Assembly (NCBI GenBank): GCA_026214975.1
Contig: CM047809.1
Location: 28,245,977-28,309,976, forward strand
Direction: 5' to 3'
Length of the DNA: 64,000 nucleotides
DNA from: Gentiana macrophylla
Lineage: Eukaryota > Streptophyta > Magnoliopsida > Gentianales > Gentianaceae
In this document: positions 1 to 64,000 of the stretch, one piece after another
How positions within the stretch are numbered: position 1 is the stretch's first letter
Layout: each line of letters begins with the position of its first letter
Notes under the pieces: generated by a model
Database searches by the model: none
The model's input: only the letters and a program-made list of their open reading frames with translations
What the model was told of the DNA's origin: nothing
Made by a program: the position numbers and the translations under genes

Positions 1-273
1 TTCAATGCTTGATAATAAGAACTAAGAACTATGTTATGCGGCAAAGACACCTTCTGTAAGATCCGAGTGAATCCGCTATGAAGGATCAAAGCAGTAGCTT
101 ATGGTTCGCCTATTCCTCGCAAGTGTTCATCTCCAAGTTCCACGAGGACCTTTGAATGTTAACCCATAGTGTTGTGCCACTTCGCCCAAGGGTATCGTGG
201 ACTACTCATGGTATCGTGGATGTCTTCACTTACTATGTGATGTTCTATGATCTAAGCGGTAGTATTTGTGACA
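1..273. other. Unassigned sequence at window edge
   Basis: No convincing open reading frame, RNA gene or repeat boundary is visible. It could be the tail of a degraded retroelement ending at the possible LTR that follows, but no polypurine tract precedes that LTR, so this is only a suggestion. Confidence 0.3.
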
Positions 274-582
274 TGTGACGACGCGCTGGTTAATGTTGTG
301 GACTTTTAGTTCCTTTGACTAAGTGTTTTTAAGTTAAGTTTAATTGTGCTAAACTATTATAAATAAGGTTGGAATGTAAAAAGTTGATGGATGACTTTTA
401 AATGAAAGTAATATGTTTCAAGAATGGTGTTTGGTGAGGCCAAGTAGTTCATTGCAGCTTCCACGCAAATATCGTAGTATGGAGCTTCATAATTCGAGAT
501 GATAAAAAAAGTAAAGATATCCCGGGTCATGACCGAACAGGTCAATCCAAAAAATGCTCAGGTTTCGGTTTGGGTCGTTACA
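274..582 (+). mobile_element. Possible small Ty3/gypsy-type solo LTR
   Basis: The 309-bp segment begins TGTGACGAC and ends GTCGTTACA. These ends are near-perfect inverted repeats of each other and have the TG...CA form of LTR ends. The flanking pentamers (TGACA on the left, ATCAT on the right) do not match, so no target duplication supports it, and there is no adjacent PBS or PPT. It could be a solo LTR with lost flanks, the 3' LTR of a truncated element, or chance. Confidence 0.35.
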
Positions 583-1471
583 ATCATACTAACGAGATCT
601 ATTGTATAAGTGAAAGAGAATTAGCGACAATAATCTCCACATGATTGCTACAACAATCGTAGTGTCTCACCTCCGTAAAGTAATATCATGTTCACCCTCA
701 TATAAGTGTGAGACATAAAGATCTTGTCGACTCGGATAATCCTTTTAGACCAAGCGAGAAAGACGATCTAAGCAGTTGACCGAATTATTTATGACTCATT
801 TAACGCTACCAGACCCGGCCGACTATCAGACGGACCTAAGTGACACACCATTAGACGGCGAGGGCCACCTCTAGACTCCTGTGATAGGGACTAAACCGAG
901 AGACAAGATCTGTGGGGCCGCTCTAGACTTTCTTGGTGGATGATGGAGGGGGAGAATGTGAAAGCCTCACATCTGTAAAATAATATTCGCTCACACTCAA
1001 ATAAGTAGATGAGATATAAATGCCTTGTTAACTCAAAGTTAGCCATTTTAGACAAAATAAGAATGCATTTGGTCACAGCTTACTCGAATAATTTATATCT
1101 CATTTAGTGCTACTGCATCTGAACTTAGAGACGTTATAACAAAGATACCGCTTCTTTTACAACTAAGTTACGACGAGGTGGGATCATGTAGTATCGAGTG
1201 ATCATGTAGAAACATCACTTAACAATACTCTTCACAATTTCCTAGTAATACTAGTATATAAAATAAAGAAAGAAAAAAAAAACCTCAAACTCTAGATGTA
1301 ATTTAATTTAAACAAAAGTGATTTTATAAAACTACATTGCTTCATAAAATCAAGATCAAATCAAGCCTTACTTCGAATAAATTAAGAATCGAATATTTTA
1401 AGTCATTAAATTGACATCGTTTGGTAACACTTATTATATCCGAAATTGTAATTTGTTTTGAACACAGACAA
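583..1471. repeat. Two diverged direct-repeat copies in non-coding DNA
   Basis: Segments at about 666-825 and 964-1125 share the same order of short motifs. Both have 'cacctc(c/a)...gtaaa(g/a)taatat', then an 'aagt..gagacata/gagatata' block, then 'gaattattta/aataatttat', and end in '(g/c)tcatttaa/gc..gctac'. They look like an old tandem or dispersed duplication about 300 bp apart. The remainder (583-665, 826-963, 1126-1471) is AT-rich and shows no gene. Confidence 0.45.
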
Positions 1472-1800
1472 TGGGTGTGGGTGTGTGGAGGGTGGGTGTA
1501 GTAGGTGGTGGGGGTGTTGGTGTGTAAGTGGGGGTGTAAGGTGGGGTGTGGGTGTAGGTGTGTGGGGGTGGGTTGTGTGGGTGGGTGTGGGTGTGGGTGT
1601 AGGGTGTGGGGTGTATGGGTGGGTGAGGGGTGTGGGGGTGGGTGGTGGGCAAAGGTGTGGGGTTGTGTGTGGGTGGTAGGTGGGTGAGGGGGTGGGTGGG
1701 TGTGTGGTGTATGGGTATGGCATGTGGTGCGGGGTGGTGGTGGTATGGGTGGGGTGAGGATGGATGGGTGGGGTTAGGGGTAAGGTGAGGTGGGGTGTAA
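1472..1800 (+). repeat. G/T-rich low-complexity tract (GGGTGT-type)
   Basis: For about 330 bp the plus strand is almost entirely G and T, with a few A and very few C. It is built from irregular GGGTGT, GGGTGGG and GGTGTG units. Many runs of three or more G occur within short distances, so G-quadruplex formation on the plus strand is possible. Open frames through it on the minus strand would encode only Pro/His/Thr runs and are by-products of composition. Confidence 0.9.
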
Positions 1801-2089
1801 GTGAGGAGAGGTATGATGCCACACATCTGCATTTCAACATGATTTATTGAAAAAATTCAAAGATTTAAGTAGTTCCTCAACCACTTAAAATTTTCCATAA
1901 TTTTTCTCGTAAAAATTGTAAAGATGTTAATTAATTAAGAGATGTTAAAAATATTATCAAACAAAACTTATTTTAATAATCACTTATTATTTTAAAAATA
2001 AGTGTTAAGCCACAGAAGAAACACGCCTAACTCGTCCAAAGATCATATATGGTTTTGGCAAAAAAAAAGATCATATATGGTAAAATACA

Positions 2090-3390
2090 CTAACTTTGGT
2101 TAGTTTGAGATTGAGATTGAGAAATCCAAGCCAACCACCTTGATACAGCCCCAGCCTGTCGCTTTCTCTCCTGTTGCCGTTGCCGTTGCTCATCTTCCTC
2201 CTCATTACTCTTAAACCTACCCAATCCTGTGATTTCTGACATGCTTCTACCTTTATTACATCCCTGCCACTCTCATTATTACTCCTACTACTGCTACTTC
2301 CACCGCCGTTGATCGATGATGCCGGCGGCAGCGGCAGCGGCAGCAGCCTTTTGGATTTCACAAACCGATGGCTGTCGCTTAATATGGTTTCTGATTGTAG
2401 AAACAGTAATTCCGAGGGTTGTACATCGCTCCAACGATGATTTTGGAATCCGGGTTTTTTCGGTTTCTGGAGCTCCGGAAATTATGATCCGGTGCTCCAG
2501 CCGTCTTTGCTCTGTACTTCCGGTTCCGGACCCATTTGTGTGTGCTTTTTCTGCCAGCAGCAATCCGTCTTTTCTGGGTCGGTTGTCGAAGCATCCAACA
2601 GCAACGCTTTCTGGGTTCTTTTTCTTCTGAAATTCCAGCTGTCTAGTGATCTTCTTGGAATGAACGACGTCGTCGTCGTCGGGTCAGTTCTCGGTTTCTC
2701 GACGATCACTTCTATTGATGAATTACCGCCGGCGAAAGAATGCCGGCCCGACACCCTGGAAACTCCCCTGACTTCCTTCGGAGATTGATTGGTCGATGGA
2801 ATCCTCGATGAATTTCCATTTGCACTTTGTTGCGAATTTCTGCTGTCTTCTACCAGCAAAATGTCTTCCGGGTCGACCTGATACCGGCACAGAGGACATG
2901 TGGAATGAGCATCGAGCCAAGTGTCCACGCATTCTACATGAAAAGCATGTTTACATTTTGGCAGAAGTCTTAAAACATCTGTAAATTGAATTTGTTCAAA
3001 CAAACAGCACATTCTAACCCATCTTTTTCGACCCTTCAACGATTCAAATCGGAAAATGGGAAGCGATTCGACCACTGCCCGATTTACACCGGAGTTTTTC
3101 CGAGCAGTAACTACCGGCGGGTATGGTCTTGAATCACCACCGATTGAGAAAGCATTACCACTATCACCCCTTCTACAGTGCTTAGCATAAAGAAGCAAAA
3201 GAAATGTAAAGGAGAAGATTATTGTAAGCACTCCTACTGTTACAGCAATACTAGGCTTAAACGCCCCTGGTTCTTTCGGTTGTTTCTCCACCGATTGCGG
3301 CGGTGGAGCAAATTCTGAGCCGACTAGGAAGGAGAAATTTGTCAGGAAGATGAAGAAATACAATAAACTAACAACATAGGAAATGCCCAT
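2090..3390 (-). CDS. ATL-family RING-H2 E3 ubiquitin ligase, frameshifted
   Basis: ATL proteins are membrane-anchored RING-H2 ubiquitin ligases, often linked to defence or carbon/nitrogen responses. The start at 3390 (MGISYVV) opens a hydrophobic signal-like stretch; an upstream ATG at 3417 is less likely. A second hydrophobic segment (about residues 50-75) follows, then the GLD-type region (AVVESLPIFRF), LRLLPKCKHAFH and CPLCR. The RING block with the first cysteine pair (ECAVC) is present but one frame off, between a 5-A run near 3026 and the CAATTT near 2990. Further C-terminal ATL motifs (RSLDSWNF, EHRIIISG, WSDVQPSELLFL, SEITGLGRF) lie in successive frames, with shifts near 2625, 2440 and 2255. 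The last block ends at a TAG at 2090-2092, giving roughly 430 codons, normal for large ATLs and intronless like most. The slips are at or near homopolymers. This is either a very young pseudogene or an intact gene with read errors; read literally, the RING is broken. Confidence 0.85.
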
Positions 3391-3910
3391 ATCTATATCT
3401 ATTACTCGTGTGATCATGAATCTATGTTCGAGAAATATGAAAAAGAAGGGATTTTTAGTGGGGAGATTGGGTCATTGAGATTGGAGATTCTATGGAATGG
3501 GTTCTTAACAAAAGTACAAAAAGGACAAGACAAATGGCAACCAGAAAGGGAATTTATCATTTCATTATCCAACAGTAAACATATAATAGTTCATCTGCAT
3601 TATTTGTTGTGTAAAGAATAGTATAGAAAATGTGACGACGACAAGAAATTGGACATTTCATGGTCACCGATAAGAATTTTGTCGGTAATATGATAAAGAA
3701 AGAAGCTTTTAAAGCCTGTGACGAGAGGAGGATTCACAAGTGATATGCATAGCAGTTTAAATCAGGCGCCGCTTTCTTGAAATGACAAAGAAGAAGACGA
3801 AAGCACAAAGAGGGGGGGAGGGGGGGTAGTTGAAGAAGAGGAATTACAGCAAGAATTTGGGTTGAGCATTTATGTGGCTCATTAAGCCATGTAGCCTTAT
3901 AAACAGGAGT

Positions 3911-3923
3911 TTTTTTTATATAG
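3911..3923 (-). promoter_or_regulatory. Candidate TATA box upstream of the ATL gene
   Basis: On the minus strand the segment reads CTATATAAAAAAA. It lies about 520 bp upstream of the ATG, which would imply a long leader. A pyrimidine-rich tract (minus strand) at 3809-3828 would lie in that leader. No better TATA motif is seen nearer. Weak support. Confidence 0.3.
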
Positions 3924-4252
3924 CACAAACAGCTGGGGAAAACATACACTCTAAACCATGGGCTTTTTAATTGATAATAAAATGAAACTCACGTGAACTA
4001 GTAAATTTTTTTCTCTTTTTCTCGCCAAAACTAACTTATATATCCATATATATAATGAGGAAGTTCTTGCATAGTATTTTCATATGCGCATATGCACTGA
4101 AGTGATTGGAATAATAATCTATACTATACGGTTTGAATCCAGTTTAGAAATAGATACTACTTTGATGCCACACGCTGCGTTTCACACCGACCGCATGTGA
4201 GATAACCACCTAAAAATCTCTCATACAGTGGACATATATTCACACATACAGG

Positions 4253-4412
4253 ATGGGGAAGTTCTTGAGTGCACTCCGCCACACGCGGAAAAGCACTCCA
4301 CGCAAGAAATCAGATACCTTATATTCTTAAACAAAATTCAAACTGTGTGATCCAAATTTGTTTAGCGGTCAATTAGTTGGCATGTGGATATACCACACAA
4401 GAGCTTCCCTAC
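4253..4412. repeat. Small inverted-repeat element (MITE-like)
   Basis: The left end reads GGGGAAGTTCTTGAGTG. The right end, reversed, reads TAGGGAAGCTCTTGTGTG, giving imperfect inverted ends around roughly 130 bp. A third partial copy of the end (GAGGAAGTTCTTGC) lies at about 4056. No clear target duplication was found. The surrounding 3950-4690 is otherwise AT-rich with no gene. Confidence 0.3.
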
Positions 4413-4694
4413 ACGGTGGGACTTAAAATAGGACTTCATGGTCTTCACATCTCAACTGAACCATTTTGGTAAGCTTCATTGTCTGAATTAGTAATTTTTT
4501 TAATTTCTGGATATGATGTTTTCATATCGTAACAAAAAACGTGTCAAATAAAAAAAAATTATATTAAGAGCAGGCAATTTTATTTAGATGAAACTATTCC
4601 TTTATTCGTTGAATATGGTGAAATTAGGGTCAATTAGACTTGCTTCAGTTGTTAAGTTGAGACTTTTTTTGGTCTAGACTTCAAATCTCACCAT

Positions 4695-5605
4695 TAGGGA
4701 TGCGAATTTTGATCCAACCCGGTAGATATCCACTCTACTATACCCGTTAGGGTAGAGTATTTTTAAGGATAGGGTATGAATTTGATTTTTCAAAACCCGC
4801 CGTGGGTAGGGTAGGGTATGGATATCTATTTTCTACCCGGCGTATTACCCACCCGACCCTCCATATGATATATAAATTTAAACTTTACAAATTTTTATTA
4901 ATATATACATACACATATATAACAATTCACCATTCCATCTCAAAATAATAGAGAAGCAAACAATTCTATTTCGATCATTAGATGATGAATAAACTCATCA
5001 ATGAAAAAGAATCAAACAATGGTGAATATACACTTTAATAGTTCAATATCATATAAAGATAATGTTGATGGACGAAGAAGTTCACCACTTTTGTTATTTG
5101 TCACAAGATGAAATGAACATTATTTTAGCCTGAGTTAAACTCCAATTTAAATGGTGATGTTTTTTCGAAATCTCTTAACTTCTGCTTTCTTGAATTATAG
5201 AAAATAAACGAGATCAAATAATCTTTCTAACAAGATATTGTTAGATATATATATTTTCTATGTTTGTGACTACTGTGGCTTCTGAATCAACTTTAAAAAT
5301 AATAAAAATAGGCTGAACAAAAAAAAGTCTAGTATAAGTGTGCTGAAAGTAAATTCGTATTATACAGTAATAATAATATTAAAAATGGCGTAAAGAAGCA
5401 TTTTTATGACGCCGATAGAGTCCATTTAATTTTTATGAACGAAATCAAATATTCATGAATATCCATAATCCATGGATATCCGCATGGGTAGGGTATGGAT
5501 TTAAAAATGTCTACCCAAACAGGTAGTGGGTAGGGTATGGGTATGAAATATTTATGATGGGTAGGGGTATGGATACTGCCAAACCCGTACCCATTGCCAT
5601 CCCTA
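4695..5605. mobile_element. Non-autonomous hAT transposon (MITE-like)
   Basis: A 911-bp element with short terminal inverted repeats: the left end is TAGGGATGCGAAT and the right end, reversed, is TAGGGATGGCAATGGGT. It is flanked by a perfect 8-bp target duplication CTCACCAT at 4687-4694 and 5606-5613. Both the 8-bp duplication and the TAGGGATGGCAA-type ends are typical of plant hAT elements. Subterminal GGGTAGGGTATGG repeats occur near both ends in opposite orientations, as expected for transposase-binding sites. The AT-rich middle has no transposase frame, so it must have been moved in trans. Confidence 0.88.
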
Positions 5606-5610
5606 CTCAC

Positions 5611-5890
5611 CATGTATAAGAAGTTAGGAAGTAAACAATCTAAAATAATATGAAAGTCAATAGTTTTGTTTTGGTTTGGCTTTCAGGAATCTTATACTTT
5701 TTTTTTAGCCTGAAGTATATGGGAATTTCCGGTTTGATTCTAGTTGGTAATGTATAGTGAAGTTAGACGTAAACAAGTCAAAATAATATGAAAACACACT
5801 TCAAAAAATTTATGAAAATAAATAGTTTCGGTATGGTTCGGGTTGGTCATGTATAGTGAAGTTAGGAAGTAAACAAATCAAAATAATACG
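5611..5890. repeat. Short repeats of a 45-bp unit
   Basis: A unit of the form CATGTATAGTGAAGTTAGGAA followed by GTAAACAAATCAAAATAATA recurs at about 5611, 5749 and 5848, and again at about 7906 and 8010 in the downstream duplicate. The spacing is near 100-135 bp, so this looks like an old tandem array shared by both duplicate blocks. Confidence 0.6.
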
Positions 5891-7239
5891 GAGTATCTAA
5901 ACAAATGGTTTTGGGTTGGTCTGATTTTCAAGAATCTCATAGTTTTTTTAGTGTCCAAAACTATATGAGAACATTTGGTTTGGGTCAAGTTTGTTCGCTA
6001 TCTCATTGTTTTCTTTAGTATCCAAAACTATACGAGAATATATACGTATAAGTATTTTAATGCAATACAAATAGTTTGTATATTAAATATTTAACAAAAC
6101 ATATATGGAATAATGATGTCGCGCATGTAAGTCGCTTATACTAGTAAGAGTACTAGGTCAATCGTAGTATAGCGATTAGCGAAGGCGAATCAAGGTCAAT
6201 CACACAGAGACAATGCAACATTGATAATAAATGTACTAATCTAATTAAGAACACATAGAGTGTTCTACGACCAACGTAAAGACAAAAAAGAAATTGGTAT
6301 TCCCCTCCTAACCTATCTCCTAGCTTGGTATAATTAATCGTTATGTTTACTTTCCCCGTAATTCCCCGAGTCAATCAAAACATATGCTTTAATTCACTTT
6401 TAGCTACGGGTGTGATTTCCTAACCTTGTTTACTCCATTTGTAAGGACAGTAAACGTCTATGTGCAGTTAACCTCCTTCATTGGTTGTATTAACCCACAT
6501 GCAATAAGTTCTAGAAAGTGTCGTCTCAAGACCGAGAACCTCCCTAGGCATCGACAATGACTAGCACGTTCCTAAAGATTGATCCAGACGATGTCCAAAC
6601 TAACACTTCACTAATAGTCCTTCATGTTAATTTACGAATACGAAAAGTAGATTGGATAGATCTAATCTATCGTTAATCAAACATGTCGATCAACGTAGTT
6701 GACGCTGAATCTCCAGATTTAGGGTGACCTAAAAGTTGCCTCGCAATTGCGATATAGACCATCGCAATTGCAAGCGAGGCGGTTCCTAATTTTGGAATTT
6801 CATATTACTGTTCTGATTAATTCTGGTAAATTACGGATGCGTTAAACATGCATATTAATAAAATTGCGTAGAAAAAAATAATCTACCATGGTAAAAATAT
6901 GAAGAAACGTTCAAAGCTTCATAGATTTGATTATGGCGGATCTAGCTTGATCAATTCAAGCTAGTTGATGGCTTGGGGAAGGAAACCAATGGAAAAACTC
7001 AAAAGCAAAACCCAAGAACTTTTATTTCATATAAATCTTAACAAGAGCTGTAAGTATATGTTACAATGACTGCTACAGGCTTTTTATAAGCACTGTAAAC
7101 CGACTTAAACAACCTAAACCCTAGCCAACTTATGCATAACACGGAAGCTCTATTTCTTGCTTCCCAAGTACTTGCTATTGCGGCTGGGCCTCTGCAATTG
7201 CAGGCCTAACTTCACCTTCTCTGTTATCAGTAGATCTCT
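5672..7239. repeat. Duplicated 1.57-kb block, copy A
   Basis: The segment is closely repeated at 7829-9382 in direct orientation. Similarity starts at GGTTTGG(C/T)TTTCAGGAATC and ends at GTTATCAGTAGATCTCT in both. It holds about 440 bp of unassigned DNA followed by a gypsy-type LTR. Because flanking DNA is duplicated along with the LTR, this looks like a local segmental duplication rather than two independent insertions. Confidence 0.8.
6114..7229 (-). mobile_element. Gypsy LTR without internal region (copy A)
   Basis: It runs from TGATGTCGCG to ...CTGTTATCA and shows the same order of motifs as the LTRs of D and F: an 'actaggtcaatcgtagtatagc' block, a 'gatc/tcacacagagac' block, and a block with 'ccgacttaaac..ccctagcc'. 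A TATA box lies on the minus strand at 7081-7088 (TATAAAAA). No PPT follows the right end and no PBS precedes the left end, so it behaves like a solo LTR or an LTR fragment. Palindromic GCAATTGC units occur at 6741-6773 and 7172-7203. Confidence 0.65.
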
Positions 7240-7828
7240 GTTGAAATGGTGTCCCCAATCAGGTTGGACCGGATCCGACCGGGTAGGGTCGTTTACAGTC
7301 TGTTTAGCTCATGTAATAACTTTATTATGAATAATAAAAGCACTTTAGTTATTATATATTTTGTTTATCTCAATGAACCAATTATGTTATTGAATATATA
7401 GTAACATCCTTAGTGTTGAAATGTGATGGAGAAACGATGATGGTGAATATGGTTGATTAGATCTCTATTCGCTTTAATAAGTTTGATACTTAAATATCTC
7501 TAGTCGTATGTACTTTCAAACAGGGCATTGATAGTATGATTAGACAAGCACGTATTGGATGTCTTCTATCTTATTGAAAATAGATATAGATCTCGCTCAT
7601 CTAAGTGTAGACACTTGACTTGGGCACGTGGACGTGTATTAGAGAATGCGTACGTTAGACTAGCTCACTTACATTAAGTGTCGTAGTATGTGGCAGTTGT
7701 GTAATTATCCTAAGACCGGAGTCCTCATGGCATCACGGTGTGGATTGTCATGCTTTGACACTATTGAGATTTTCCTTAGCCATGGGGCGATCATGTGGAC
7801 ACTATTGAGATCTCCCCTGACTTGGATA
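7240..7828 (+). other. Spacer with possible copia-LTR remnant
   Basis: The segment between the duplicate blocks begins TGTTGAAATGGTGTCC, which resembles the start of plant copia LTRs. It contains an imperfect internal repeat (GACACTATTGAGAT at about 7757 and 7797). No matching end, PBS or coding frame is seen. It may be what separated or carried one of the duplicates. Confidence 0.3.
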
Positions 7829-9382
7829 GGTTTGGTTTTCAGGAATCTCATAGAATTTTTTAGTGCCAAAAATATATGGGAATTTCCGGTTTGGTTCTGG
7901 TTGGTCATGTATAGTGAAGTTAGAAAGTAAACAAATCAAAATAATATGAAAACACACTTCAAAAAAAATTATGATAACAAATGGTTTCGGTTTTGGTTCG
8001 GGTTGGTCATGTATAGTGAAGTTAGGAAATAAACAAATCGAAATAATACGGAGTATCTAAACAAATGGTTTGGGGTTGGTCTGATTTTCAAGAATCTCAT
8101 AGTTTTTTTAGGGTTCAAAACTATATGAGAACATTTGGTTTGGCTCAAGTTTTTCCGCTATCTCATTGTTTTCTTTAGTATCCAAAGCTATACGAGAACG
8201 TACCCGTCTAAGTATTTTAACGCAATACAAATAGTTTGTATATTAAATATTTAACAAAACATATATAGAATAATGACGTTACGCACGTTAGTCGCTTATA
8301 TTGGCAAGAGTACTAGGTCAATCGTAGTATAGCTAAAACGAATCAAGGTGGATCCCACGGAGACAATGCAACATTGATAATAAACGTACTAATCTAATTA
8401 AGAACACATAAAGTGGTCTACGACCAATGTAAAGACAAAAAAGAAATTGGTATTCCTCCTCTTAACCTCTCCAACTTGGTATAATTAATCGTTATGTTTA
8501 CTTTCCCCCGTAATTCCCCGAGTCAATCAGAACTTATGTTTTAAGTCAGTTTTAGCTACGGGTGGAATTCTTTAACCTTGTTTACTTCCATTTGTAAGGA
8601 TAGTAAACGCCTATGTGCAGTTAACCTCCTTCGTTTGTTGTATTAACCCACTCACAATAAGTTCTAGAAAGTGTTGTCTCAAGACTGAGAACCTCCCTAG
8701 GTAGCCATCGACAATGACTAGCACATTCCTAAAGATTGATCCAGACTATGTCCAAACTATCACTTCACTAATAGTCCTTCATATTAATTTAAGAATACAA
8801 AATGAGATTGGCCAGATCTAGCCTATCGTTATTTAAACATGTCGATCAACGTAGCTGACGCTGAATCTCCAGATTTAGGGTGACATAAAAGTTGCCTTGC
8901 AATTGCGATATAGACCGTTGCAATTGCGAGCACGGCGGTTCCTAATTCTGGAATTTCATATTACTGTTATGTTTAATTTTGGTAAATTACGGGTGCGTTA
9001 AATATGCATATTAATTACATCGCATAGAGAAAGCTAATCTACCATAGTAAAAATACGAAGGAACGTTCAAAACTTAATACCTTTGATTATTGCGGATATA
9101 GCTTGATCAACTCAAGCTAGTTGATGCCTTGGGGAAGGAAATCAATGGAAAAACTCAAAAGCATAACCCAACAACTTTTATTAACAAGAGTTGGAAGTAT
9201 ATGTTACAATGACTGCTACAGGATTTTTATAGGCAATGTAAAACGACTTAAACAACCTAAACCCTAGCCGACTTATGCATAACACGGAAGCTCGATTTCT
9301 TGTTGCCCAAGTACTTGCTATTGCGGCTGGGCCTCCACAATTGCGGGCCTAACTTAAGCTTCTCTGTTATCAGTAGATCTCT
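7829..9382. repeat. Duplicated 1.57-kb block, copy B
   Basis: Second copy of the block at 5672-7239. It differs by scattered substitutions and small indels, and has two rather than three copies of the 45-bp unit. Its gypsy LTR portion runs 8274-9372. The following 9383-9598 shows no recognisable feature. Confidence 0.8.
8274..9372 (-). mobile_element. Gypsy LTR without internal region (copy B)
   Basis: Counterpart of the LTR in copy A, from TGACGTTACG to CTGTTATCA. A minus-strand TATA box is at 9224-9231. The palindromic units corresponding to those of copy A are at 8897-8929 (spacing 21 bp) and, weakly, at about 9315-9346. It lacks PBS and PPT, as copy A does. Confidence 0.6.
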
Positions 9383-9598
9383 TCGTGGACTTTTCTACTT
9401 CGGCCCATTAACTCTTTCAGCCCGGATTCACTCTTTATTGCTCCAAAATGTGATATACCTGAAAAGCAAGAAAAATGAGACAGAACAGTACCAAAGACGA
9501 GGGATAAATACGTAAATACAGATTTGACAACCAAGAAACATGCACTAAACAATTGACATGCATTTCACACAATAACCGGACTATCACTCATCAATTTA

Positions 9599-11308
9599 TG
9601 TTTTGATGATGATTCATCACTTATTCAGTTATTGTTTTTAGGCCTCATTGATGAAGTGTCATAACTAGCTGTTATAGTGCAAAGCAAAAAGATGTCTAGA
9701 AATCAATGTATAGGATATAATAGAGTATGATATTTGTATAAGTTAATCAGACAAGCACTGTAATAGTTCTAGGTTTAGAACTGAGAAATTGAGTAAATAA
9801 TTTATAAGGAAACTGAGATCCTAAAAGAGATACTGTAAAACTGACATAAGAACACACCAACAGAAACTGAAGAAGTAAGTTCACCGAGGACACACTCGAT
9901 TGACTTATATAAGATCAAGAACCGAGGGTTCGAGACTCATTTATTGAAGATCAAGAACTTAGGGTTCAAACTCGGTTTATAAAGACTAAGTCGAGATCAG
10001 AAAGTTAGACTTGTGCAAGATTGTGATGACTGAATCGAGTTTATGGATCTTGTATGAAGGACTAAGAATCATAAGAACAATGATATCTTAGATGATCGAT
10101 TGAAAATGGTGTACTCTGATTTAGTCAATTATAATCAGATGAAGAATAGAGTACTGAGATTTTTAAGAAGAGTAAAAACTCAGTTAATGCTCTTAAAAAC
10201 TGGAAACTGAAGTCATGTTTGAATCAGTTTTTAACTGAAGATAAGAAAAATTGAAGACAAATCAGACTGTTATAAGATAAGCAATCTTATTGGACACACA
10301 GAATGTCAGAAAGGACACTGACATACAAAAAGAAAAGCAGGACCACTAACGGCTATAAGGATTCAAATTCAAATGATCTAACCGTTAGAGAAACCCCTAT
10401 AAATAGTCTTCTTCTACCATTAGAAGAAGTGCGGAATTCTAAGAATTAATCTAGTCAAGAAAGTTCATACTAAGGGGGAAAGTAAATCAAAAGAATTCAT
10501 GCTAAGGACTTAATTGCAAGATCAAGAAATATCTTCAAGTGTTCATAAGCATTCAAAGAAAGATCAAGATCAATCATTTGAAGGATAACAGAGCTGTGCA
10601 TAACTTGTATATCTAGAAGAGAAAGCTCAAATCACAAATTGAATCATAGTTATTGATTCAAGTCTCAACTTTGATTTTATCAAAGGTTTTAGATTGTGAA
10701 ACACCAAGAAGGTGTGAAGGATAGTTGAGCTGCAGTCAGGAAGACTGTGTTTGTGATGAGCTGGTGGAGGCAAGACAACCCTCCAAGGACCAGTGTTTCA
10801 AACAATTGGAGAGCAGCCATACAACCTGTTCTACAAGTGTTTAGATAGTGAAGCTAGGGATTAATCAAGGACTATCAGTTTAGGACTTTTTGTAACTGAG
10901 CCACCTCAAAGAGTTCTAGTGGAATTTTCCTCCGCATCATAGGGGAAGAGAGGACTGACATGATTACACCACCTGGAACCTCTATAATTGTTGTTTATTT
11001 ACATTACGCATCTATTTATTGCATTATAGTTATAATAATCCAGTTCACATACTCAAAGAAACATCGTAAAATCGAGTCAAAGATATTAAGCGATAATTCA
11101 TATTTTTCAAAGGCTTAATTTAATCCGCTGCTAGTTAACTCAGCTAATGATAAGTCACTTTTGACTTATACTCAGCTAAGTTAGCTTAACTCCGCACAAG
11201 TTTAAGTTGAACTAAATCTGGTTTAAGATTCAGTTTTTGGGAAACATTTTGGTGACAAGTTTATTCACCCCCTTCTAAACTTGTGTTAGCCTTTCCAAGG
11301 GACCAACA
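9599..11308 (+). repeat. 5' LTR of element K
   Basis: It starts TGTTTTGATGATGATTC and ends GGGACCAACA just before the PBS. The length is about 1.7 kb. A TATA box at 10398-10405 (TATAAATA) would mark the U3/R promoter. No partner LTR is in the window. Confidence 0.65.
10398..10405 (+). promoter_or_regulatory. TATA box of K LTR
   Basis: TATAAATA follows CCCC and lies 800 bp into the LTR, in a sequence context like a plant core promoter. It is placed as expected for transcription of the K element toward its PBS and gag. Confidence 0.5.
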
Positions 11309-11310
11309 AT

Positions 11311-11322
11311 TGGTATCGAAGC
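11311..11322 (+). other. Primer-binding site of K (tRNA-iMet type)
   Basis: TGGTATCGAAGC lies two bases after the LTR end. It differs by one base from the usual copia PBS TGGTATCAGAGC when a one-base shift is allowed. This is the point where minus-strand DNA synthesis would start. Confidence 0.7.
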
Positions 11323-12709
11323 AGTGCTTCTGTTCCAAAGAGATCCATAGCTGAATCTCTACATCAGTTCGTTTACTCGAAGTAACAGGGTATCAGTTAT
11401 TTCCATGACCAACCTTAGCTGATTCTCAAAATCAAATTGTTTGCTCAAGTCTTTAAATTTTTTCAAAACTGCATCATGGACAAACAACAACACTTTAGAA
11501 ATTTGTAAACTGTTCATTTTTAATATTTGATGAATACAAAAGTAAATTGCAGGCTCTGGTGGCCGATACTCAAGAAAAGCTGATTGAAACATTCATTGAA
11601 GATCCATCCATCACAAAGTCTGAAGAAAATGGTGAGACTCTAACCATAAGCTTTGGAGGAAATGACTATGGTGAGAATGATGAAGAAATTCTACTATTTA
11701 GAATCAATCTGATGAACAACTCTGTCAAATCAAACAAAGACAAGCAGATATTGGAATATGAAGTAGATGAAAAACTGAAACCCCTTATCAGTCAAACATC
11801 ATGAGACAAGTACTTCCACTTTCAACACTCACACTGCCATGAACAATCATAGAAATGAAGATTTCAAAGAAACCTTGGAGATACTTATAAAGAAATTAGA
11901 GGTAATTCAAAAGAATTATGAGAATGTCAAAAAGGAAAAAGATCTATTGAAAGCTGAATTTCTAAGATTGAATGCTAAGATCAATCATATCAAGGCTAAT
12001 AATGGAACTAAGGAGATTTGCTCAACTAATGAACTAACAGAGGTAATAAACGTCACAGAATCATCAGTTGATCCAACTTCTAACGTTCAATTCAAACCTG
12101 GAAAACCATTTGGAGACAGAACCGGTTTAGGGTTTGACAGTCAATAAATTTCTAAGTTCAGACCTAGTCTGATTGCACCTAAGTTTGTAGTTTGCACAAA
12201 AGTCAAGAACTCGTAAAATCGACAAAATTGTTAGCCCGACAATTACTCAAAGACAACCTCGAGGTAAAACTGAAAAAACTTTAAAATCAGTTAGTGGCAA
12301 ACAGCAGACTGAAAGATTTTATAGAAGGTATCAGAGGACTGAAAAAGGCACAACTGATCCAAGGTCAGTTAAAAGAACATTCAAGTCATATTCTTAAAAG
12401 AATGAAAATCATTCATGGAAAAATAGATTAAGGGGGAAAGGAAGACTCTTCCTTACTGATGAAAACTGGAATGCACCGGTATTTTCAAGATCTCATCAGT
12501 TTCACAAGTTTAATGAACCAAAGATTGTTAAACCAAAACATCATAAATTTGTGAAAGCTGACTCTATTCAGTCAAAATATCAAGATAGGTATGTAAAGAC
12601 TAAGGCTAAGATCAACAAGCCTTTACCAAAAACTAATCAAAAAGAACCCAAGTATGTATGGGTACCAAAGATCTCTCATTCTGTTTTGCAGGAGAAAATC
12701 AAAAGCTGA
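11323..12709 (+). pseudogene. Decayed gag of element K
   Basis: The coding signal is broken into pieces. Open stretches at 11547-11804 and 11839-12147 are Lys/Glu-rich, and the second contains a coiled-coil-like segment. The end of the region reads KYVWVPK followed by a stop at 12707-12709; this WVP(K) ending is common at the gag C-terminus of plant SIRE-like copia elements. No zinc knuckle could be read with confidence. The first in-frame ATG after the PBS leads to early stops, so no start is proposed. The element is clearly inactive here. Confidence 0.5.
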
Positions 12710-13005
12710 GAACTGAGAAGTTGCAATTCTTAAAACTGAGTTGTACTCACAACTGAGTTTTTGAATTAACAAAGAAGGACTTTTACTACAAGTTCTGGAT
12801 AAGGACAAAACTGGATATTTATAGCTGGAGATACACTGCACCTACTGCATTTACTGATACTAGCTACATATGACAGAACGGATGTGACCTACATTAATCT
12901 TAACCGTTCACCTTTTCCATTCATCACCTTTTTTGCAATCTCAACGATTTTTGACAAGACGTTTTGAATCCCACTCAGATCTTTCAACCCACTCTATCTA
13001 CCACT

Positions 13006-13013
13006 TATAAATA
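13006..13013 (+). promoter_or_regulatory. Internal TATA motif upstream of K second open region
   Basis: TATAAATA lies about 115 bp before an ATG at 13122-13124. Between them is a C/T-rich leader (TTCCTTACACTC, TCTAATCTAACTCG). This layout resembles a host gene promoter rather than the inside of a retrotransposon, but it could be chance in AT-rich DNA. Confidence 0.35.
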
Positions 13014-13121
13014 CCGTCATATTTTCCCATTAATTCCTTACACTCAGTTTTCATATAATCATCCTTTGAAGTTCTTTCTAAAATCTCAAACATCTCTAAT
13101 CTAACTCGATCTCCAGAAATA

Positions 13122-14622
13122 ATGGCCTTCACTTGAACCTGGAATGATCATCTCACTTGATCAATTTATTGCTAAATTCACTGATCAGGCCCTCGCCAAG
13201 GAAATTGTAACAAAGATTCGGGAAATAAAGGGTTTGGAACAAGTGTTCAATATTAATCTATAAAGCGTTTGTCTGGATAGCAATGGAGACTTCTATGAAT
13301 TTGGAAAGACGACCATAGAAGGAGAATATGTTCACACCCTTACAATCACTGTTAATGGAAAAGAAATTCAATTCAATGAGGACCTAATAACAAATATCTT
13401 TGGCTTCGACAAATCTGGATGTTCAGCATCTGTCAAATTAAGCAAAGAGCATAAAGAGAAATTATGGAAAGTTATTACAGTAAATTCAGAAACACCAGTA
13501 TTGTAGACTGGAAGCACAAGCCTACTCAAACCTGAGTTCAATTTTCTTACCAAGATGTTGGCAAATTGCGTGATTGGAAACACATGAAACTTTAGCAATC
13601 TATCTGGCACCAAACTGGATATGCTGTACGTCTGGTTCAAAGAAGATTTCAACTGGAAAAGGTACATTCTGGATCAACTAATGGCACAATCTTTTGATGT
13701 ACCCAAGAAGAAAACTGAAGTGAAGAAAGGCAGATTTTATCCTAAGAAGACTCTTGCTATATTAGTCCAAAGAATTCTTGATCATTTTGGAATAGCAAAG
13801 AAAAAGGAAACTGCAATTGTAGACGGGAAAATTGCAACCAAAGAAGAAAAACATGGAAAGAGGAAATATGAGGTTTCTGAAATCGAACCTAAGAAGAAAT
13901 GTAGAAGATCAAAGAAACCTCGAAGCGGCGTTGAGGCTCTTGAACAAGTTGATGAACTGAGAGAAAAGAAGAGGAAGCTGGAAGCTTCAATTCAAGAAAA
14001 ACTTGCTGAAACTGCAAAGAAATTTTTGGAGCCTTCTCCAACAAAATCCGCTACTTCAGTTGCTGAAAACTCAGCAAAGAAACTAAGAACTGAAGAAACC
14101 CCCACCAAACCTGTTCCAACTGAAAAAGTCACTGTTGATAAAGAAACTACAATTGAAGAAGAAGTTGTTCCTTCACTGCCAGAAGCTGACACTCAGGGGG
14201 AACAGACCCTGAGAGATGAGTTTGATGATGAAGAAACTGACAGTGAGGAAAGGTTGATCGACTTAGAAGCAATGACCATGCTCAAGCTACTCTCCAAGTC
14301 TAGATCCACTCCACAAAAATCAGCATCTAGAATTGAGTATGAGGAGTCATTCAAGAACATTGAAACTTCTCAACCTGAGGAAAAAGAATTTGCTGAAATT
14401 GAATGAGCTTGTCAGTGAAACTGAAATCGTTCCAAAAGAAAAGAAGGAAGAGGAATCAGTTGCAAAAAAAGATATTGAACCAGCAGAAGATCAGGCTGTT
14501 GAATCAAAACCTGAAGAGGAACCAGTTGCTGAACTAGAACCTGAGTCAGCAAAAGAACAAGTTACTGAACATGTAGAATAACTTGTTGCTGCTGAAGAGA
14601 ATTTGGAAACTTAGCTTACCAT
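13122..14622 (+). pseudogene. Second open region of K, first part (unknown protein, interrupted by J)
   Basis: After a probable ATG at 13122 and an early frame slip, a long frame can be followed: LEPGMIISLDQFIAKF, then NEDLITNIFGF, SLLKPEFNFLTKM, GTKLDMLYVW and a highly charged C-terminal half rich in Lys and Glu (open at 13621-14406, then a shifted frame to 14581). In-frame stops occur near 13260 (TAA), 13505 (TAG) and 13585 (TGA); the first two replace likely CAA/CAG codons. The basic stretches (KKKCRRSKK, EKKRKLE) could be nuclear targeting signals. I do not recognise the protein. It may be an extra retroelement ORF or a captured host gene. J is inserted at 14622 and the frame resumes at 23303. 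Confidence 0.5.
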
Positions 14623-15771
14623 TGACGGACCTTTTCTAGGCTATACAGATCCTAACCGGCAGTGTACCGGGTCAAATTGTAGCTCTAGTCTGGTGAGTCA
14701 GGTCGTATTCCTCAGGGAAAACATGGTAATTCTTTTAAGTGGGGTTAAACACCAAGAAGCTATTATTAACTCGATCTAAGTCGCAGGTTTATCATTTTCC
14801 TCGGGTTAGATTATGTTAGTAGTTAGATGTTAGAGTTAGATGTTAGTAAAACAGTAAATAAAACAAATAAATACTAATATAATATATATTTTTGGATCTA
14901 GCCAAGAATACGTTACTGAATCAATATATCTTTTTAGTTAATAAATGAGACAGATCTTTTCCTTGCTGCAAGGAGGTCAATTATAAATGAACCGGTGTAC
15001 TCCTAAGCTAGACAACTCCTCCTCACACGAGCGTATGAAATTGTCATATGTCCATTGCATCAGTCCAAGGTCCACAACTGTTACGGTTTTTCTGAACAGG
15101 TCCCGAGTACAAATCTACCTTTAGATAAAAAGGAGTCATTCCGTTCGTCAAACGGTCAATTTTATTTAAAAGGCTCCGGTTGTCAAAGCCGGACGATTCA
15201 ACTTTCGGTTTAAGTTTCAATTAAGCAGATGATTTAACATTATTACGATTTGAGTACAAATGTCAATAAAATTTGTTTTTCTAGGACAAATCGTCCCGGG
15301 TAGAAAGCGGGTTCCGTTGTCACGCTTTCACTCGGCCAATTTTACCTCCGGTCTTTCAATTTTAACGTTTCATTAGGCGCAGTAAAGAAAGAGATTCATC
15401 ATAATTGATTTTAATCATTATTACGAGTCGATCATTCATTTTACCAAAAGATTAACTAATTTGATTCATATCTTGGCTAGATATATTTTTAGTTTAATAT
15501 CATATATAAATAGAAATAGAAATAATAAACATAACAATTTTAGAATATATTACCGGTTATGACTATCGAATCGGGGTCGTTTCCACCGGATCTAACATGC
15601 CAAAGCTTCGAAATCAACAATCTTCGATAATTATTCCGCCATTACAACGATACTATAACCATTTTATTTATATATGTGAAAAACATATATACATACATAC
15701 ATGGACATATATATGTATATACGGGCCCCGAAAAGAAAATTAAAAGAGAAACGAGATGAAAAGATCTAGAT

Positions 15772-15895
15772 CTAGATCTATATATATATAGATAGATCTA
15801 TCACATAGATATTCATATATAGAATATATATATATACATGAAGGGTGTGTATATATATATATATATATATCATACATGTATATATATATATGATC
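15772..15895. repeat. AT/AGATCT microsatellite in J LTR
   Basis: Alternating AT runs and AGATCT repeats; the same tract in the right LTR is at about 22384-22513. Short frames through it encode only Ile/Tyr repeats. Confidence 0.85.
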
Positions 15896-15987
15896 ATCAA
15901 AACAAAAAATAAAAAAGAAAGAGCAGGGGACGAGAGAAGAAAGAAATGGGAAAGAAAGGGGCAAAGCTTTTCATCCCTCTTGGTGTG

Positions 15988-15995
15988 CTTATATA
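15988..15995 (-). promoter_or_regulatory. TATA box of J LTR (left copy)
   Basis: The minus strand reads CTATATAAG over 15988-15996. The equivalent in the right (5') LTR is at 22610-22617. It lies just downstream, in element orientation, of the GGATCGATCC palindrome array. Confidence 0.6.
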
Positions 15996-16008
15996 GATAA
16001 AAATGGGG

Positions 16009-16142
16009 CGGATCGATCCGGGAAAGGGCGGATCGATCCGGGAATAAAATATATTATCCCAAGCCTATCCCCATGTGCGAAATCATCATTATGGCGATTT
16101 TTGTTTCGCGGATCGATCCGGGAAAAGGCCGGATCGATCCGG
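16009..16142. promoter_or_regulatory. Palindrome array, J left LTR (CCGGATCGATCCGG type)
   Basis: Two pairs of a 13-14 bp palindrome at 16009, 16029, 16109 and 16129. Within each pair the start-to-start spacing is 20 bp here and 21 bp in the other LTR. They sit immediately upstream of the TATA box in element orientation. Confidence 0.75.
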
Positions 16143-16676
16143 GAGCTCGCCGATTTTGAGCTGAAACTTGAAAAATTCATATCTTGAGTTGTAGACCTCC
16201 GATTGACGTGATTCAAAATGCGTTGGAAAGCTTTTTCAAAGATCTACAACTTTCATGAAGGACTCTTCTTCAGAAAATGCCTTTTGATGGACCATTTGTT
16301 CGTCGAAGATATAATTCGATAATAACATTACGAAACGTTGATCCACTTGAACTTTTAAGCTTGTGGCACATTCTTACACCCTTCAAAAGATATGTTTTAA
16401 CTTCAAAAAGTGTCGTCACTCGGGGTTTTGGTTTATTATAAATCTGCAATAAAAATACCACAAATACCCGTGTAAATCTGACACGACACTCCGGTTACTA
16501 AACCGGTACAAAACTTATAAAAACTTATAAAAATACGATAATTTATATAATAACTACTACTTATACATTTGAATAAAACTTAGTAATTTTGACTTGATTT
16601 GATATAATAATGCTCAAAATGGTATCGTAAATGGGGCGAAATGTCATAAAAGCGATCATAAATTTATCTCTCATCA

Positions 16677-16688
16677 CAACCCCTACTT
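16677..16688 (-). other. Polypurine tract of J
   Basis: The plus strand CAACCCCTACTT reads AAGTAGGGGTTG on the element strand, directly before the 3' LTR. It would prime plus-strand DNA synthesis. A second similar tract lies at 17683-17693. Confidence 0.75.
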
Positions 16689-17121
16689 AGCTTTTGGTCG
16701 TCTCGATCAAAACAAGCGATAAAACAAAATGAATAAGAGATAAATTCATGAAGATATAAGGTATAAGGAACAACCGAGATAATACAACCATTAGAATTAC
16801 AACCAGCGTTAACCTTAATATAAATGTATACAGAGTGTGTGTGTGACAAGCCTTTTCAATTTCCACTATCCTCTCTTGAATAATTCAAGCAAACACACAA
16901 ATATCCATTCAGACAGTCCTAATGACTTTCCTAGGTATAGGCAGGAACAGTTCCACACAAAGTTCTCCCATGTACTTCTTAGGATAATCCCTAAAGCATA
17001 TCATTCAGTTTATACTGGGGATAGTCAGAAGATAACTAAGTTTTTAACCATGCTTAAAATTTTTTTTTTCTTTTGATGAACTTAATTTCACATGTGTAGC
17101 ATATGCCTTCATTCCCAGCAA

Positions 17122-17223
17122 TAGGACGTTTCGTGATAACACCCTAGCTGGACTACTATCATCAGGCAGTCGGGAGCTTTTAAACCTCATAGTGATATAG
17201 GACGTTTCGTGATAACGCCCTAC
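17122..17223. repeat. Duplicated conserved motif between the two PPTs of J
   Basis: A 26-bp motif beginning TAGGACGTTTCGTGATAAC and ending in CCTA occurs at 17122-17147 and 17198-17223. The same pair, slightly diverged, occurs at 30519-30545 and 30609-30634 in element E. The J and E copies lie in the same part of the element, so the motif is probably functional or ancestral. Confidence 0.6.
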
Positions 17224-17682
17224 TGCACTCAAATCATTGGTAGCTACAACCAACATATAGATAGTTCATCTTTATTTATTTTTTTTTATTTTTCTTTTCA
17301 TAAACTTAACTTATATCCTTTCTATCACATTCAAACCTTCAGATATTCACAGTACACGTTCAAAAGTTAGGTACTAAGTTACTGCAAATCTCTCTAGAAT
17401 AACCACTAGGATACTGAATGGATACAGTTTAAAATTTTCGTTTCAATATCAAAGGCTTACGTGAAGGAATTCATGTTACACAAATATATTTGGAATTACA
17501 ATGCACTTACGGTTCACATTGGTTATACACATCCAAATTGATCATTACATCTTCAAATCCATGAAATATATACCTTATACAGTTTATTTTAATCAACTAA
17601 ATAATGCTCGAAAAAAATCGAAAACTAAGAGATTTATTGATATAAAATAAGCATTAATGCCATTGCTAGACCAACAACGACT

Positions 17683-17693
17683 CTACCCCTACT
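17683..17693 (-). other. Second polypurine-like tract of J
   Basis: CTACCCCTACT lies 1006 bp inside the 3' PPT, followed by TGTCCCCAATG. Tracts in the same relative place are present in D, E, F and H. Confidence 0.5.
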
Positions 17694-18409
17694 AACGAAC
17701 TTACATTGTCCCCAATGTAAAGTGAGTGTAAATAAGAGAGGTTGGGAAAGCAATGGTGTACTAAAACAAGTCAAAACAAATACTGGATGATATCAAAGGG
17801 TGGGTGGGTGGGTTAAAGTTATGACCTCCACAATTCCATAGTATTTGAACTAATACATGTCACACATTATTTGAAATTTAAAACAGACTAGATCATGATA
17901 TAAAATGTGACAAAGTTTTAACTCTGAGTCTTTTATACCCAGATCCTCAAGGGTTATTTCAAATTGTTCTAACAACATAAGTCCAAGAAATGACGCATTT
18001 GAATTTTCTCTTTGATTTTCATCGGGATTTTCGGATAACCACCTAATCGTTCCCTTTTTAATGACATTCAAACATTCATCCTAAGACTTGGTGAAACAAA
18101 ATGAAAATCAATCCGAAGTATTCGCAAAGTATCATCCAAAGTATGAGTAATTATTATATTTAACATTTTTACGGGCTGCCTCCCGGTAGCGCTTTTGGTT
18201 AACGTCGTTTGCTCGACCAAAATGATAATGATTAACTAATATAATATACTAAACAAAACAGGTTACTTCTAACAATTACTCACAAAAGCACGTAACATTT
18301 AAGCACATAATCCACTAAAAATAAATGCTTAAGGAGTAAAAAAGAAGGATAGTACCCGTCATTGACTACATTTATAGTCTATAGCCAGACTTTATCGTGC
18401 TTTAGTTTT

Positions 18410-20368
18410 CTAATGTACTGGTGGTGGGTCATCCTCACGCACTGCATCCTTCTTCAATACCGGTTTCCAACAGAGGTTAGACAATTTCCACCAATCCACA
18501 CGATTCTTGACCTTTTCCTTTAATTCTCGAGTTTTCGGTTTGCAAGCTTTCACATTATTGCTAAAGTCATCTTCTTCAATTACCTGCATGTTAGTACGAT
18601 CCAAAACAAGAGAACACAAAGTGTCTACACAAGAACTAGATTCTAGTGTAATGTATGTATATTTTAATGAATTGTAAATGTTGAAGATAACGCTCTCATG
18701 ATTAACTCCAAAACTAAACTCTCCCTTACAAACATCGATGAAAGGGATATTAATATTTAAGTGCCGAAAAGTGTCAAGAAAACATGCATACTTATTATCC
18801 AACTTCATCTTTTTCATTTCATTTCTCAGGGAATGGGGGAGTAATTCAAGATCAGTAGGGTTAGAATGAATACCTCCCTTACCCTTGTCGTTAGATGAAG
18901 ATGGTAAAGCTTCCTTGAATGATTGTGCCTTTTGAAGACATAGTGTGTCATCATTCAGTACCTTTTTCTTCAAAATATGCAGTGGATGTGGTGATGCCTT
19001 TCCAGGTTGAACCGATGTGAATTTAGGTTGAGCTGGATAAGGTTCGTTTTGAAATGGCCCTTTAGATTCCATATTCTTCTTATATTTACCATCTAAATCA
19101 TCATTTACTTCATTAATTCTCATGTTTTCTAATCCATTACTTCCACAGATCCTTCCACTTCTAGTAATAACAGCATTTACCTCTCCCGGGTTTCTTTTGG
19201 TATTACTTGGCAGCTCTCCTGAGGGTTTACTGTTTTTACGTTCTACTTCTCTACTCAAATGATATTCCAAATTCCGTAATGAAGCTTCTATAATTCTCAT
19301 TCTGGTATCATGTCTACTCATAGATGTTTTCAGTGTACTCATATCCTTAGTGACTGTACCTATAGAAGTTATCATAGTTTCCATATTCTGAGCTTGAGTA
19401 GATATCATACCCATCATATTTTCCATTAATTTCTCCCATTTATCAACTCCTTCAGGTTGAGTTGAACTTTGGGTGACTGGTATGCTTTGAGTGGTATGTT
19501 GTGGATACGATCTAGGTAATGATTGTAGATTCTGATTCGAGGTATCTCCTTGATAACCTAGATTTGGATTCTTATATTGGATTGGATACGGGGGTTGTCC
19601 TTGCTTACTAGGGGTTTCAGACCAATGAAAAGTAGGGTGATCTCTTCTACTAGCATTAAACGAGTTTGAATACGCATTGTTCAAATTCCTATGCTGTTTT
19701 AAAAAACTCACCTTTTCCCTTGAATAGCCTTCTGGTTCTTCCATCCCTAATGACACATTATCATGATTTGAGTAGTCATTCGGTATGATATTTTCTGAGT
19801 TTATAGTTTTACTGGCTAATAAGCCGTCAAATTTCCTACTCAAATTCTCCAAGTGTGCAAGAACTTCTGCATTCGATGTACATTCTCCTGCAAAGGCTAC
19901 TTTTCTTGTGCTAGAACCGGTTTCCCACATTCTGTTATTTTTAGAAATCTTTTCTATAGCATCGTAAACTATTTGGGCTTCACTCATCATTAACGAACCA
20001 CCACATACATGATCTACATCTGCACGTGAGTCTTTCCTTAATTTACGACAGAAAAGTTGGATTTGCATATCTAAGGAATAACCATGATCGGGACAAGCTC
20101 TTAATAACTTTTGAAATCTTTCCCAAGCATTCCCAAGCATTTCTTCAGATTCTTGTTTAAAGTTGGCAATTTCGACTATTAATTCCAATTTTCTACCAGG
20201 AGTAAAATATTGCTTTAAGAACTCGGATTGAATCTCCTCCCAACTAGTCCATGAATGTTGTGGAAGTGACAAAAACCAATCTCGTGCTCTTCCTTTTAAA
20301 GAAAAAGGAAACATAGACATCCTCGTTAATTCCTGATGAGCACCATGACTTTTGGCTGTATTACACAA
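18410..20368 (-). CDS. Gag polyprotein of J with truncated protease region
   Basis: The 652-residue frame forms the capsid-type Gag needed to build the retrotransposon particle. Residues 1-150 carry the Ty3/gypsy gag core: FPFSLKGRARDWFLSLP, a WEE.Q.EFLKQYF block and ERFQKLL.ACPDHG. The middle is Gln/Asn/Ser-rich. Near residue 540 a segment NIPFIDVCKGEFSFGV...FNIYNSLKY resembles the tail of the gypsy protease region, but the catalytic Asp-Ser/Thr-Gly is missing, so the protease core seems deleted. There is no RT or integrase. The true start is probably upstream near 20520, where residues like NPIRLPNKG and DTRAQFLGEDDEDPHHHL can be read but with stops; the listed ATG is simply the first in the open frame. 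It is the best preserved frame in the window. Confidence 0.85.
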   Translation of the reverse strand: MCNTAKSHGAHQELTRMSMFPFSLKGRARDWFLSLPQHSWTSWEEIQSEFLKQYFTPGRKLELIVEIANFKQESEEMLGNAWERFQKLLRACPDHGYSLDMQIQLFCRKLRKDSRADVDHVCGGSLMMSEAQIVYDAIEKISKNNRMWETGSSTRKVAFAGECTSNAEVLAHLENLSRKFDGLLASKTINSENIIPNDYSNHDNVSLGMEEPEGYSREKVSFLKQHRNLNNAYSNSFNASRRDHPTFHWSETPSKQGQPPYPIQYKNPNLGYQGDTSNQNLQSLPRSYPQHTTQSIPVTQSSTQPEGVDKWEKLMENMMGMISTQAQNMETMITSIGTVTKDMSTLKTSMSRHDTRMRIIEASLRNLEYHLSREVERKNSKPSGELPSNTKRNPGEVNAVITRSGRICGSNGLENMRINEVNDDLDGKYKKNMESKGPFQNEPYPAQPKFTSVQPGKASPHPLHILKKKVLNDDTLCLQKAQSFKEALPSSSNDKGKGGIHSNPTDLELLPHSLRNEMKKMKLDNKYACFLDTFRHLNINIPFIDVCKGEFSFGVNHESVIFNIYNSLKYTYITLESSSCVDTLCSLVLDRTNMQVIEEDDFSNNVKACKPKTRELKEKVKNRVDWWKLSNLCWKPVLKKDAVREDDPPPVH

Positions 20369-20801
20369 TTCTTCGAAAAGATATAGGTGATGATGTGGGT
20401 CCTCATCATCTTCTCCTAGAAATTGGGCTCTTGTGTCAATTAATTAAAAAAAGATGAGATTTTATTTGAAATTATTTGCTCCTTTATTGGGTAAACGAAT
20501 TGGATTATTAATCGGTACCTTTCTACGGTCCGATCACATATAGGTCTCGGGTTAAAGGTGGTTTCGATTATTACGATTATGCTTATTCCGATTACGATTA
20601 TTTCTATTATTCGATTACATTTATTAGGTTGAGGTAAATTTCGATTAAGGTTTTGGCCATACCTTGAGCATGAGCAATCCTTGTTCGGTGTTTTACCAAC
20701 GGTTTCGCCATTTTAAGTAACTCGATTTGACAATTCTTGTGGAATAGAAAATATCGAATAGAAAATAACACGAAATCGATAAAAAAACTACATTTTTTTT
20801 C

Positions 20802-20838
20802 CTCGGTAATTACCGAATCCACTCGATATTTACCGAGT

Positions 20839-20872
<34 letters not shown>

Positions 20873-20915
20873 CTCTCTCTCTCGGTAATTACGAAGCCAC
20901 TCGGTATTTATCGAG
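20802..20915. promoter_or_regulatory. Palindrome array in J leader (CTCGGTAATTACCGA type)
   Basis: Two pairs of 16-bp dyads: CTCGGTAATTACCGAA (20802) with CTCGATATTTACCGAG (20822), and CTCGGTAATTACGAAG (20881) with CTCGGTATTTATCGAG (20900). Spacing is 20 and 19 bp. A run of about 32 T (about 20840-20871) and a CT repeat separate the pairs. They lie between the PBS and gag, in the transcribed leader. Confidence 0.6.
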
Positions 20916-21216
20916 TATTTTTATAAAAAATTGATATCTTACCAAATAGGTAGGTACCAATGAAAATAAAAATACAAATGAGATTGAGAAATGTCTTGAC
21001 TTATCCACGGTCATTATGACCACGTTTACTTTCTACTATCGAAAATAGAAAATAACTCGAATTTGGTAGAAGAAGAAAATTGGTAACTAAAAGAAGGTAG
21101 ATACCAACGGAAAATAAAAATAGAAATGTGATAAGAAGAGTGTTGACTTATCCTCGAGAATTTTGAGCTAATACAAGTAGTAACCCTAGACACAAAGAAA
21201 GAAATTAGCGACGTTT

Positions 21217-21234
21217 TCCCCGGCAACGGCGCCA
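21217..21234 (-). other. Primer-binding site of J (tRNA-Asp)
   Basis: The plus strand TCCCCGGCAACGGCGCCA equals the 3' end of plant tRNA-Asp, so the element strand is complementary to it. It lies six bases from the 5' LTR end. Confidence 0.9.
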
Positions 21235-21240
21235 AAATGC

Positions 21241-23302
21241 TGACGGACCTTTTCTAGACTATACAGATCCTAACCGGCAGTGTACCGGGTCAAATTGTAG
21301 CTCTAGTCTGGTGAGTCAGGTTGTATTCCTCAGGGAAAACATGGTAATTCTTTTAAGTGGGGTTAAACACCAAGAAGCTATTATTAACTCAATCTAAGTC
21401 GCAGGTTTATCATTTTCCTCGGGTTAGATTATGTTAGTAGTTAGATGTTAGAGTTAGATGTTAGTAAAACAGTAAATAAAACAAATAAATACTAATATAA
21501 TATATATTTTTGGATCTAGCCAAGAATACGTTACTGAATCAATATATCTTTTTAGTTAATAAATGAGACAGATCTTTTCCTTGCTGCAAGGAGGTCAATT
21601 ATAAATGAACCGGTGTACTCCTAAGCTAGACAACTCCTCCTCACACGAGCGTATGAAATTGTCATATGTCCATTGCATCAGTCCAAGGTCCACAACTGTT
21701 ACGGTTTTTCTGAACAGGTCCCGAGTACAAATCTACCTTTAGATAAAAAGGAGTCATTCCGTTCGTCAAACGGTCAATTTTATTTAAAAGGCTCCGGTTG
21801 TCAAAGCCGGACGATTCAACTTTCCGGTTTAAGTTTCAATTAAACTGATGATTTAACATTATTACGATCTCGAGTACAAATGTCAATAAAATTTGTTTTT
21901 CTAGGACAAATCTGTCCCCGGGTAGGAAACTGGGTTCCGTTGTCACGTTTTCACTCGGCCAATTTTACCCTCCGGTCTTTCAATTTTAACGTTTCATTAG
22001 GCGCAGAAAGAAAGAGATTCATCATAATTGATTTTAATCATTATTACCAGAGTCGATCATTCATTTTACCAAAAGATTAACTAATTTGATTCATATCTTG
22101 GCTAGATATATTTTTAGTTTAATATCATATATAAATAGAAATAGAAATAATAAACATAACAATTTTAGAATATATTACGGTTATGACTATCGAATCGGGT
22201 CGTTTCACACGGATCTAACATGCCAAAGCTTCGAAATCAACAATCTTCGATAATTATTCCGCCATTACAACGATACTATAACCATTTTATTTATATATGT
22301 GAAAAACATATATACATACATACATGGACATATATATGTATATACGGGCCCCGAAAAGAAAATTAAAAGAGAAACGAGATGAAAAGATCTAGATCTAGAT
22401 CTATATATATATAGATAGATCTATCACATATATATTCATATATAGAATATATATATATACATGAAGGGTGTGTATATATATATATATATATCATACATGT
22501 ATATATATATATGATCATCAAAACAAAAAAATAAAAAGAAAGAGCAGGGGGACGAGAGAAGAAAGAAATGGGAAAGAAAGGGGCAAAGCTTTTCATCCCT
22601 CTTGGTGTGCTTATATAGATAAAAATGGGGGCCGGATCGATCCGGGAAAGGGCCGGATCGATCCGGGAATAAAATATATTATCCCAAGCCTATCCCCATG
22701 TGCGAAATCATCATTATGGCGATTTTTTGTTTCGCCGGATCGATCCGGGAAAAGGCCGGATCGATCCGGGACTGCCAGTTTTGAGCTGAAACTTGAAAAA
22801 TTCATATCTTGAGTTGTAGACCTCCGATTGACGTGATTCAAAATGCGTTGGAAAGCTCTTTCAAAGATCTACAACTTTCATGAAGGACTCTTCTTCAGAA
22901 AATGCCTTTTTGATGGACCATTTGTTCGTCGAAGATATAATTCGATAATAACATTACGAAACGTTGATCCACTTGAACTTTTAAGCTTGTGGCACATTCT
23001 TACACCCTTCAAAAGATATGTTTTAACTTCAAAAAGTGTCGTCACTCGGGGTTTTGGTTTATTATAAATCTGCAATAAAAATACCACAAATACCCGTGTA
23101 AATCTGACACGACACTCCGGTTACTAAACCGGTACAAAACTTATAAAAACTTATAAAAATACGATAATTTATATAATAACTACTACTTATACATTTGAAT
23201 AAAACTTAGTAATTTTGACTTGATTTGATATAATAATGCTCAAAATGGTATCAGAAATGGGGCGAAATGTCATAAAAACGATCATAAATTTATCTCTCAT
23301 CA
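21241..23302 (-). repeat. 5' LTR of J (right copy)
   Basis: 2062 bp, near-identical to the left LTR. The TATA box is at 22610-22617. The four palindromes are complete 14-mers (CCGGATCGATCCGG) at 22632, 22653, 22735 and 22756, spaced exactly 21 bp within pairs. Confidence 0.92.
22632..22769. promoter_or_regulatory. Palindrome array, J right LTR
   Basis: Four perfect copies of CCGGATCGATCCGG as two pairs of 21-bp spacing, 15-160 bp upstream of the minus-strand TATA box. This is the best preserved J array. Confidence 0.8.
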
Positions 23303-23592
23303 ACCATCTCAGTTCCTTTGATTGAAACTGAAACCAACATAATCCCGATTATTCTTTGAAAGTGGAAGCCAAAGAAATCGATCTGAGAAAAGCGAAGAAA
23401 TTGAAAGAATTGAGACTCCTTTAGAATCTTATCTGGAGATTTCAAGAGAGAGTGAAGTAATCATAACTCCCCCTCGATTATCTGTTAACACAGGAGAATT
23501 GATAGTAGCTGACTGCAAGAGACTGCATGCAGTCAACATCACTCATTTGTCCGAACTGATCAACACTGATGAATTTTTGACCAACAGCAATG
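23303..23592 (+). pseudogene. Second open region of K, second part
   Basis: After J, a K frame resumes with TISVPLIETE, meets a stop, and continues in a shifted frame from about residue ESGSQRNRSEK to NTDEFLTNSN. The acidic/basic composition matches the part before J. D is inserted directly after 23592. Function unknown. Confidence 0.4.
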
Positions 23593-24404
23593 TGATCGTG
23601 GTCAATCAGGTTATAATATACTTGTCCACCATAAACCAATACTAGCAAGAGGACTAGGCCCATCGTAGTATAGCTATAGTGAATCAAGGTCGATCCCACA
23701 GGGAACCAATTGTGGATCATCTTATATACAAACAATTAATTAAACATGTCAAGGACATAGAGGCGGTCTATGACCAACATAAAACAAGAAAGGTAAAGAC
23801 ACGACTCGACACAACGTAATTAACCTCCCCAATTATAGTCTTTATCGTTTGGACCTAGATAATTTATATAATAAACTGAACTTATTAACTGTCAATCCGT
23901 TTGTATCTATCTTAGATTGGCTACGGGAGTCATCCTCTTTAACTTGACTTAGCACCGGTTAGGTTGCTAGATCACTGTGCTACATTACGTGACTTCACCT
24001 TTTGGGTATCCATCTCATATAAATTGCACGCTTACGAGACTAAGGATGCCGATATTAATCGTACACCTCGTTTAGGCAACATTCCTATGGTTAGGCGTAC
24101 TTCCTAAGCGATTACTCAAGCTCTCGTCCAACTAGCAATTACCAAGTTATAGTCTCATGCTAATCTACGACGTACGTATAATCAGGTGCTAGCAATCCCC
24201 AAATATAAACTTACCTAGATAACACTGAACGTCCGTGAAGAGCAATTCATAAGCCTACCTAAGAGTTTTATATTGGTATTTCCTTTTTACACGTTTTAAT
24301 TAAACTAAGCGAGTAACGTAGCCATAGCCATACCTACTGAGATAATAAATTCAACTAGGTTAACCTAACCATAAAGACGTGGTGTAATTAACAGATGATA
24401 GGGG

Positions 24405-24462
24405 CTCGGTCGACCGAGTGAATTGGCTCGGTCGACCGAATGAACTTATTCGGTCACCCGAA
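24405..24462. promoter_or_regulatory. Palindrome triplet 1, D LTR
   Basis: Three 14-bp units start at 24405, 24427 and 24449, each exactly 22 bp from the last: CTCGGTCGACCGAG, CTCGGTCGACCGAA, TTCGGTCACCCGAA. The triplet lies about 430 bp downstream of the TATA box in element orientation, so it would be transcribed. Confidence 0.8.
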
Positions 24463-24978
24463 TCGATTTCATCCCCAGATTACATCTTAGAATATATCTC
24501 TCAGCGTTTCATCATACAGAACAGATTAAACAGTAATTCACACAGTATTCATATAAACTAACATAGATACGCATTAATTAAATCAAGTAGATTCATGAAT
24601 AAATACTAAGTGTATGACGTAAGTTATGGGATCCCCATAGACAAGGAGTCTCCACATCCCTATCGTCATAACCTAGATCTACATCATCTAGCTATGATTA
24701 ACTAATTCAAACGATAAAGCATAATTGGGAGGGATTAATTACTTAAAAGAAAAGAAACAGAAAATAAGGGCTTACATATTTGCAGCCTCCAAATTCTGAA
24801 AAACCTTCAAATTATTTATGCTACATTGTATCAAAGTTGTATTATGAATTATATGATGAATGATTCAAGGTATATTCTGCAAATTTCGTAGCGGCTGCTT
24901 ATATAGGAGTTTCTGCCGACTTATGAAGGATCTAGAAGGTAAATACGAAAAAATCCGATAACCGACCGAAAATCCCAA

Positions 24979-25036
24979 CTCCGTCAACCGAAGCTCCCCA
25001 CTCGGTCGACCGAAGCTATAGGCTCGGTCGACCGAA
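24979..25036. promoter_or_regulatory. Palindrome triplet 2, D LTR
   Basis: Units start at 24979 (CTCCGTCAACCGAA), 25001 and 25023 (both CTCGGTCGACCGAA), again at exactly 22-bp steps. They lie 75-140 bp upstream of the TATA box in element orientation, an enhancer-like position. Confidence 0.8.
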
Positions 25037-25392
25037 CCTAACTTTGCACATGTTAATCATTTTTCTCGTCTATCTTGCTCCCCACTGCATGCTTGCGTGT
25101 TGATCTGATTAATCTTTCATTTAATGCCCCGATTTTCTTCCTCTTTTATCTTGAGACCATTGATTGAATGACATTAATCCTCTCGATTTGTTGTGATCTG
25201 CAAAATAAACATTTATAGCACAATAAATCGGTCTTTTAATAATAAAAACAGCTAAATACCAAATATCATATTAATAATCACTTAACATTAAATAATAAAT
25301 ATAAACGAGTGATTCAATATGAAATATACATTATTAATCTCGATTTAAGGTCAACGTTGATGACTTTTACGGGTATAATTTGACCGTCATCA

Positions 25393-25406
25393 ACTACCCC
25401 CCACTT
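25393..25406 (-). other. Polypurine tract of D
   Basis: ACTACCCCCCACTT on plus, i.e. AAGTGGGGGGTAGT on the element strand, adjoining the 3' LTR. Confidence 0.85.
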
Positions 25407-26324
25407 AGACTTTGATCGTCCCGAACAAAACATCAATATGTCATTCCCCAAGACAACATTTTCTAAGGTCAAATCATACTTACACAAGAAAATCAAGTCA
25501 ACTCATACTAGTCATGCTCATAAGATATCCATTATTCACTACTTACTATGAATCAAAGTGATGTGTGCATGTGCATTTAGTTTTATATATTCGTGGCAAG
25601 ATTAGAGTTTATGCTAACTTCGCAATCTCAACCTACCAACCTCGGCATTCATACTTCTTATGCCTCATAAATGGTTAGAGCACTAGAGCAATAAGAAAGA
25701 GCGTATCTATAGGGATTTTGGACTTGGAGACCGAGTACTACTCAAAGCCTCTTAAAGAGTTGAATATTCTTTTCATATCTTCATATTTTTCAAATACTAT
25801 CAATCTCAAGGAAGAAAACTTTTAGAGTATCCCCTATCTTAGATCATGTATAGCATCGAATATTACCACATGCGGCGGGGCTACTTTGGTAATGTCACTA
25901 CAAGCCCGAGTGTCTAACATTTTGCTAAAACACAGTACGTCTCAAGCTTATTACTCGCTTTAATGGCTAAAAGATAAGAATGCATCAACAGATAGATATT
26001 GATACTAAGTTCACATAACCAATCATCTATGCAATGTACACATAATTTCTTGATTATTATGATTTTGGCGGTATACTCGATTCATGATTGAGTAATTGAA
26101 TAATAAATAACTACTCATAAAAGCGGGCATGAATATCCTTAAATTTACTTAACATAAGTATAAAATGATCACATACTCATGAAACTTGGTTTATTTCCTA
26201 TCAATTCTTAGCTAGGAACTCACAATTCTAAGGGTTCGAGATAAATAATATGGTATGTATTCAAATTTTCAATTTTGTGCCGTTTCATTCAATTTTCAAT
26301 TATAACATAACATGGCTAAGTCTC

Positions 26325-26338
26325 CTACCCCCCACTTA
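26325..26338 (-). other. Second polypurine-like tract of D
   Basis: CTACCCCCCACTTA followed shortly by TTGTCCTCAATG, 932 bp inside the 3' PPT. The same pairing is seen in E, F, H and J. Confidence 0.55.
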
Positions 26339-27590
26339 AACATGGCATTGTCCTCAATGACAAAAATAAATGAGAATTTAAGAAAAAGACGTAGCTCTGG
26401 AACGGGTCCAAGTAAAGGAAAAAGATCGGAGTAAATTTCAGCATGTCGTGGAGAGATAGACACATCCTGTATAAGCAAAAAAACTCCATGAAACCGTCAA
26501 ATACCATGTCTATGGAAGTTATAAAATAATGTGGCAGTAATGAGGTATAAATACCTAAAAACAGTTTAAGCCACTTTATATTATACAACCAATGACAAGG
26601 GAAACCAAAAAGAAAAATACTAAATAGAAAGAAAAATAAACAAGCAACTAAAGATGGTAGTCTTCATCTAAAAACCGGGTGGATAAGACAAAGATCAAAA
26701 AGCACAACCCCATGTGGGAAAACACGAGGTGGACTGGCTCACTATGTAATCAGTCCATTATAAAAGAGAAACTTGGTAAGGTATAACAGATGCAATGCGA
26801 CCTATAGGCTAAAGATAAAATTGAATACTTAGCACAGAAACTTCTCGCTTGCATTGGATATCAACAACTTAGGGAGATGTAGCTACTCCTCGAAATTACT
26901 AATAACCCAATGTATCACGTAAAAGTCATAACCGTCATCAACAACATCGGATCGGTGTGATAGTTCAGAACAAAACTTATCATCTAGAAGTGCCGGAATA
27001 GACGGAAAAAAATGTGAGATTTAAAACTTCCAGTAGAAAGATAGGTTGTATTTTGATTGAACCAAAAACTCTTAAAATCTAGCTAGGGTCAGAGCTACAC
27101 TTACCCCAACTAGTATCATGAAAATCAAAATGATAAAAGATAATCATTAAAGCTTAGCAATATTTCAAATTCCGCAACACATAGGTATTGTGTAAACAAA
27201 ATGGAGGTTGAGACTATGATTATGATGACAAAATGGAGTGAAACGGATGGAAAGAAAGAGAGGCGATGAAAGAATGGTTAGAAATGTGAACTGTCGGGGC
27301 AGATTGGTGAGAGGATCGAAAAGTTTGAAGGTGAAAAAGTGTAAAGGGAAAGATAAGGATAATTGCAGAATGAATTGCACATCACTTTGGATTTTCACTT
27401 GGATCACCTTTCTAACAGGTTTTAGAAGTTGACCAAAATTGTTCTTGTTCACACCAATCATTCTCTGTTACATTTTCAGTAATTCTCAAGTTCTCTTAAT
27501 GCCTTCATCTTAAGGTTGTTCGCTAAATTTTCTTTTCTTTAGCAATTTCTTGACTCTCCTACGGAACTCTATTTCACGTGGCCTATATTG

Positions 27591-27652
27591 AGTAAAAAAG
27601 TTTTGCACATCCTTAGCCTAATGGCCATCGGAACACGGCAAAATAAAAAACC
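27591..27652. repeat. Conserved non-coding block shared by D, H and F
   Basis: The block TTTTGCACATCCTTA...GGAACACGGCAAAATA recurs at about 37355-37420 (H) and 41571-41645 (F), all in the same orientation. No frame runs consistently through all three, so conservation is at the DNA or RNA level, or simply by common descent. Confidence 0.55.
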
Positions 27653-27976
27653 TCAACATATGTCACGTTACTCTTATTTGACTCAAAGAAAACAGAAAAC
27701 CTAAAATCCTAAAAAGAAATCCTAAGGTTTTAAAAAAGTAGTTACGAGTTTAAAGTCCTCACTCGACTTTCCAAAAGTATCCTTGTCGAGTCATCCTTCA
27801 TAGTTCGCCAGACTTTGACCCTTTGAGCACTATAAGAGGTGGGCTTGTTGCTTTTGCGGATTAATACCCTTCCCTTGGTTGTGAGACCTAGGAAACGACA
27901 TTTATCCATACCATTTATCCAAAGCTCTTACCTCGTCTCTCGTTTTAGGAATTAGTGAATTCTAAGAAATTCGGTT

Positions 27977-28337
27977 AAAATTACGGCTTTGGCCTTGACA
28001 ATAAGAAACAATGAATCAAAGTACTCCGAATAAGGTCGGTTGTGTAGGCAAGCCTACGCCGTCTTATTCGTTGGGACATATGTGACAGTTCAGGCCAATC
28101 CGTCAAGATTAAGCCCCGTTTAGCCCGAAGGCTTATCGGCTATGCTAAGTCTTGTGGAACTGCTGTAACGTACATCACACGTGGAGGGAAGTCGATTGAG
28201 CCGAAGCTCGGTTGAACTCGCCCAGCCATGGTTAGACCTTTCCGAACCCATGTACTACGATTCTGCGATTTCTAAATTGTCACCCAAAGCGTAATCTCAT
28301 TTCTGTTTAAGGTGGGTTCACCGAGAAGCCATCACCA
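27977..28337 (-). repeat. Inverted copy of part of the copia G leader
   Basis: Reverse complement of about 47003-47360 in element G, with high similarity through GGTGATGGCTTCTC, TTACGCTTTGGGTGACAATT and TTTCTTATTGTCAAGGCC. It is probably a fragment of a related copia element trapped in D. Confidence 0.75.
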
Positions 28338-29562
28338 TAAAACTCAACGAAAGCAGAAGATGGTTTTCTCTCAAAACTCAACGTCTTCTTTAGATTGTGA
28401 ATGCTTAAACTACACAATTTGTTGCTCCCCTGGCCAGTTGAAGCAATCTCATGCATAGGACAAAGAGATTTTAACAGAACTATGAGGAACTCTTTATTCA
28501 CTGCTTCTTTTCGGTAAAAACGTGTTTTAAATTTATAAACCGAAACACCCCAAGTATAAGGATCGTAGTATAGGATGTTTACGGGTCGTCCTAAGGGAGT
28601 GGAATGTTTATCGGATCAAGGAACAATTAGTCTAACGATTATGTCACAATTATCTATCTAAACTACTAAACTAAGGCTGAAACTAACTAAAACCTAAACC
28701 TAAGAATTAAAACTAAAACACGAATAAAAACAAGTGAAAAATAAGAAAAGCAGAAAGTTGCAGGCAGCGCTCACTTTGGTGAACAGCGCCCAAAACGAAT
28801 CTAACGGATTCATGTCGCTATTGCGGACGAGCGTCCAACTACGAACTGGAACAGAAAATTGCAGAAAAACAGCAGGAAACTAGGGTTTATAAAACTAAAA
28901 CTTAACTAAACTTAATCTAAACGATTCGATTAAAACAATTAAAGGAAAACACAGCGAGGCAACGAATCCACCCATCAACCAACAACCCCCAACTAGATGG
29001 TGATCTAAGATGTAGTTTTTAGTAGTGATTTATTCACGAATCCAATTAAATATCTTCAATCAAATTCTAGGGTTTAGTTTATCTTTTCAAATAAACTAAA
29101 CATGCAATCAACACGAAATCACGAGATTGTTTCCAAACTCTTGCTCAACTAAACATGCCTAATCTCTTATAACATGAATAATTGCATCACTTGAACGAAA
29201 TAAAACTTAAACCAATATACTTTCATACATAGATCCAAGCATATAGATATAGATAAATCGTTTCATCAAATCGTTAATTCCAACAAAACATGATCAATAC
29301 AAAACAGCATCCAAAGTGATGAAAAACTATAAATTAAACTCACTAACATAAAGCATCGAACTCTCTAGTTGGTTGTGTTGATGATGGGCTTCCTCCGTCG
29401 ACTCACTGCAAGGTTTCTAGCCAACAATCATGCTGGATATGATTGTTGGTTGGGAGATTTGCATCTCTGTGAAATTAGGGTTCTCTGGCCGCCGCTTTTT
29501 TGTGAATTTGCGATCTCAATGTTGCGTAAAAAAAGGTCTCCTTAGGGTTGGGGCTGCTGCTG

Positions 29563-29570
29563 TATTTATA
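29563..29570 (-). promoter_or_regulatory. TATA box of E LTR (left copy)
   Basis: TATAAATA on the minus strand; the equivalent in the 5' LTR is at 62005-62012. Confidence 0.6.
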
Positions 29571-29603
29571 GAGCTCTAAGTCGGTTATGACTAAGTCGGC
29601 AAC

Positions 29604-29757
29604 GGACGCTCGTCTGGTCTCGTGGACGCCCGTCCAGAATGCCTGGACGCTGAGTAAACGCGCGTTCATTCTCCGTCTGAACTCTCTGAATGTAAAATAC
29701 GATTCTGGACGCTCGTTCATCCTCCGTCTGGAATGGACGCTGCACGAACGCTCGTCC
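29604..29757. promoter_or_regulatory. GGACGNNCGTCC array, E left LTR
   Basis: Units start at 29604 (GGACGCTCGTCT), 29624 (GGACGCCCGTCC), 29645 (GGACGCTGAG), 29707 (GGACGCTCGTTC), 29735 and 29746 (GAACGCTCGTCC). The first three are spaced 20-21 bp. The array is 33-190 bp upstream of the TATA box in element orientation. The right LTR array (about 62043-62215) is more disrupted. Confidence 0.65.
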
Positions 29758-30096
29758 AAGATGCTGAGGGTCGGATTTCTTCATCTTTATCCAATTTCTT
29801 CAAGCCAATCCCAACTCTATCTCGAATAATTCGACTTGAGCTTCATTTATCCACTTATAGCACTCGAAGATTAACTCCTACATGATAAATAAACAATGCA
29901 AAAATGTAATAAAATCCAAATAATAATAATTCCATTAAATCAACACTTAAAATCATCAATTTTGCATACAACCCTCTTAAAATCATCTTTATTAAATAAT
30001 TACACTTAAACCCTTAATTCTCATGTAAATTATGCAAATGTGGGAAAAATAATAATGAAATACACCCTTAATAATCATATAAATATGGCCTTAACA

Positions 30097-30110
30097 ACTC
30101 CCCCACACTT
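30097..30110 (-). other. Polypurine tract of E
   Basis: ACTCCCCCACACTT on plus, AAGTGTGGGGGAGT on the element strand, adjoining the 3' LTR. Confidence 0.85.
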
Positions 30111-31487
30111 AGCTTTTTGTACGTCCTCGGACAAAACAATCAAAACTATAGCTCAACTTTATATATAATCCACATAGATCTCTAACTCACGTAACAAAAG
30201 ATACAACAACTATAGCAAATGGTACCAACACAGAGATAGATTCGGTGTAAGTGTGACAAGCCATTCTCAATCTAACAAGCCTTTCAAAGAAATATCCTCT
30301 CAGAAATTCCAATGACTATCCTAGGTAGTGCAGAAAGAATAGCTCCACTCAAAGCCTTCCCACGCACTCGGTAGGATAATCCCCTGACATATATCATGCG
30401 GTTCTACTGGGTATAAGATCCATGATAACAAAGACTTAACTTTATTCTTATTCATCATTTTTCAAAATTTTCAAATTTGACGATATATCGTAATAAGCTC
30501 TTACCCATCATAGTAGAATAGGATGTTTCAGTGATAACACCCTACCTTACTCAAATCATAAGGTAGCTATAAACTGACTATCGTGAGCTATTGGTCATCA
30601 TAGTGGTATAGGACATTTCGAGATAACGCCCTACCGCACTCAAATCATAAACCAGCTTCCGACAAACGTATTTATTAATAATTGCTCACTCACTTTATTT
30701 ATTCACTTTTCAAAGTCATAAGTTACATCTCACCTATCACATTCAAACTTTATGATATTCACAGCACACGGTCTAACTAAGGTGTAACTATACTGACCTT
30801 CCTAAGATAAATCATCAAAATAATGAAAGGATATAATTCAAAAGTCATGCTTCAAAATCAAAGGCTTTCGTGAGTGAAAAAACGAAACTATCTCCATAAA
30901 AGTAAAACATGCTATAATTATCTCACTAAGTCACATACTATCATCGTTAGAAAACTACAACTAGCAAGCATCTAGTTTCAATTATATGCTCGAGACTCAA
31001 AAAAAAAATTTTAAATTTCGCAAAAATTCAACATTCACTTATATTTCAAAGGATATAGCATAAAAACATACCCAAACACCCCCCCACACTTAAATCACAT
31101 TATGTCCTCAAAATGTGCAAATATAAAAGAAAAGAAAACTTAGCTGGTTTCAACAGTGGTTGTCGGCTGTAGGTTGGCAGAGGTCAGGCCGGAGCATGAA
31201 CATACCGCTGCAACTCGAATAGACAACACTGGACATAAAAGCTTGTGAACCTGCTCAAAAGTATCTGCAACACTCGACATACCATATAATCTCGGGGTAC
31301 ACGGGGTATATGAGCAACACATAACACAAAACACTTACAATGAACGTAAGAGGAATAACCAGCAACACAAAATCAACTAAAGTATTATTTCTAAAACAAA
31401 ACAACCTAAGAAAACAAACAAAGAAAACTAGGCTGCCTCCTAGGAGCGCTCTTTTAATGTCAATAGCTTGACACAAAGTTCAAAAGA
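30111..31487 (-). other. 3' untranslated region of E
   Basis: Non-coding stretch between the last frame and the PPT. It carries the duplicated TAGGA(C/T)(G/A)TTTC...CCTAC motif (30519-30545 and 30609-30634) also found in J, and a second polypurine-like tract at 31077-31091. Confidence 0.6.
31077..31091 (-). other. Second polypurine-like tract of E
   Basis: A CACCCCCCCACACTT tract followed by TTATGTCCTCAAAATG, about 980 bp inside the 3' PPT. Confidence 0.55.
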
Positions 31488-31793
31488 TCAACCCGGATCG
31501 GGCCACTTTGGTTTGACTACCGCCACCTTAATATCAGAATCAGGAGTATTGGGGCGGAAATGATTTTCACCACAACAACAAGTCAAGTGTGCAATAAGAT
31601 CATTAAACTTTTCTCTCCAAACTACACTGACTCTCTTCTTCTTGTTCTTGCGGATGATAGGCATAGACACAGTGGTATGATCAGAAGTTTCAGCAGAAGG
31701 TACCTCACGGGTGGAGATAGGAACGTCATCGTCATCTGACTCAAAGAAATAAGATGGAATCTCCTCACAAATCGGGACATCTCGCACTCTCAT
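31488..31793 (-). CDS. Small ORF downstream of E pol (unknown)
   Basis: 101 residues. Its ATG overlaps the stop codon of the preceding pol frame (ATGA overlap at about 31790-31793). The product has an acidic patch (ESDDDD), a basic KNKKKR stretch that could target the nucleus, and a CCC motif. I know no family for it. It could be a separate small protein or the original C-terminal extension of pol. Confidence 0.4.
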   Translation of the reverse strand: MRVRDVPICEEIPSYFFESDDDDVPISTREVPSAETSDHTTVSMPIIRKNKKKRVSVVWREKFNDLIAHLTCCCGENHFRPNTPDSDIKVAVVKPKWPDPG

Positions 31794-32281
31794 CTCTCGC
31801 TTTGGAAATAAAGAATCTCAGGCTTTTCCTTTGGTTGCCTAAAATATTTCTTAAGTCGATGGCCATTCACTTTAAAAGCTTGATTACCATACCCGTTCAA
31901 AGTAATTACTCCACTAGGATTAACCTCGAGAATCTCAAAGGACGGACCATCTAGACTTGAGTTTACCCGGAAACAGGTGAAGTCTAGTATTATAGAGTAA
32001 AGCCATGTCACCAACTTTGAATTCTCGGTCCTTGATCTTAGCGTCATGGAGTATCTTAGTTCTTTCCTTGCTAAGCTTAGCATTCTCGTATGCACGGAGT
32101 CTGAATTCGTCGAGCTCGTTCAATTGTAACAATCTTTTCTCCCCACGAGTTGGCTATCGAAATTTAAGAATTTAATTGCCCGTAAAGCTCGTGTTCAAGT
32201 TCGATTGTAAATGACAAGCTTTGCCATAGACCATTTGGAAGGGTGACGTGCCCATCGGGTCTTGAATGCGATGACGATAAG
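31790..32281 (-). pseudogene. E integrase C-terminal part (cut off by F)
   Basis: Continuation of the integrase frame that ends at 54895. After WAYRHRIQDPMGTSPFQMVYGKACHL a slip follows, then [41 protein letters not shown] and FKVNGHRLKKYF. These are the C-terminal integrase motifs of Athila-type gypsy elements, which help the enzyme bind DNA. F has been inserted with duplication of CCCAC (32282-32286), so this piece is no longer joined to its N-terminal half. Confidence 0.8.
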
Positions 32282-33123
32282 CCCACCGATTGCGGTCAAG
32301 TTAAATTACTAACTCGATGCCTAAATAACCACTAGCAAGTGAACTAGGTTCAATCGCAGTATAGCTAGATAGAGTCGAGGTCGATCCCACAGAGAATCAA
32401 TTTGTGGATCCTAACTTAAATAGTCAACAGCTTATTTCGTTTGACAAATACGGTCTATGACCAACATAAAGTACGAGAAAAGAAAGACACACTCAAACAT
32501 ATAAATAACACATAAACAAATAACGTAATCAATCGCCTAATTATAACCGTGATCCTGCGGATCTAGACAATTTATATAACAAAGCAAGACTTATCAACTA
32601 TTAATCCGTCCATATTCATTTTATAGTGGCTACGGGAGTCATCCTCTTTTACTTGACTTAGCACCGGTTAGGTCACTAGATCCTGTGATGTTGTTACGTG
32701 ACTTCGCGCTTTTGGTGCCTCCATCTCATATAACTCACACGCTTATGACTCTAAGGATGCCGATATTAACCGTACACCTCGTCCAGGCAACATTCCTTTG
32801 GTTAGGCGTACTTCCTAGACGATCACTCAAACTCTCGTCCAACTAACAATTACCGAATTATAGTCTCATGCTAGTTTACGATCTACGTATAAGAAGGTGC
32901 GCGCAATTCCCTAATATAACCCTACCTAGATAACGCTGAAAGTCCGAAGATCAATTCATGAGCCTACCTAAGAGTTTTATACCGGTATTTCCTTTTTACA
33001 CGTTTTAATTAAATCAAGTGAGTGACGTAGCCATAGCCATACCTACTGAGATAACAGATTCAATTAAGCTAACCTAATCATAAAGACGTGACTGATTAAC
33101 GGATGAAAACAGGCTTGACAACT

Positions 33124-33181
33124 CTCGGTCGACCGAATAGGTGCTCTCGGTCGACCGAGTGACACCTCTCGGTCACCCGAG
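33124..33181. promoter_or_regulatory. Palindrome triplet, F left LTR
   Basis: 14-bp units at 33124 (CTCGGTCGACCGAA), 33146 (CTCGGTCGACCGAG) and 33168 (CTCGGTCACCCGAG), each 22 bp apart. This matches the position and order of triplet 1 in D. The right LTR copy is at 53972-54028. Confidence 0.8.
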
Positions 33182-33600
33182 AGTCTGACTCCCCAGATTT
33201 ACATCCCCGAACATATTTCTCAGCGTTTCATATACGAATCGGATTATATAGCGAATCATCAGGACATCATATAGACTAATCTAAATACACGTAAATTAAA
33301 CACACAGATTCATCCGTAGATGTTAGGTAGAGGACGTAGGGTTTGGGATCCTTATAGACAAGGTATCACCATTGCCCTAACGTCATATCCTAGATCTACA
33401 TCATCTAGATATGAATACTACTACCGGACAATCAAAGCATAATTGGGAAATTGATTACTTAAAAGAAAACAAGAAGATAAACTAGGGCTTACATGTTTGC
33501 ACCCTAGCAACCTCCGCAAACCTAAAGAATCCTTATTTGCTTATTTGTAAATATGAAATAGTATTGGTGAATGCATAATAAAAAATACAAAAGACTTGTG

Positions 33601-33608
33601 TTTATATA
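33601..33608 (-). promoter_or_regulatory. TATA box of F LTR (left copy)
   Basis: TATATAAA on the minus strand; the 5' LTR copy is at 54445-54452. Confidence 0.6.
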
Positions 33609-33706
33609 GAGCCTCAGCCGTCATAGAAAACCGACTTAAAATGCCAACACTCTGAACCCTAACCGACTCAAATAATGTGCCGAACTTCTTCTGGACTGTA
33701 GGCCCA

Positions 33707-33742
33707 CTCGGTCGACCGAATGCACAGGCTCGGTCGACCGAG
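33707..33742. promoter_or_regulatory. Palindrome pair, F left LTR
   Basis: CTCGGTCGACCGAA at 33707 and CTCGGTCGACCGAG at 33729, 22 bp apart and about 100 bp upstream of the TATA box in element orientation. The copies in the right LTR are at 54547 and 54571, where small insertions have changed the spacing to 24. Confidence 0.8.
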
Positions 33743-34046
33743 CCTTACATGCTCCTGGGCTCTTTCCTCTTTTCTGTCTTGGGCCTCCTGAACTTGTCTG
33801 TGATCCATCAAAGCTTTTCCGAAGTCCATCCTTGTGCTCCCAAATGAGTTACTACAAATATCACATAAAATACAGTCTGTAATATCAAATAATATAATAA
33901 AACCTCTCAATACATAATAATGAATCGTAACTCTCGACATATGTAAATTAAGCGTATTACGACTTATTATTATTCTATTATAGCTCCTTTAAACTAGAAT
34001 CGGGGATAAAGGTCATAGAATAACGGGCACAAAATGACCGTTATCA

Positions 34047-34060
34047 ACTACCCCCCACTT
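34047..34060 (-). other. Polypurine tract of F
   Basis: ACTACCCCCCACTT, identical to that of D, adjoining the 3' LTR. A second similar tract (39455-39468) would lie about 0.92 kb away if H were removed. Confidence 0.85.
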
Positions 34061-37000
34061 AGCCTTTGATCGTCCCGATCAAAATATCAACAAGTTATTT
34101 CCCATGAACTACTTTCCAAAGTGGTCACGATTATCTCGACACAAGAAACTCGAATCAACTCATATCCTCTATGCTCATCAGTTATCCATTATCCACTATT
34201 CATCATGAATCGATGTGTTGTGTGCATGTGCATTGAGTTTTAAACATTCGTAGCAAGATTAGAGCTTATGCGAACTTCGTAGTCTTAACCTACCAACTTC
34301 AGTATTCCCATTTCTCAAGCCGTTTAATTTTTCAAGCACCGGAATAATAAGCAAGAGCGTATCTATAGGGTTTTTGGACTTGGAGACCGAGTACTACTCA
34401 AAGCCTCTTAAAGAGTTGAATATTCTTTTCATATCTTCATATTTTTCAGATACTATCAATCTCAAGGAAGGACAACTTTCTAGAGCATCCTCTATCTTAG
34501 ATCAAATATTAGCATCGAATATTACCACAAGCGTGAAGGTTACTTTGGTAATTTACTACAAGCCCAGTGTTTTAACATTGTCAAACACAGGTACGTCTCA
34601 AGCTTATTACTCAGCTTTTGTGGCTAGAAGTTTTAGGAACACATCCGACGATAAATTTGACACTAGGTAAGCATAATCAATCATCTATGCAATGTACACA
34701 TTATAATTTTACCTTTTATAACAAGCGTAGTACATCCCCACACTTAAACTTTTGCTAATATCGAAATTTATTGTCGATAATTCTGGATGTTAATAACTAT
34801 TCACTTTGAAACATAATCCACACCTGTGCCTCTAATGTATTATATCAAAATTTATACTTGACGATATTAACACCCCCACACTTAAACTTTTGCTCGTCCT
34901 CGAGTAAAACAAAACAAGAACATACTATCAAGAATCCACATAACCTGACACGAGATATAGTCAAAATCATGACAAGCTAGTATTCAACAAATCGACCTCA
35001 CTCGGTGATGTGTGTGCAGAACCTACTAAACTTCCACCGATCCTCTCTTGATATAATACATCAAGCACTAACAGTTATCCGGTCAACTAAACGAAAACTT
35101 CATTCTATCTACAGCACTTACCTAACAAAACTAATTACCAAGAACATAGTAACTAACTCACAACTAAACTCCTTTGCTTAGTGCCAAGAAAATACCTTTC
35201 GGGTCTCTACTGGGTTTAGATCAACTTGACTTAGAATTCCAAAAAAAAACATTATATTTTATATTTCCTATCGTCGCGTCTCAAAAGTATAACACACTCC
35301 CTACATTAGAGGCAGTCACCCTGAGATCACTCAATCCCTTACTGTCCAAGGTAAACCACACTCCCCAATTGGGGCAGTATCCAAATGGACTCGAGGTGAT
35401 AGATATAAACAAAATTCCCGTAAAGAAATTTTATTCATTTATTATTTATAGATATATATATTTTTATATTTTTCAAACTCTTTGGAAACTCTCGGTCAAA
35501 TATATTTCTAACACATTCAAGACTCTCAAAGTTCTCAAGAACACTAAGGTCTTGAGATTCTAATCGTGAGTATAGCACAAGTTCTTAACTTTCACTAATG
35601 CTAAATAAGTGTTATCTGTATCAAGAATTAACTTTCCTTTAACTAACCGGAAACTATTCTATATTTGGCTCTTCATCTAATAGGTTCGTGAAATGAAGTT
35701 CAATTGAGTATCGACTTACTGAACCTATTCTCAGAACATGATATGACTACTGATAACAACTAAAGGTGCCAGATTATAAAACTAGCATGCTAGTGAAATG
35801 TTACTCAGGACTAAACAATTTTTTTTTGAAAATTTAGCACTTTTCATAGAAAATTATAATTAATATGAGCAAATGAAAGTAGATACACATAAACCATCCC
35901 CTTCCCCACACTTAGATTGCAACTTGTCCTCAAGTTATGCAGAAAATAAATAAAAGGTAAGAGTACTTAGCTGATTGGATTTCGAAAGTGGCAGTTCTGG
36001 AAGTGTCAGTTGTCCAAATCCAGAAATGCCTGACGAACTCAGTAAACTGTGGACCATCCACCGGAAAACTGATATCGTCTAAAGGTCACAAACGCTATCG
36101 AATCTATCCTGCACACTTGACAAACATGAAATACCTCGGGGATAGGGGGAAGATAACATATAAAGCACAGGAAAAGAAAGGTTATAGAGATTTTTCAAAT
36201 TAAGCCCAGATAAAGATGGAAAATATACATGAAATATTACAAAATAGTAGGCTAGGTGCAATTACATGTAAATGCAATACGATGCAAACTACATGAAAAA
36301 TCCTAAAAATAAAATAAAAACGAGGTAGTATTACGGAAACCGACAGTTAACTACACTCAAAAAGAAAAATAAACTAGGTGGTATTACTTAAAACCCGACA
36401 GTGACCACACTTAAGAAAAATAAAAGGAAAAATAGAAAAACAATGCAACTATATGAAATGCAACTAAATGAAATGCATTTAAATGATATGCAAAAATAAA
36501 AGAAAATAAAAGAAAGAAAACTAGCCCACTAATTTGCAACACGACATGTATATAATAAGCGTCTACCACATAATGTGAGTTACGATAAACGCGAAGATCA
36601 TCGCTACTAGTGCCGACGCGCCTTAAGACTTATCGAAAGTGATAGACTTATGGAAACCAACGATCATCTATCTAAGCAAGTATAACTCATATGGAGAAAG
36701 GACGTAGCATACGGAAAACCGACAGTAGCTACCCACATGAACTATAAAAACAAAGGAAGCACGTAAGTCTTAAAAGCTTAAAAGATTCATCGGAGCGGTA
36801 TGTAGCATACGGGAACCGACATTAGCTACTAATTAACCATAAGAACAGTTATAGCTTACGAGAACCGACAGTCACTATAACATGCCTAGATGAATCATGC
36901 ATATAAAAATTAAGCAGTTATTTAACATGGATCGGTAGATGTAAACATGCAAGTTCAGATCATCTACGTAAAAACAATTAGCCACAGAAGCTCGTATTAA

Positions 37001-37063
37001 AGTAACCACGTTAAATAAAGCATTAAAAATCAAATAAATAAAAATTTTGGAACCTGGACTGCC

Positions 37064-37166
37064 GGACGAGCGTTCAATAGTTCGAGACGCTTCGTTTGCA
37101 ATAAAAGCAGTCGGACGGGCGTTCTCTGGAAATTTCAAGATCTTTGGGGCAGGCGTTACCCTAACG
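37064..37166. promoter_or_regulatory. GGACGNNCGTTC-type units in H leader
   Basis: GGACGAGCGTTC (37064), AGACGCTTCGTT (about 37085) and GGACGGGCGTTC (37113) lie 21-28 bp apart between the PBS and the interior. The units resemble those of the E LTR rather than those of the H LTR. Confidence 0.5.
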
Positions 37167-37202
37167 ACGCTTCGTCAAACAACGACTTTGCAAATGAAGC
37201 GC

Positions 37203-37230
37203 AAAAAAAAAAAAAAAAAAAAAAAAAAAA
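37203..37230. repeat. Poly-A run
   Basis: An almost pure A run of about 28 bases on the plus strand in the H leader. Length here is likely uncertain in any assembly. Confidence 0.8.
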
Positions 37231-37506
37231 CACAAAAAACCCTAAAACTTAAAACACATATTAACACACAGATCACAAGAAAGCCACTTTCAATTAAAGC
37301 ACAAAGAGGTTAGATCGTAAAACACATAAACACATACTTCACGTTTAAACAAATCGAGTAAAAACTTTTGCACATTCTTAACCTTATGGTCATCGAAACA
37401 CGGCAAAATAAAAACTCTCGATTTGGTAAACGCTACTTTTATTAAAACGAAAAATAAACGTAACAAAATCGAGAAATAACAAGATCAGATTCAACATGAC
37501 ACCTAT

Positions 37507-37524
37507 TCCCCGGCAACGGCGCCA
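37507..37524 (-). other. Primer-binding site of H (tRNA-Asp)
   Basis: TCCCCGGCAACGGCGCCA on plus, four bases from the LTR start at 37529. Confidence 0.85.
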
Positions 37525-37528
37525 CTTT

Positions 37529-39180
37529 TGTTGGGAGGATTTTGCATCATAAAAACAAAAGAAAATTTATAAACCTATACTTAACATGCAAACTAACTCC
37601 TAACCGACCAAATATCGGGTAGTTGATAGCATAGTAGTAAGGTAAATGCAGGTCGATCCACAGGGAAAGGGATGAAAGATCTAATCTCACTAATTCTCTC
37701 AATTGCTACTCAAGAAACGGAAGACAAAACGTAAAAGCAGAGAAAATAATTCAAATAATCTAACCTAAGGAATAAAATAAACAATCTAATCTAAAGACAT
37801 GGGATCAAATAATGTACAAACCTATGTGATCTCAATCCTAGTTCAATTTATGATTTTAATTCAAATTGTGGTTTCACCTTATCACGAGACATAAACCCCC
37901 AATTCCTTAGTGAATTTATTCTCAAGCTACGGATTCTAATTCCTTAGTAAATCCAATTTATCAATCTCTCATCTTCCGAATGTTGAGACTGATTTTCAAT
38001 ACAAAACTCGGTGTAGATTCAGGTTAACTCTCGTATTTTAGAATCTAACAACCTAGATAATTAATCGATTAATTTGTCATCATTAATGATTAAAAATCCT
38101 ATCTTTCTATGGTGATCTAGTCTACGCAACTTCCGTATGTTGTAAACGTATCAATAGCAAACTGATCTCTCGATCTAATTCACACAATAGCATCATGAAT
38201 CGAATAGAAAGATACAACATAAATTAAAGATCATGAAAATAAAAAGGATTGAATAAATTAAATAAATAAACTCACATAGTTTGGTACATGATTGAATCCA
38301 TGAATCGAAAACGGAAGAAAAACGACATCCTAATCTAACCCCGGATCACCCGAGCACAAGGCTCGGGTGACCGGCCTTGGGACTCCTCAAAACTGCCGCT
38401 GCTTTGCTGCTGTAATAATATGCGGCTGAATGTAAATTGTCTTTTTAGGGTTGTGATGCATGCATCTATTTATAGGAATAACTAAGTCGGCTGGAATAAT
38501 AAATTGCTAATGTCGGCTGGAATAATAAATTTAGGAATGAAACTTCTAAAATTCATATCTTGAGTTGTAGACCTCCAAAAATTATGATCCGAATGTCATA
38601 ATTAAGCCCTCGGGAAACTCTACAACTTTCATTAAGGACTCTTCTTCAGAAAACGCCTTTTTGATTAGCCCGTCGTATTACGAGTATATTTCGGGATTTT
38701 CCCCTAACCCAAATTGATTAGCCACTTGACCACCATTTGAGTTGTAGAAGTCCGATTGACGTAATTCAAAGTGCGTTGGAAAGCTCTTTCAACGATCTAC
38801 AATTTTCATGAAGAAGTCCTCCCCTGAAAATGCCTCTAAGCTGGGTCAAATCTCCGTCGAAAATATGTAACGATTTAAGTACTTAGGAAAATTTGCTCCG
38901 TTGAACTCGTAAACTTGTGGCATCTTCTTCTAACCCTCTAAACACCTCTTTTAGACCGAAGATATGCATCTACAAGATATCCAAAATATTGCAAAGTGTA
39001 ACAACATCCAAATAAACATAAAACCAACGATAAAAACACATAAATCAGCCACTTTTGCAATTTATTATCTTTAAAACTCATTTGCTCAATATTTCAATAT
39101 AAGGCTCGATTTCTATGATAAACATCCACATATAGGGGAAATTGATATAAAATATATCGTTAAAAACACTATAAATTTAC
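37529..39180 (-). repeat. 5' LTR of H
   Basis: It starts TGTTGGGAGGATTTTGC next to the PBS and has a minus-strand TATA box at 38467-38474 (TATAAATA). An inverted pair of palindrome-related units is at 38341-38375. The stretch around 38545-38660 and 38740-38830 resembles parts of the J LTR (TTGAGTTGTAGACCTCC; AAAGCTCTTTCAA.GATCTACAA). The right end is uncertain (39165-39190). Confidence 0.7.
38341..38375. promoter_or_regulatory. Inverted unit pair in H LTR
   Basis: CCGGATCACCCGAG at 38341 and its near reverse complement CTCGGGTGACCGG at 38362, 21 bp apart. Both relate to the asymmetric third unit of the D and F triplets. Confidence 0.6.
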
Positions 39181-39454
39181 CCTGAACACATCTCGATTCA
39201 ATTATTGAATAAGTGAATAATAAACAACTACTTGCAACGGACAATATGAATATCATTAAGTTTACTAATCAAGAAATCGCAGAAGTATAAAGTGATCACG
39301 TACTCATGAAATATGGTTTACTTCTTATTAGATATAATTATCAGGACTTCACAAAAGTAAATGTGATTCTAAGTTTAAAATTAAAAGTTAAAAAATTTTC
39401 ATCATTTCATTTATTATTTGATATATGGAATTACTCATTTGAGCTAAGTGACTT

Positions 39455-39468
39455 GTACCCCCCACTTA
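39455..39468 (-). other. Second polypurine-like tract of F
   Basis: GTACCCCCCACTTA followed by CATTGTCCTCAAAA. Confidence 0.55.
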
Positions 39469-39854
39469 AACCATGCATTGTCCTCAAAAAAAAAAAAAAA
39501 CGAAAGAACAAACTCAAAAAAGGAACTTAGCTCGGATAAGCGTGGAAGTTTGAACAAGTCGTAGGACTTCGCGATTCAACAGCACGAGCATTGGCTCCAT
39601 AGCAGAGGCGAGAAAAATAATCAACGCAACACATATCTTAAACAAAGCTCAACTCGTTACTGAGATTAGTCCAAACCGTAATAATCAGAAAAATGGGACC
39701 GTAAAAGGTATAACAATTTCCTTAAACATTTTTAAGTCCATTAATTAATGATTACTTTTCAATACATTTCAACAAGTCCAAAACATTACATAAGTTCAAA
39801 TTTAGGAAACAGAGAAACTTGCTCTATATAACACGACATATTAGTAGAAATGAA

Positions 39855-40700
39855 TCAAAATAAAAACTCGTTAACTATAGGAAATGCCAACACCCATATT
39901 AAAATACTTAATCCCATCCTGGATTGAATGGTGCTAGTTGCAAATTGTTCGGTGAAGCCCGTCGGCAAGATCATTCTCGGGTTCCCTTCTTGATCGTGGC
40001 CGTGAACGCGGGCGGTGGGACGAGAACTCAAAGATAGGATAGGCATTGGTTCCACATAGGAATCGCCGCTAACACCGGGCACTCGGCTCCCTCGCGAGAA
40101 TGTAGTGATTAGTGAACCAAAAGGCAAGGTATGCCGAGGCTTGAGAGCATCGTCTGTCATCTCCTTGCGTGTATCAATGCCCCCACATTCACAGGCCATC
40201 CCATGTACAACCAATATATCAAAGTGGCATGAGTATAGTAAACCGTAGATACATGCTTAGCGGGAAGATATTAGAACGGATAAGCCGATTAAGGCACTTA
40301 TCCTCCCATCTCCTAAAGTCTGTTTCGCAAATGTGCGGGCAACCTCCCCTATAGTCCATTCTATTCCTAGATAGGCTCCAACTTCCTCCAACCAAGCATC
40401 GGACCCATCAAACGCCGCCATATACTCGCCCGTCCTCCGAGATATCCAACCCAAAATAATCATTAATCGTGCCGGAGAAATGATAATTGGTCGATCCACG
40501 AATAATAACGACATTGGTGTCGGGTGTATACGCAAATAAGCATAAAATTCTCTTACCCAATTGACGTTGACCCGGCCCGAAGTGCGGCGACATCACGCCA
40601 TTGATAACTTTCCACCAACTCCAAAAGCTCATCCCCACAATTGTCCAAATCTAGACCCCGAGCTCGATGTACGGGGCATTAACGAAATGATTAGTAAGCG
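39855..40700 (-). pseudogene. F: 'putative plant transposon protein'-like ORF, frameshifted
   Basis: Overlapping frames (40408-40638, 40257-40535, 39855-40214) together read as one protein: a FAY.PDTNVVIIRG segment, then TINDYFGLD, W.IGEVARTFAKQ.LGDGRISALIGL, and lastly LPFGSLITTF.R. This resembles the domain often labelled 'putative plant transposon protein' that accompanies plant gypsy elements; its function is unknown to me. The order and spacing fit one gene with two or three frame slips. It lies downstream of gag/protease in element orientation, where autonomous Athila elements carry an envelope-like gene. Confidence 0.55.
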
Positions 40701-40854
40701 AAGAATATACCTCCCGACTCGCGAATTGTGGGGACCCGTTGATCATTGGAATATCGCCTTCCACTGACCACAACCGAGCGGCTCTGCGTCTTCTCGGTGG
40801 CATCCTGGCGGATAAACAGCCGGCAGCGGCGACCGGCGAAAGGGCGGCCCGACT

Positions 40855-40890
40855 CTCGGTCGACCGAGAGCAATCACTCGGTTGACCGAG
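40855..40890. promoter_or_regulatory. Palindrome pair in F interior
   Basis: CTCGGTCGACCGAG at 40855 and CTCGGTTGACCGAG at 40877, exactly 22 bp apart, just upstream (element orientation) of the transposon-protein-like ORF. Confidence 0.75.
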
Positions 40891-40899
40891 TGTGGAGAA

Positions 40900-42140
40900 T
40901 CGCCGAAGCTTGACCTCGGTCCTCTACCCTTACCGTGGATCGAATCTATTGATCGAAAAAATTCCGATAGGCTCTTCAAGGTGAGTGAAAATGGTGAAAT
41001 GGATGAAGATTTTGAGAACATTTCCATTTGATTTCTCTGGGGGGTTTGAGAAGACAAGGTGGATGGAGAATTTGGGATGAAGGAATTGGGGAATAGGAAT
41101 GAGGAGAATGAAAGAGAGGATGTTGGGTTAAATAGGAAAATGGAGTTTGAAGAAATGGAATGTGATTGGTGTAGAAAAATTGTTGGGGATTGAGGAGGTG
41201 GAAAGGTGGAATTTGAAAATTTGAATTGGAATAATAAAGAAGTTGGGAAAGAAAAAGGTGAATGGTTGGGAAGAGAGGGAAGGTGAGTGGGGATGTGTAG
41301 AAATTAATGGTGTTGACCATTTTAATAAATTTGACACATACCGTAAAATAACTACAATATATAATGATTGCCAAAATGTATTATTTCACTCTTACTTGCG
41401 AAGAATTTTCTAACCAATAGGTCGTCTCAAGCATAAAAGCCACCTCATTTTTATCATAAATAAATCAAACAACTGGTCTAAGCATTTGTAAGATAACGCA
41501 TTATCATTTCCTTAATCAACAATTTTTACAAAGATTCAATTTCAGCGCTTCACTTCACATGAAAATGATTGAATAAAAAAATTTATTTTGCACATCCTTA
41601 ACTCAACAAATCGTCGGAACATGGCAAAATAGAAAAAAAAAAACTTCTCATCGTTTCATGCTACTTTTATTTAGAAAAGAAAAATAAAAATAGAGATAAA
41701 AATAATGAAGGATAGAATTAGTTCTACGATTTTAAGTCGGTAGCTCGACTTCCCAAAATATCACTCTTTAAGAATTGTTCTTGACTTGCCGGTCTTCACC
41801 CGACTAACCTTCACCTAAAAGCGTCTTGCCATTCCTTTGCACGAGTGCCTTTCCGTGGGATGTACGTCTGATTTAAAAGACAATCAAATTGTCCATCTAA
41901 GCAGGCACCGACTTGCGGGATCGTTTGATTTCGATGAGCTTTCTTGATTTGAACTCTACGAGTTCGCCGCTTGACTCTCCTCCTCCTATCCTTAGGTTTC
42001 AAAACGAGGCTCAAAGATCATCCTTATTAACTACAGTGCAAAGGTGAGCGGCTCTATCTCGGCTTAGGATTGTAAGGACCTCTTTCTCATCTCGATCGTC
42101 AACATTGTCATCATCACACTCCTCCGAACTTGGAATCACA
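40900..42140 (-). other. F interior without recognised gene
   Basis: Purine/pyrimidine-skewed DNA at 41000-41300 gives long low-complexity frames. The block at 41571-41645 is the conserved D/H/F segment. A basic 67-residue frame at 41811-42014 is not recognised. Confidence 0.4.
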
Positions 42141-42146
42141 TCCGGT

Positions 42147-42560
42147 TTAGAACCAACGACTTCTATAATGTTTAAACTTACCGAATAGGAACTCAGGGTT
42201 CTTTATCCCAAAAGTCTCAGAACCTTTAGCATCAAACAATGTGATCTCATGCCTAGTCATACGAATAAGAGCTCTAGAGGTATTAATAAAGGGCCTACCC
42301 AAGATAATTGGGCTATACGGATGCTCCTCTATGTCCATTACGACCAAATCTATCTTAAACCGAAGTTGTCCGATACCAATGATCATGTTATTCATCCGCC
42401 TGGACATGATGGTTCTAGTACTATCCATGAATCTCACTTTTAGCGGGGTGTTTGTGGGAGTCGAATCATATTCCTATCGCAAAGGCTTTTAGGAAAATGT
42501 TTAAGCTCGATCCGAGTCAATTAAAGCCAATCCCAAGTGTGCTTGTTCTAGGGTAACATC
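42147..42560 (-). pseudogene. F aspartic protease, frameshifted
   Basis: The open frame 42147-42437 carries VVMDIEEHPYSPIILGRPFINTSRALI, the C-terminal half of the gypsy retropepsin that cleaves Gag. Upstream, near 42515, a DS(G)SSLNIF motif with the catalytic aspartate is legible after a one-base slip. No reverse transcriptase follows, so F looks like a gag-protease element whose pol has been lost. Confidence 0.65.
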
Positions 42561-42594
42561 TACAAGGAATGCCCAGGGTCATCTAACTTGGGCA

Positions 42595-42915
42595 TTAACC
42601 GAGATTCATCTTCAACATATTTTGCCTCCTTAGCATAGGTGACTCTAGTCGCTCCATATCTACGCTACTCTCAGAACCAGACTCTATCTCCGACATGTAA
42701 TCCATATAATCAATATACGAATCTGAATCTGAGTCCGAATCCGAAGAAATCACTTCGGGATTTAAAGCACACATACCTCTTTTTACATACGCTTCACTTG
42801 CTTCCCTTGACTTCCTGGCTTCACGAATTCGTTCTTTCATTTTTGCTATTTTCTCCTTGACTTTTGCGTCATCGGCTTCATTGGTGTTGTCTTGGTTCAG
42901 TAAAAGCGTTAACAT
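42595..42915 (-). pseudogene. F gag fragment (acidic, low complexity)
   Basis: 106 codons with a Lys/Glu helix-like start and a Ser/Asp repeat (SDSDSDSDS). It lies between the PBS/leader and the protease, where Gag is expected, but no capsid core motif was recognised. The frame may be incomplete at both ends. Confidence 0.4.
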
Positions 42916-43145
42916 CCTCTTCCTTAACCTTGGAGAATTGTTTTGATGACATATTGTTTATCGCGAACAATCTTACGAGTGATTTAGTTCGATTATACGC
43001 AACATGAGAAAAACAACAAACGGTCAATAAACTAACGATCGATCACGATTGCTGCTCATACTGCCGCTAGGCTTACAACCTACTAACGGGAAAACAGAAG
43101 CGAAGGAAAACAATGCCGTCGGATAATATAGAACAAATGAAAGGG

Positions 43146-43181
43146 CTCGGTCGATCGAGAAGCATTGTTCGATCGACCGAA
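43146..43181. promoter_or_regulatory. Palindrome pair in F leader
   Basis: CTCGGTCGATCGAG at 43146 and TTCGATCGACCGAA at 43168, 22 bp apart, about 120 bp from the PBS in the transcribed leader. Confidence 0.75.
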
Positions 43182-43298
43182 CATACAGAACATATATATA
43201 TAAATATTTTTTTTTATTTTTTTATTTTACTCACTTGTAAAAAGCGAAACAAAAAACGAAATAAGCAAGTAGATCATTTAAGCGGTTGGACCATTGAT

Positions 43299-43315
43299 TC
43301 CCGGCAACGGCGCCA
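43299..43315 (-). other. Primer-binding site of F (tRNA-Asp)
   Basis: TCCCGGCAACGGCGCCA on plus, six bases from the LTR start; one C fewer than in J and H. Confidence 0.85.
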
Positions 43316-43321
43316 AAAACT

Positions 43322-43997
43322 TGATTGCGGTCAAGTTAAATTACTAACTCGATGCCTAAATAACCACTAGCAAGTGAACTAGGTTCAATCGCAAAGGTAT
43401 AGCTAGATAGAGTCGAGGTCGATCCCACAGAGAATCAATTTGTGGATCCTAACTTAAATAGTCAACCGGTTATTTCGTTTGACAAATACGGTACATGACC
43501 AACATAAAGTACGAGAAAAGAAAGACACACTCAAACATATAAATAACACATAAACAAATAACGTAATCAAGCGCCCAATTATAACCGTGATCCTGCGGAT
43601 CTAGACAATTTATATAATGACAAGACTTATCAACTATTAATCCGTCCATATTCATTTATAGTGGCTACGGGAGTCATCCTCTTTTACTTGACTTAGCACC
43701 GGTTAGGTCACTAGATCAACGTGATGTTGTTACGTGACTTCGCCTTTTGGTGCCTCCATCTCATATAACTCACACGCTTATGACTCTAAGGATGCCGATA
43801 TTAACCGTACACCTCGTCCAGGCAACATTCCTTTGGTTAGGCGTACTTCTGAACGATCACTCAAACTCTCGTCAACTAACAATTACCGAATTATAGTCTC
43901 ATGCTAGTTTACGATCTACATATAAGAAGGTGCGCGCAATTCCCTAATATAACCCTACCTAGATAATTTGAAAGTCCGAAGATCAATTCATGAGCCT
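43322..43997 (-). repeat. 5' LTR of F, first part (cut by G)
   Basis: It matches 32287-32962 of the left LTR and breaks at ATGAGCCT where copia G is inserted. The remainder is at 53811-54889. The two parts total about 1755 bp, as expected. Confidence 0.9.
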
Positions 43998-45832
43998 CAT
44001 TAGGTTTTATGCCCGAAAGACAATTTGTAATTGTTTTATTTAAATAAATGATGAGAATTTATTTCATCTTATTTATTCGCATTTATTGCCAATATATATA
44101 CACTACGTAAAACCCTAAGTATATTGATTATGTAATCACAACTCGGTGTATGGCTATACACACGAGGATTGAGTTTGTGAAATATACTTAAAATTAACTT
44201 AGTCCGTAGCGTTTATTAATCGGAGTACGGGTCTCTAGATTAATTTGCTATTAATGCGCCTGAACACTTTACGGTGTGACGATCTTATCCGGACTATCGG
44301 TAATAGAAAGTACTAGTGGGGCATTTATATATGATGATAATCATATAGAAATTTGGACCGATTTGATTTGAGTTCTCGATATAATTCCGTGATCGAGAAG
44401 TCTTATCGAATCACAAGATGATCATATATGGATTAATCAATCTCGAGGTGATCTGAGACAAACCGCTTAGACCAGGGTGGAGTTTGATGTGTTAGTAAGG
44501 ATCACCGCAGAATGTGGTCCAACACTTCGTTGGCTCTATTATCGGAATGAGTGAGTGGTACGTGTTATCACGAATATGGAATCCATTCTTCCCCTCGAAG
44601 TACATGACAGATTCACTTATTTGTTAACCCTAAAGCGATCGATGGGCCCGATTCATATTATATTGGTTATGAACTAATTGATCACTAGGGGTTAATGATA
44701 AATAAGGATAATATGTTTCGAGAAGGGTTTGCGGAAATATCCCGAATCGAAGTGAACAGTCTATGGAGGATTTATCCGTATGTAATGATTATATCAGTGG
44801 ACGATTTCGACTCATAAATTGAGTGTAAGTTATCTATATTCGATAGAGTTCAATTTCGGGTTTATGGTGGTGTAATCCGGAATTAATAGGTTGGATATAA
44901 TTATTACAATACGGCGAATAATTTTATCTAATTTATTGTAATTTCACGAATATGGTCCATGGTCCCCGACGTGGCTCCTAATATAGCATATAGGTTTCTC
45001 GTCGTTGCACCTCAATTATAATTAAATAGTGGATTGGGCTATTTAATTTGATATGTGGATTAATTGTTTAGTTGGACTAAATAATTAAATACACGGAAAA
45101 GACATTTTAAGTATGATTTACCGGCCAAATTGGTGTGTTGACCAAATTTTTGGTCAAATATAGAAAAAAGGTGCGTGACCTTATTTTTGAGAGAAAGGTG
45201 CGCATGAATTTTGTGATATTATTTAATTATTGGGAAATTAGTTTTCTTGGATAATTATTTAATGTGTGATTTATCTTTTATTTGTTAAATGATAATTCAT
45301 GGAATATTAGATAATAATATGATTTATCCTAATTTGTTTGGGATAATTATTTTATTTATCTTTTATTTGGAAAAAGGATTAATGTGATAATTATCTCTTA
45401 ATTATTTAATCCTTGGGGCTTAAGTTTTACTCTCCTATATAAAGAGAGTTCTCCCAAGCCTTTTGACAATCACTATTCACGTCACTATTCACAAGAGAAA
45501 TTGGCTGAAAATTTCGGCCTCTATTCTTAGGGTTCGAGTTGGAAAAATCTTCGGGATTTTTCCGGTAGCATATCAAGGAGGTCCGGCGGCGGGAAACACC
45601 ATCCACTTGGTGTTGCTGGGAGACACACGTTGGAAGACGGTGGCTGCTCAATCTCGTGTTCAAGGAGCTTTTTGTTCTTGGAGTTAAGCACCATAAAAAG
45701 GTAGGCTCCTAAACCCCCTTGTAGATTTAGATCTTTAATTTATGTTCTTTGTTTCGTTTAGATCTAGATCTTATGCCTTCCGCTGCGTAATCGGGTCAAT
45801 CCATGATTGATCCGACGATATTACATCTAACA
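43998..45832 (+). repeat. 5' LTR of G
   Basis: 1835 bp; ends ATCTAACA before the PBS. A TATA box (TATATAAA) is at 45436-45443. Confidence 0.92.
45436..45443 (+). promoter_or_regulatory. TATA box of G LTR
   Basis: TATATAAA in the context CTCCTATATAAAGAGAG; the 3' LTR copy is at 53419-53426. It would drive the G genomic transcript. Confidence 0.7.
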
Positions 45833-45834
45833 AG

Positions 45835-45846
45835 TGGTATCAGAGC
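45835..45846 (+). other. Primer-binding site of G (tRNA-iMet)
   Basis: TGGTATCAGAGC, the canonical copia PBS, two bases after the LTR. Confidence 0.92.
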
Positions 45847-47904
45847 CTTTGATCTAACGATCAAAGAATATGAGTTTTTGATCTAGGAGTGGAAAAACAT
45901 GTTTTAGGTGTTTTATTTCGTTTTTTTTGGTTAAATTCGAAATTTATTCATGTTGTATGCTTGTGAATGTTGTGGTTGAAGAGATGGATTGGGGTTGGTA
46001 TTGTTTACCCGTAGATCTATTTTGTAGCTCCTTTGTTTAGTAACAATTGAGCATAGGAATTGTATTTTTTTTTATGTCAATTTCGAAATTCAATGTAAAA
46101 GTAGCATCTTTTATTGTAATTTTGTTATTCCGGGCTCGAAAAGATGAAGATCTTGCTGAAAAGATGAAGATCGAGGCGAAACCCAAGGTATGAACGAGGA
46201 GAAAGCGGTTTAAATTTTTTTAAAAGCGCTACAGGACTTTCTGCGACGCTGAAAAGCGTCGCTATAAGTCCTGTTTATAAAATTGCATGCGGCTAGGGTA
46301 TAAAGCTTGCGGCTGTGTCACAAAAAAATTTTTTTTTTGTAACCTAATTTTTTTTATAAAAGGCTGCTGTATGGAAAAAATAAAAAATAAAAAAAATAAA
46401 AAAAAAAATAAAAAAAAAATTTCATTTTTCTGGGATTTTTTTTGTAACAGCCGAAAGAAAAATTAAAAAAAAAAAGTTTTTTTGGGCAGCCGCATGTAAT
46501 AACACAAAAAAAAAAAAATTTTTTTGATTAATTATAATAAATTGGTTTTATTTAATTAAAAAAGGCCTTTTTCTCTCGGGTGTTCGTGGTTCGTGATCCG
46601 CGGTTCGAGTTCAAGATTTGAAGATCAAGACTCGAAGACATAGATTAAGTTTTATTTTTCCTTAAAAAAAATAGTTAGTCGGGGGTACCAACGGTCCATC
46701 TCGGTGTTTACTTTTCGGTATAATTTTGTGTTTGATCAAGATTACGTGCTTAAAACCGGAAAATTGCCATGACTTGCATCTTCATGATTCCACTCCAATG
46801 CATACATGTAGCTAGTTTATTTCGAATAAATTAGGCATGTGTAACTCGAATAATTAGTATGAATGCTTATTAATTTAATATGTGGTAGTTAAATAATAAG
46901 TAGCTAATTATAAAAACCGAGGACCCGGGTTTATGTCAATCGTTTACGATTTTAGTGATGGATTCTCGGTGAATCCCACTTGGATAAATCGTTGAGCTTT
47001 TCGGTGATGGCTTCTCAGTGAACCCACCTTAAACTAAAACGAGATTACGCTTTGGGTGACAATTTAGAAATCGGAGAATCTTAGTACATGGGTTGGAAAT
47101 GGTCTAACCATGGTTGGGCGAGTTCAACCGAGCTTGGCTCAATCGACTCCCCACCACGTGATGATATGCGTTACAATGATTCGATAGGACTTAGCATAGC
47201 CGATAAGCCCGGGCTAAGCGGGGCTTCTCTCGCCGGATTGGCCTGAATCATCACATATGTTCCAACGAATAAGGCGGCGTAGGCTTGCCTACATAACCGA
47301 CCTATTCGGAGTACTTTGATTTATTGTTTCTTATTGTCAAGGCCAAAACCGTAATTAGTAAACCCACCACTTTTTCAAAATATTGAGTGGGAGCGGGAAG
47401 AAAGCGACAGCCAACCCCACGGCCTCTACTATAAATGCAAGCACGTGAGAGAAGGGTGACACCTCGAGCCGCTTTGATTCGGCCCCTGCGGGTGGTGTTC
47501 ACCCTATCAAAATTCAAGGCTTGGTTTCCGAAAGGATAGGATTTGGTACTCGTTGAGTCAACGACCGACCTGCGGCGGCACACTCGGGCGTACTTTGAGA
47601 TCTCGATATAGTAGGTCACACTCTTTATGGATATTTTGAAATATCTAGGCTAGAAAAGGAAGGTAAGCGAGTGATTAAGGTCCGGGATGTCGATTCCCGT
47701 GAGATGTTTGATTCTCGAAGATTAATCATGAGAGACATTGTCTCAGTTTAAATCGTCACCTCTTTGACTGACCCTGCGGCGGCACTGAGGTGTGAGATTA
47801 AATCCTTGGAATGGTAGGATAGACTTTATATAGTTTATTATTCCTAAAATAAAAATATAGTAGTGTATATTTGATTAAGTTTACTGTCATTTTATTTACG
47901 ACAA
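45847..47904 (+). other. Long leader of G
   Basis: About 2 kb separates the PBS from gag, long for a copia element. It contains the hairpin at 46231-46274, A/T-rich low-complexity DNA at about 46325-46530, the segment duplicated in inverted form in D (47003-47360), and a repeated CTGCGGCGGCAC motif (about 47569 and 47780). No protein frame is supported. Confidence 0.6.
46231..46274 (+). ncRNA. GNRA-capped hairpin in G leader
   Basis: A 9-bp perfect outer stem (ACAGGACTT with AAGTCCTGT), a symmetrical 3x3 internal loop, an 8-bp perfect inner stem (GCGACGCT with AGCGTCGC) and a GAAA tetraloop. The fold is read directly from the sequence. Its place between PBS and gag suggests a packaging, dimerisation or translation signal (inference). 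Confidence 0.6.
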
Positions 47905-50900
47905 CATGTCTTCGCAAATTCAAACTTTCTTGAATGATAAGCTTAATGGCGACAATTTTACTAAGTGGAAAAGTAACGTAAGCGTGGTGCTCGTATTTGA
48001 GAATGCATGAGTTTGTTTTATTGAGGAGTGCCTGTTCTACCCCCTCAAAATCCGCCTAAACGCATTTGCGATCAACATCAAAAATGGCAGAGGCGAATAA
48101 TAAGGCAAGAGGCATCTTCTTAGCCTCCGTGTCGGATGTCATTCGGAGCAAGATTGAGGGTTTTAATACTGCACAAGAAATCTTGCAGCATTTAACCACC
48201 ATGTTTGGCAAACCGTCGATCAAGCAAGACACGAGGCCGTGAGGAAAATTTGTCAATGCCAAGATGAGGCGGGTCGATCGGTTCTTGGTCATGTGATGAA
48301 CATGATTAGTTACTTTACCGATCTGACAACTCATGGTGCGATTATAGACGATGCTACCCAAGTGTCGGTGATTCTCGAATCTCGACATCGATTTCTGACG
48401 TTCAGGACCGGCTATGTCATGTCTAAGGCTCACCTTTCCATGACGGAGTTGATCAATGAACTCCAAGTCTATGAGGTCTTTCTTGAAAGATAAAACCCAA
48501 GAAAGCGAGGAAAAGAAGGTGAGGCCAATGTGGTCTCAAAAGCCAAGGCGTCTAAGTCAAACCAAAGCAGGTAAACAAAGAATAAGAAACAAAGCTGCGC
48601 TTGGCGCCTAAACCTATGAAGAAGAAGGCTAAGCCAAGTAAACCATCCAAGCCCAAGGGCAAGTGTCATTATTGCAATAAGATAGAGACCTTTGGCGTAA
48701 ATCCTTGCCCGTATATCTCAAAGATGTAAAGGATGGGAAGGTTAAGGCTAGCAATGGGAAAGATAAGAAAGGTAATCTGAATTACTTGTCTTGGAATCTT
48801 TCAATGTAGCTAAAGATGTATCAATTTGGATCTTTGGATCTTTGGAGCTACTAACCATGTATGTTCTTCTTTGCAGATCCTTAGTTCGTATGAGGAGCTA
48901 GAGGAAGGAGCTCAAGTTATGAGAGTCGGCACCGGGCGTTAGTTTTGACAAAAGCGTTGGGAGTGTGGTTTTACATTTTGGAAATAAAGTTTTACATTTA
49001 GACAATGTTTATTTCATTCAATTTTAAGTAGAAATTTAATTTTTAGATTCGCTTTGAAAGACCGGTTGTACTCTGTTTCTTTTATGAATAATGAGTTTAC
49101 TATTTCAAAGAATGGTTTTACTTTGTGTACTCTTGTATTAGAAAGCGGATTGTATTTCATTAAACCCACGCAAGCTCCTGTTAAATCTTGAAATGTTTAA
49201 AGTAGCACATAAAAAATCGCTAAAAGGCGAAAATTTCTCATAAAGAAGATAGTACATATCTTTGGCACCTTAGGCTGAGTCACATTTCCTTGGAAAGACT
49301 CAAGCGAATGGCTAAGGGTGATACCTTAAAAGAGTTATCTGTTGACTCATTGCCCGTCTGCGAATCTTGCCTGGAAGGAAAAATGACTAAGCGTCCCTTT
49401 CGTCAAAAGGAATAGGGCCAAAGAACATCTAGAGTTAGTACATTCGGACCTTTGTGGTCCGATGAATGTACAAGCTAGAAAGCGGATTCGAGTATTTTGT
49501 TACTTTCATCGGCGACTACTCGAGGTTCGGATATGTTTATCTGCTTTGCATCGAAAATCCGAGACTTTTGGTAAGTTTAAGGAATTTCAAGCGAAGCGAA
49601 AGGCAGTTGGGCAAGTCTTTGAAATGCCTTCGCTCACGATCGCGGAGGAGAGTACTTAGATATCTGAGTTCATCGACTACCTACTTGAACATGGGATCAT
49701 TCCCAGCGTTCTGCGCCTAGGACACCTCAGCAAAATGGAGTTGCTGAAAGGAGAAATAGAACATTGATTGACATGGTCAGATCAATGATGAGCTACGCCT
49801 CGCTACCGATATCCTTTTGGGGATATGCTCTAGAAGCAGCGGTACACATATTGAATGTGGTTCCGTCTAAGTCTGTCAGTAAGACACCCTTGGAACTTTG
49901 GAAGGGACGTGGCGAAAGCATACGTCACTTTCGAATTTGGGGTTGTCCTGCACATTTACTAGTGGACAAGACTACAAAACTACAAAAGCGTACGAAAGTA
50001 TATGCATTTGTGGGTTACCCAAAGGAACACGTGGAGGTCTGCATTTTACGATCCGGAAGATAACAAGGTAATAGTTTCCACTAACGCCACATTTTTGGAG
50101 GATCGGTATATGATGGACTTCAAGCCTCAAGTAAAGTCGTACTTGAGGAGTTACTTTACGGCGAGTCGGACCACAAGTGCCACCTAGTGTCACTTTGTAG
50201 GCAACACTACGAATGCAATGCAGTCACCCTAATCCTAATCCACCCAGGCGTCTTGAGAGAGTGGTTCGGCCACCAAATCGGTATGGACAATCGAAGCGAA
50301 CGTAGCCGTCTCGATGGTGTGGAAGATGATCCAGTGTCCTTTTCGCAAGGCCATGGAGGATCGTGACAAGGATCTATGGGTTGACGCGATGAATCAAGAG
50401 ATAGAGTCTATGTACTCTAACTCTGTGCTGGAAACTTGTAGATTGCCCGAAGGGGTAAAACCCATAGGGAGCAAGTGGCTCTACAAGAGAAGCGAGGAGT
50501 TGATGGTAAGGTGCAAACCTTTAAAGCACGGCTTGTAGCTAAGGGCTACACACGAGAGAGAGGTATAGACTACGAAGAGACCTTCTCCCTGTGGCCATGC
50601 TTAAATCCATCCGGATCCTCCTTTCTATTCTTTGCATGCCTAGATTATGAAATCGGCAAATGGATGTCAAGGCAGCGTTTCTTAACGGCTTTCTCGGCGA
50701 GGAAATCTATATCAGCAACGAGGAAGGATACATCGAGGAAGGCCAAGAGCACAAAGTGTGCAAGTTCTTTGAGATCCATTTATGGGTTGAAACAAGCATC
50801 TCGGTCTTGGAATCATAGATTTGATGACACCATTAAGTCATATGATTTGAACAAAATCTGATGAACCTTGTGTATACAAGAAAGTCATCAAGGATAAGGT

Positions 50901-51891
50901 TGCGTTCTAGTGTTATGCGTAGATGACATTCTCACGATTGGAAGCGATAAGGGGATGTTGTCGGACGTTAAAATTTGGTTGGACCAATTCCAAATGAAAG
51001 ATTTGGGGAGGCGAATTATGTTCTCGGGATCCAATTAATACGGGATCGTAAGAACAAGATGTTAGCTCTTTCACAAGCCACTTACATTGATAAGGTGATG
51101 GCTAGATATAGCATGACGGATGCAAAGAAGGGTTACCTACCAACTCGTCCACGGCGTCCATCTCTAAGACTCGAGTCCTCGGACTCACGAGGAAGCAGAG
51201 GCTATGCAAAGAGTGCCTTATGCTTGGTGTAGGTAGTCTAATGTACGCTATCTTTGTGCACTAGACACGACATCTGTTATGGCGTTGGACTCGTCGATCG
51301 TTATCGATCTAATCCAGGCAATGAGCATTGGATTGCGGTAAAGAACCTCTTAAAGTACTTGAAGAGGACTAGGAATTATATCTTTGGTATATTCGGGTGC
51401 AAACCTGGATGTGCAGGTACCTTGACTCGACTTCGATCGAGATAGAGATGATTTCAAATCTACCTCAGGCTCGGTGTTTACCATTGGTGGTGGTGCGATC
51501 ATTTGGAGAAGCGTCAAGCAATCCAAAGCCTGGTGATTCTACTATGGAAGGTCGAATACATAGCGGCCTCGAGGCGACTAAGGAAGCGATTTGGCTCGAG
51601 AAAGTTCTGAGTGGTTTAGGGGTCTCTCCAAATCACAACGATCCGATCACTCTCTATTGTGACAACAATGGGGCGATATCAAATTCGAAGGAACCCGTAG
51701 TCACCGCAAGTCGAAGCATATCGGCGAAAGTACCATTTAATCGGAGAGATAGTCCAAAGAGGTGACATTTCCGTCAAGAAAATCGCCTCTCTGACAACCT
51801 CTTTGATCCTTTCACCAAGACATTGCCGTTAGAAGTCTTCAACCGGCATTTGGAAACTATTGGTATTAGGGACATGACTTATTTGCTTTAG
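47905..51891 (+). pseudogene. Copia gag-pol polyprotein of G, frameshifted
   Basis: ATG at 47905 (MSSQIQTFLNDKLNGDNFTKW) starts a copia Gag. It continues with SVSDV.RSKIEGFNTAQEIL and EHVMNMISYFTDL-type text, and a zinc-knuckle remnant (KCHYCN) near 48660. The protease region near 48826-48945 retains WIFGATNHVCSS, lacking the expected Asp-Ser before Gly-Ala. Integrase: a zinc-binding stretch with LRLSHISLERLKRMAKG (about 49268) and a core ending with GVAERRNRTL (about 49740) and WGYALEAAVHILN. RT: IGSKWLYKR (about 50465), YGLKQAS (about 50785) and VDDILTIGS (about 50920). RNase H: YCDNNGAIS (about 51655). The stop is at 51889-51891. The total, about 1330 codons, is full length, but at least ten frame slips break it. 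The product would copy and integrate the element in virus-like particles. Confidence 0.85.
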
Positions 51892-51966
51892 AGCAAGTGG
51901 GAGTTGTATTCTTTGTAATATAGATATAGGGTGTGCTCTAAAACAATTAATCCACTTGCCTTTCGT

Positions 51967-51979
51967 GCAAGTGGGAGAT
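51967..51979 (+). other. Polypurine tract of G
   Basis: GCAAGTGGGAGAT precedes the 3' LTR. A second copy of GCAAGTGGGAG lies at about 51893-51903, just after the stop codon. Confidence 0.8.
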
Positions 51980-53805
51980 TGTTAGGTTTTATGCCCGAAA
52001 GACAATTTGTAATTGTTTTATTTAAATAAATGATGTAATTTATTTCATCTTATTTATTCGCATTTATTGCCAATATATATACACTTCTGAGAAAACCCTA
52101 AGTATATTGATTATGTAATCACAACTCGGTGTATGGCTATACACACGAGGATTGAGTTTGTGAAATATACTTAAAATTAACTTAGTCCGTAGCGTTTATT
52201 AATCGGATGCACGGGTCTACAGATTAATTTGCTATTAATGCGCCAGAACACTTTACGGTGTGACAGTCTTATCCGGATATCGGTAATAGGAGTACTAGTG
52301 GGGCATTTATATATGATGATAATCATATAGAAATTTGGACCGATTTGATTTGAGTTCTCGATATAATTCCGTGATCGAGAAGTCTTATCGAATCACAAGA
52401 TGATCATATATGGATTAATCGAATCGAGGTGATCTGAGACAAGCGCTTAGACCAGGGTGGAGTTTGATGTGTTAGTAAGGATCACTTGCAGAATGTGGTC
52501 CAACACTTCTCGTTGGCTCTATGCGGAATGTGAGTGAGTGGTACGTGTTATCACAGAATATGGAATCCATTCCTTCCCTCGAAGTAGGCGAGGCGATTCC
52601 ACTTATTTGTTAACCCAGAAAGCGATCGATGGGCCCAGTTCATATTATATTGGTTATGAACTAATTGATCACTAGGGGTTAATGATAAATAAGGATAATA
52701 TGTTTTCGAGAAGGGTTTGCGGAAATATCCCGAATCGAAGTGAGCGATCTATGGAGGATTTATCCGTATGTAATGATTATATCGATGGGCGATTTCGACT
52801 CATAAATTGAGTGTAAGTTATCTATATTCGATAGAGTTCAATTTCGGGTTTATGGTGGTGTAATCCCGGAATTAATAGGTTGGATATAATTATTACATCG
52901 ACGAATAATTTTATCTAATTTATTGTAACTACTTGAATATGGGTCGTAATTAAGCGTGGCTCCTAATATAGCATATAGGTTTCTCGTCGTTGCACCTCAA
53001 TTATAATTAAATAGTGGATTGGGCTATTTAATTTGATATGTGGATTAATTGTTTAGTTGGACTAAATAATTAAATACACGGAAAAAGCATTTTTAAATTG
53101 ATTTCGCCCAAATTGGTGTGTTGACCAAATTTTTGGTCAAATATAGAAAAAGGTGCGTGACCTTATTTTTGAGAGAAAGGTGCGCATGAATTTTGTGATA
53201 TTATTTAATTATTGGGAAATTAGTTTTCTTGGATAATTATTTAATGTGTGATTTATCTTTTATTTGTTAAATGATAATTCATGGAATATTAGATAATAAT
53301 ATGATTTATCCTAATTTGTTTGGGATAATTATTTTATTTATCTTTTATTTGGAAAAAGGATTAATGTGATAATTATCTCTTAATTATTTAATCCTTGAGG
53401 GCTTAAGTTTACTTCTCCTATATAAAGAGAGTTCTAAAAGCCTTTTGACAATCACTATTCACGTCACTATTCACAAGAGAAATTGGCTGAAAATTTGGCC
53501 TCTATTCTTAGGGTTGAGTTGGAAAAATCTTGGGATTTTTCGGTAGCATATCAAGGAGGTCCGGCGCGGGAAACACCATCCACTTGGTGTTCTTTGGGAG
53601 ACACACGTTGGAAGGCGGTGTTGCTCAATCTCGTGTTCAAGGAGCTTTTGTTCTTGGAGTTAAGCACCATAAAAGGTAGGCTCTAAACCCCTTGTAGATT
53701 TAGATCTTTAATTTATGTTCTTTGTTTCGTTTAGATCTAGATCTTATGCCTTCATTTGCGTAATCGGGTCAATCCATGATTGATCCGGCGATATTACATC
53801 CAATG
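51980..53805 (+). repeat. 3' LTR of G
   Basis: 1826 bp, starting TGTTAGGTTTTATGCC. It differs from the 5' LTR mainly by short indels and substitutions, many at CTG/CAG or CG sites. Confidence 0.92.
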
Positions 53806-53810
53806 AGCCT

Positions 53811-54889
53811 ACCTAAGAGTTTTATACCGGTATTTCCTTTTTACACGTTTTAATTAAATCAAGTGAGTGGCGTAGCCATAGCCATACCTACCGAGATAAC
53901 AGATTCAATTAAGCTAACCTAATCATAAAGACGTGGATCGATTAACGGATGAAAACAAGCTTGACAACTCTCTCGTCGACCGAATAGGTGCTCTCGGTCG
54001 ATCGAGTGACACCTCTCGGTCACCCGAGAGTCCGACTCCAGCATTTACATCCCGAACATATTTCTCGGCGTTTCATATACGAATCGGATTATATAGCGAA
54101 TCATCAGGACATCATATAGACTAATCTAAATACACGTAAATTAAACACACAGATTCATCCGTAGATGTTAGGTAGAGGACGTAGGGTTTGGGATCCTTAT
54201 AGACAAGGTATCACCATTGCCCTAACGTCATATCCTAGATCTACATCATCTAGATATGAATACCTACTCAGACAATCAAAGCATAATTGGGAAATTGATT
54301 ACTTAAAAGAAAACAAGAAGATAAACTAGGGCTTACATGTTTGCACCCTAGCAACCTCCGCAAACCTAAAGAATCCTTATTTGCTTATTTGTAAATATGA
54401 AATAGTATTGGTGAATGCATAATAAAAAATACAAAAGACTTGTGTTTATATAGAGCCTCAGCCGTCATAGAAAACCGACTTAAAATGCCAACACTCTGAA
54501 CCCTAACCGACTCAAATAATGTGCCGAACTTCTTTCTGTAGGCCCACTCGGTCGACCGAAATGCCTGAGGCTCGGTCGACCGAGCCTTACATGCTCTGGG
54601 CTCTTTCCTCTTTTTTACATCTTGGGCCTCCGAACTTGTATCGTGATCCATCAAAGCTTTTCGAAGTCCATCCTTGTGCTCCCAAATGAGTTACTACAAA
54701 TATCACATAAAAATACGATCTGTAATATCAAATAATATAATAAAACCTCTCAATACATAATAATGAATCGTAACTCTCGACATATGTAAATTAAGCGTAT
54801 TACGACTTATTATTATTCTATTATAGCTCCTTTAAACTAGAATCGGGGATAAAGGTCATAGAATAACGGGCACAAAATGACCGTTATCA
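53811..54889 (-). repeat. 5' LTR of F, second part
   Basis: It matches 32963-34046 of the left LTR. It includes the palindrome triplet at 53972-54028, the TATA box at 54445-54452 and the palindrome pair at 54547-54584, and ends CCGTTATCA before the CCCAC duplication. Confidence 0.9.
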
Positions 54890-54894
54890 CCCAC

Positions 54895-57800
54895 AACGCG
54901 TCATCCAGCTTAAGACTCCAATTAGATCGATTATTGTTCACGGTCTTCTCTAAAATTCTTTTCAAGCTCTGGTTGCTTACCTCGACTTGGCCTTTGGTTT
55001 GAGGATGATATGGTGTACCAATCTTATGTTTGACACCATACTTCTCAAGGACTTTATCAAGCAAGCGCGTTGCAAAAATGAGTACCTTTGTCACTAATGA
55101 GTGCTCTCGGACAGCCGAATCTAGTAAAGATATTCTTTTGCAAGAATTTCTTTACAACCTTGTGATCATTAGTTTGAGTAGCTATGGCCTCGACCCACTT
55201 TGAAACATAATCCACACTGCAGGCGAGGATATACTTATTACCACATGAGGATGGAAAGGGTCCCATAAAATCTATGCCCCATACATCGAAAACTTCGCAT
55301 TCAAGAATGGGCTTAAGTGGCATTTCCATCCGACTACTCGCCCGCCCAGTTCTCGGCACCTATCACAACCTTTACAAAAGGCTTCGCATCTTTAAACAGA
55401 GTCGGCCAAGAGAATCCAGCTTGAAGAATCTTTGCAACCGTCTTCGGTGTTCCATAGTGACCTCCGGTAGGACCGCTATGGCATTGTTCCAAAATATCCC
55501 ACTGATCATGCTCAGGAACACACCGTCGAAGCAACCCGTCTTTACAGACTCTGAACAAATAAGGATCTTCCCATACGAGATATTTAAGATCAGAAAAGAA
55601 CTTTTTCTTCTCCTGATACGTCATGTCTTCTAAATGACCACTCGCTAAATAGTTGGCGTAGTCGACATACCACGGCCTAACCGTTTCAAGCTTCATCAAT
55701 TGCTCGATTCGGAAATCAATGCCTATATCATTGTGATTTTACGCACCCTCATTTACTAAGCGAGATAAATGATCACCACAATATTCTCACTACCTTTCTT
55801 ATCTTTAATCACAAGATCAAACTCTTGTAGAATTAAAATCCATCTAAGTAACCTTGGTTTGGCATCCGCTTTATCCATAAGGTAGCGTAGGGCTGCATGA
55901 TCGGTCCAAACAACAACTTGAGACCGAGAAGATAGCTTCTAAACTTGTCAATGGCAAAGGCGACGGCTAAGAATTCCTTCTCGATCGTAGTATAATTGCA
56001 TTGAGCCGGGTTCAAGGTACGACTCGCATAATAGATGGGCTGAACCTTTTATCAACTCTTTGACCTAAAAGCTGCGCTCACGGCGTAATTAGAGGCATCG
56101 CACATCAACTCGAAAGGCTTGGTCCGGTCGGGTGCAACTAAAATAGGGCACGCGATAAGCTTATCTTTCAAACAATTGAAAGCTTCCTTGCACTTCGCAT
56201 CGAACAAGAAATCTACATCTTCTTTCAAGAGATTTGATAAAGGCTTGGCAATCGTAGAAAAGTCTCTAATGAAACGCCGGTAGAAGCCAACATGTCCTAG
56301 AAAACCTCGTACCTCTTTCACTGTTTTTGGGTACGTCATCTTTTCAATGGCTTCGACCTTAGCCTTATCAACTTGAATACCAGCATTGGACACCTTATGT
56401 CCCAAAACGATTCCTTCGTCTACTAGAAAATGGCATTTTTCCCGGTTAAGCACCAGATTTTCTCAACGCAACGTTGGAGTACCATATCTAGGTTTTCTAA
56501 AATTTCATCAAAACTATCGCCGTGGCGAGAAGTCATCCATGAAGACCTCCATGCATTTCTCAACAAGTCCATCAAAATGGCCAACATACACCGTTGAAAA
56601 GTCGCGGGTGCATTGCATAGACCGAATGGCATTCTACTTAAAAGCAAAAGTACCAGATGGACACGTAAACGTGGTCTTCTCTTGGTCATTAGGATCAATG
56701 GCTATCTGGAAGTAGCCGGAATAGCCATCAAGGAAACAATAATACTTGTGACCACTCAGTCTTTCAATTAGTTGGTCAATGAAGGGTAAGGGGAAGTGAT
56801 CTTTTGCAGTGACTTCATTAAGTCTACGATAGTCGATACAGACTCTGTAGCCAGTCACGAGACGTAAGGCAACTTCCTCCCCTTTTTCATTCTTTTCAAC
56901 TGTAATACCGCCCTTCTTTGGCACAACTTGAGTAGGGCTGACCCACTCGCTATCGGCGATTGCGTAGATGATTCCCATGTCGAGCCACTTTATAACCTCC
57001 TTCTTGACAACCTCTTGCATATGCGGATTCAGCCTTCGCTGAGGTTGTCTTACCTTTTTAGCTCCTTCCTCCGTTCGGATTTTATGCATGCATATGTCTG
57101 GGCTGATCCCTCGGATATCACCCACTTGCCAACCGAACGCGAGGATGTTTTTCTTAAGCACTTCTATCAGCTGTGCTTCTTGCTCAGGGTCGAGTTTCGA
57201 AGAAATGATCAAAGGCAATTTATCTCCATCCTTAAGAAAGATATACTTAAGGTGTTTTGGAAGCGGTTTAAGCTCTAAATCGTGAGGTGGTTGCTCAATA
57301 CTAGACTTTAACGGGCCACCTTTCTCTTTATGAGCTTGGAGTGGTTGTGAAGAGAACACCTCATCTTCCCGAGGCTCAACCCCAGAAAGGTACTGGATCA
57401 AATCATCCATCGGAATCCTCCGGTCAACACTTGTTTCCTTTTTCTTATGATCGATCATTTTCCTTAACTCTTCATCTTTAAGCTCTTCTGCCAGCTCTTC
57501 CCAATCATCTACTTCCCAATGAGTAGCTTCTTTCCAAAACTCTACCTCGTCCCAACTACCCATCGAGCTTCTTCTTCACCAGGGATGAAGTCTTTCGACT
57601 TAGTTCTTTGAAATCATCGTTTGTTGTTGGGCATCTCCATGCTTCCAACTCAATAAGCAGGCTCGGTGATGAGCGAGTGGCGATGACTCATCAATGCCTA
57701 CGGCTGGAAATGAATTAGAAGATGGTCCTTGATCACCGGATCCTCAATGTCCATGACTTCAAAAACACCTATCTCTGTCAACTCCTCGCTTCTTCAAAGT

Positions 57801-60203
57801 AGGCATCTTTTTTTCGCCCTCATAGATAGCTTCGACAAACGATATTTCATCAATTACGGCTCTTTCAGGATGTGTCCTCGTGTGAAGGTGACCGGATGTG
57901 TCACCGACTCTAAGGTAATTTGTCCTTTGCAGAAGTCGATGAGAGCGTTAGAAGTGTCTAAAAAGGTTCGGCCTAGAATTAGAGGCATCTCCTTATCAGG
58001 TGGATAGTCTAGAATAACCCAGTCGGTAGGGAAGACTAAATGTTCAATTTGAAGGAGAACATTAGCTACACAACCGGCTGCAGTGATACGACTAGATTTG
58101 TCTACCATCTCAAGAGAAATGGGACGTTCCCGCATCCTTTTATCTAACCCGAGCTTCTTGCATACATTTAATGGCATCACATTGATGGAGGCCCCTGAGT
58201 CGCATAATACATTTTCGAACAAATGGCCCTCAATCTCACAGGAGATTGAAGGTGTGCAGAGTCACTCGCTAACAATGACAATTTTACGTGAAACCATTGC
58301 GCAATCTTCTCGAAACACTTCTTCAGCCATCCCCTGAAGCTTTCTCTTACTCCCACATAATTCTTTAAGATACTTAGTACATTTAGGCATTTCAGACAAT
58401 ACCTCAGCTAAGGGCATACTCACTTTAGTGTCCCTAAGTATCCTCCTCACTCCAGCATACTGCTTGTCGTTAGTGAGGGCTTTCTCTTTCCTTTTTGGTG
58501 GATAAGGAAGGGCTTTATCATTCCCTGTAGCTTGATTCTTTATCGCCTCATCCTCCTTATCCTTCCATCTCACAAACTTTTCTTCCTTTTTCTTAGTCAG
58601 GGGTACCGCCCCTTGACTTTCCTTCCTTTCCTCATTATCAGAATTATTTTCATCCTCCGAAGAATTGTCACTAAGCTCCTCCTCATCGTTGCTTTCTTCG
58701 GCATGTGATTTCTGATTTCCCCCTCCTGAACTCATGGCGTCAGGAGGGGCTACTCGTTTCCCGACATCTTGCCGGGTCCAGCCTTCTTACCACTTCTCAG
58801 AGTTACTTCGTTCAACTCCTCTTCTTGCCCATACTCCCACTGTGGTGTAATGTCAGTGCAAACATTCACATCAGCTTTTGGGTTTCTCTCGGTATAACTC
58901 GGAAGTTTACCGTGAGGTCTGCTCGCTTGCTGGTCCGCCATCTGACCAACTTGTCTCTCAATTGCTTTAACACTAGTAGACAGAGTCTTCACCATGTCTA
59001 CCAGCTCATCGAATTTGTGTTGAGGGACACATGAGGTGGTATGATTATTGTTCTGAGTTTGATTCTAGCCACCTTGAGGCCTTTGGGAGTTACGAGGCGG
59101 CCTTTGATAGTTCGAGTTGAAAGAATTCGAATTTGAAGGTCCAGGTGGTAACTTGGCTTGATTGAAGTTTTGTCTTTGAAATCACGAATAGTTAGTTGCA
59201 GTTACGGTTGAAGTTTCGGAAGGGTTGGTTTTGATTATCCATTAAGTTTACCTCCTCCGTCATCTCAGTCCCTGCCTGTGTTTCAAGATAATTTGAATCA
59301 GAAGGCTGCATCTGAAGATTGGCCAACTGCTTGCTTATCAATTCCATCTGAGCAACCAACAGTTGTGTATCAGGATTGCTTGCAGTACCTTCTTTCTTAA
59401 CAATATTGGTCTTCTTAGGAGTCGACCACATATTGTTCTTGGCTATTGTCTCAGCCACTCTGTAGGCAGTCTCATCACCTCCCCCTAAGAAGGATCCATG
59501 AGCTGTGGAGTCAAGATAGTCTCTATTAGGTTGAGAGACTCCTCTGTAAAATAGTTCCAACAACTCATGTCTATCATATCCGTGATTGGGGCACTTCCTC
59601 ATCAATGATTCAATCTCTCCCAAGCTTTGCCATGATTTCATCCTCCAATTTGCTCGAAAGTAGCTATTTCCCGTTTCATCTCCATAATCTTGCACTGGTG
59701 AAACCCACTTGAGAGCGAAGGCTCTTTTGACATCATTCCAAGTATGGAGGAATGATGTGCTAACGACTTAAACCATCTCGCTTGCTTCACCTTTCAAAGC
59801 AAAGGAAATAGCTTCAACTTCACGATCTCGTAATCAACACCAGGATAATGGCACCTTCACGATTTGTACGAATGTGGACAGAAGTCGTGTGGATCTTCTG
59901 AGCGGTACCATGGAAAGAGCTATTCGAACGATTGCAACAACTCCGTTCTTTAGATCAAAGTTCGCTCCTCCCATGTCGGGAGGACGAATAAGTCTATGTC
60001 CTCGAGAAAATCTTGGTTTAGATATGGAGTGTAGGGGTCTGGTTCGATTGATTAAAAAAGCCGGTTTTGGCGGAATTGTTGAAGTTGTTGATTTATGCCG
60101 ACTGTTTGATTTCTGCATTCTTTGCGAGCTTGCATTTGTTGAAGAGTAAATTCAACTTAGCTTGGGGATCGAGATTTGGAATTGGTGGATCTTGATCCGC
60201 CAT
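54895..60203 (-). pseudogene. Gag-pol polyprotein of E (main part), frameshifted
   Basis: Gag begins at an ATG at 60201-60203 (MADQDPPIPNLDP). The gag core is legible at about 59200-60000 (NFDLKNGVVAIVR; LMRKCPNHGYDRHELLELFYRG). A Lys/Glu-rich linker follows (58262-58735). Protease: CDSGASINVMPL at about 58200 and PLILGRTFLDTSNALIDF. RT: the frame 56634-57563 carries VVPKKGGITV, CIDYRRLNEVT and FLDGYSGY (about 56710-56730); the catalytic FMDD lies at 56532-56543. RNase H: CDASNYAVSAA and YTTIEKEFLAVAFA. Integrase: an HHCC-type zinc domain (about 55440-55540), then the D, D, E residues in WGIDFMGP (about 55270), ISDKGTHF (about 55095) and PQTKGQVEV (about 54990). The gene is cut by F at 54894 and resumes at 32281. 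About eight frame slips break it. Confidence 0.88.
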
Positions 60204-60930
60204 TTTATCCAAATCGAGGAGAAGCCTTCTTCTAAGGATAGATCGTTCGGGCTCGGGATCAAAGATCGAAGTCCCTTCTTACTTTCGTTTGCATAAACCG
60301 GAAGAAAGGAAAGGAAGAAATCAACCCTTTGGGGTTGATTAGAACGAGTTTAGAAAAGATTAGATGGTTTAGAGGAGAAAAGAAAAGAAGTGTCAATTGA
60401 AGAGAGTGGCGGCGTTCAAGTATAAGTGAACGCTGCTCGTTGAGGAAATTCGAAGTGGGCGCTCGTTGAGATCAACGAAGCTGGCGTTCGAAGACAATTG
60501 GGGAGAAGCGGGTGTTTAGAGGCTGGCGAAGCGTTCGGTAGTTGACGCTCAAATCGATCAAACTTAAACGATACATAAAAGAATAGCAGGAAAGAAAATA
60601 AAAACCTAAAATAGTAATAATTAAGGCAATATATTTATACGATCTAAAATCTAAGGCAAATCTAAGCTAAATCTAAGGCTTCAAACTAATAAAAATCTAA
60701 TGTGACCAATAACATAAAATAAATAAATAAAAACTAAGATAATTAAAATCAAATTTATAAAATCGAAAATCTAAACTAGGATAAAGTGAAATAAGATAAA
60801 AATAAAAATAAAAATAAAAACAAAAATAAAAATGAAAATAAAACGTAGCAATTAGATTATCACCTAAAAAAAAAAAAAATAGCACCGAAATAAAAATTGC
60901 ACCTAGAAGAATCCGACAACCGTTACCGAC
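60204..60930 (-). other. Leader of E
   Basis: About 730 bp between PBS and gag. It contains diverged GGCG(C/T)TCGTTGA-type units (about 60410-60550) reminiscent of the LTR array, and an A/T-rich stretch of AAAATAAA repeats (60785-60850). No gene is seen. Confidence 0.5.
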
Positions 60931-60948
60931 TCCCCGGCAACGGCGCCA
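60931..60948 (-). other. Primer-binding site of E (tRNA-Asp)
   Basis: TCCCCGGCAACGGCGCCA on plus, six bases from the LTR. Confidence 0.9.
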
Positions 60949-60954
60949 AAAACT

Positions 60955-62548
60955 TGTTCGGTAAAAACGTGTTTTAAATTTATAAACCGAAACACCCCAA
61001 GTATAAGGATCGTAGTATAGGATGTTTACGGGTCGATCTAAGGAGTGGAATGTTTATCGGATCAAGGAACAATTAGTCTAACGATTATGTCACAATTATC
61101 TATCTAAACTACTAAACTAAGGTGAAACTAACTAAAACCTAAACCTAAGAATTAAAACTAAAACAAGAATAAAAACAAGCTGAAAAATAAGAAAAGCAGA
61201 AAGCAGACGGCGTTCACTTTGGTGAGCAGCGTGCAAACGAATCTAACGGACGGGCGTACGCTATTGCGGAAAGCGTCCAACTCTAACGAGAGCAGAAAAT
61301 TGCGAAAAGCAAGAGAAACTAGGGTTTATAAAACTAAAACTTAACTAAACTTAATCTAAGCGATTCGATTAAAACAATTAAAAGAAAACACAACAGCGAG
61401 GCAACGAATCCACCCATCAACCAACAACCCCCAACTAGATGGTGATCTAAGATGTAGTTTTTAGTAGTGATTTATTCACGAATCCAATTAAATATCTTCA
61501 ATCAAATTCTAGGGTTTCGTTTATCTTTTCAAATAAACTAAACATGCAATCAACACGAAATCACGAGATTGTTTCCAAACTCTTGCTCAACTAAACATGC
61601 CTAATCTCTTATAACATGAATAATTGCATCACTTGAACGAAATAAAACTTAAACCAATATACTTTCATACATAGATCCAAGCATATAGATATAGATAAAT
61701 CGTTTCATCAAATCGTTAATTCCAACAAAACATGATCAATACAAAACAGCATCCAAAGTGATGAAAAACTATAAATTAAACTCACTAACATAAAGCATCG
61801 AACTCTCTAGTTGGTTGTGTTGATGATGGGCTTCCTCCGTCGACTCACTTTGCAAGGTTTCTAGCCAACAATCATCTTTGGATATGATTGTTGGTTGGGA
61901 GATTTGCATCTCTGTGAAATTAGGGTTCTCGGCGCCGCTTTTTGTGAATTTGCGATCTCAATGTTGCGTAAAAAAGGTCTCCTTAGGGTTGGGGCTCTTG
62001 CTTGTATTTATAGAGCTCTAAGTCGGTTATGACTAAGTCGGCAACGGACGCTAAATGCTGGTCTCGTGGGCGCCCGTCGAGAATGCCTGGACGCCGAGTA
62101 AATGCGCGTTCATTCTCCGTCTCGAACTCTCACGAATGTAAAATACGATTACGGGCGCTCGTTCATCCTCCGTCTGGAATGGGAATGACGCCTGACGAGC
62201 ATTTCGTCCAAGATCTTTGAGGTCGGATTTCTTCATCTTTATCCAATTTCTTCAAGCCAATCCCAACTCTATCTCGAATAATTCGACTTGAGCTTCATTT
62301 ATCCACTTATAGCACTCGAAGATTAACTCCTACATGATAAATAAACAATGCAAAAATGTAATAAAATCCAAATAATAATAATTCCATTAAATCAACACTT
62401 AAAATCATCAATTTTGCATACAACCCTCTTAAAATCATCTTTATTAAATAATTACACTTAAACCCTTAATTCTCATGTAAATTATGCAAATGTGGGAAAA
62501 ATAATAATGAAATACACCCTTAATAATCATATAAATATGGCCTTAATA
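60955..62548 (-). repeat. 5' LTR of E
   Basis: 1594 bp, starting TGTTCGGTAAAAACG. The TATA box is at 62005-62012 on the minus strand. A disrupted GGACGNNCGTCC array lies at about 62043-62215. Confidence 0.9.
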
Positions 62549-63224
62549 TGACTTCTTTCAACGACTACATGTTTCCTACACACCTACAGATGAGATAGAT
62601 TTGGGGCGAGAACCTTCCACATTAATAGAATTAATCTTACAAACCACTCGGGCCAAGATTCATACTAAGGTTCATGTATAGGCTAACTTATGCTCAATAA
62701 AAAACCAAAAGGTAGTAAAACATAAGCAAAAAGGTAATACCTTGCCTTCAACATTGTACCACGAAGAATTTAAGCCTTTAAAATTTTTTCGAGCCATCTT
62801 TGTCTTTGTAAAGGTATTGCTTCCATCGCTTTTCCCATCTTAGATTCGTAGCTCCACATGTTTCTTTGGGTTATTTTCTCGGCGCCCGTGAAAAATTATT
62901 GACTTGGATTATTGCTTCCTGGTTTTACGCAAGCGGAAGAAAAACATAATGAGACCGTAGATCGATTTCAACATGGTTTCCCATGTCGCTATCAGACCTA
63001 CGGATTAAACATCTGAGGATAAACAAACACGCCGAAGTCCCGAAAATAGAACCAGGCTCATTTGGCGTAGAGGCGATCTCACCGGGAGCGAAACCGGTTG
63101 TTCAGATTCGGAATTTTTACCTGAGCGAGACAACGAGAGGACTCAAAAGCGTAAAAGCAGACTCTAAAGCGAAAACTTCGACATGAATAAAAAAATTATT
63201 TATATATAAAATTGACCGTTGGTT
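62549..63224 (-). other. Leader of D, non-coding
   Basis: About 670 bp between E and the D PBS. No recognisable gag frame or palindrome array. A 67-residue plus-strand frame (62983-63186) is antisense and unconvincing. Confidence 0.45.
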
Positions 63225-63239
63225 CCGGCAACGGCGCCA
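63225..63239 (-). other. Primer-binding site of D (tRNA-Asp)
   Basis: CCGGCAACGGCGCCA on plus; the two bases before it differ from the tRNA, so the match is 15 bases. The LTR starts nine bases later. Confidence 0.85.
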
Positions 63240-63247
63240 AAAAAACT

Positions 63248-64000
63248 TGATCGGGGTCAATCGAGGTTATAATATACTTGACCACCATAAACCAATACAA
63301 GCAAGAGGACTAGGCCCATCGTAGTATAGCTATAGTGAATCAAGGTCGATCCCACAGAGGAACCAATTGTGGATCATCTTATATACAAACAATTAATTAA
63401 ACATGTCAAGAACATAGAGGCGGTCTACGACCAACATAAAACAAGAAAGGTAAAAAGACACGACTCGACACAACGTAATTAACCTCCCCAATTATAGTCT
63501 TTATCGTTTGGACCTAGATAATTTATATAATAAATGAACTTATTAAGCTGTCAATCCGTTTGTATCTATCTTAGATTGGCTACGGAGTCATCCTCTTTAA
63601 CTTGACTTAGCACAGGTTAGGTTGCTAGATCACTGTGCTACATTACATGACTTCACCTTTTGGGTATCCATCTCATATAACTTGCACGCTTACGACACTA
63701 AGGATGCCGATATTAATCGTACACCTCGTCTAGGCAAAATTCCTATGGTTAGGCGTACTTCCTAAGCGATTACTCAAGCTCTCGTCCAACTAGCAATTAC
63801 CAAGTTATAGTCTCATGCTAATCTACGACGTCACGTATAATCAGTGCTAGCAATCCCCAAATATAAACCTACCTAGATAGCATTGAGCGTCCGTGAAGAG
63901 CAATTCATAAGCCTACCTAAGAGTTTTATATTGGTATTTCCTTTTACACATTTTAATTAAACTAAGCGAGTAACATAGCCATAGCCATACCTCTACCGAG
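63248..64000 (-). repeat. 5' LTR of D, incomplete at window end
   Basis: It matches 23593 to about 24347 of the left LTR with a small percentage of differences. The remaining 1.05 kb and the target duplication lie outside the window. Confidence 0.9.

Follow-up and report, generated by a model that had tools for sequence, protein, structure and literature searches.

Two-turn palindrome arrays in Ty3/gypsy LTR retrotransposons as putative promoter-proximal sites for a host protein dimer

We found that short palindromes, repeated at a step of about two helical turns, form small arrays in LTR retrotransposons of Gentiana macrophylla. This observation of phased palindromes was confirmed, and it proved larger than first reported. 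Judging from sequence, we give a probability of roughly 0.6 to the reading in which these arrays serve the LTR retrotransposons as promoter-proximal cis-regulatory modules, with units that are putative sites for a symmetric host dimer on one face of the DNA.

The window, that is, the whole stretch of 64,000 nucleotides analysed (G000:C5:28245977-28309976, in a genome of 1.79 Gb), is a nested stack of LTR retrotransposons, with a layout drawn from self-comparison and primer sites. A primer-site (PBS) core lies on the minus strand in F, D, C, E and K. The PBS TGGCGCCGTTGCC adjoins the 5′ LTR in F and D (cores at 43303 and 63227). We take it to be of the tRNA-Asp type, which fits Athila-like Ty3/gypsy for both; no reverse transcriptase (RT) was found in F, one of the two elements called Athila-like from the PBS. 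The elements are laid out as follows.

23593 to about 25392, minus strand: 3′ LTR of D (self-comparison, primer sites)
From about 63248 and past the window end, minus strand: 5′ LTR of D (self-comparison, primer sites)
28507-30094 and 60953-62546, minus strand: LTRs of E, inside D
About 32284-34046, minus strand: one LTR of F, inside E
About 43322-44010 plus 53803-54889: other LTR of F, with CCCAC at both outer sides
About 44000-53800: copia element, inserted in the F 5′ LTR
14623-16676 and 21241-23302, minus strand: LTRs of C
Primer-site core at 37512, minus strand: K, a further element within F

Elsewhere in the window we noted LTR-like direct repeats at 5673-7239 and 7829-9382 (89% identical, about 590 bp apart, a phased array in each), an imperfect G-rich tandem repeat of GTGTGGGTGGG type at 1475-1716, and a host-like RING-finger gene with an open frame of 329 aa at 2482-3471 (minus strand). 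Rfam gave nothing reaching gathering scores and NCBIfam no useful match. Scans of viral contigs for the core pair (three contigs), for sequences related to the reverse transcriptase of E and for sequences related to the gag of C brought out no related element. The arrays of the window are these.

24405..24462, minus strand: D, transcribed LTR; three units, step 22 bp, the third asymmetric, of GGGTGACC type
24957..25036, minus strand: D, U3; three units, step 22 bp, with an in-phase half-unit at 24957
33124..33181, minus strand: F 3′ LTR, transcribed part; three units, step 22 bp
33707..33742, minus strand: F 3′ LTR, U3; two units, step 22 bp, 98 bp upstream of the TATA box at 33608 (minus strand)
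40855..40890, minus strand: F, before the ORF; two units, step 22 bp, about 52-88 bp upstream of the ATG at 40803 (minus strand)
43146..43181, minus strand: F, leader; two units, step 22 bp, after the PBS at 43303-43315
53971..54028, minus strand: F 5′ LTR, transcribed part; three units (53971/53993/54015), step 22 bp, 53971 damaged
54547..54584, minus strand: F 5′ LTR, U3; two intact units, step 24 bp, 94 bp upstream of the TATA box at 54452 (minus strand)
16009..16141, minus strand: C 3′ LTR; two CGGATCGATCCG pairs, steps 20 and 21 bp, adjoining the TATA box at 15995 (minus strand)
22633..22768, minus strand: C 5′ LTR; two CGGATCGATCCG pairs, steps 21 and 21 bp, adjoining the TATA box at 22617 (minus strand)
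6720..6773, minus strand: LTR-like repeat A; TAGGGTGACCTA and two TCGCAATTGCGA-type palindromes, steps 21 and 21 bp
8876..8929, minus strand: LTR-like repeat B; diverged version of the A array, steps 21 and 21 bp
38341..38375, minus strand: K; inverted pair of GGGTGACC-type units, step 21 bp

All unit coordinates that the initial annotation had given for D and F hold. Its list lacked both arrays of the F 5′ LTR (53971..54028 and 54547..54584), and its claim that every undamaged step is exactly 22 bp fails at 54547/54571 in that LTR, a pair of intact units with a step of 24 bp. The four kinds of location that it had described are all present in F, read on the minus strand (U3 before TATA, transcribed LTR, leader, before the ORF); the leader of D (62546-63226) has no unit within five mismatches. 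F carries five units in its 3′ LTR and four internally. In D, the unit at 24449 differs from CTCGGTCGACCGAG by four mismatches, and the nearest unit of the U3 array lies 73 bp upstream of the TATA box at 24905 (minus strand). Exact copies of GGGTGACC numbered five in the window against 0.67 expected, all within arrays (D, both F LTRs, A and K). The asymmetric unit TCGG-GTGA-CCGA is thus a distinct type that recurs in phase. The palindromes CGG-TCGA-CCG and CGG-ATCGAT-CCG have the core CGG-CCG, and the A-type TCGCAATTGCGA is without it.

To compare these arrays with chance, we searched for CTCGGTCGACCGAG at up to three mismatches and found 18 matches in the window against 0.67 expected, with a maximum of three in 100 shuffles. 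A motif-free scan for near-identical 12-bp palindromes 13-120 bp apart, with 100 Markov shuffles as the control, gave 19 pairs against a shuffle mean of 0.09, and phased palindrome pairs were absent from the shuffles. Thirteen of these were nearest-neighbour steps, of 20 (1), 21 (5), 22 (6) and 24 bp (1); those from the paired LTRs of C or of F do not count as independent, being copies inside a single element. The remaining six, at 80-103 bp, lay between the two arrays of C. Three palindromes account for the nearest-neighbour steps, TCGGTCGACCGA in D and F, CGGATCGATCCG in C and TCGCAATTGCGA in A and B. With looser criteria 15 palindrome pairs came up, against 0.21, and two of these had a spacing of 26 bp. 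The motif-free scan gave no pair in the LTRs of E or the copia element, and a stricter one, for perfect 10-bp palindromes, gave none there or in A, B and K. The K pair was detected through motif similarity and did not come up in the motif-free scan.

The 22-bp spacing that had been described for the window held across most close pairs of the genome. Exact CTCGGTCGACCGAG sites numbered 11,744, and of 10,979 pairs of the 10-bp core with a gap of 0-30 bp, 10,370 (94.5%) were exactly 22 bp apart and 609 stood at other steps; these counts are lower bounds, and since copies were multiplied by transposition they are not independent events. Among the first 50 matches listed, tallied by eye, 48 pairs were at 22 bp, one at 23 and one at 24. 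At gaps of 31-60 bp there were 621 core pairs, and the 50 matches listed, also tallied by eye, had 44 at 44 bp, three at 45 and one each at 49, 62 and 66 bp. Reversed-pattern controls gave 0-1 pairs, and the single control palindrome run genome-wide, CGGACGTCCG, of equal composition, gave one pair (gap 0-30 bp), 21 bp apart. Pairs of CGGATCGATCCG with a gap of 0-30 bp numbered 6,545 genome-wide; the 50 matches listed, which like those of the core pairs come from one contig, C1, had steps of 21 (32), 20 (9), 22 (6) and 19 bp (3) with many linkers. The A-type TCGCAATTGCGA gave 14 exact close pairs, all 21 bp apart; as their linkers are nearly identical, they carry little independent weight.

Spacing was also not random in 20 loci fetched around the first matches, which were thus picked for holding the motif. 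Hence the outcomes that the initial annotation had named as refuting it, random spacing in other members and phased palindromes in shuffled sequence, did not appear here or in the shuffles. Here 82 of 95 steps between units (admitted at up to four mismatches) were 22 bp, five were 23 and four were 21, with 20, 27, 44 and 70 bp once each. When neighbours with two or fewer mismatches were excluded, the sequence 22 bp from a unit was still unit-like (up to five mismatches) in 28 of 170 cases, as against none of 298 at each of 29, 33 and 36 bp, none of 296 at 27 bp, one of 299 at 15 bp and nine of 299 at 18 bp, the last being probably register-shifted overlaps with a unit at 22 bp. Ten random 5-kb stretches, a small control of 50 kb, held no phased pair. 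Other palindromes in the 20 selected loci formed 14 pairs, eight at 21-23 bp and six at 27-114 bp; L017 holds six of the 14, as variants of the motif studied. We also noted in-phase palindromes at L016 373-679 and L021 9200-9284, of AAACGGGCGTTT type at 21 and 22 bp and of GGACGCCCGTCC type at 23 bp and also at 50 bp.

We next compared the LTRs of D and F (D aligned as 23593-25402, about 10 bp beyond the LTR end). Overall, 1176 of 1713 columns are identical. The palindromes agree in 65 of 70 columns, with all five differences at outermost bases, whereas the linkers agree in 9 of 24, free of gaps. Outside the arrays, full identity is seen in 139 of 1732 segments of 12 columns; the promoter stretch 33500-33900 has no such segment among its 415. 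The whole alignment has only 28 gap openings, so that the gap-free state of these few linkers is not significant alone. Pairs of linkers shared 27.8% identity on average, shuffled ones 24.1%, and 0.088 of the shuffles reached the observed value; the F 5′ LTR was excluded here as a copy of the 3′ LTR, leaving 15 of 20 units and 9 of 12 linkers. More weight for a kept linker length comes from the 92 steps that are joined by 48 distinct 8-bp linkers (up to strand), although these fall into one cluster under single linkage at five of eight identical bases and are not 48 independent sequences.

The same contrast was found in 12 oriented U3 segments. In the 40 most diverged of 66 comparisons, identity was 40-59% outside units, while inside them 22-28 of 27-28 positions were identical, or 35-39 of 41-42 where three units align; the units anchor these alignments, and the contrast is therefore somewhat overstated. 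Across 157 units (up to four mismatches), deviation was 1-6% in the arms, 5-17% at the central bases and 29-39% at the ends. Between F's own two LTRs, the units agree in 68 of 70 columns plus three gap columns, and the rest in 976 of 1010 plus 13. The units of F were thus kept no better than the rest after insertion, as expected of a copy that decays once inserted; selection, if any, would act on the active lineage.

The arrays hold recurrent places in the elements. In 15 of the 20 fetched loci (L008, L009, L012, L018 and L024 being left out), the last unit of 20 arrays ended 56-102 bp before TATA; in the window the distance was 73-98 bp for three arrays. Oriented maps show a U3 array upstream of TATATAA and then an array downstream of TATA in the LTR, and several loci, such as L013 and L014, have a further array after the primer site and one deeper inside. 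A simple upstream enhancer would not call for the arrays downstream of TATA. As a separate observation, L011, L021, L022, L023 and L025 share a recurrent ACGCG about 10-30 bp before the first U3 unit, with a GAGG stretch directly before it.

The carriers are not Ty1/copia Sireviruses, as their domain order is PR-RT-RNaseH-IN with Integrase_H2C2, and L009 has a chromodomain. Fragments of PR, RT and IN in Ty3/gypsy order were found in array-bearing loci such as L020, L023, L025 and L026; L010 and L016 had no pol match. Between the LTRs of L013, L014, L015 and L017 we detected, as in F, a PR fragment and Transposase_32-like pieces but no RT or integrase, which makes the F type, with its PR fragment, Transposase_32-like ORF and no detected RT, a recurrent non-autonomous type. 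Pieces of this ORF were detected in 5 of the 20 array-bearing loci (these four and L018), several loci being cut stretches. For the ORF behind the pre-ORF array of F, the Pfam matches to Transposase_32 (E 0.058 and 0.18) are far under the cut-off.

L009 is a chromovirus by its pol (RVT_1, E 6.7e-38) and a C-terminal chromodomain (Chromo, E 4.3e-05; 23.8 bits, slightly below the Pfam cut-off of 25.1 bits). It has two units per LTR, and the array and LTR layout of L008 resemble it. A comparison of its LTR against the window and 28 further loci gave 127 matches, of which 122 fell at the array region, for example in L023 (82.7% over 81 bp), L021 (84.5% over 71 bp) and D (82.6% over 69 bp). The other five were two of 138 bp at the LTR end (L013 and L015) and three short ones with E of at least 0.085. 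The sole TATA-like word behind its array is the weak TTTATAATA, 129 bp away. More palindromes, such as CATCCGTACGGATG, were seen downstream of this array at 1233-1420. The array is thus present in more than one Ty3/gypsy lineage.

How might such arrays act? Each unit would be bound by a symmetric protein dimer through its arms TCGG and CCGA, which flank a 4-bp centre. With two turns of the helix between them, adjacent dimers would face the same side of the DNA, where they could contact each other or a shared partner, and these contacts may raise transcription from the U3 TATA box. The further arrays, inside the transcribed LTR, in the leader and ahead of the ORF, would carry this control into the element, to a possible internal promoter. 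The initial annotation had read the units as a cooperative array of a dimeric protein, and the symmetry, the two-turn step, the variable linkers and the TATA proximity in diverged subfamilies fit that reading at the level of sequence; we infer dimer binding, cooperation on one face, activation and the host origin of the reader. A host transcription factor appears likelier as reader than an element protein, since the motif is common to different lineages, a grape Sirevirus included. For LOB-domain proteins, considered as candidate readers of CGG half-sites, our literature search gave nothing usable, and for this reason no factor is named. More tentatively, and with less confidence than in the regulatory reading itself, several LTR lineages (a grape Sirevirus and, here, Athila-like elements and a chromovirus) may each have recruited a conserved dimeric transcription factor of plants through a transferable, enhanceosome-like cassette of about 60-80 bp with a two-turn step, exchanged among retrotransposons.

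Alternatively, neighbouring palindromes could pair as hairpins in RNA or single-strand DNA, with a 14-bp stem and an 8-nt loop, and serve packaging, dimerisation or translation, or supply host small-RNA templates as proposed for maize Sireviruses. We consider this unlikely. The eight D and F arrays do fold, at −20 to −36 kcal/mol, and among 27 sampled 110-nt stretches of the window that fold below −40 kcal/mol, 25 overlap an array, the 12 lowest included. Because the units are symmetric, pairing does not separate the hairpin from the dimer-site model. In the F leader (43146-43181) the inner 12 bases of one unit can pair with those of the other, self-pairing having been lost by one base per unit; this is the sole such case among 92 pairs, with no further support for hairpin compensation. 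Cross-unit pairing has been preserved no better than the symmetry of single units (112 against 108 broken of 1104 inner positions), and 55 of the 92 pairs are not fully complementary. Nor does a loop need a two-turn centre-to-centre step, yet two palindromes of different length use about 21-22 bp, and the U3 array follows the position of TATA. In maize, palindromes of copia LTRs, clustered like ours in the LTR regulatory region, have been taken as secondary structure tied to small RNAs (as relayed in PMC10760457), which is a different reading from the dimer sites preferred here; being targeted by small RNAs would burden the element and give it no reason to keep the array.

The reader might also be encoded by the element, for example by the Transposase_32-like ORF, and have an activating or anti-silencing role like that of VANC in VANDALs, which are DNA transposons. 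We think this quite improbable. VANC21 binds a non-palindromic motif, YAGTATTAY, of its own transposon, and VANC targets, like the units here, are short motifs repeated in non-coding parts of a plant transposon, built up there through tandem repeat formation (PMC5735166). In favour of this reading, a single element has units at several non-coding places, one of them immediately ahead of the ORF. But pieces of this ORF were detected in only a quarter of the array-bearing loci and have weak Pfam support, the chromovirus L009 and gag-pol-bearing loci such as L025 have arrays with no detected copy of it, and a grape Sirevirus has an identical core. That the arrays are short tandem repeats born of slippage and spread along with the elements, with no function, is very unlikely and was already disfavoured. 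Tandem arrays are frequent in a plant Ty3/gypsy lineage (about half of the Retand elements studied), copy number tracks element copy number, and the A-type palindrome has only its 14 exact close pairs with near-identical linkers. Against this, linkers have diverged while units and linker length were kept between diverged subfamilies, and positions recur relative to TATA, PBS and ORF. The preferred reading remains that of promoter-proximal sites for a dimer, probably host-encoded.

Repeated symmetric boxes in U3 are known from other elements. In Tnt1 (Ty1/copia), repeated and partly symmetric U3 boxes control transcription, with sequences unlike those here, and we know of no two-turn phasing among them. 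Box I of Tnt1 is named symmetric in Bousios 2010 (PMC2829016). The same paper describes, for Ty1/copia Sireviruses, repeated palindromes called RM boxes, all but one with a CGG-CCG core, which cluster upstream of TATA within the LTR; elements with an ENV gene have them upstream of ENV as well. These boxes number at least eight copies per element, form CpG islands and are called Sirevirus-specific and absent from classic retrotransposons; the grape (Vitis) motif is CGGTCGACCG. The initial annotation knew of no description of such arrays, and this does not stand, as the RM boxes are of the same kind, CGGTCGACCG included as a core that occurs here too. The carriers differ, being Ty1/copia there and Ty3/gypsy here, and so does the fixed step, of which the parts of PMC2829016 covered report none. 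Arrays here are also small, mostly of two to four units, and stand in the leader and the transcribed LTR as well; further copies lie before an ORF with a weak Pfam match to Transposase_32. Each unit contains three CpGs. The CpG observed/expected ratio is 1.13 in the D and F LTRs, and also 1.15-1.25 in the array-less E and copia LTRs. A literature search recognised no Ty3/gypsy counterpart, and a string search for TCGGTCGACCGA returned no plant work, both judged mostly or wholly by titles and abstract openings, which is not proof of absence. What is new, then, relative to the covered parts of the Sirevirus work, is the Ty3/gypsy carriers, the two-turn phase and the sharing between lineages; the kind of motif had already been described in Sirevirus LTRs.

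The drivers of transcription of abundant plant retrotransposons are known for few families. The arrays offer a testable grammar, a two-arm palindrome with a two-turn step at a fixed place before TATA, in thousands of copies and across lineages, and a motif class described as Sirevirus-specific is now wider. The bound protein, once found, would be one regulator on which many families depend, and the defined sequence could be used for tracking when and where retrotransposon families wake.
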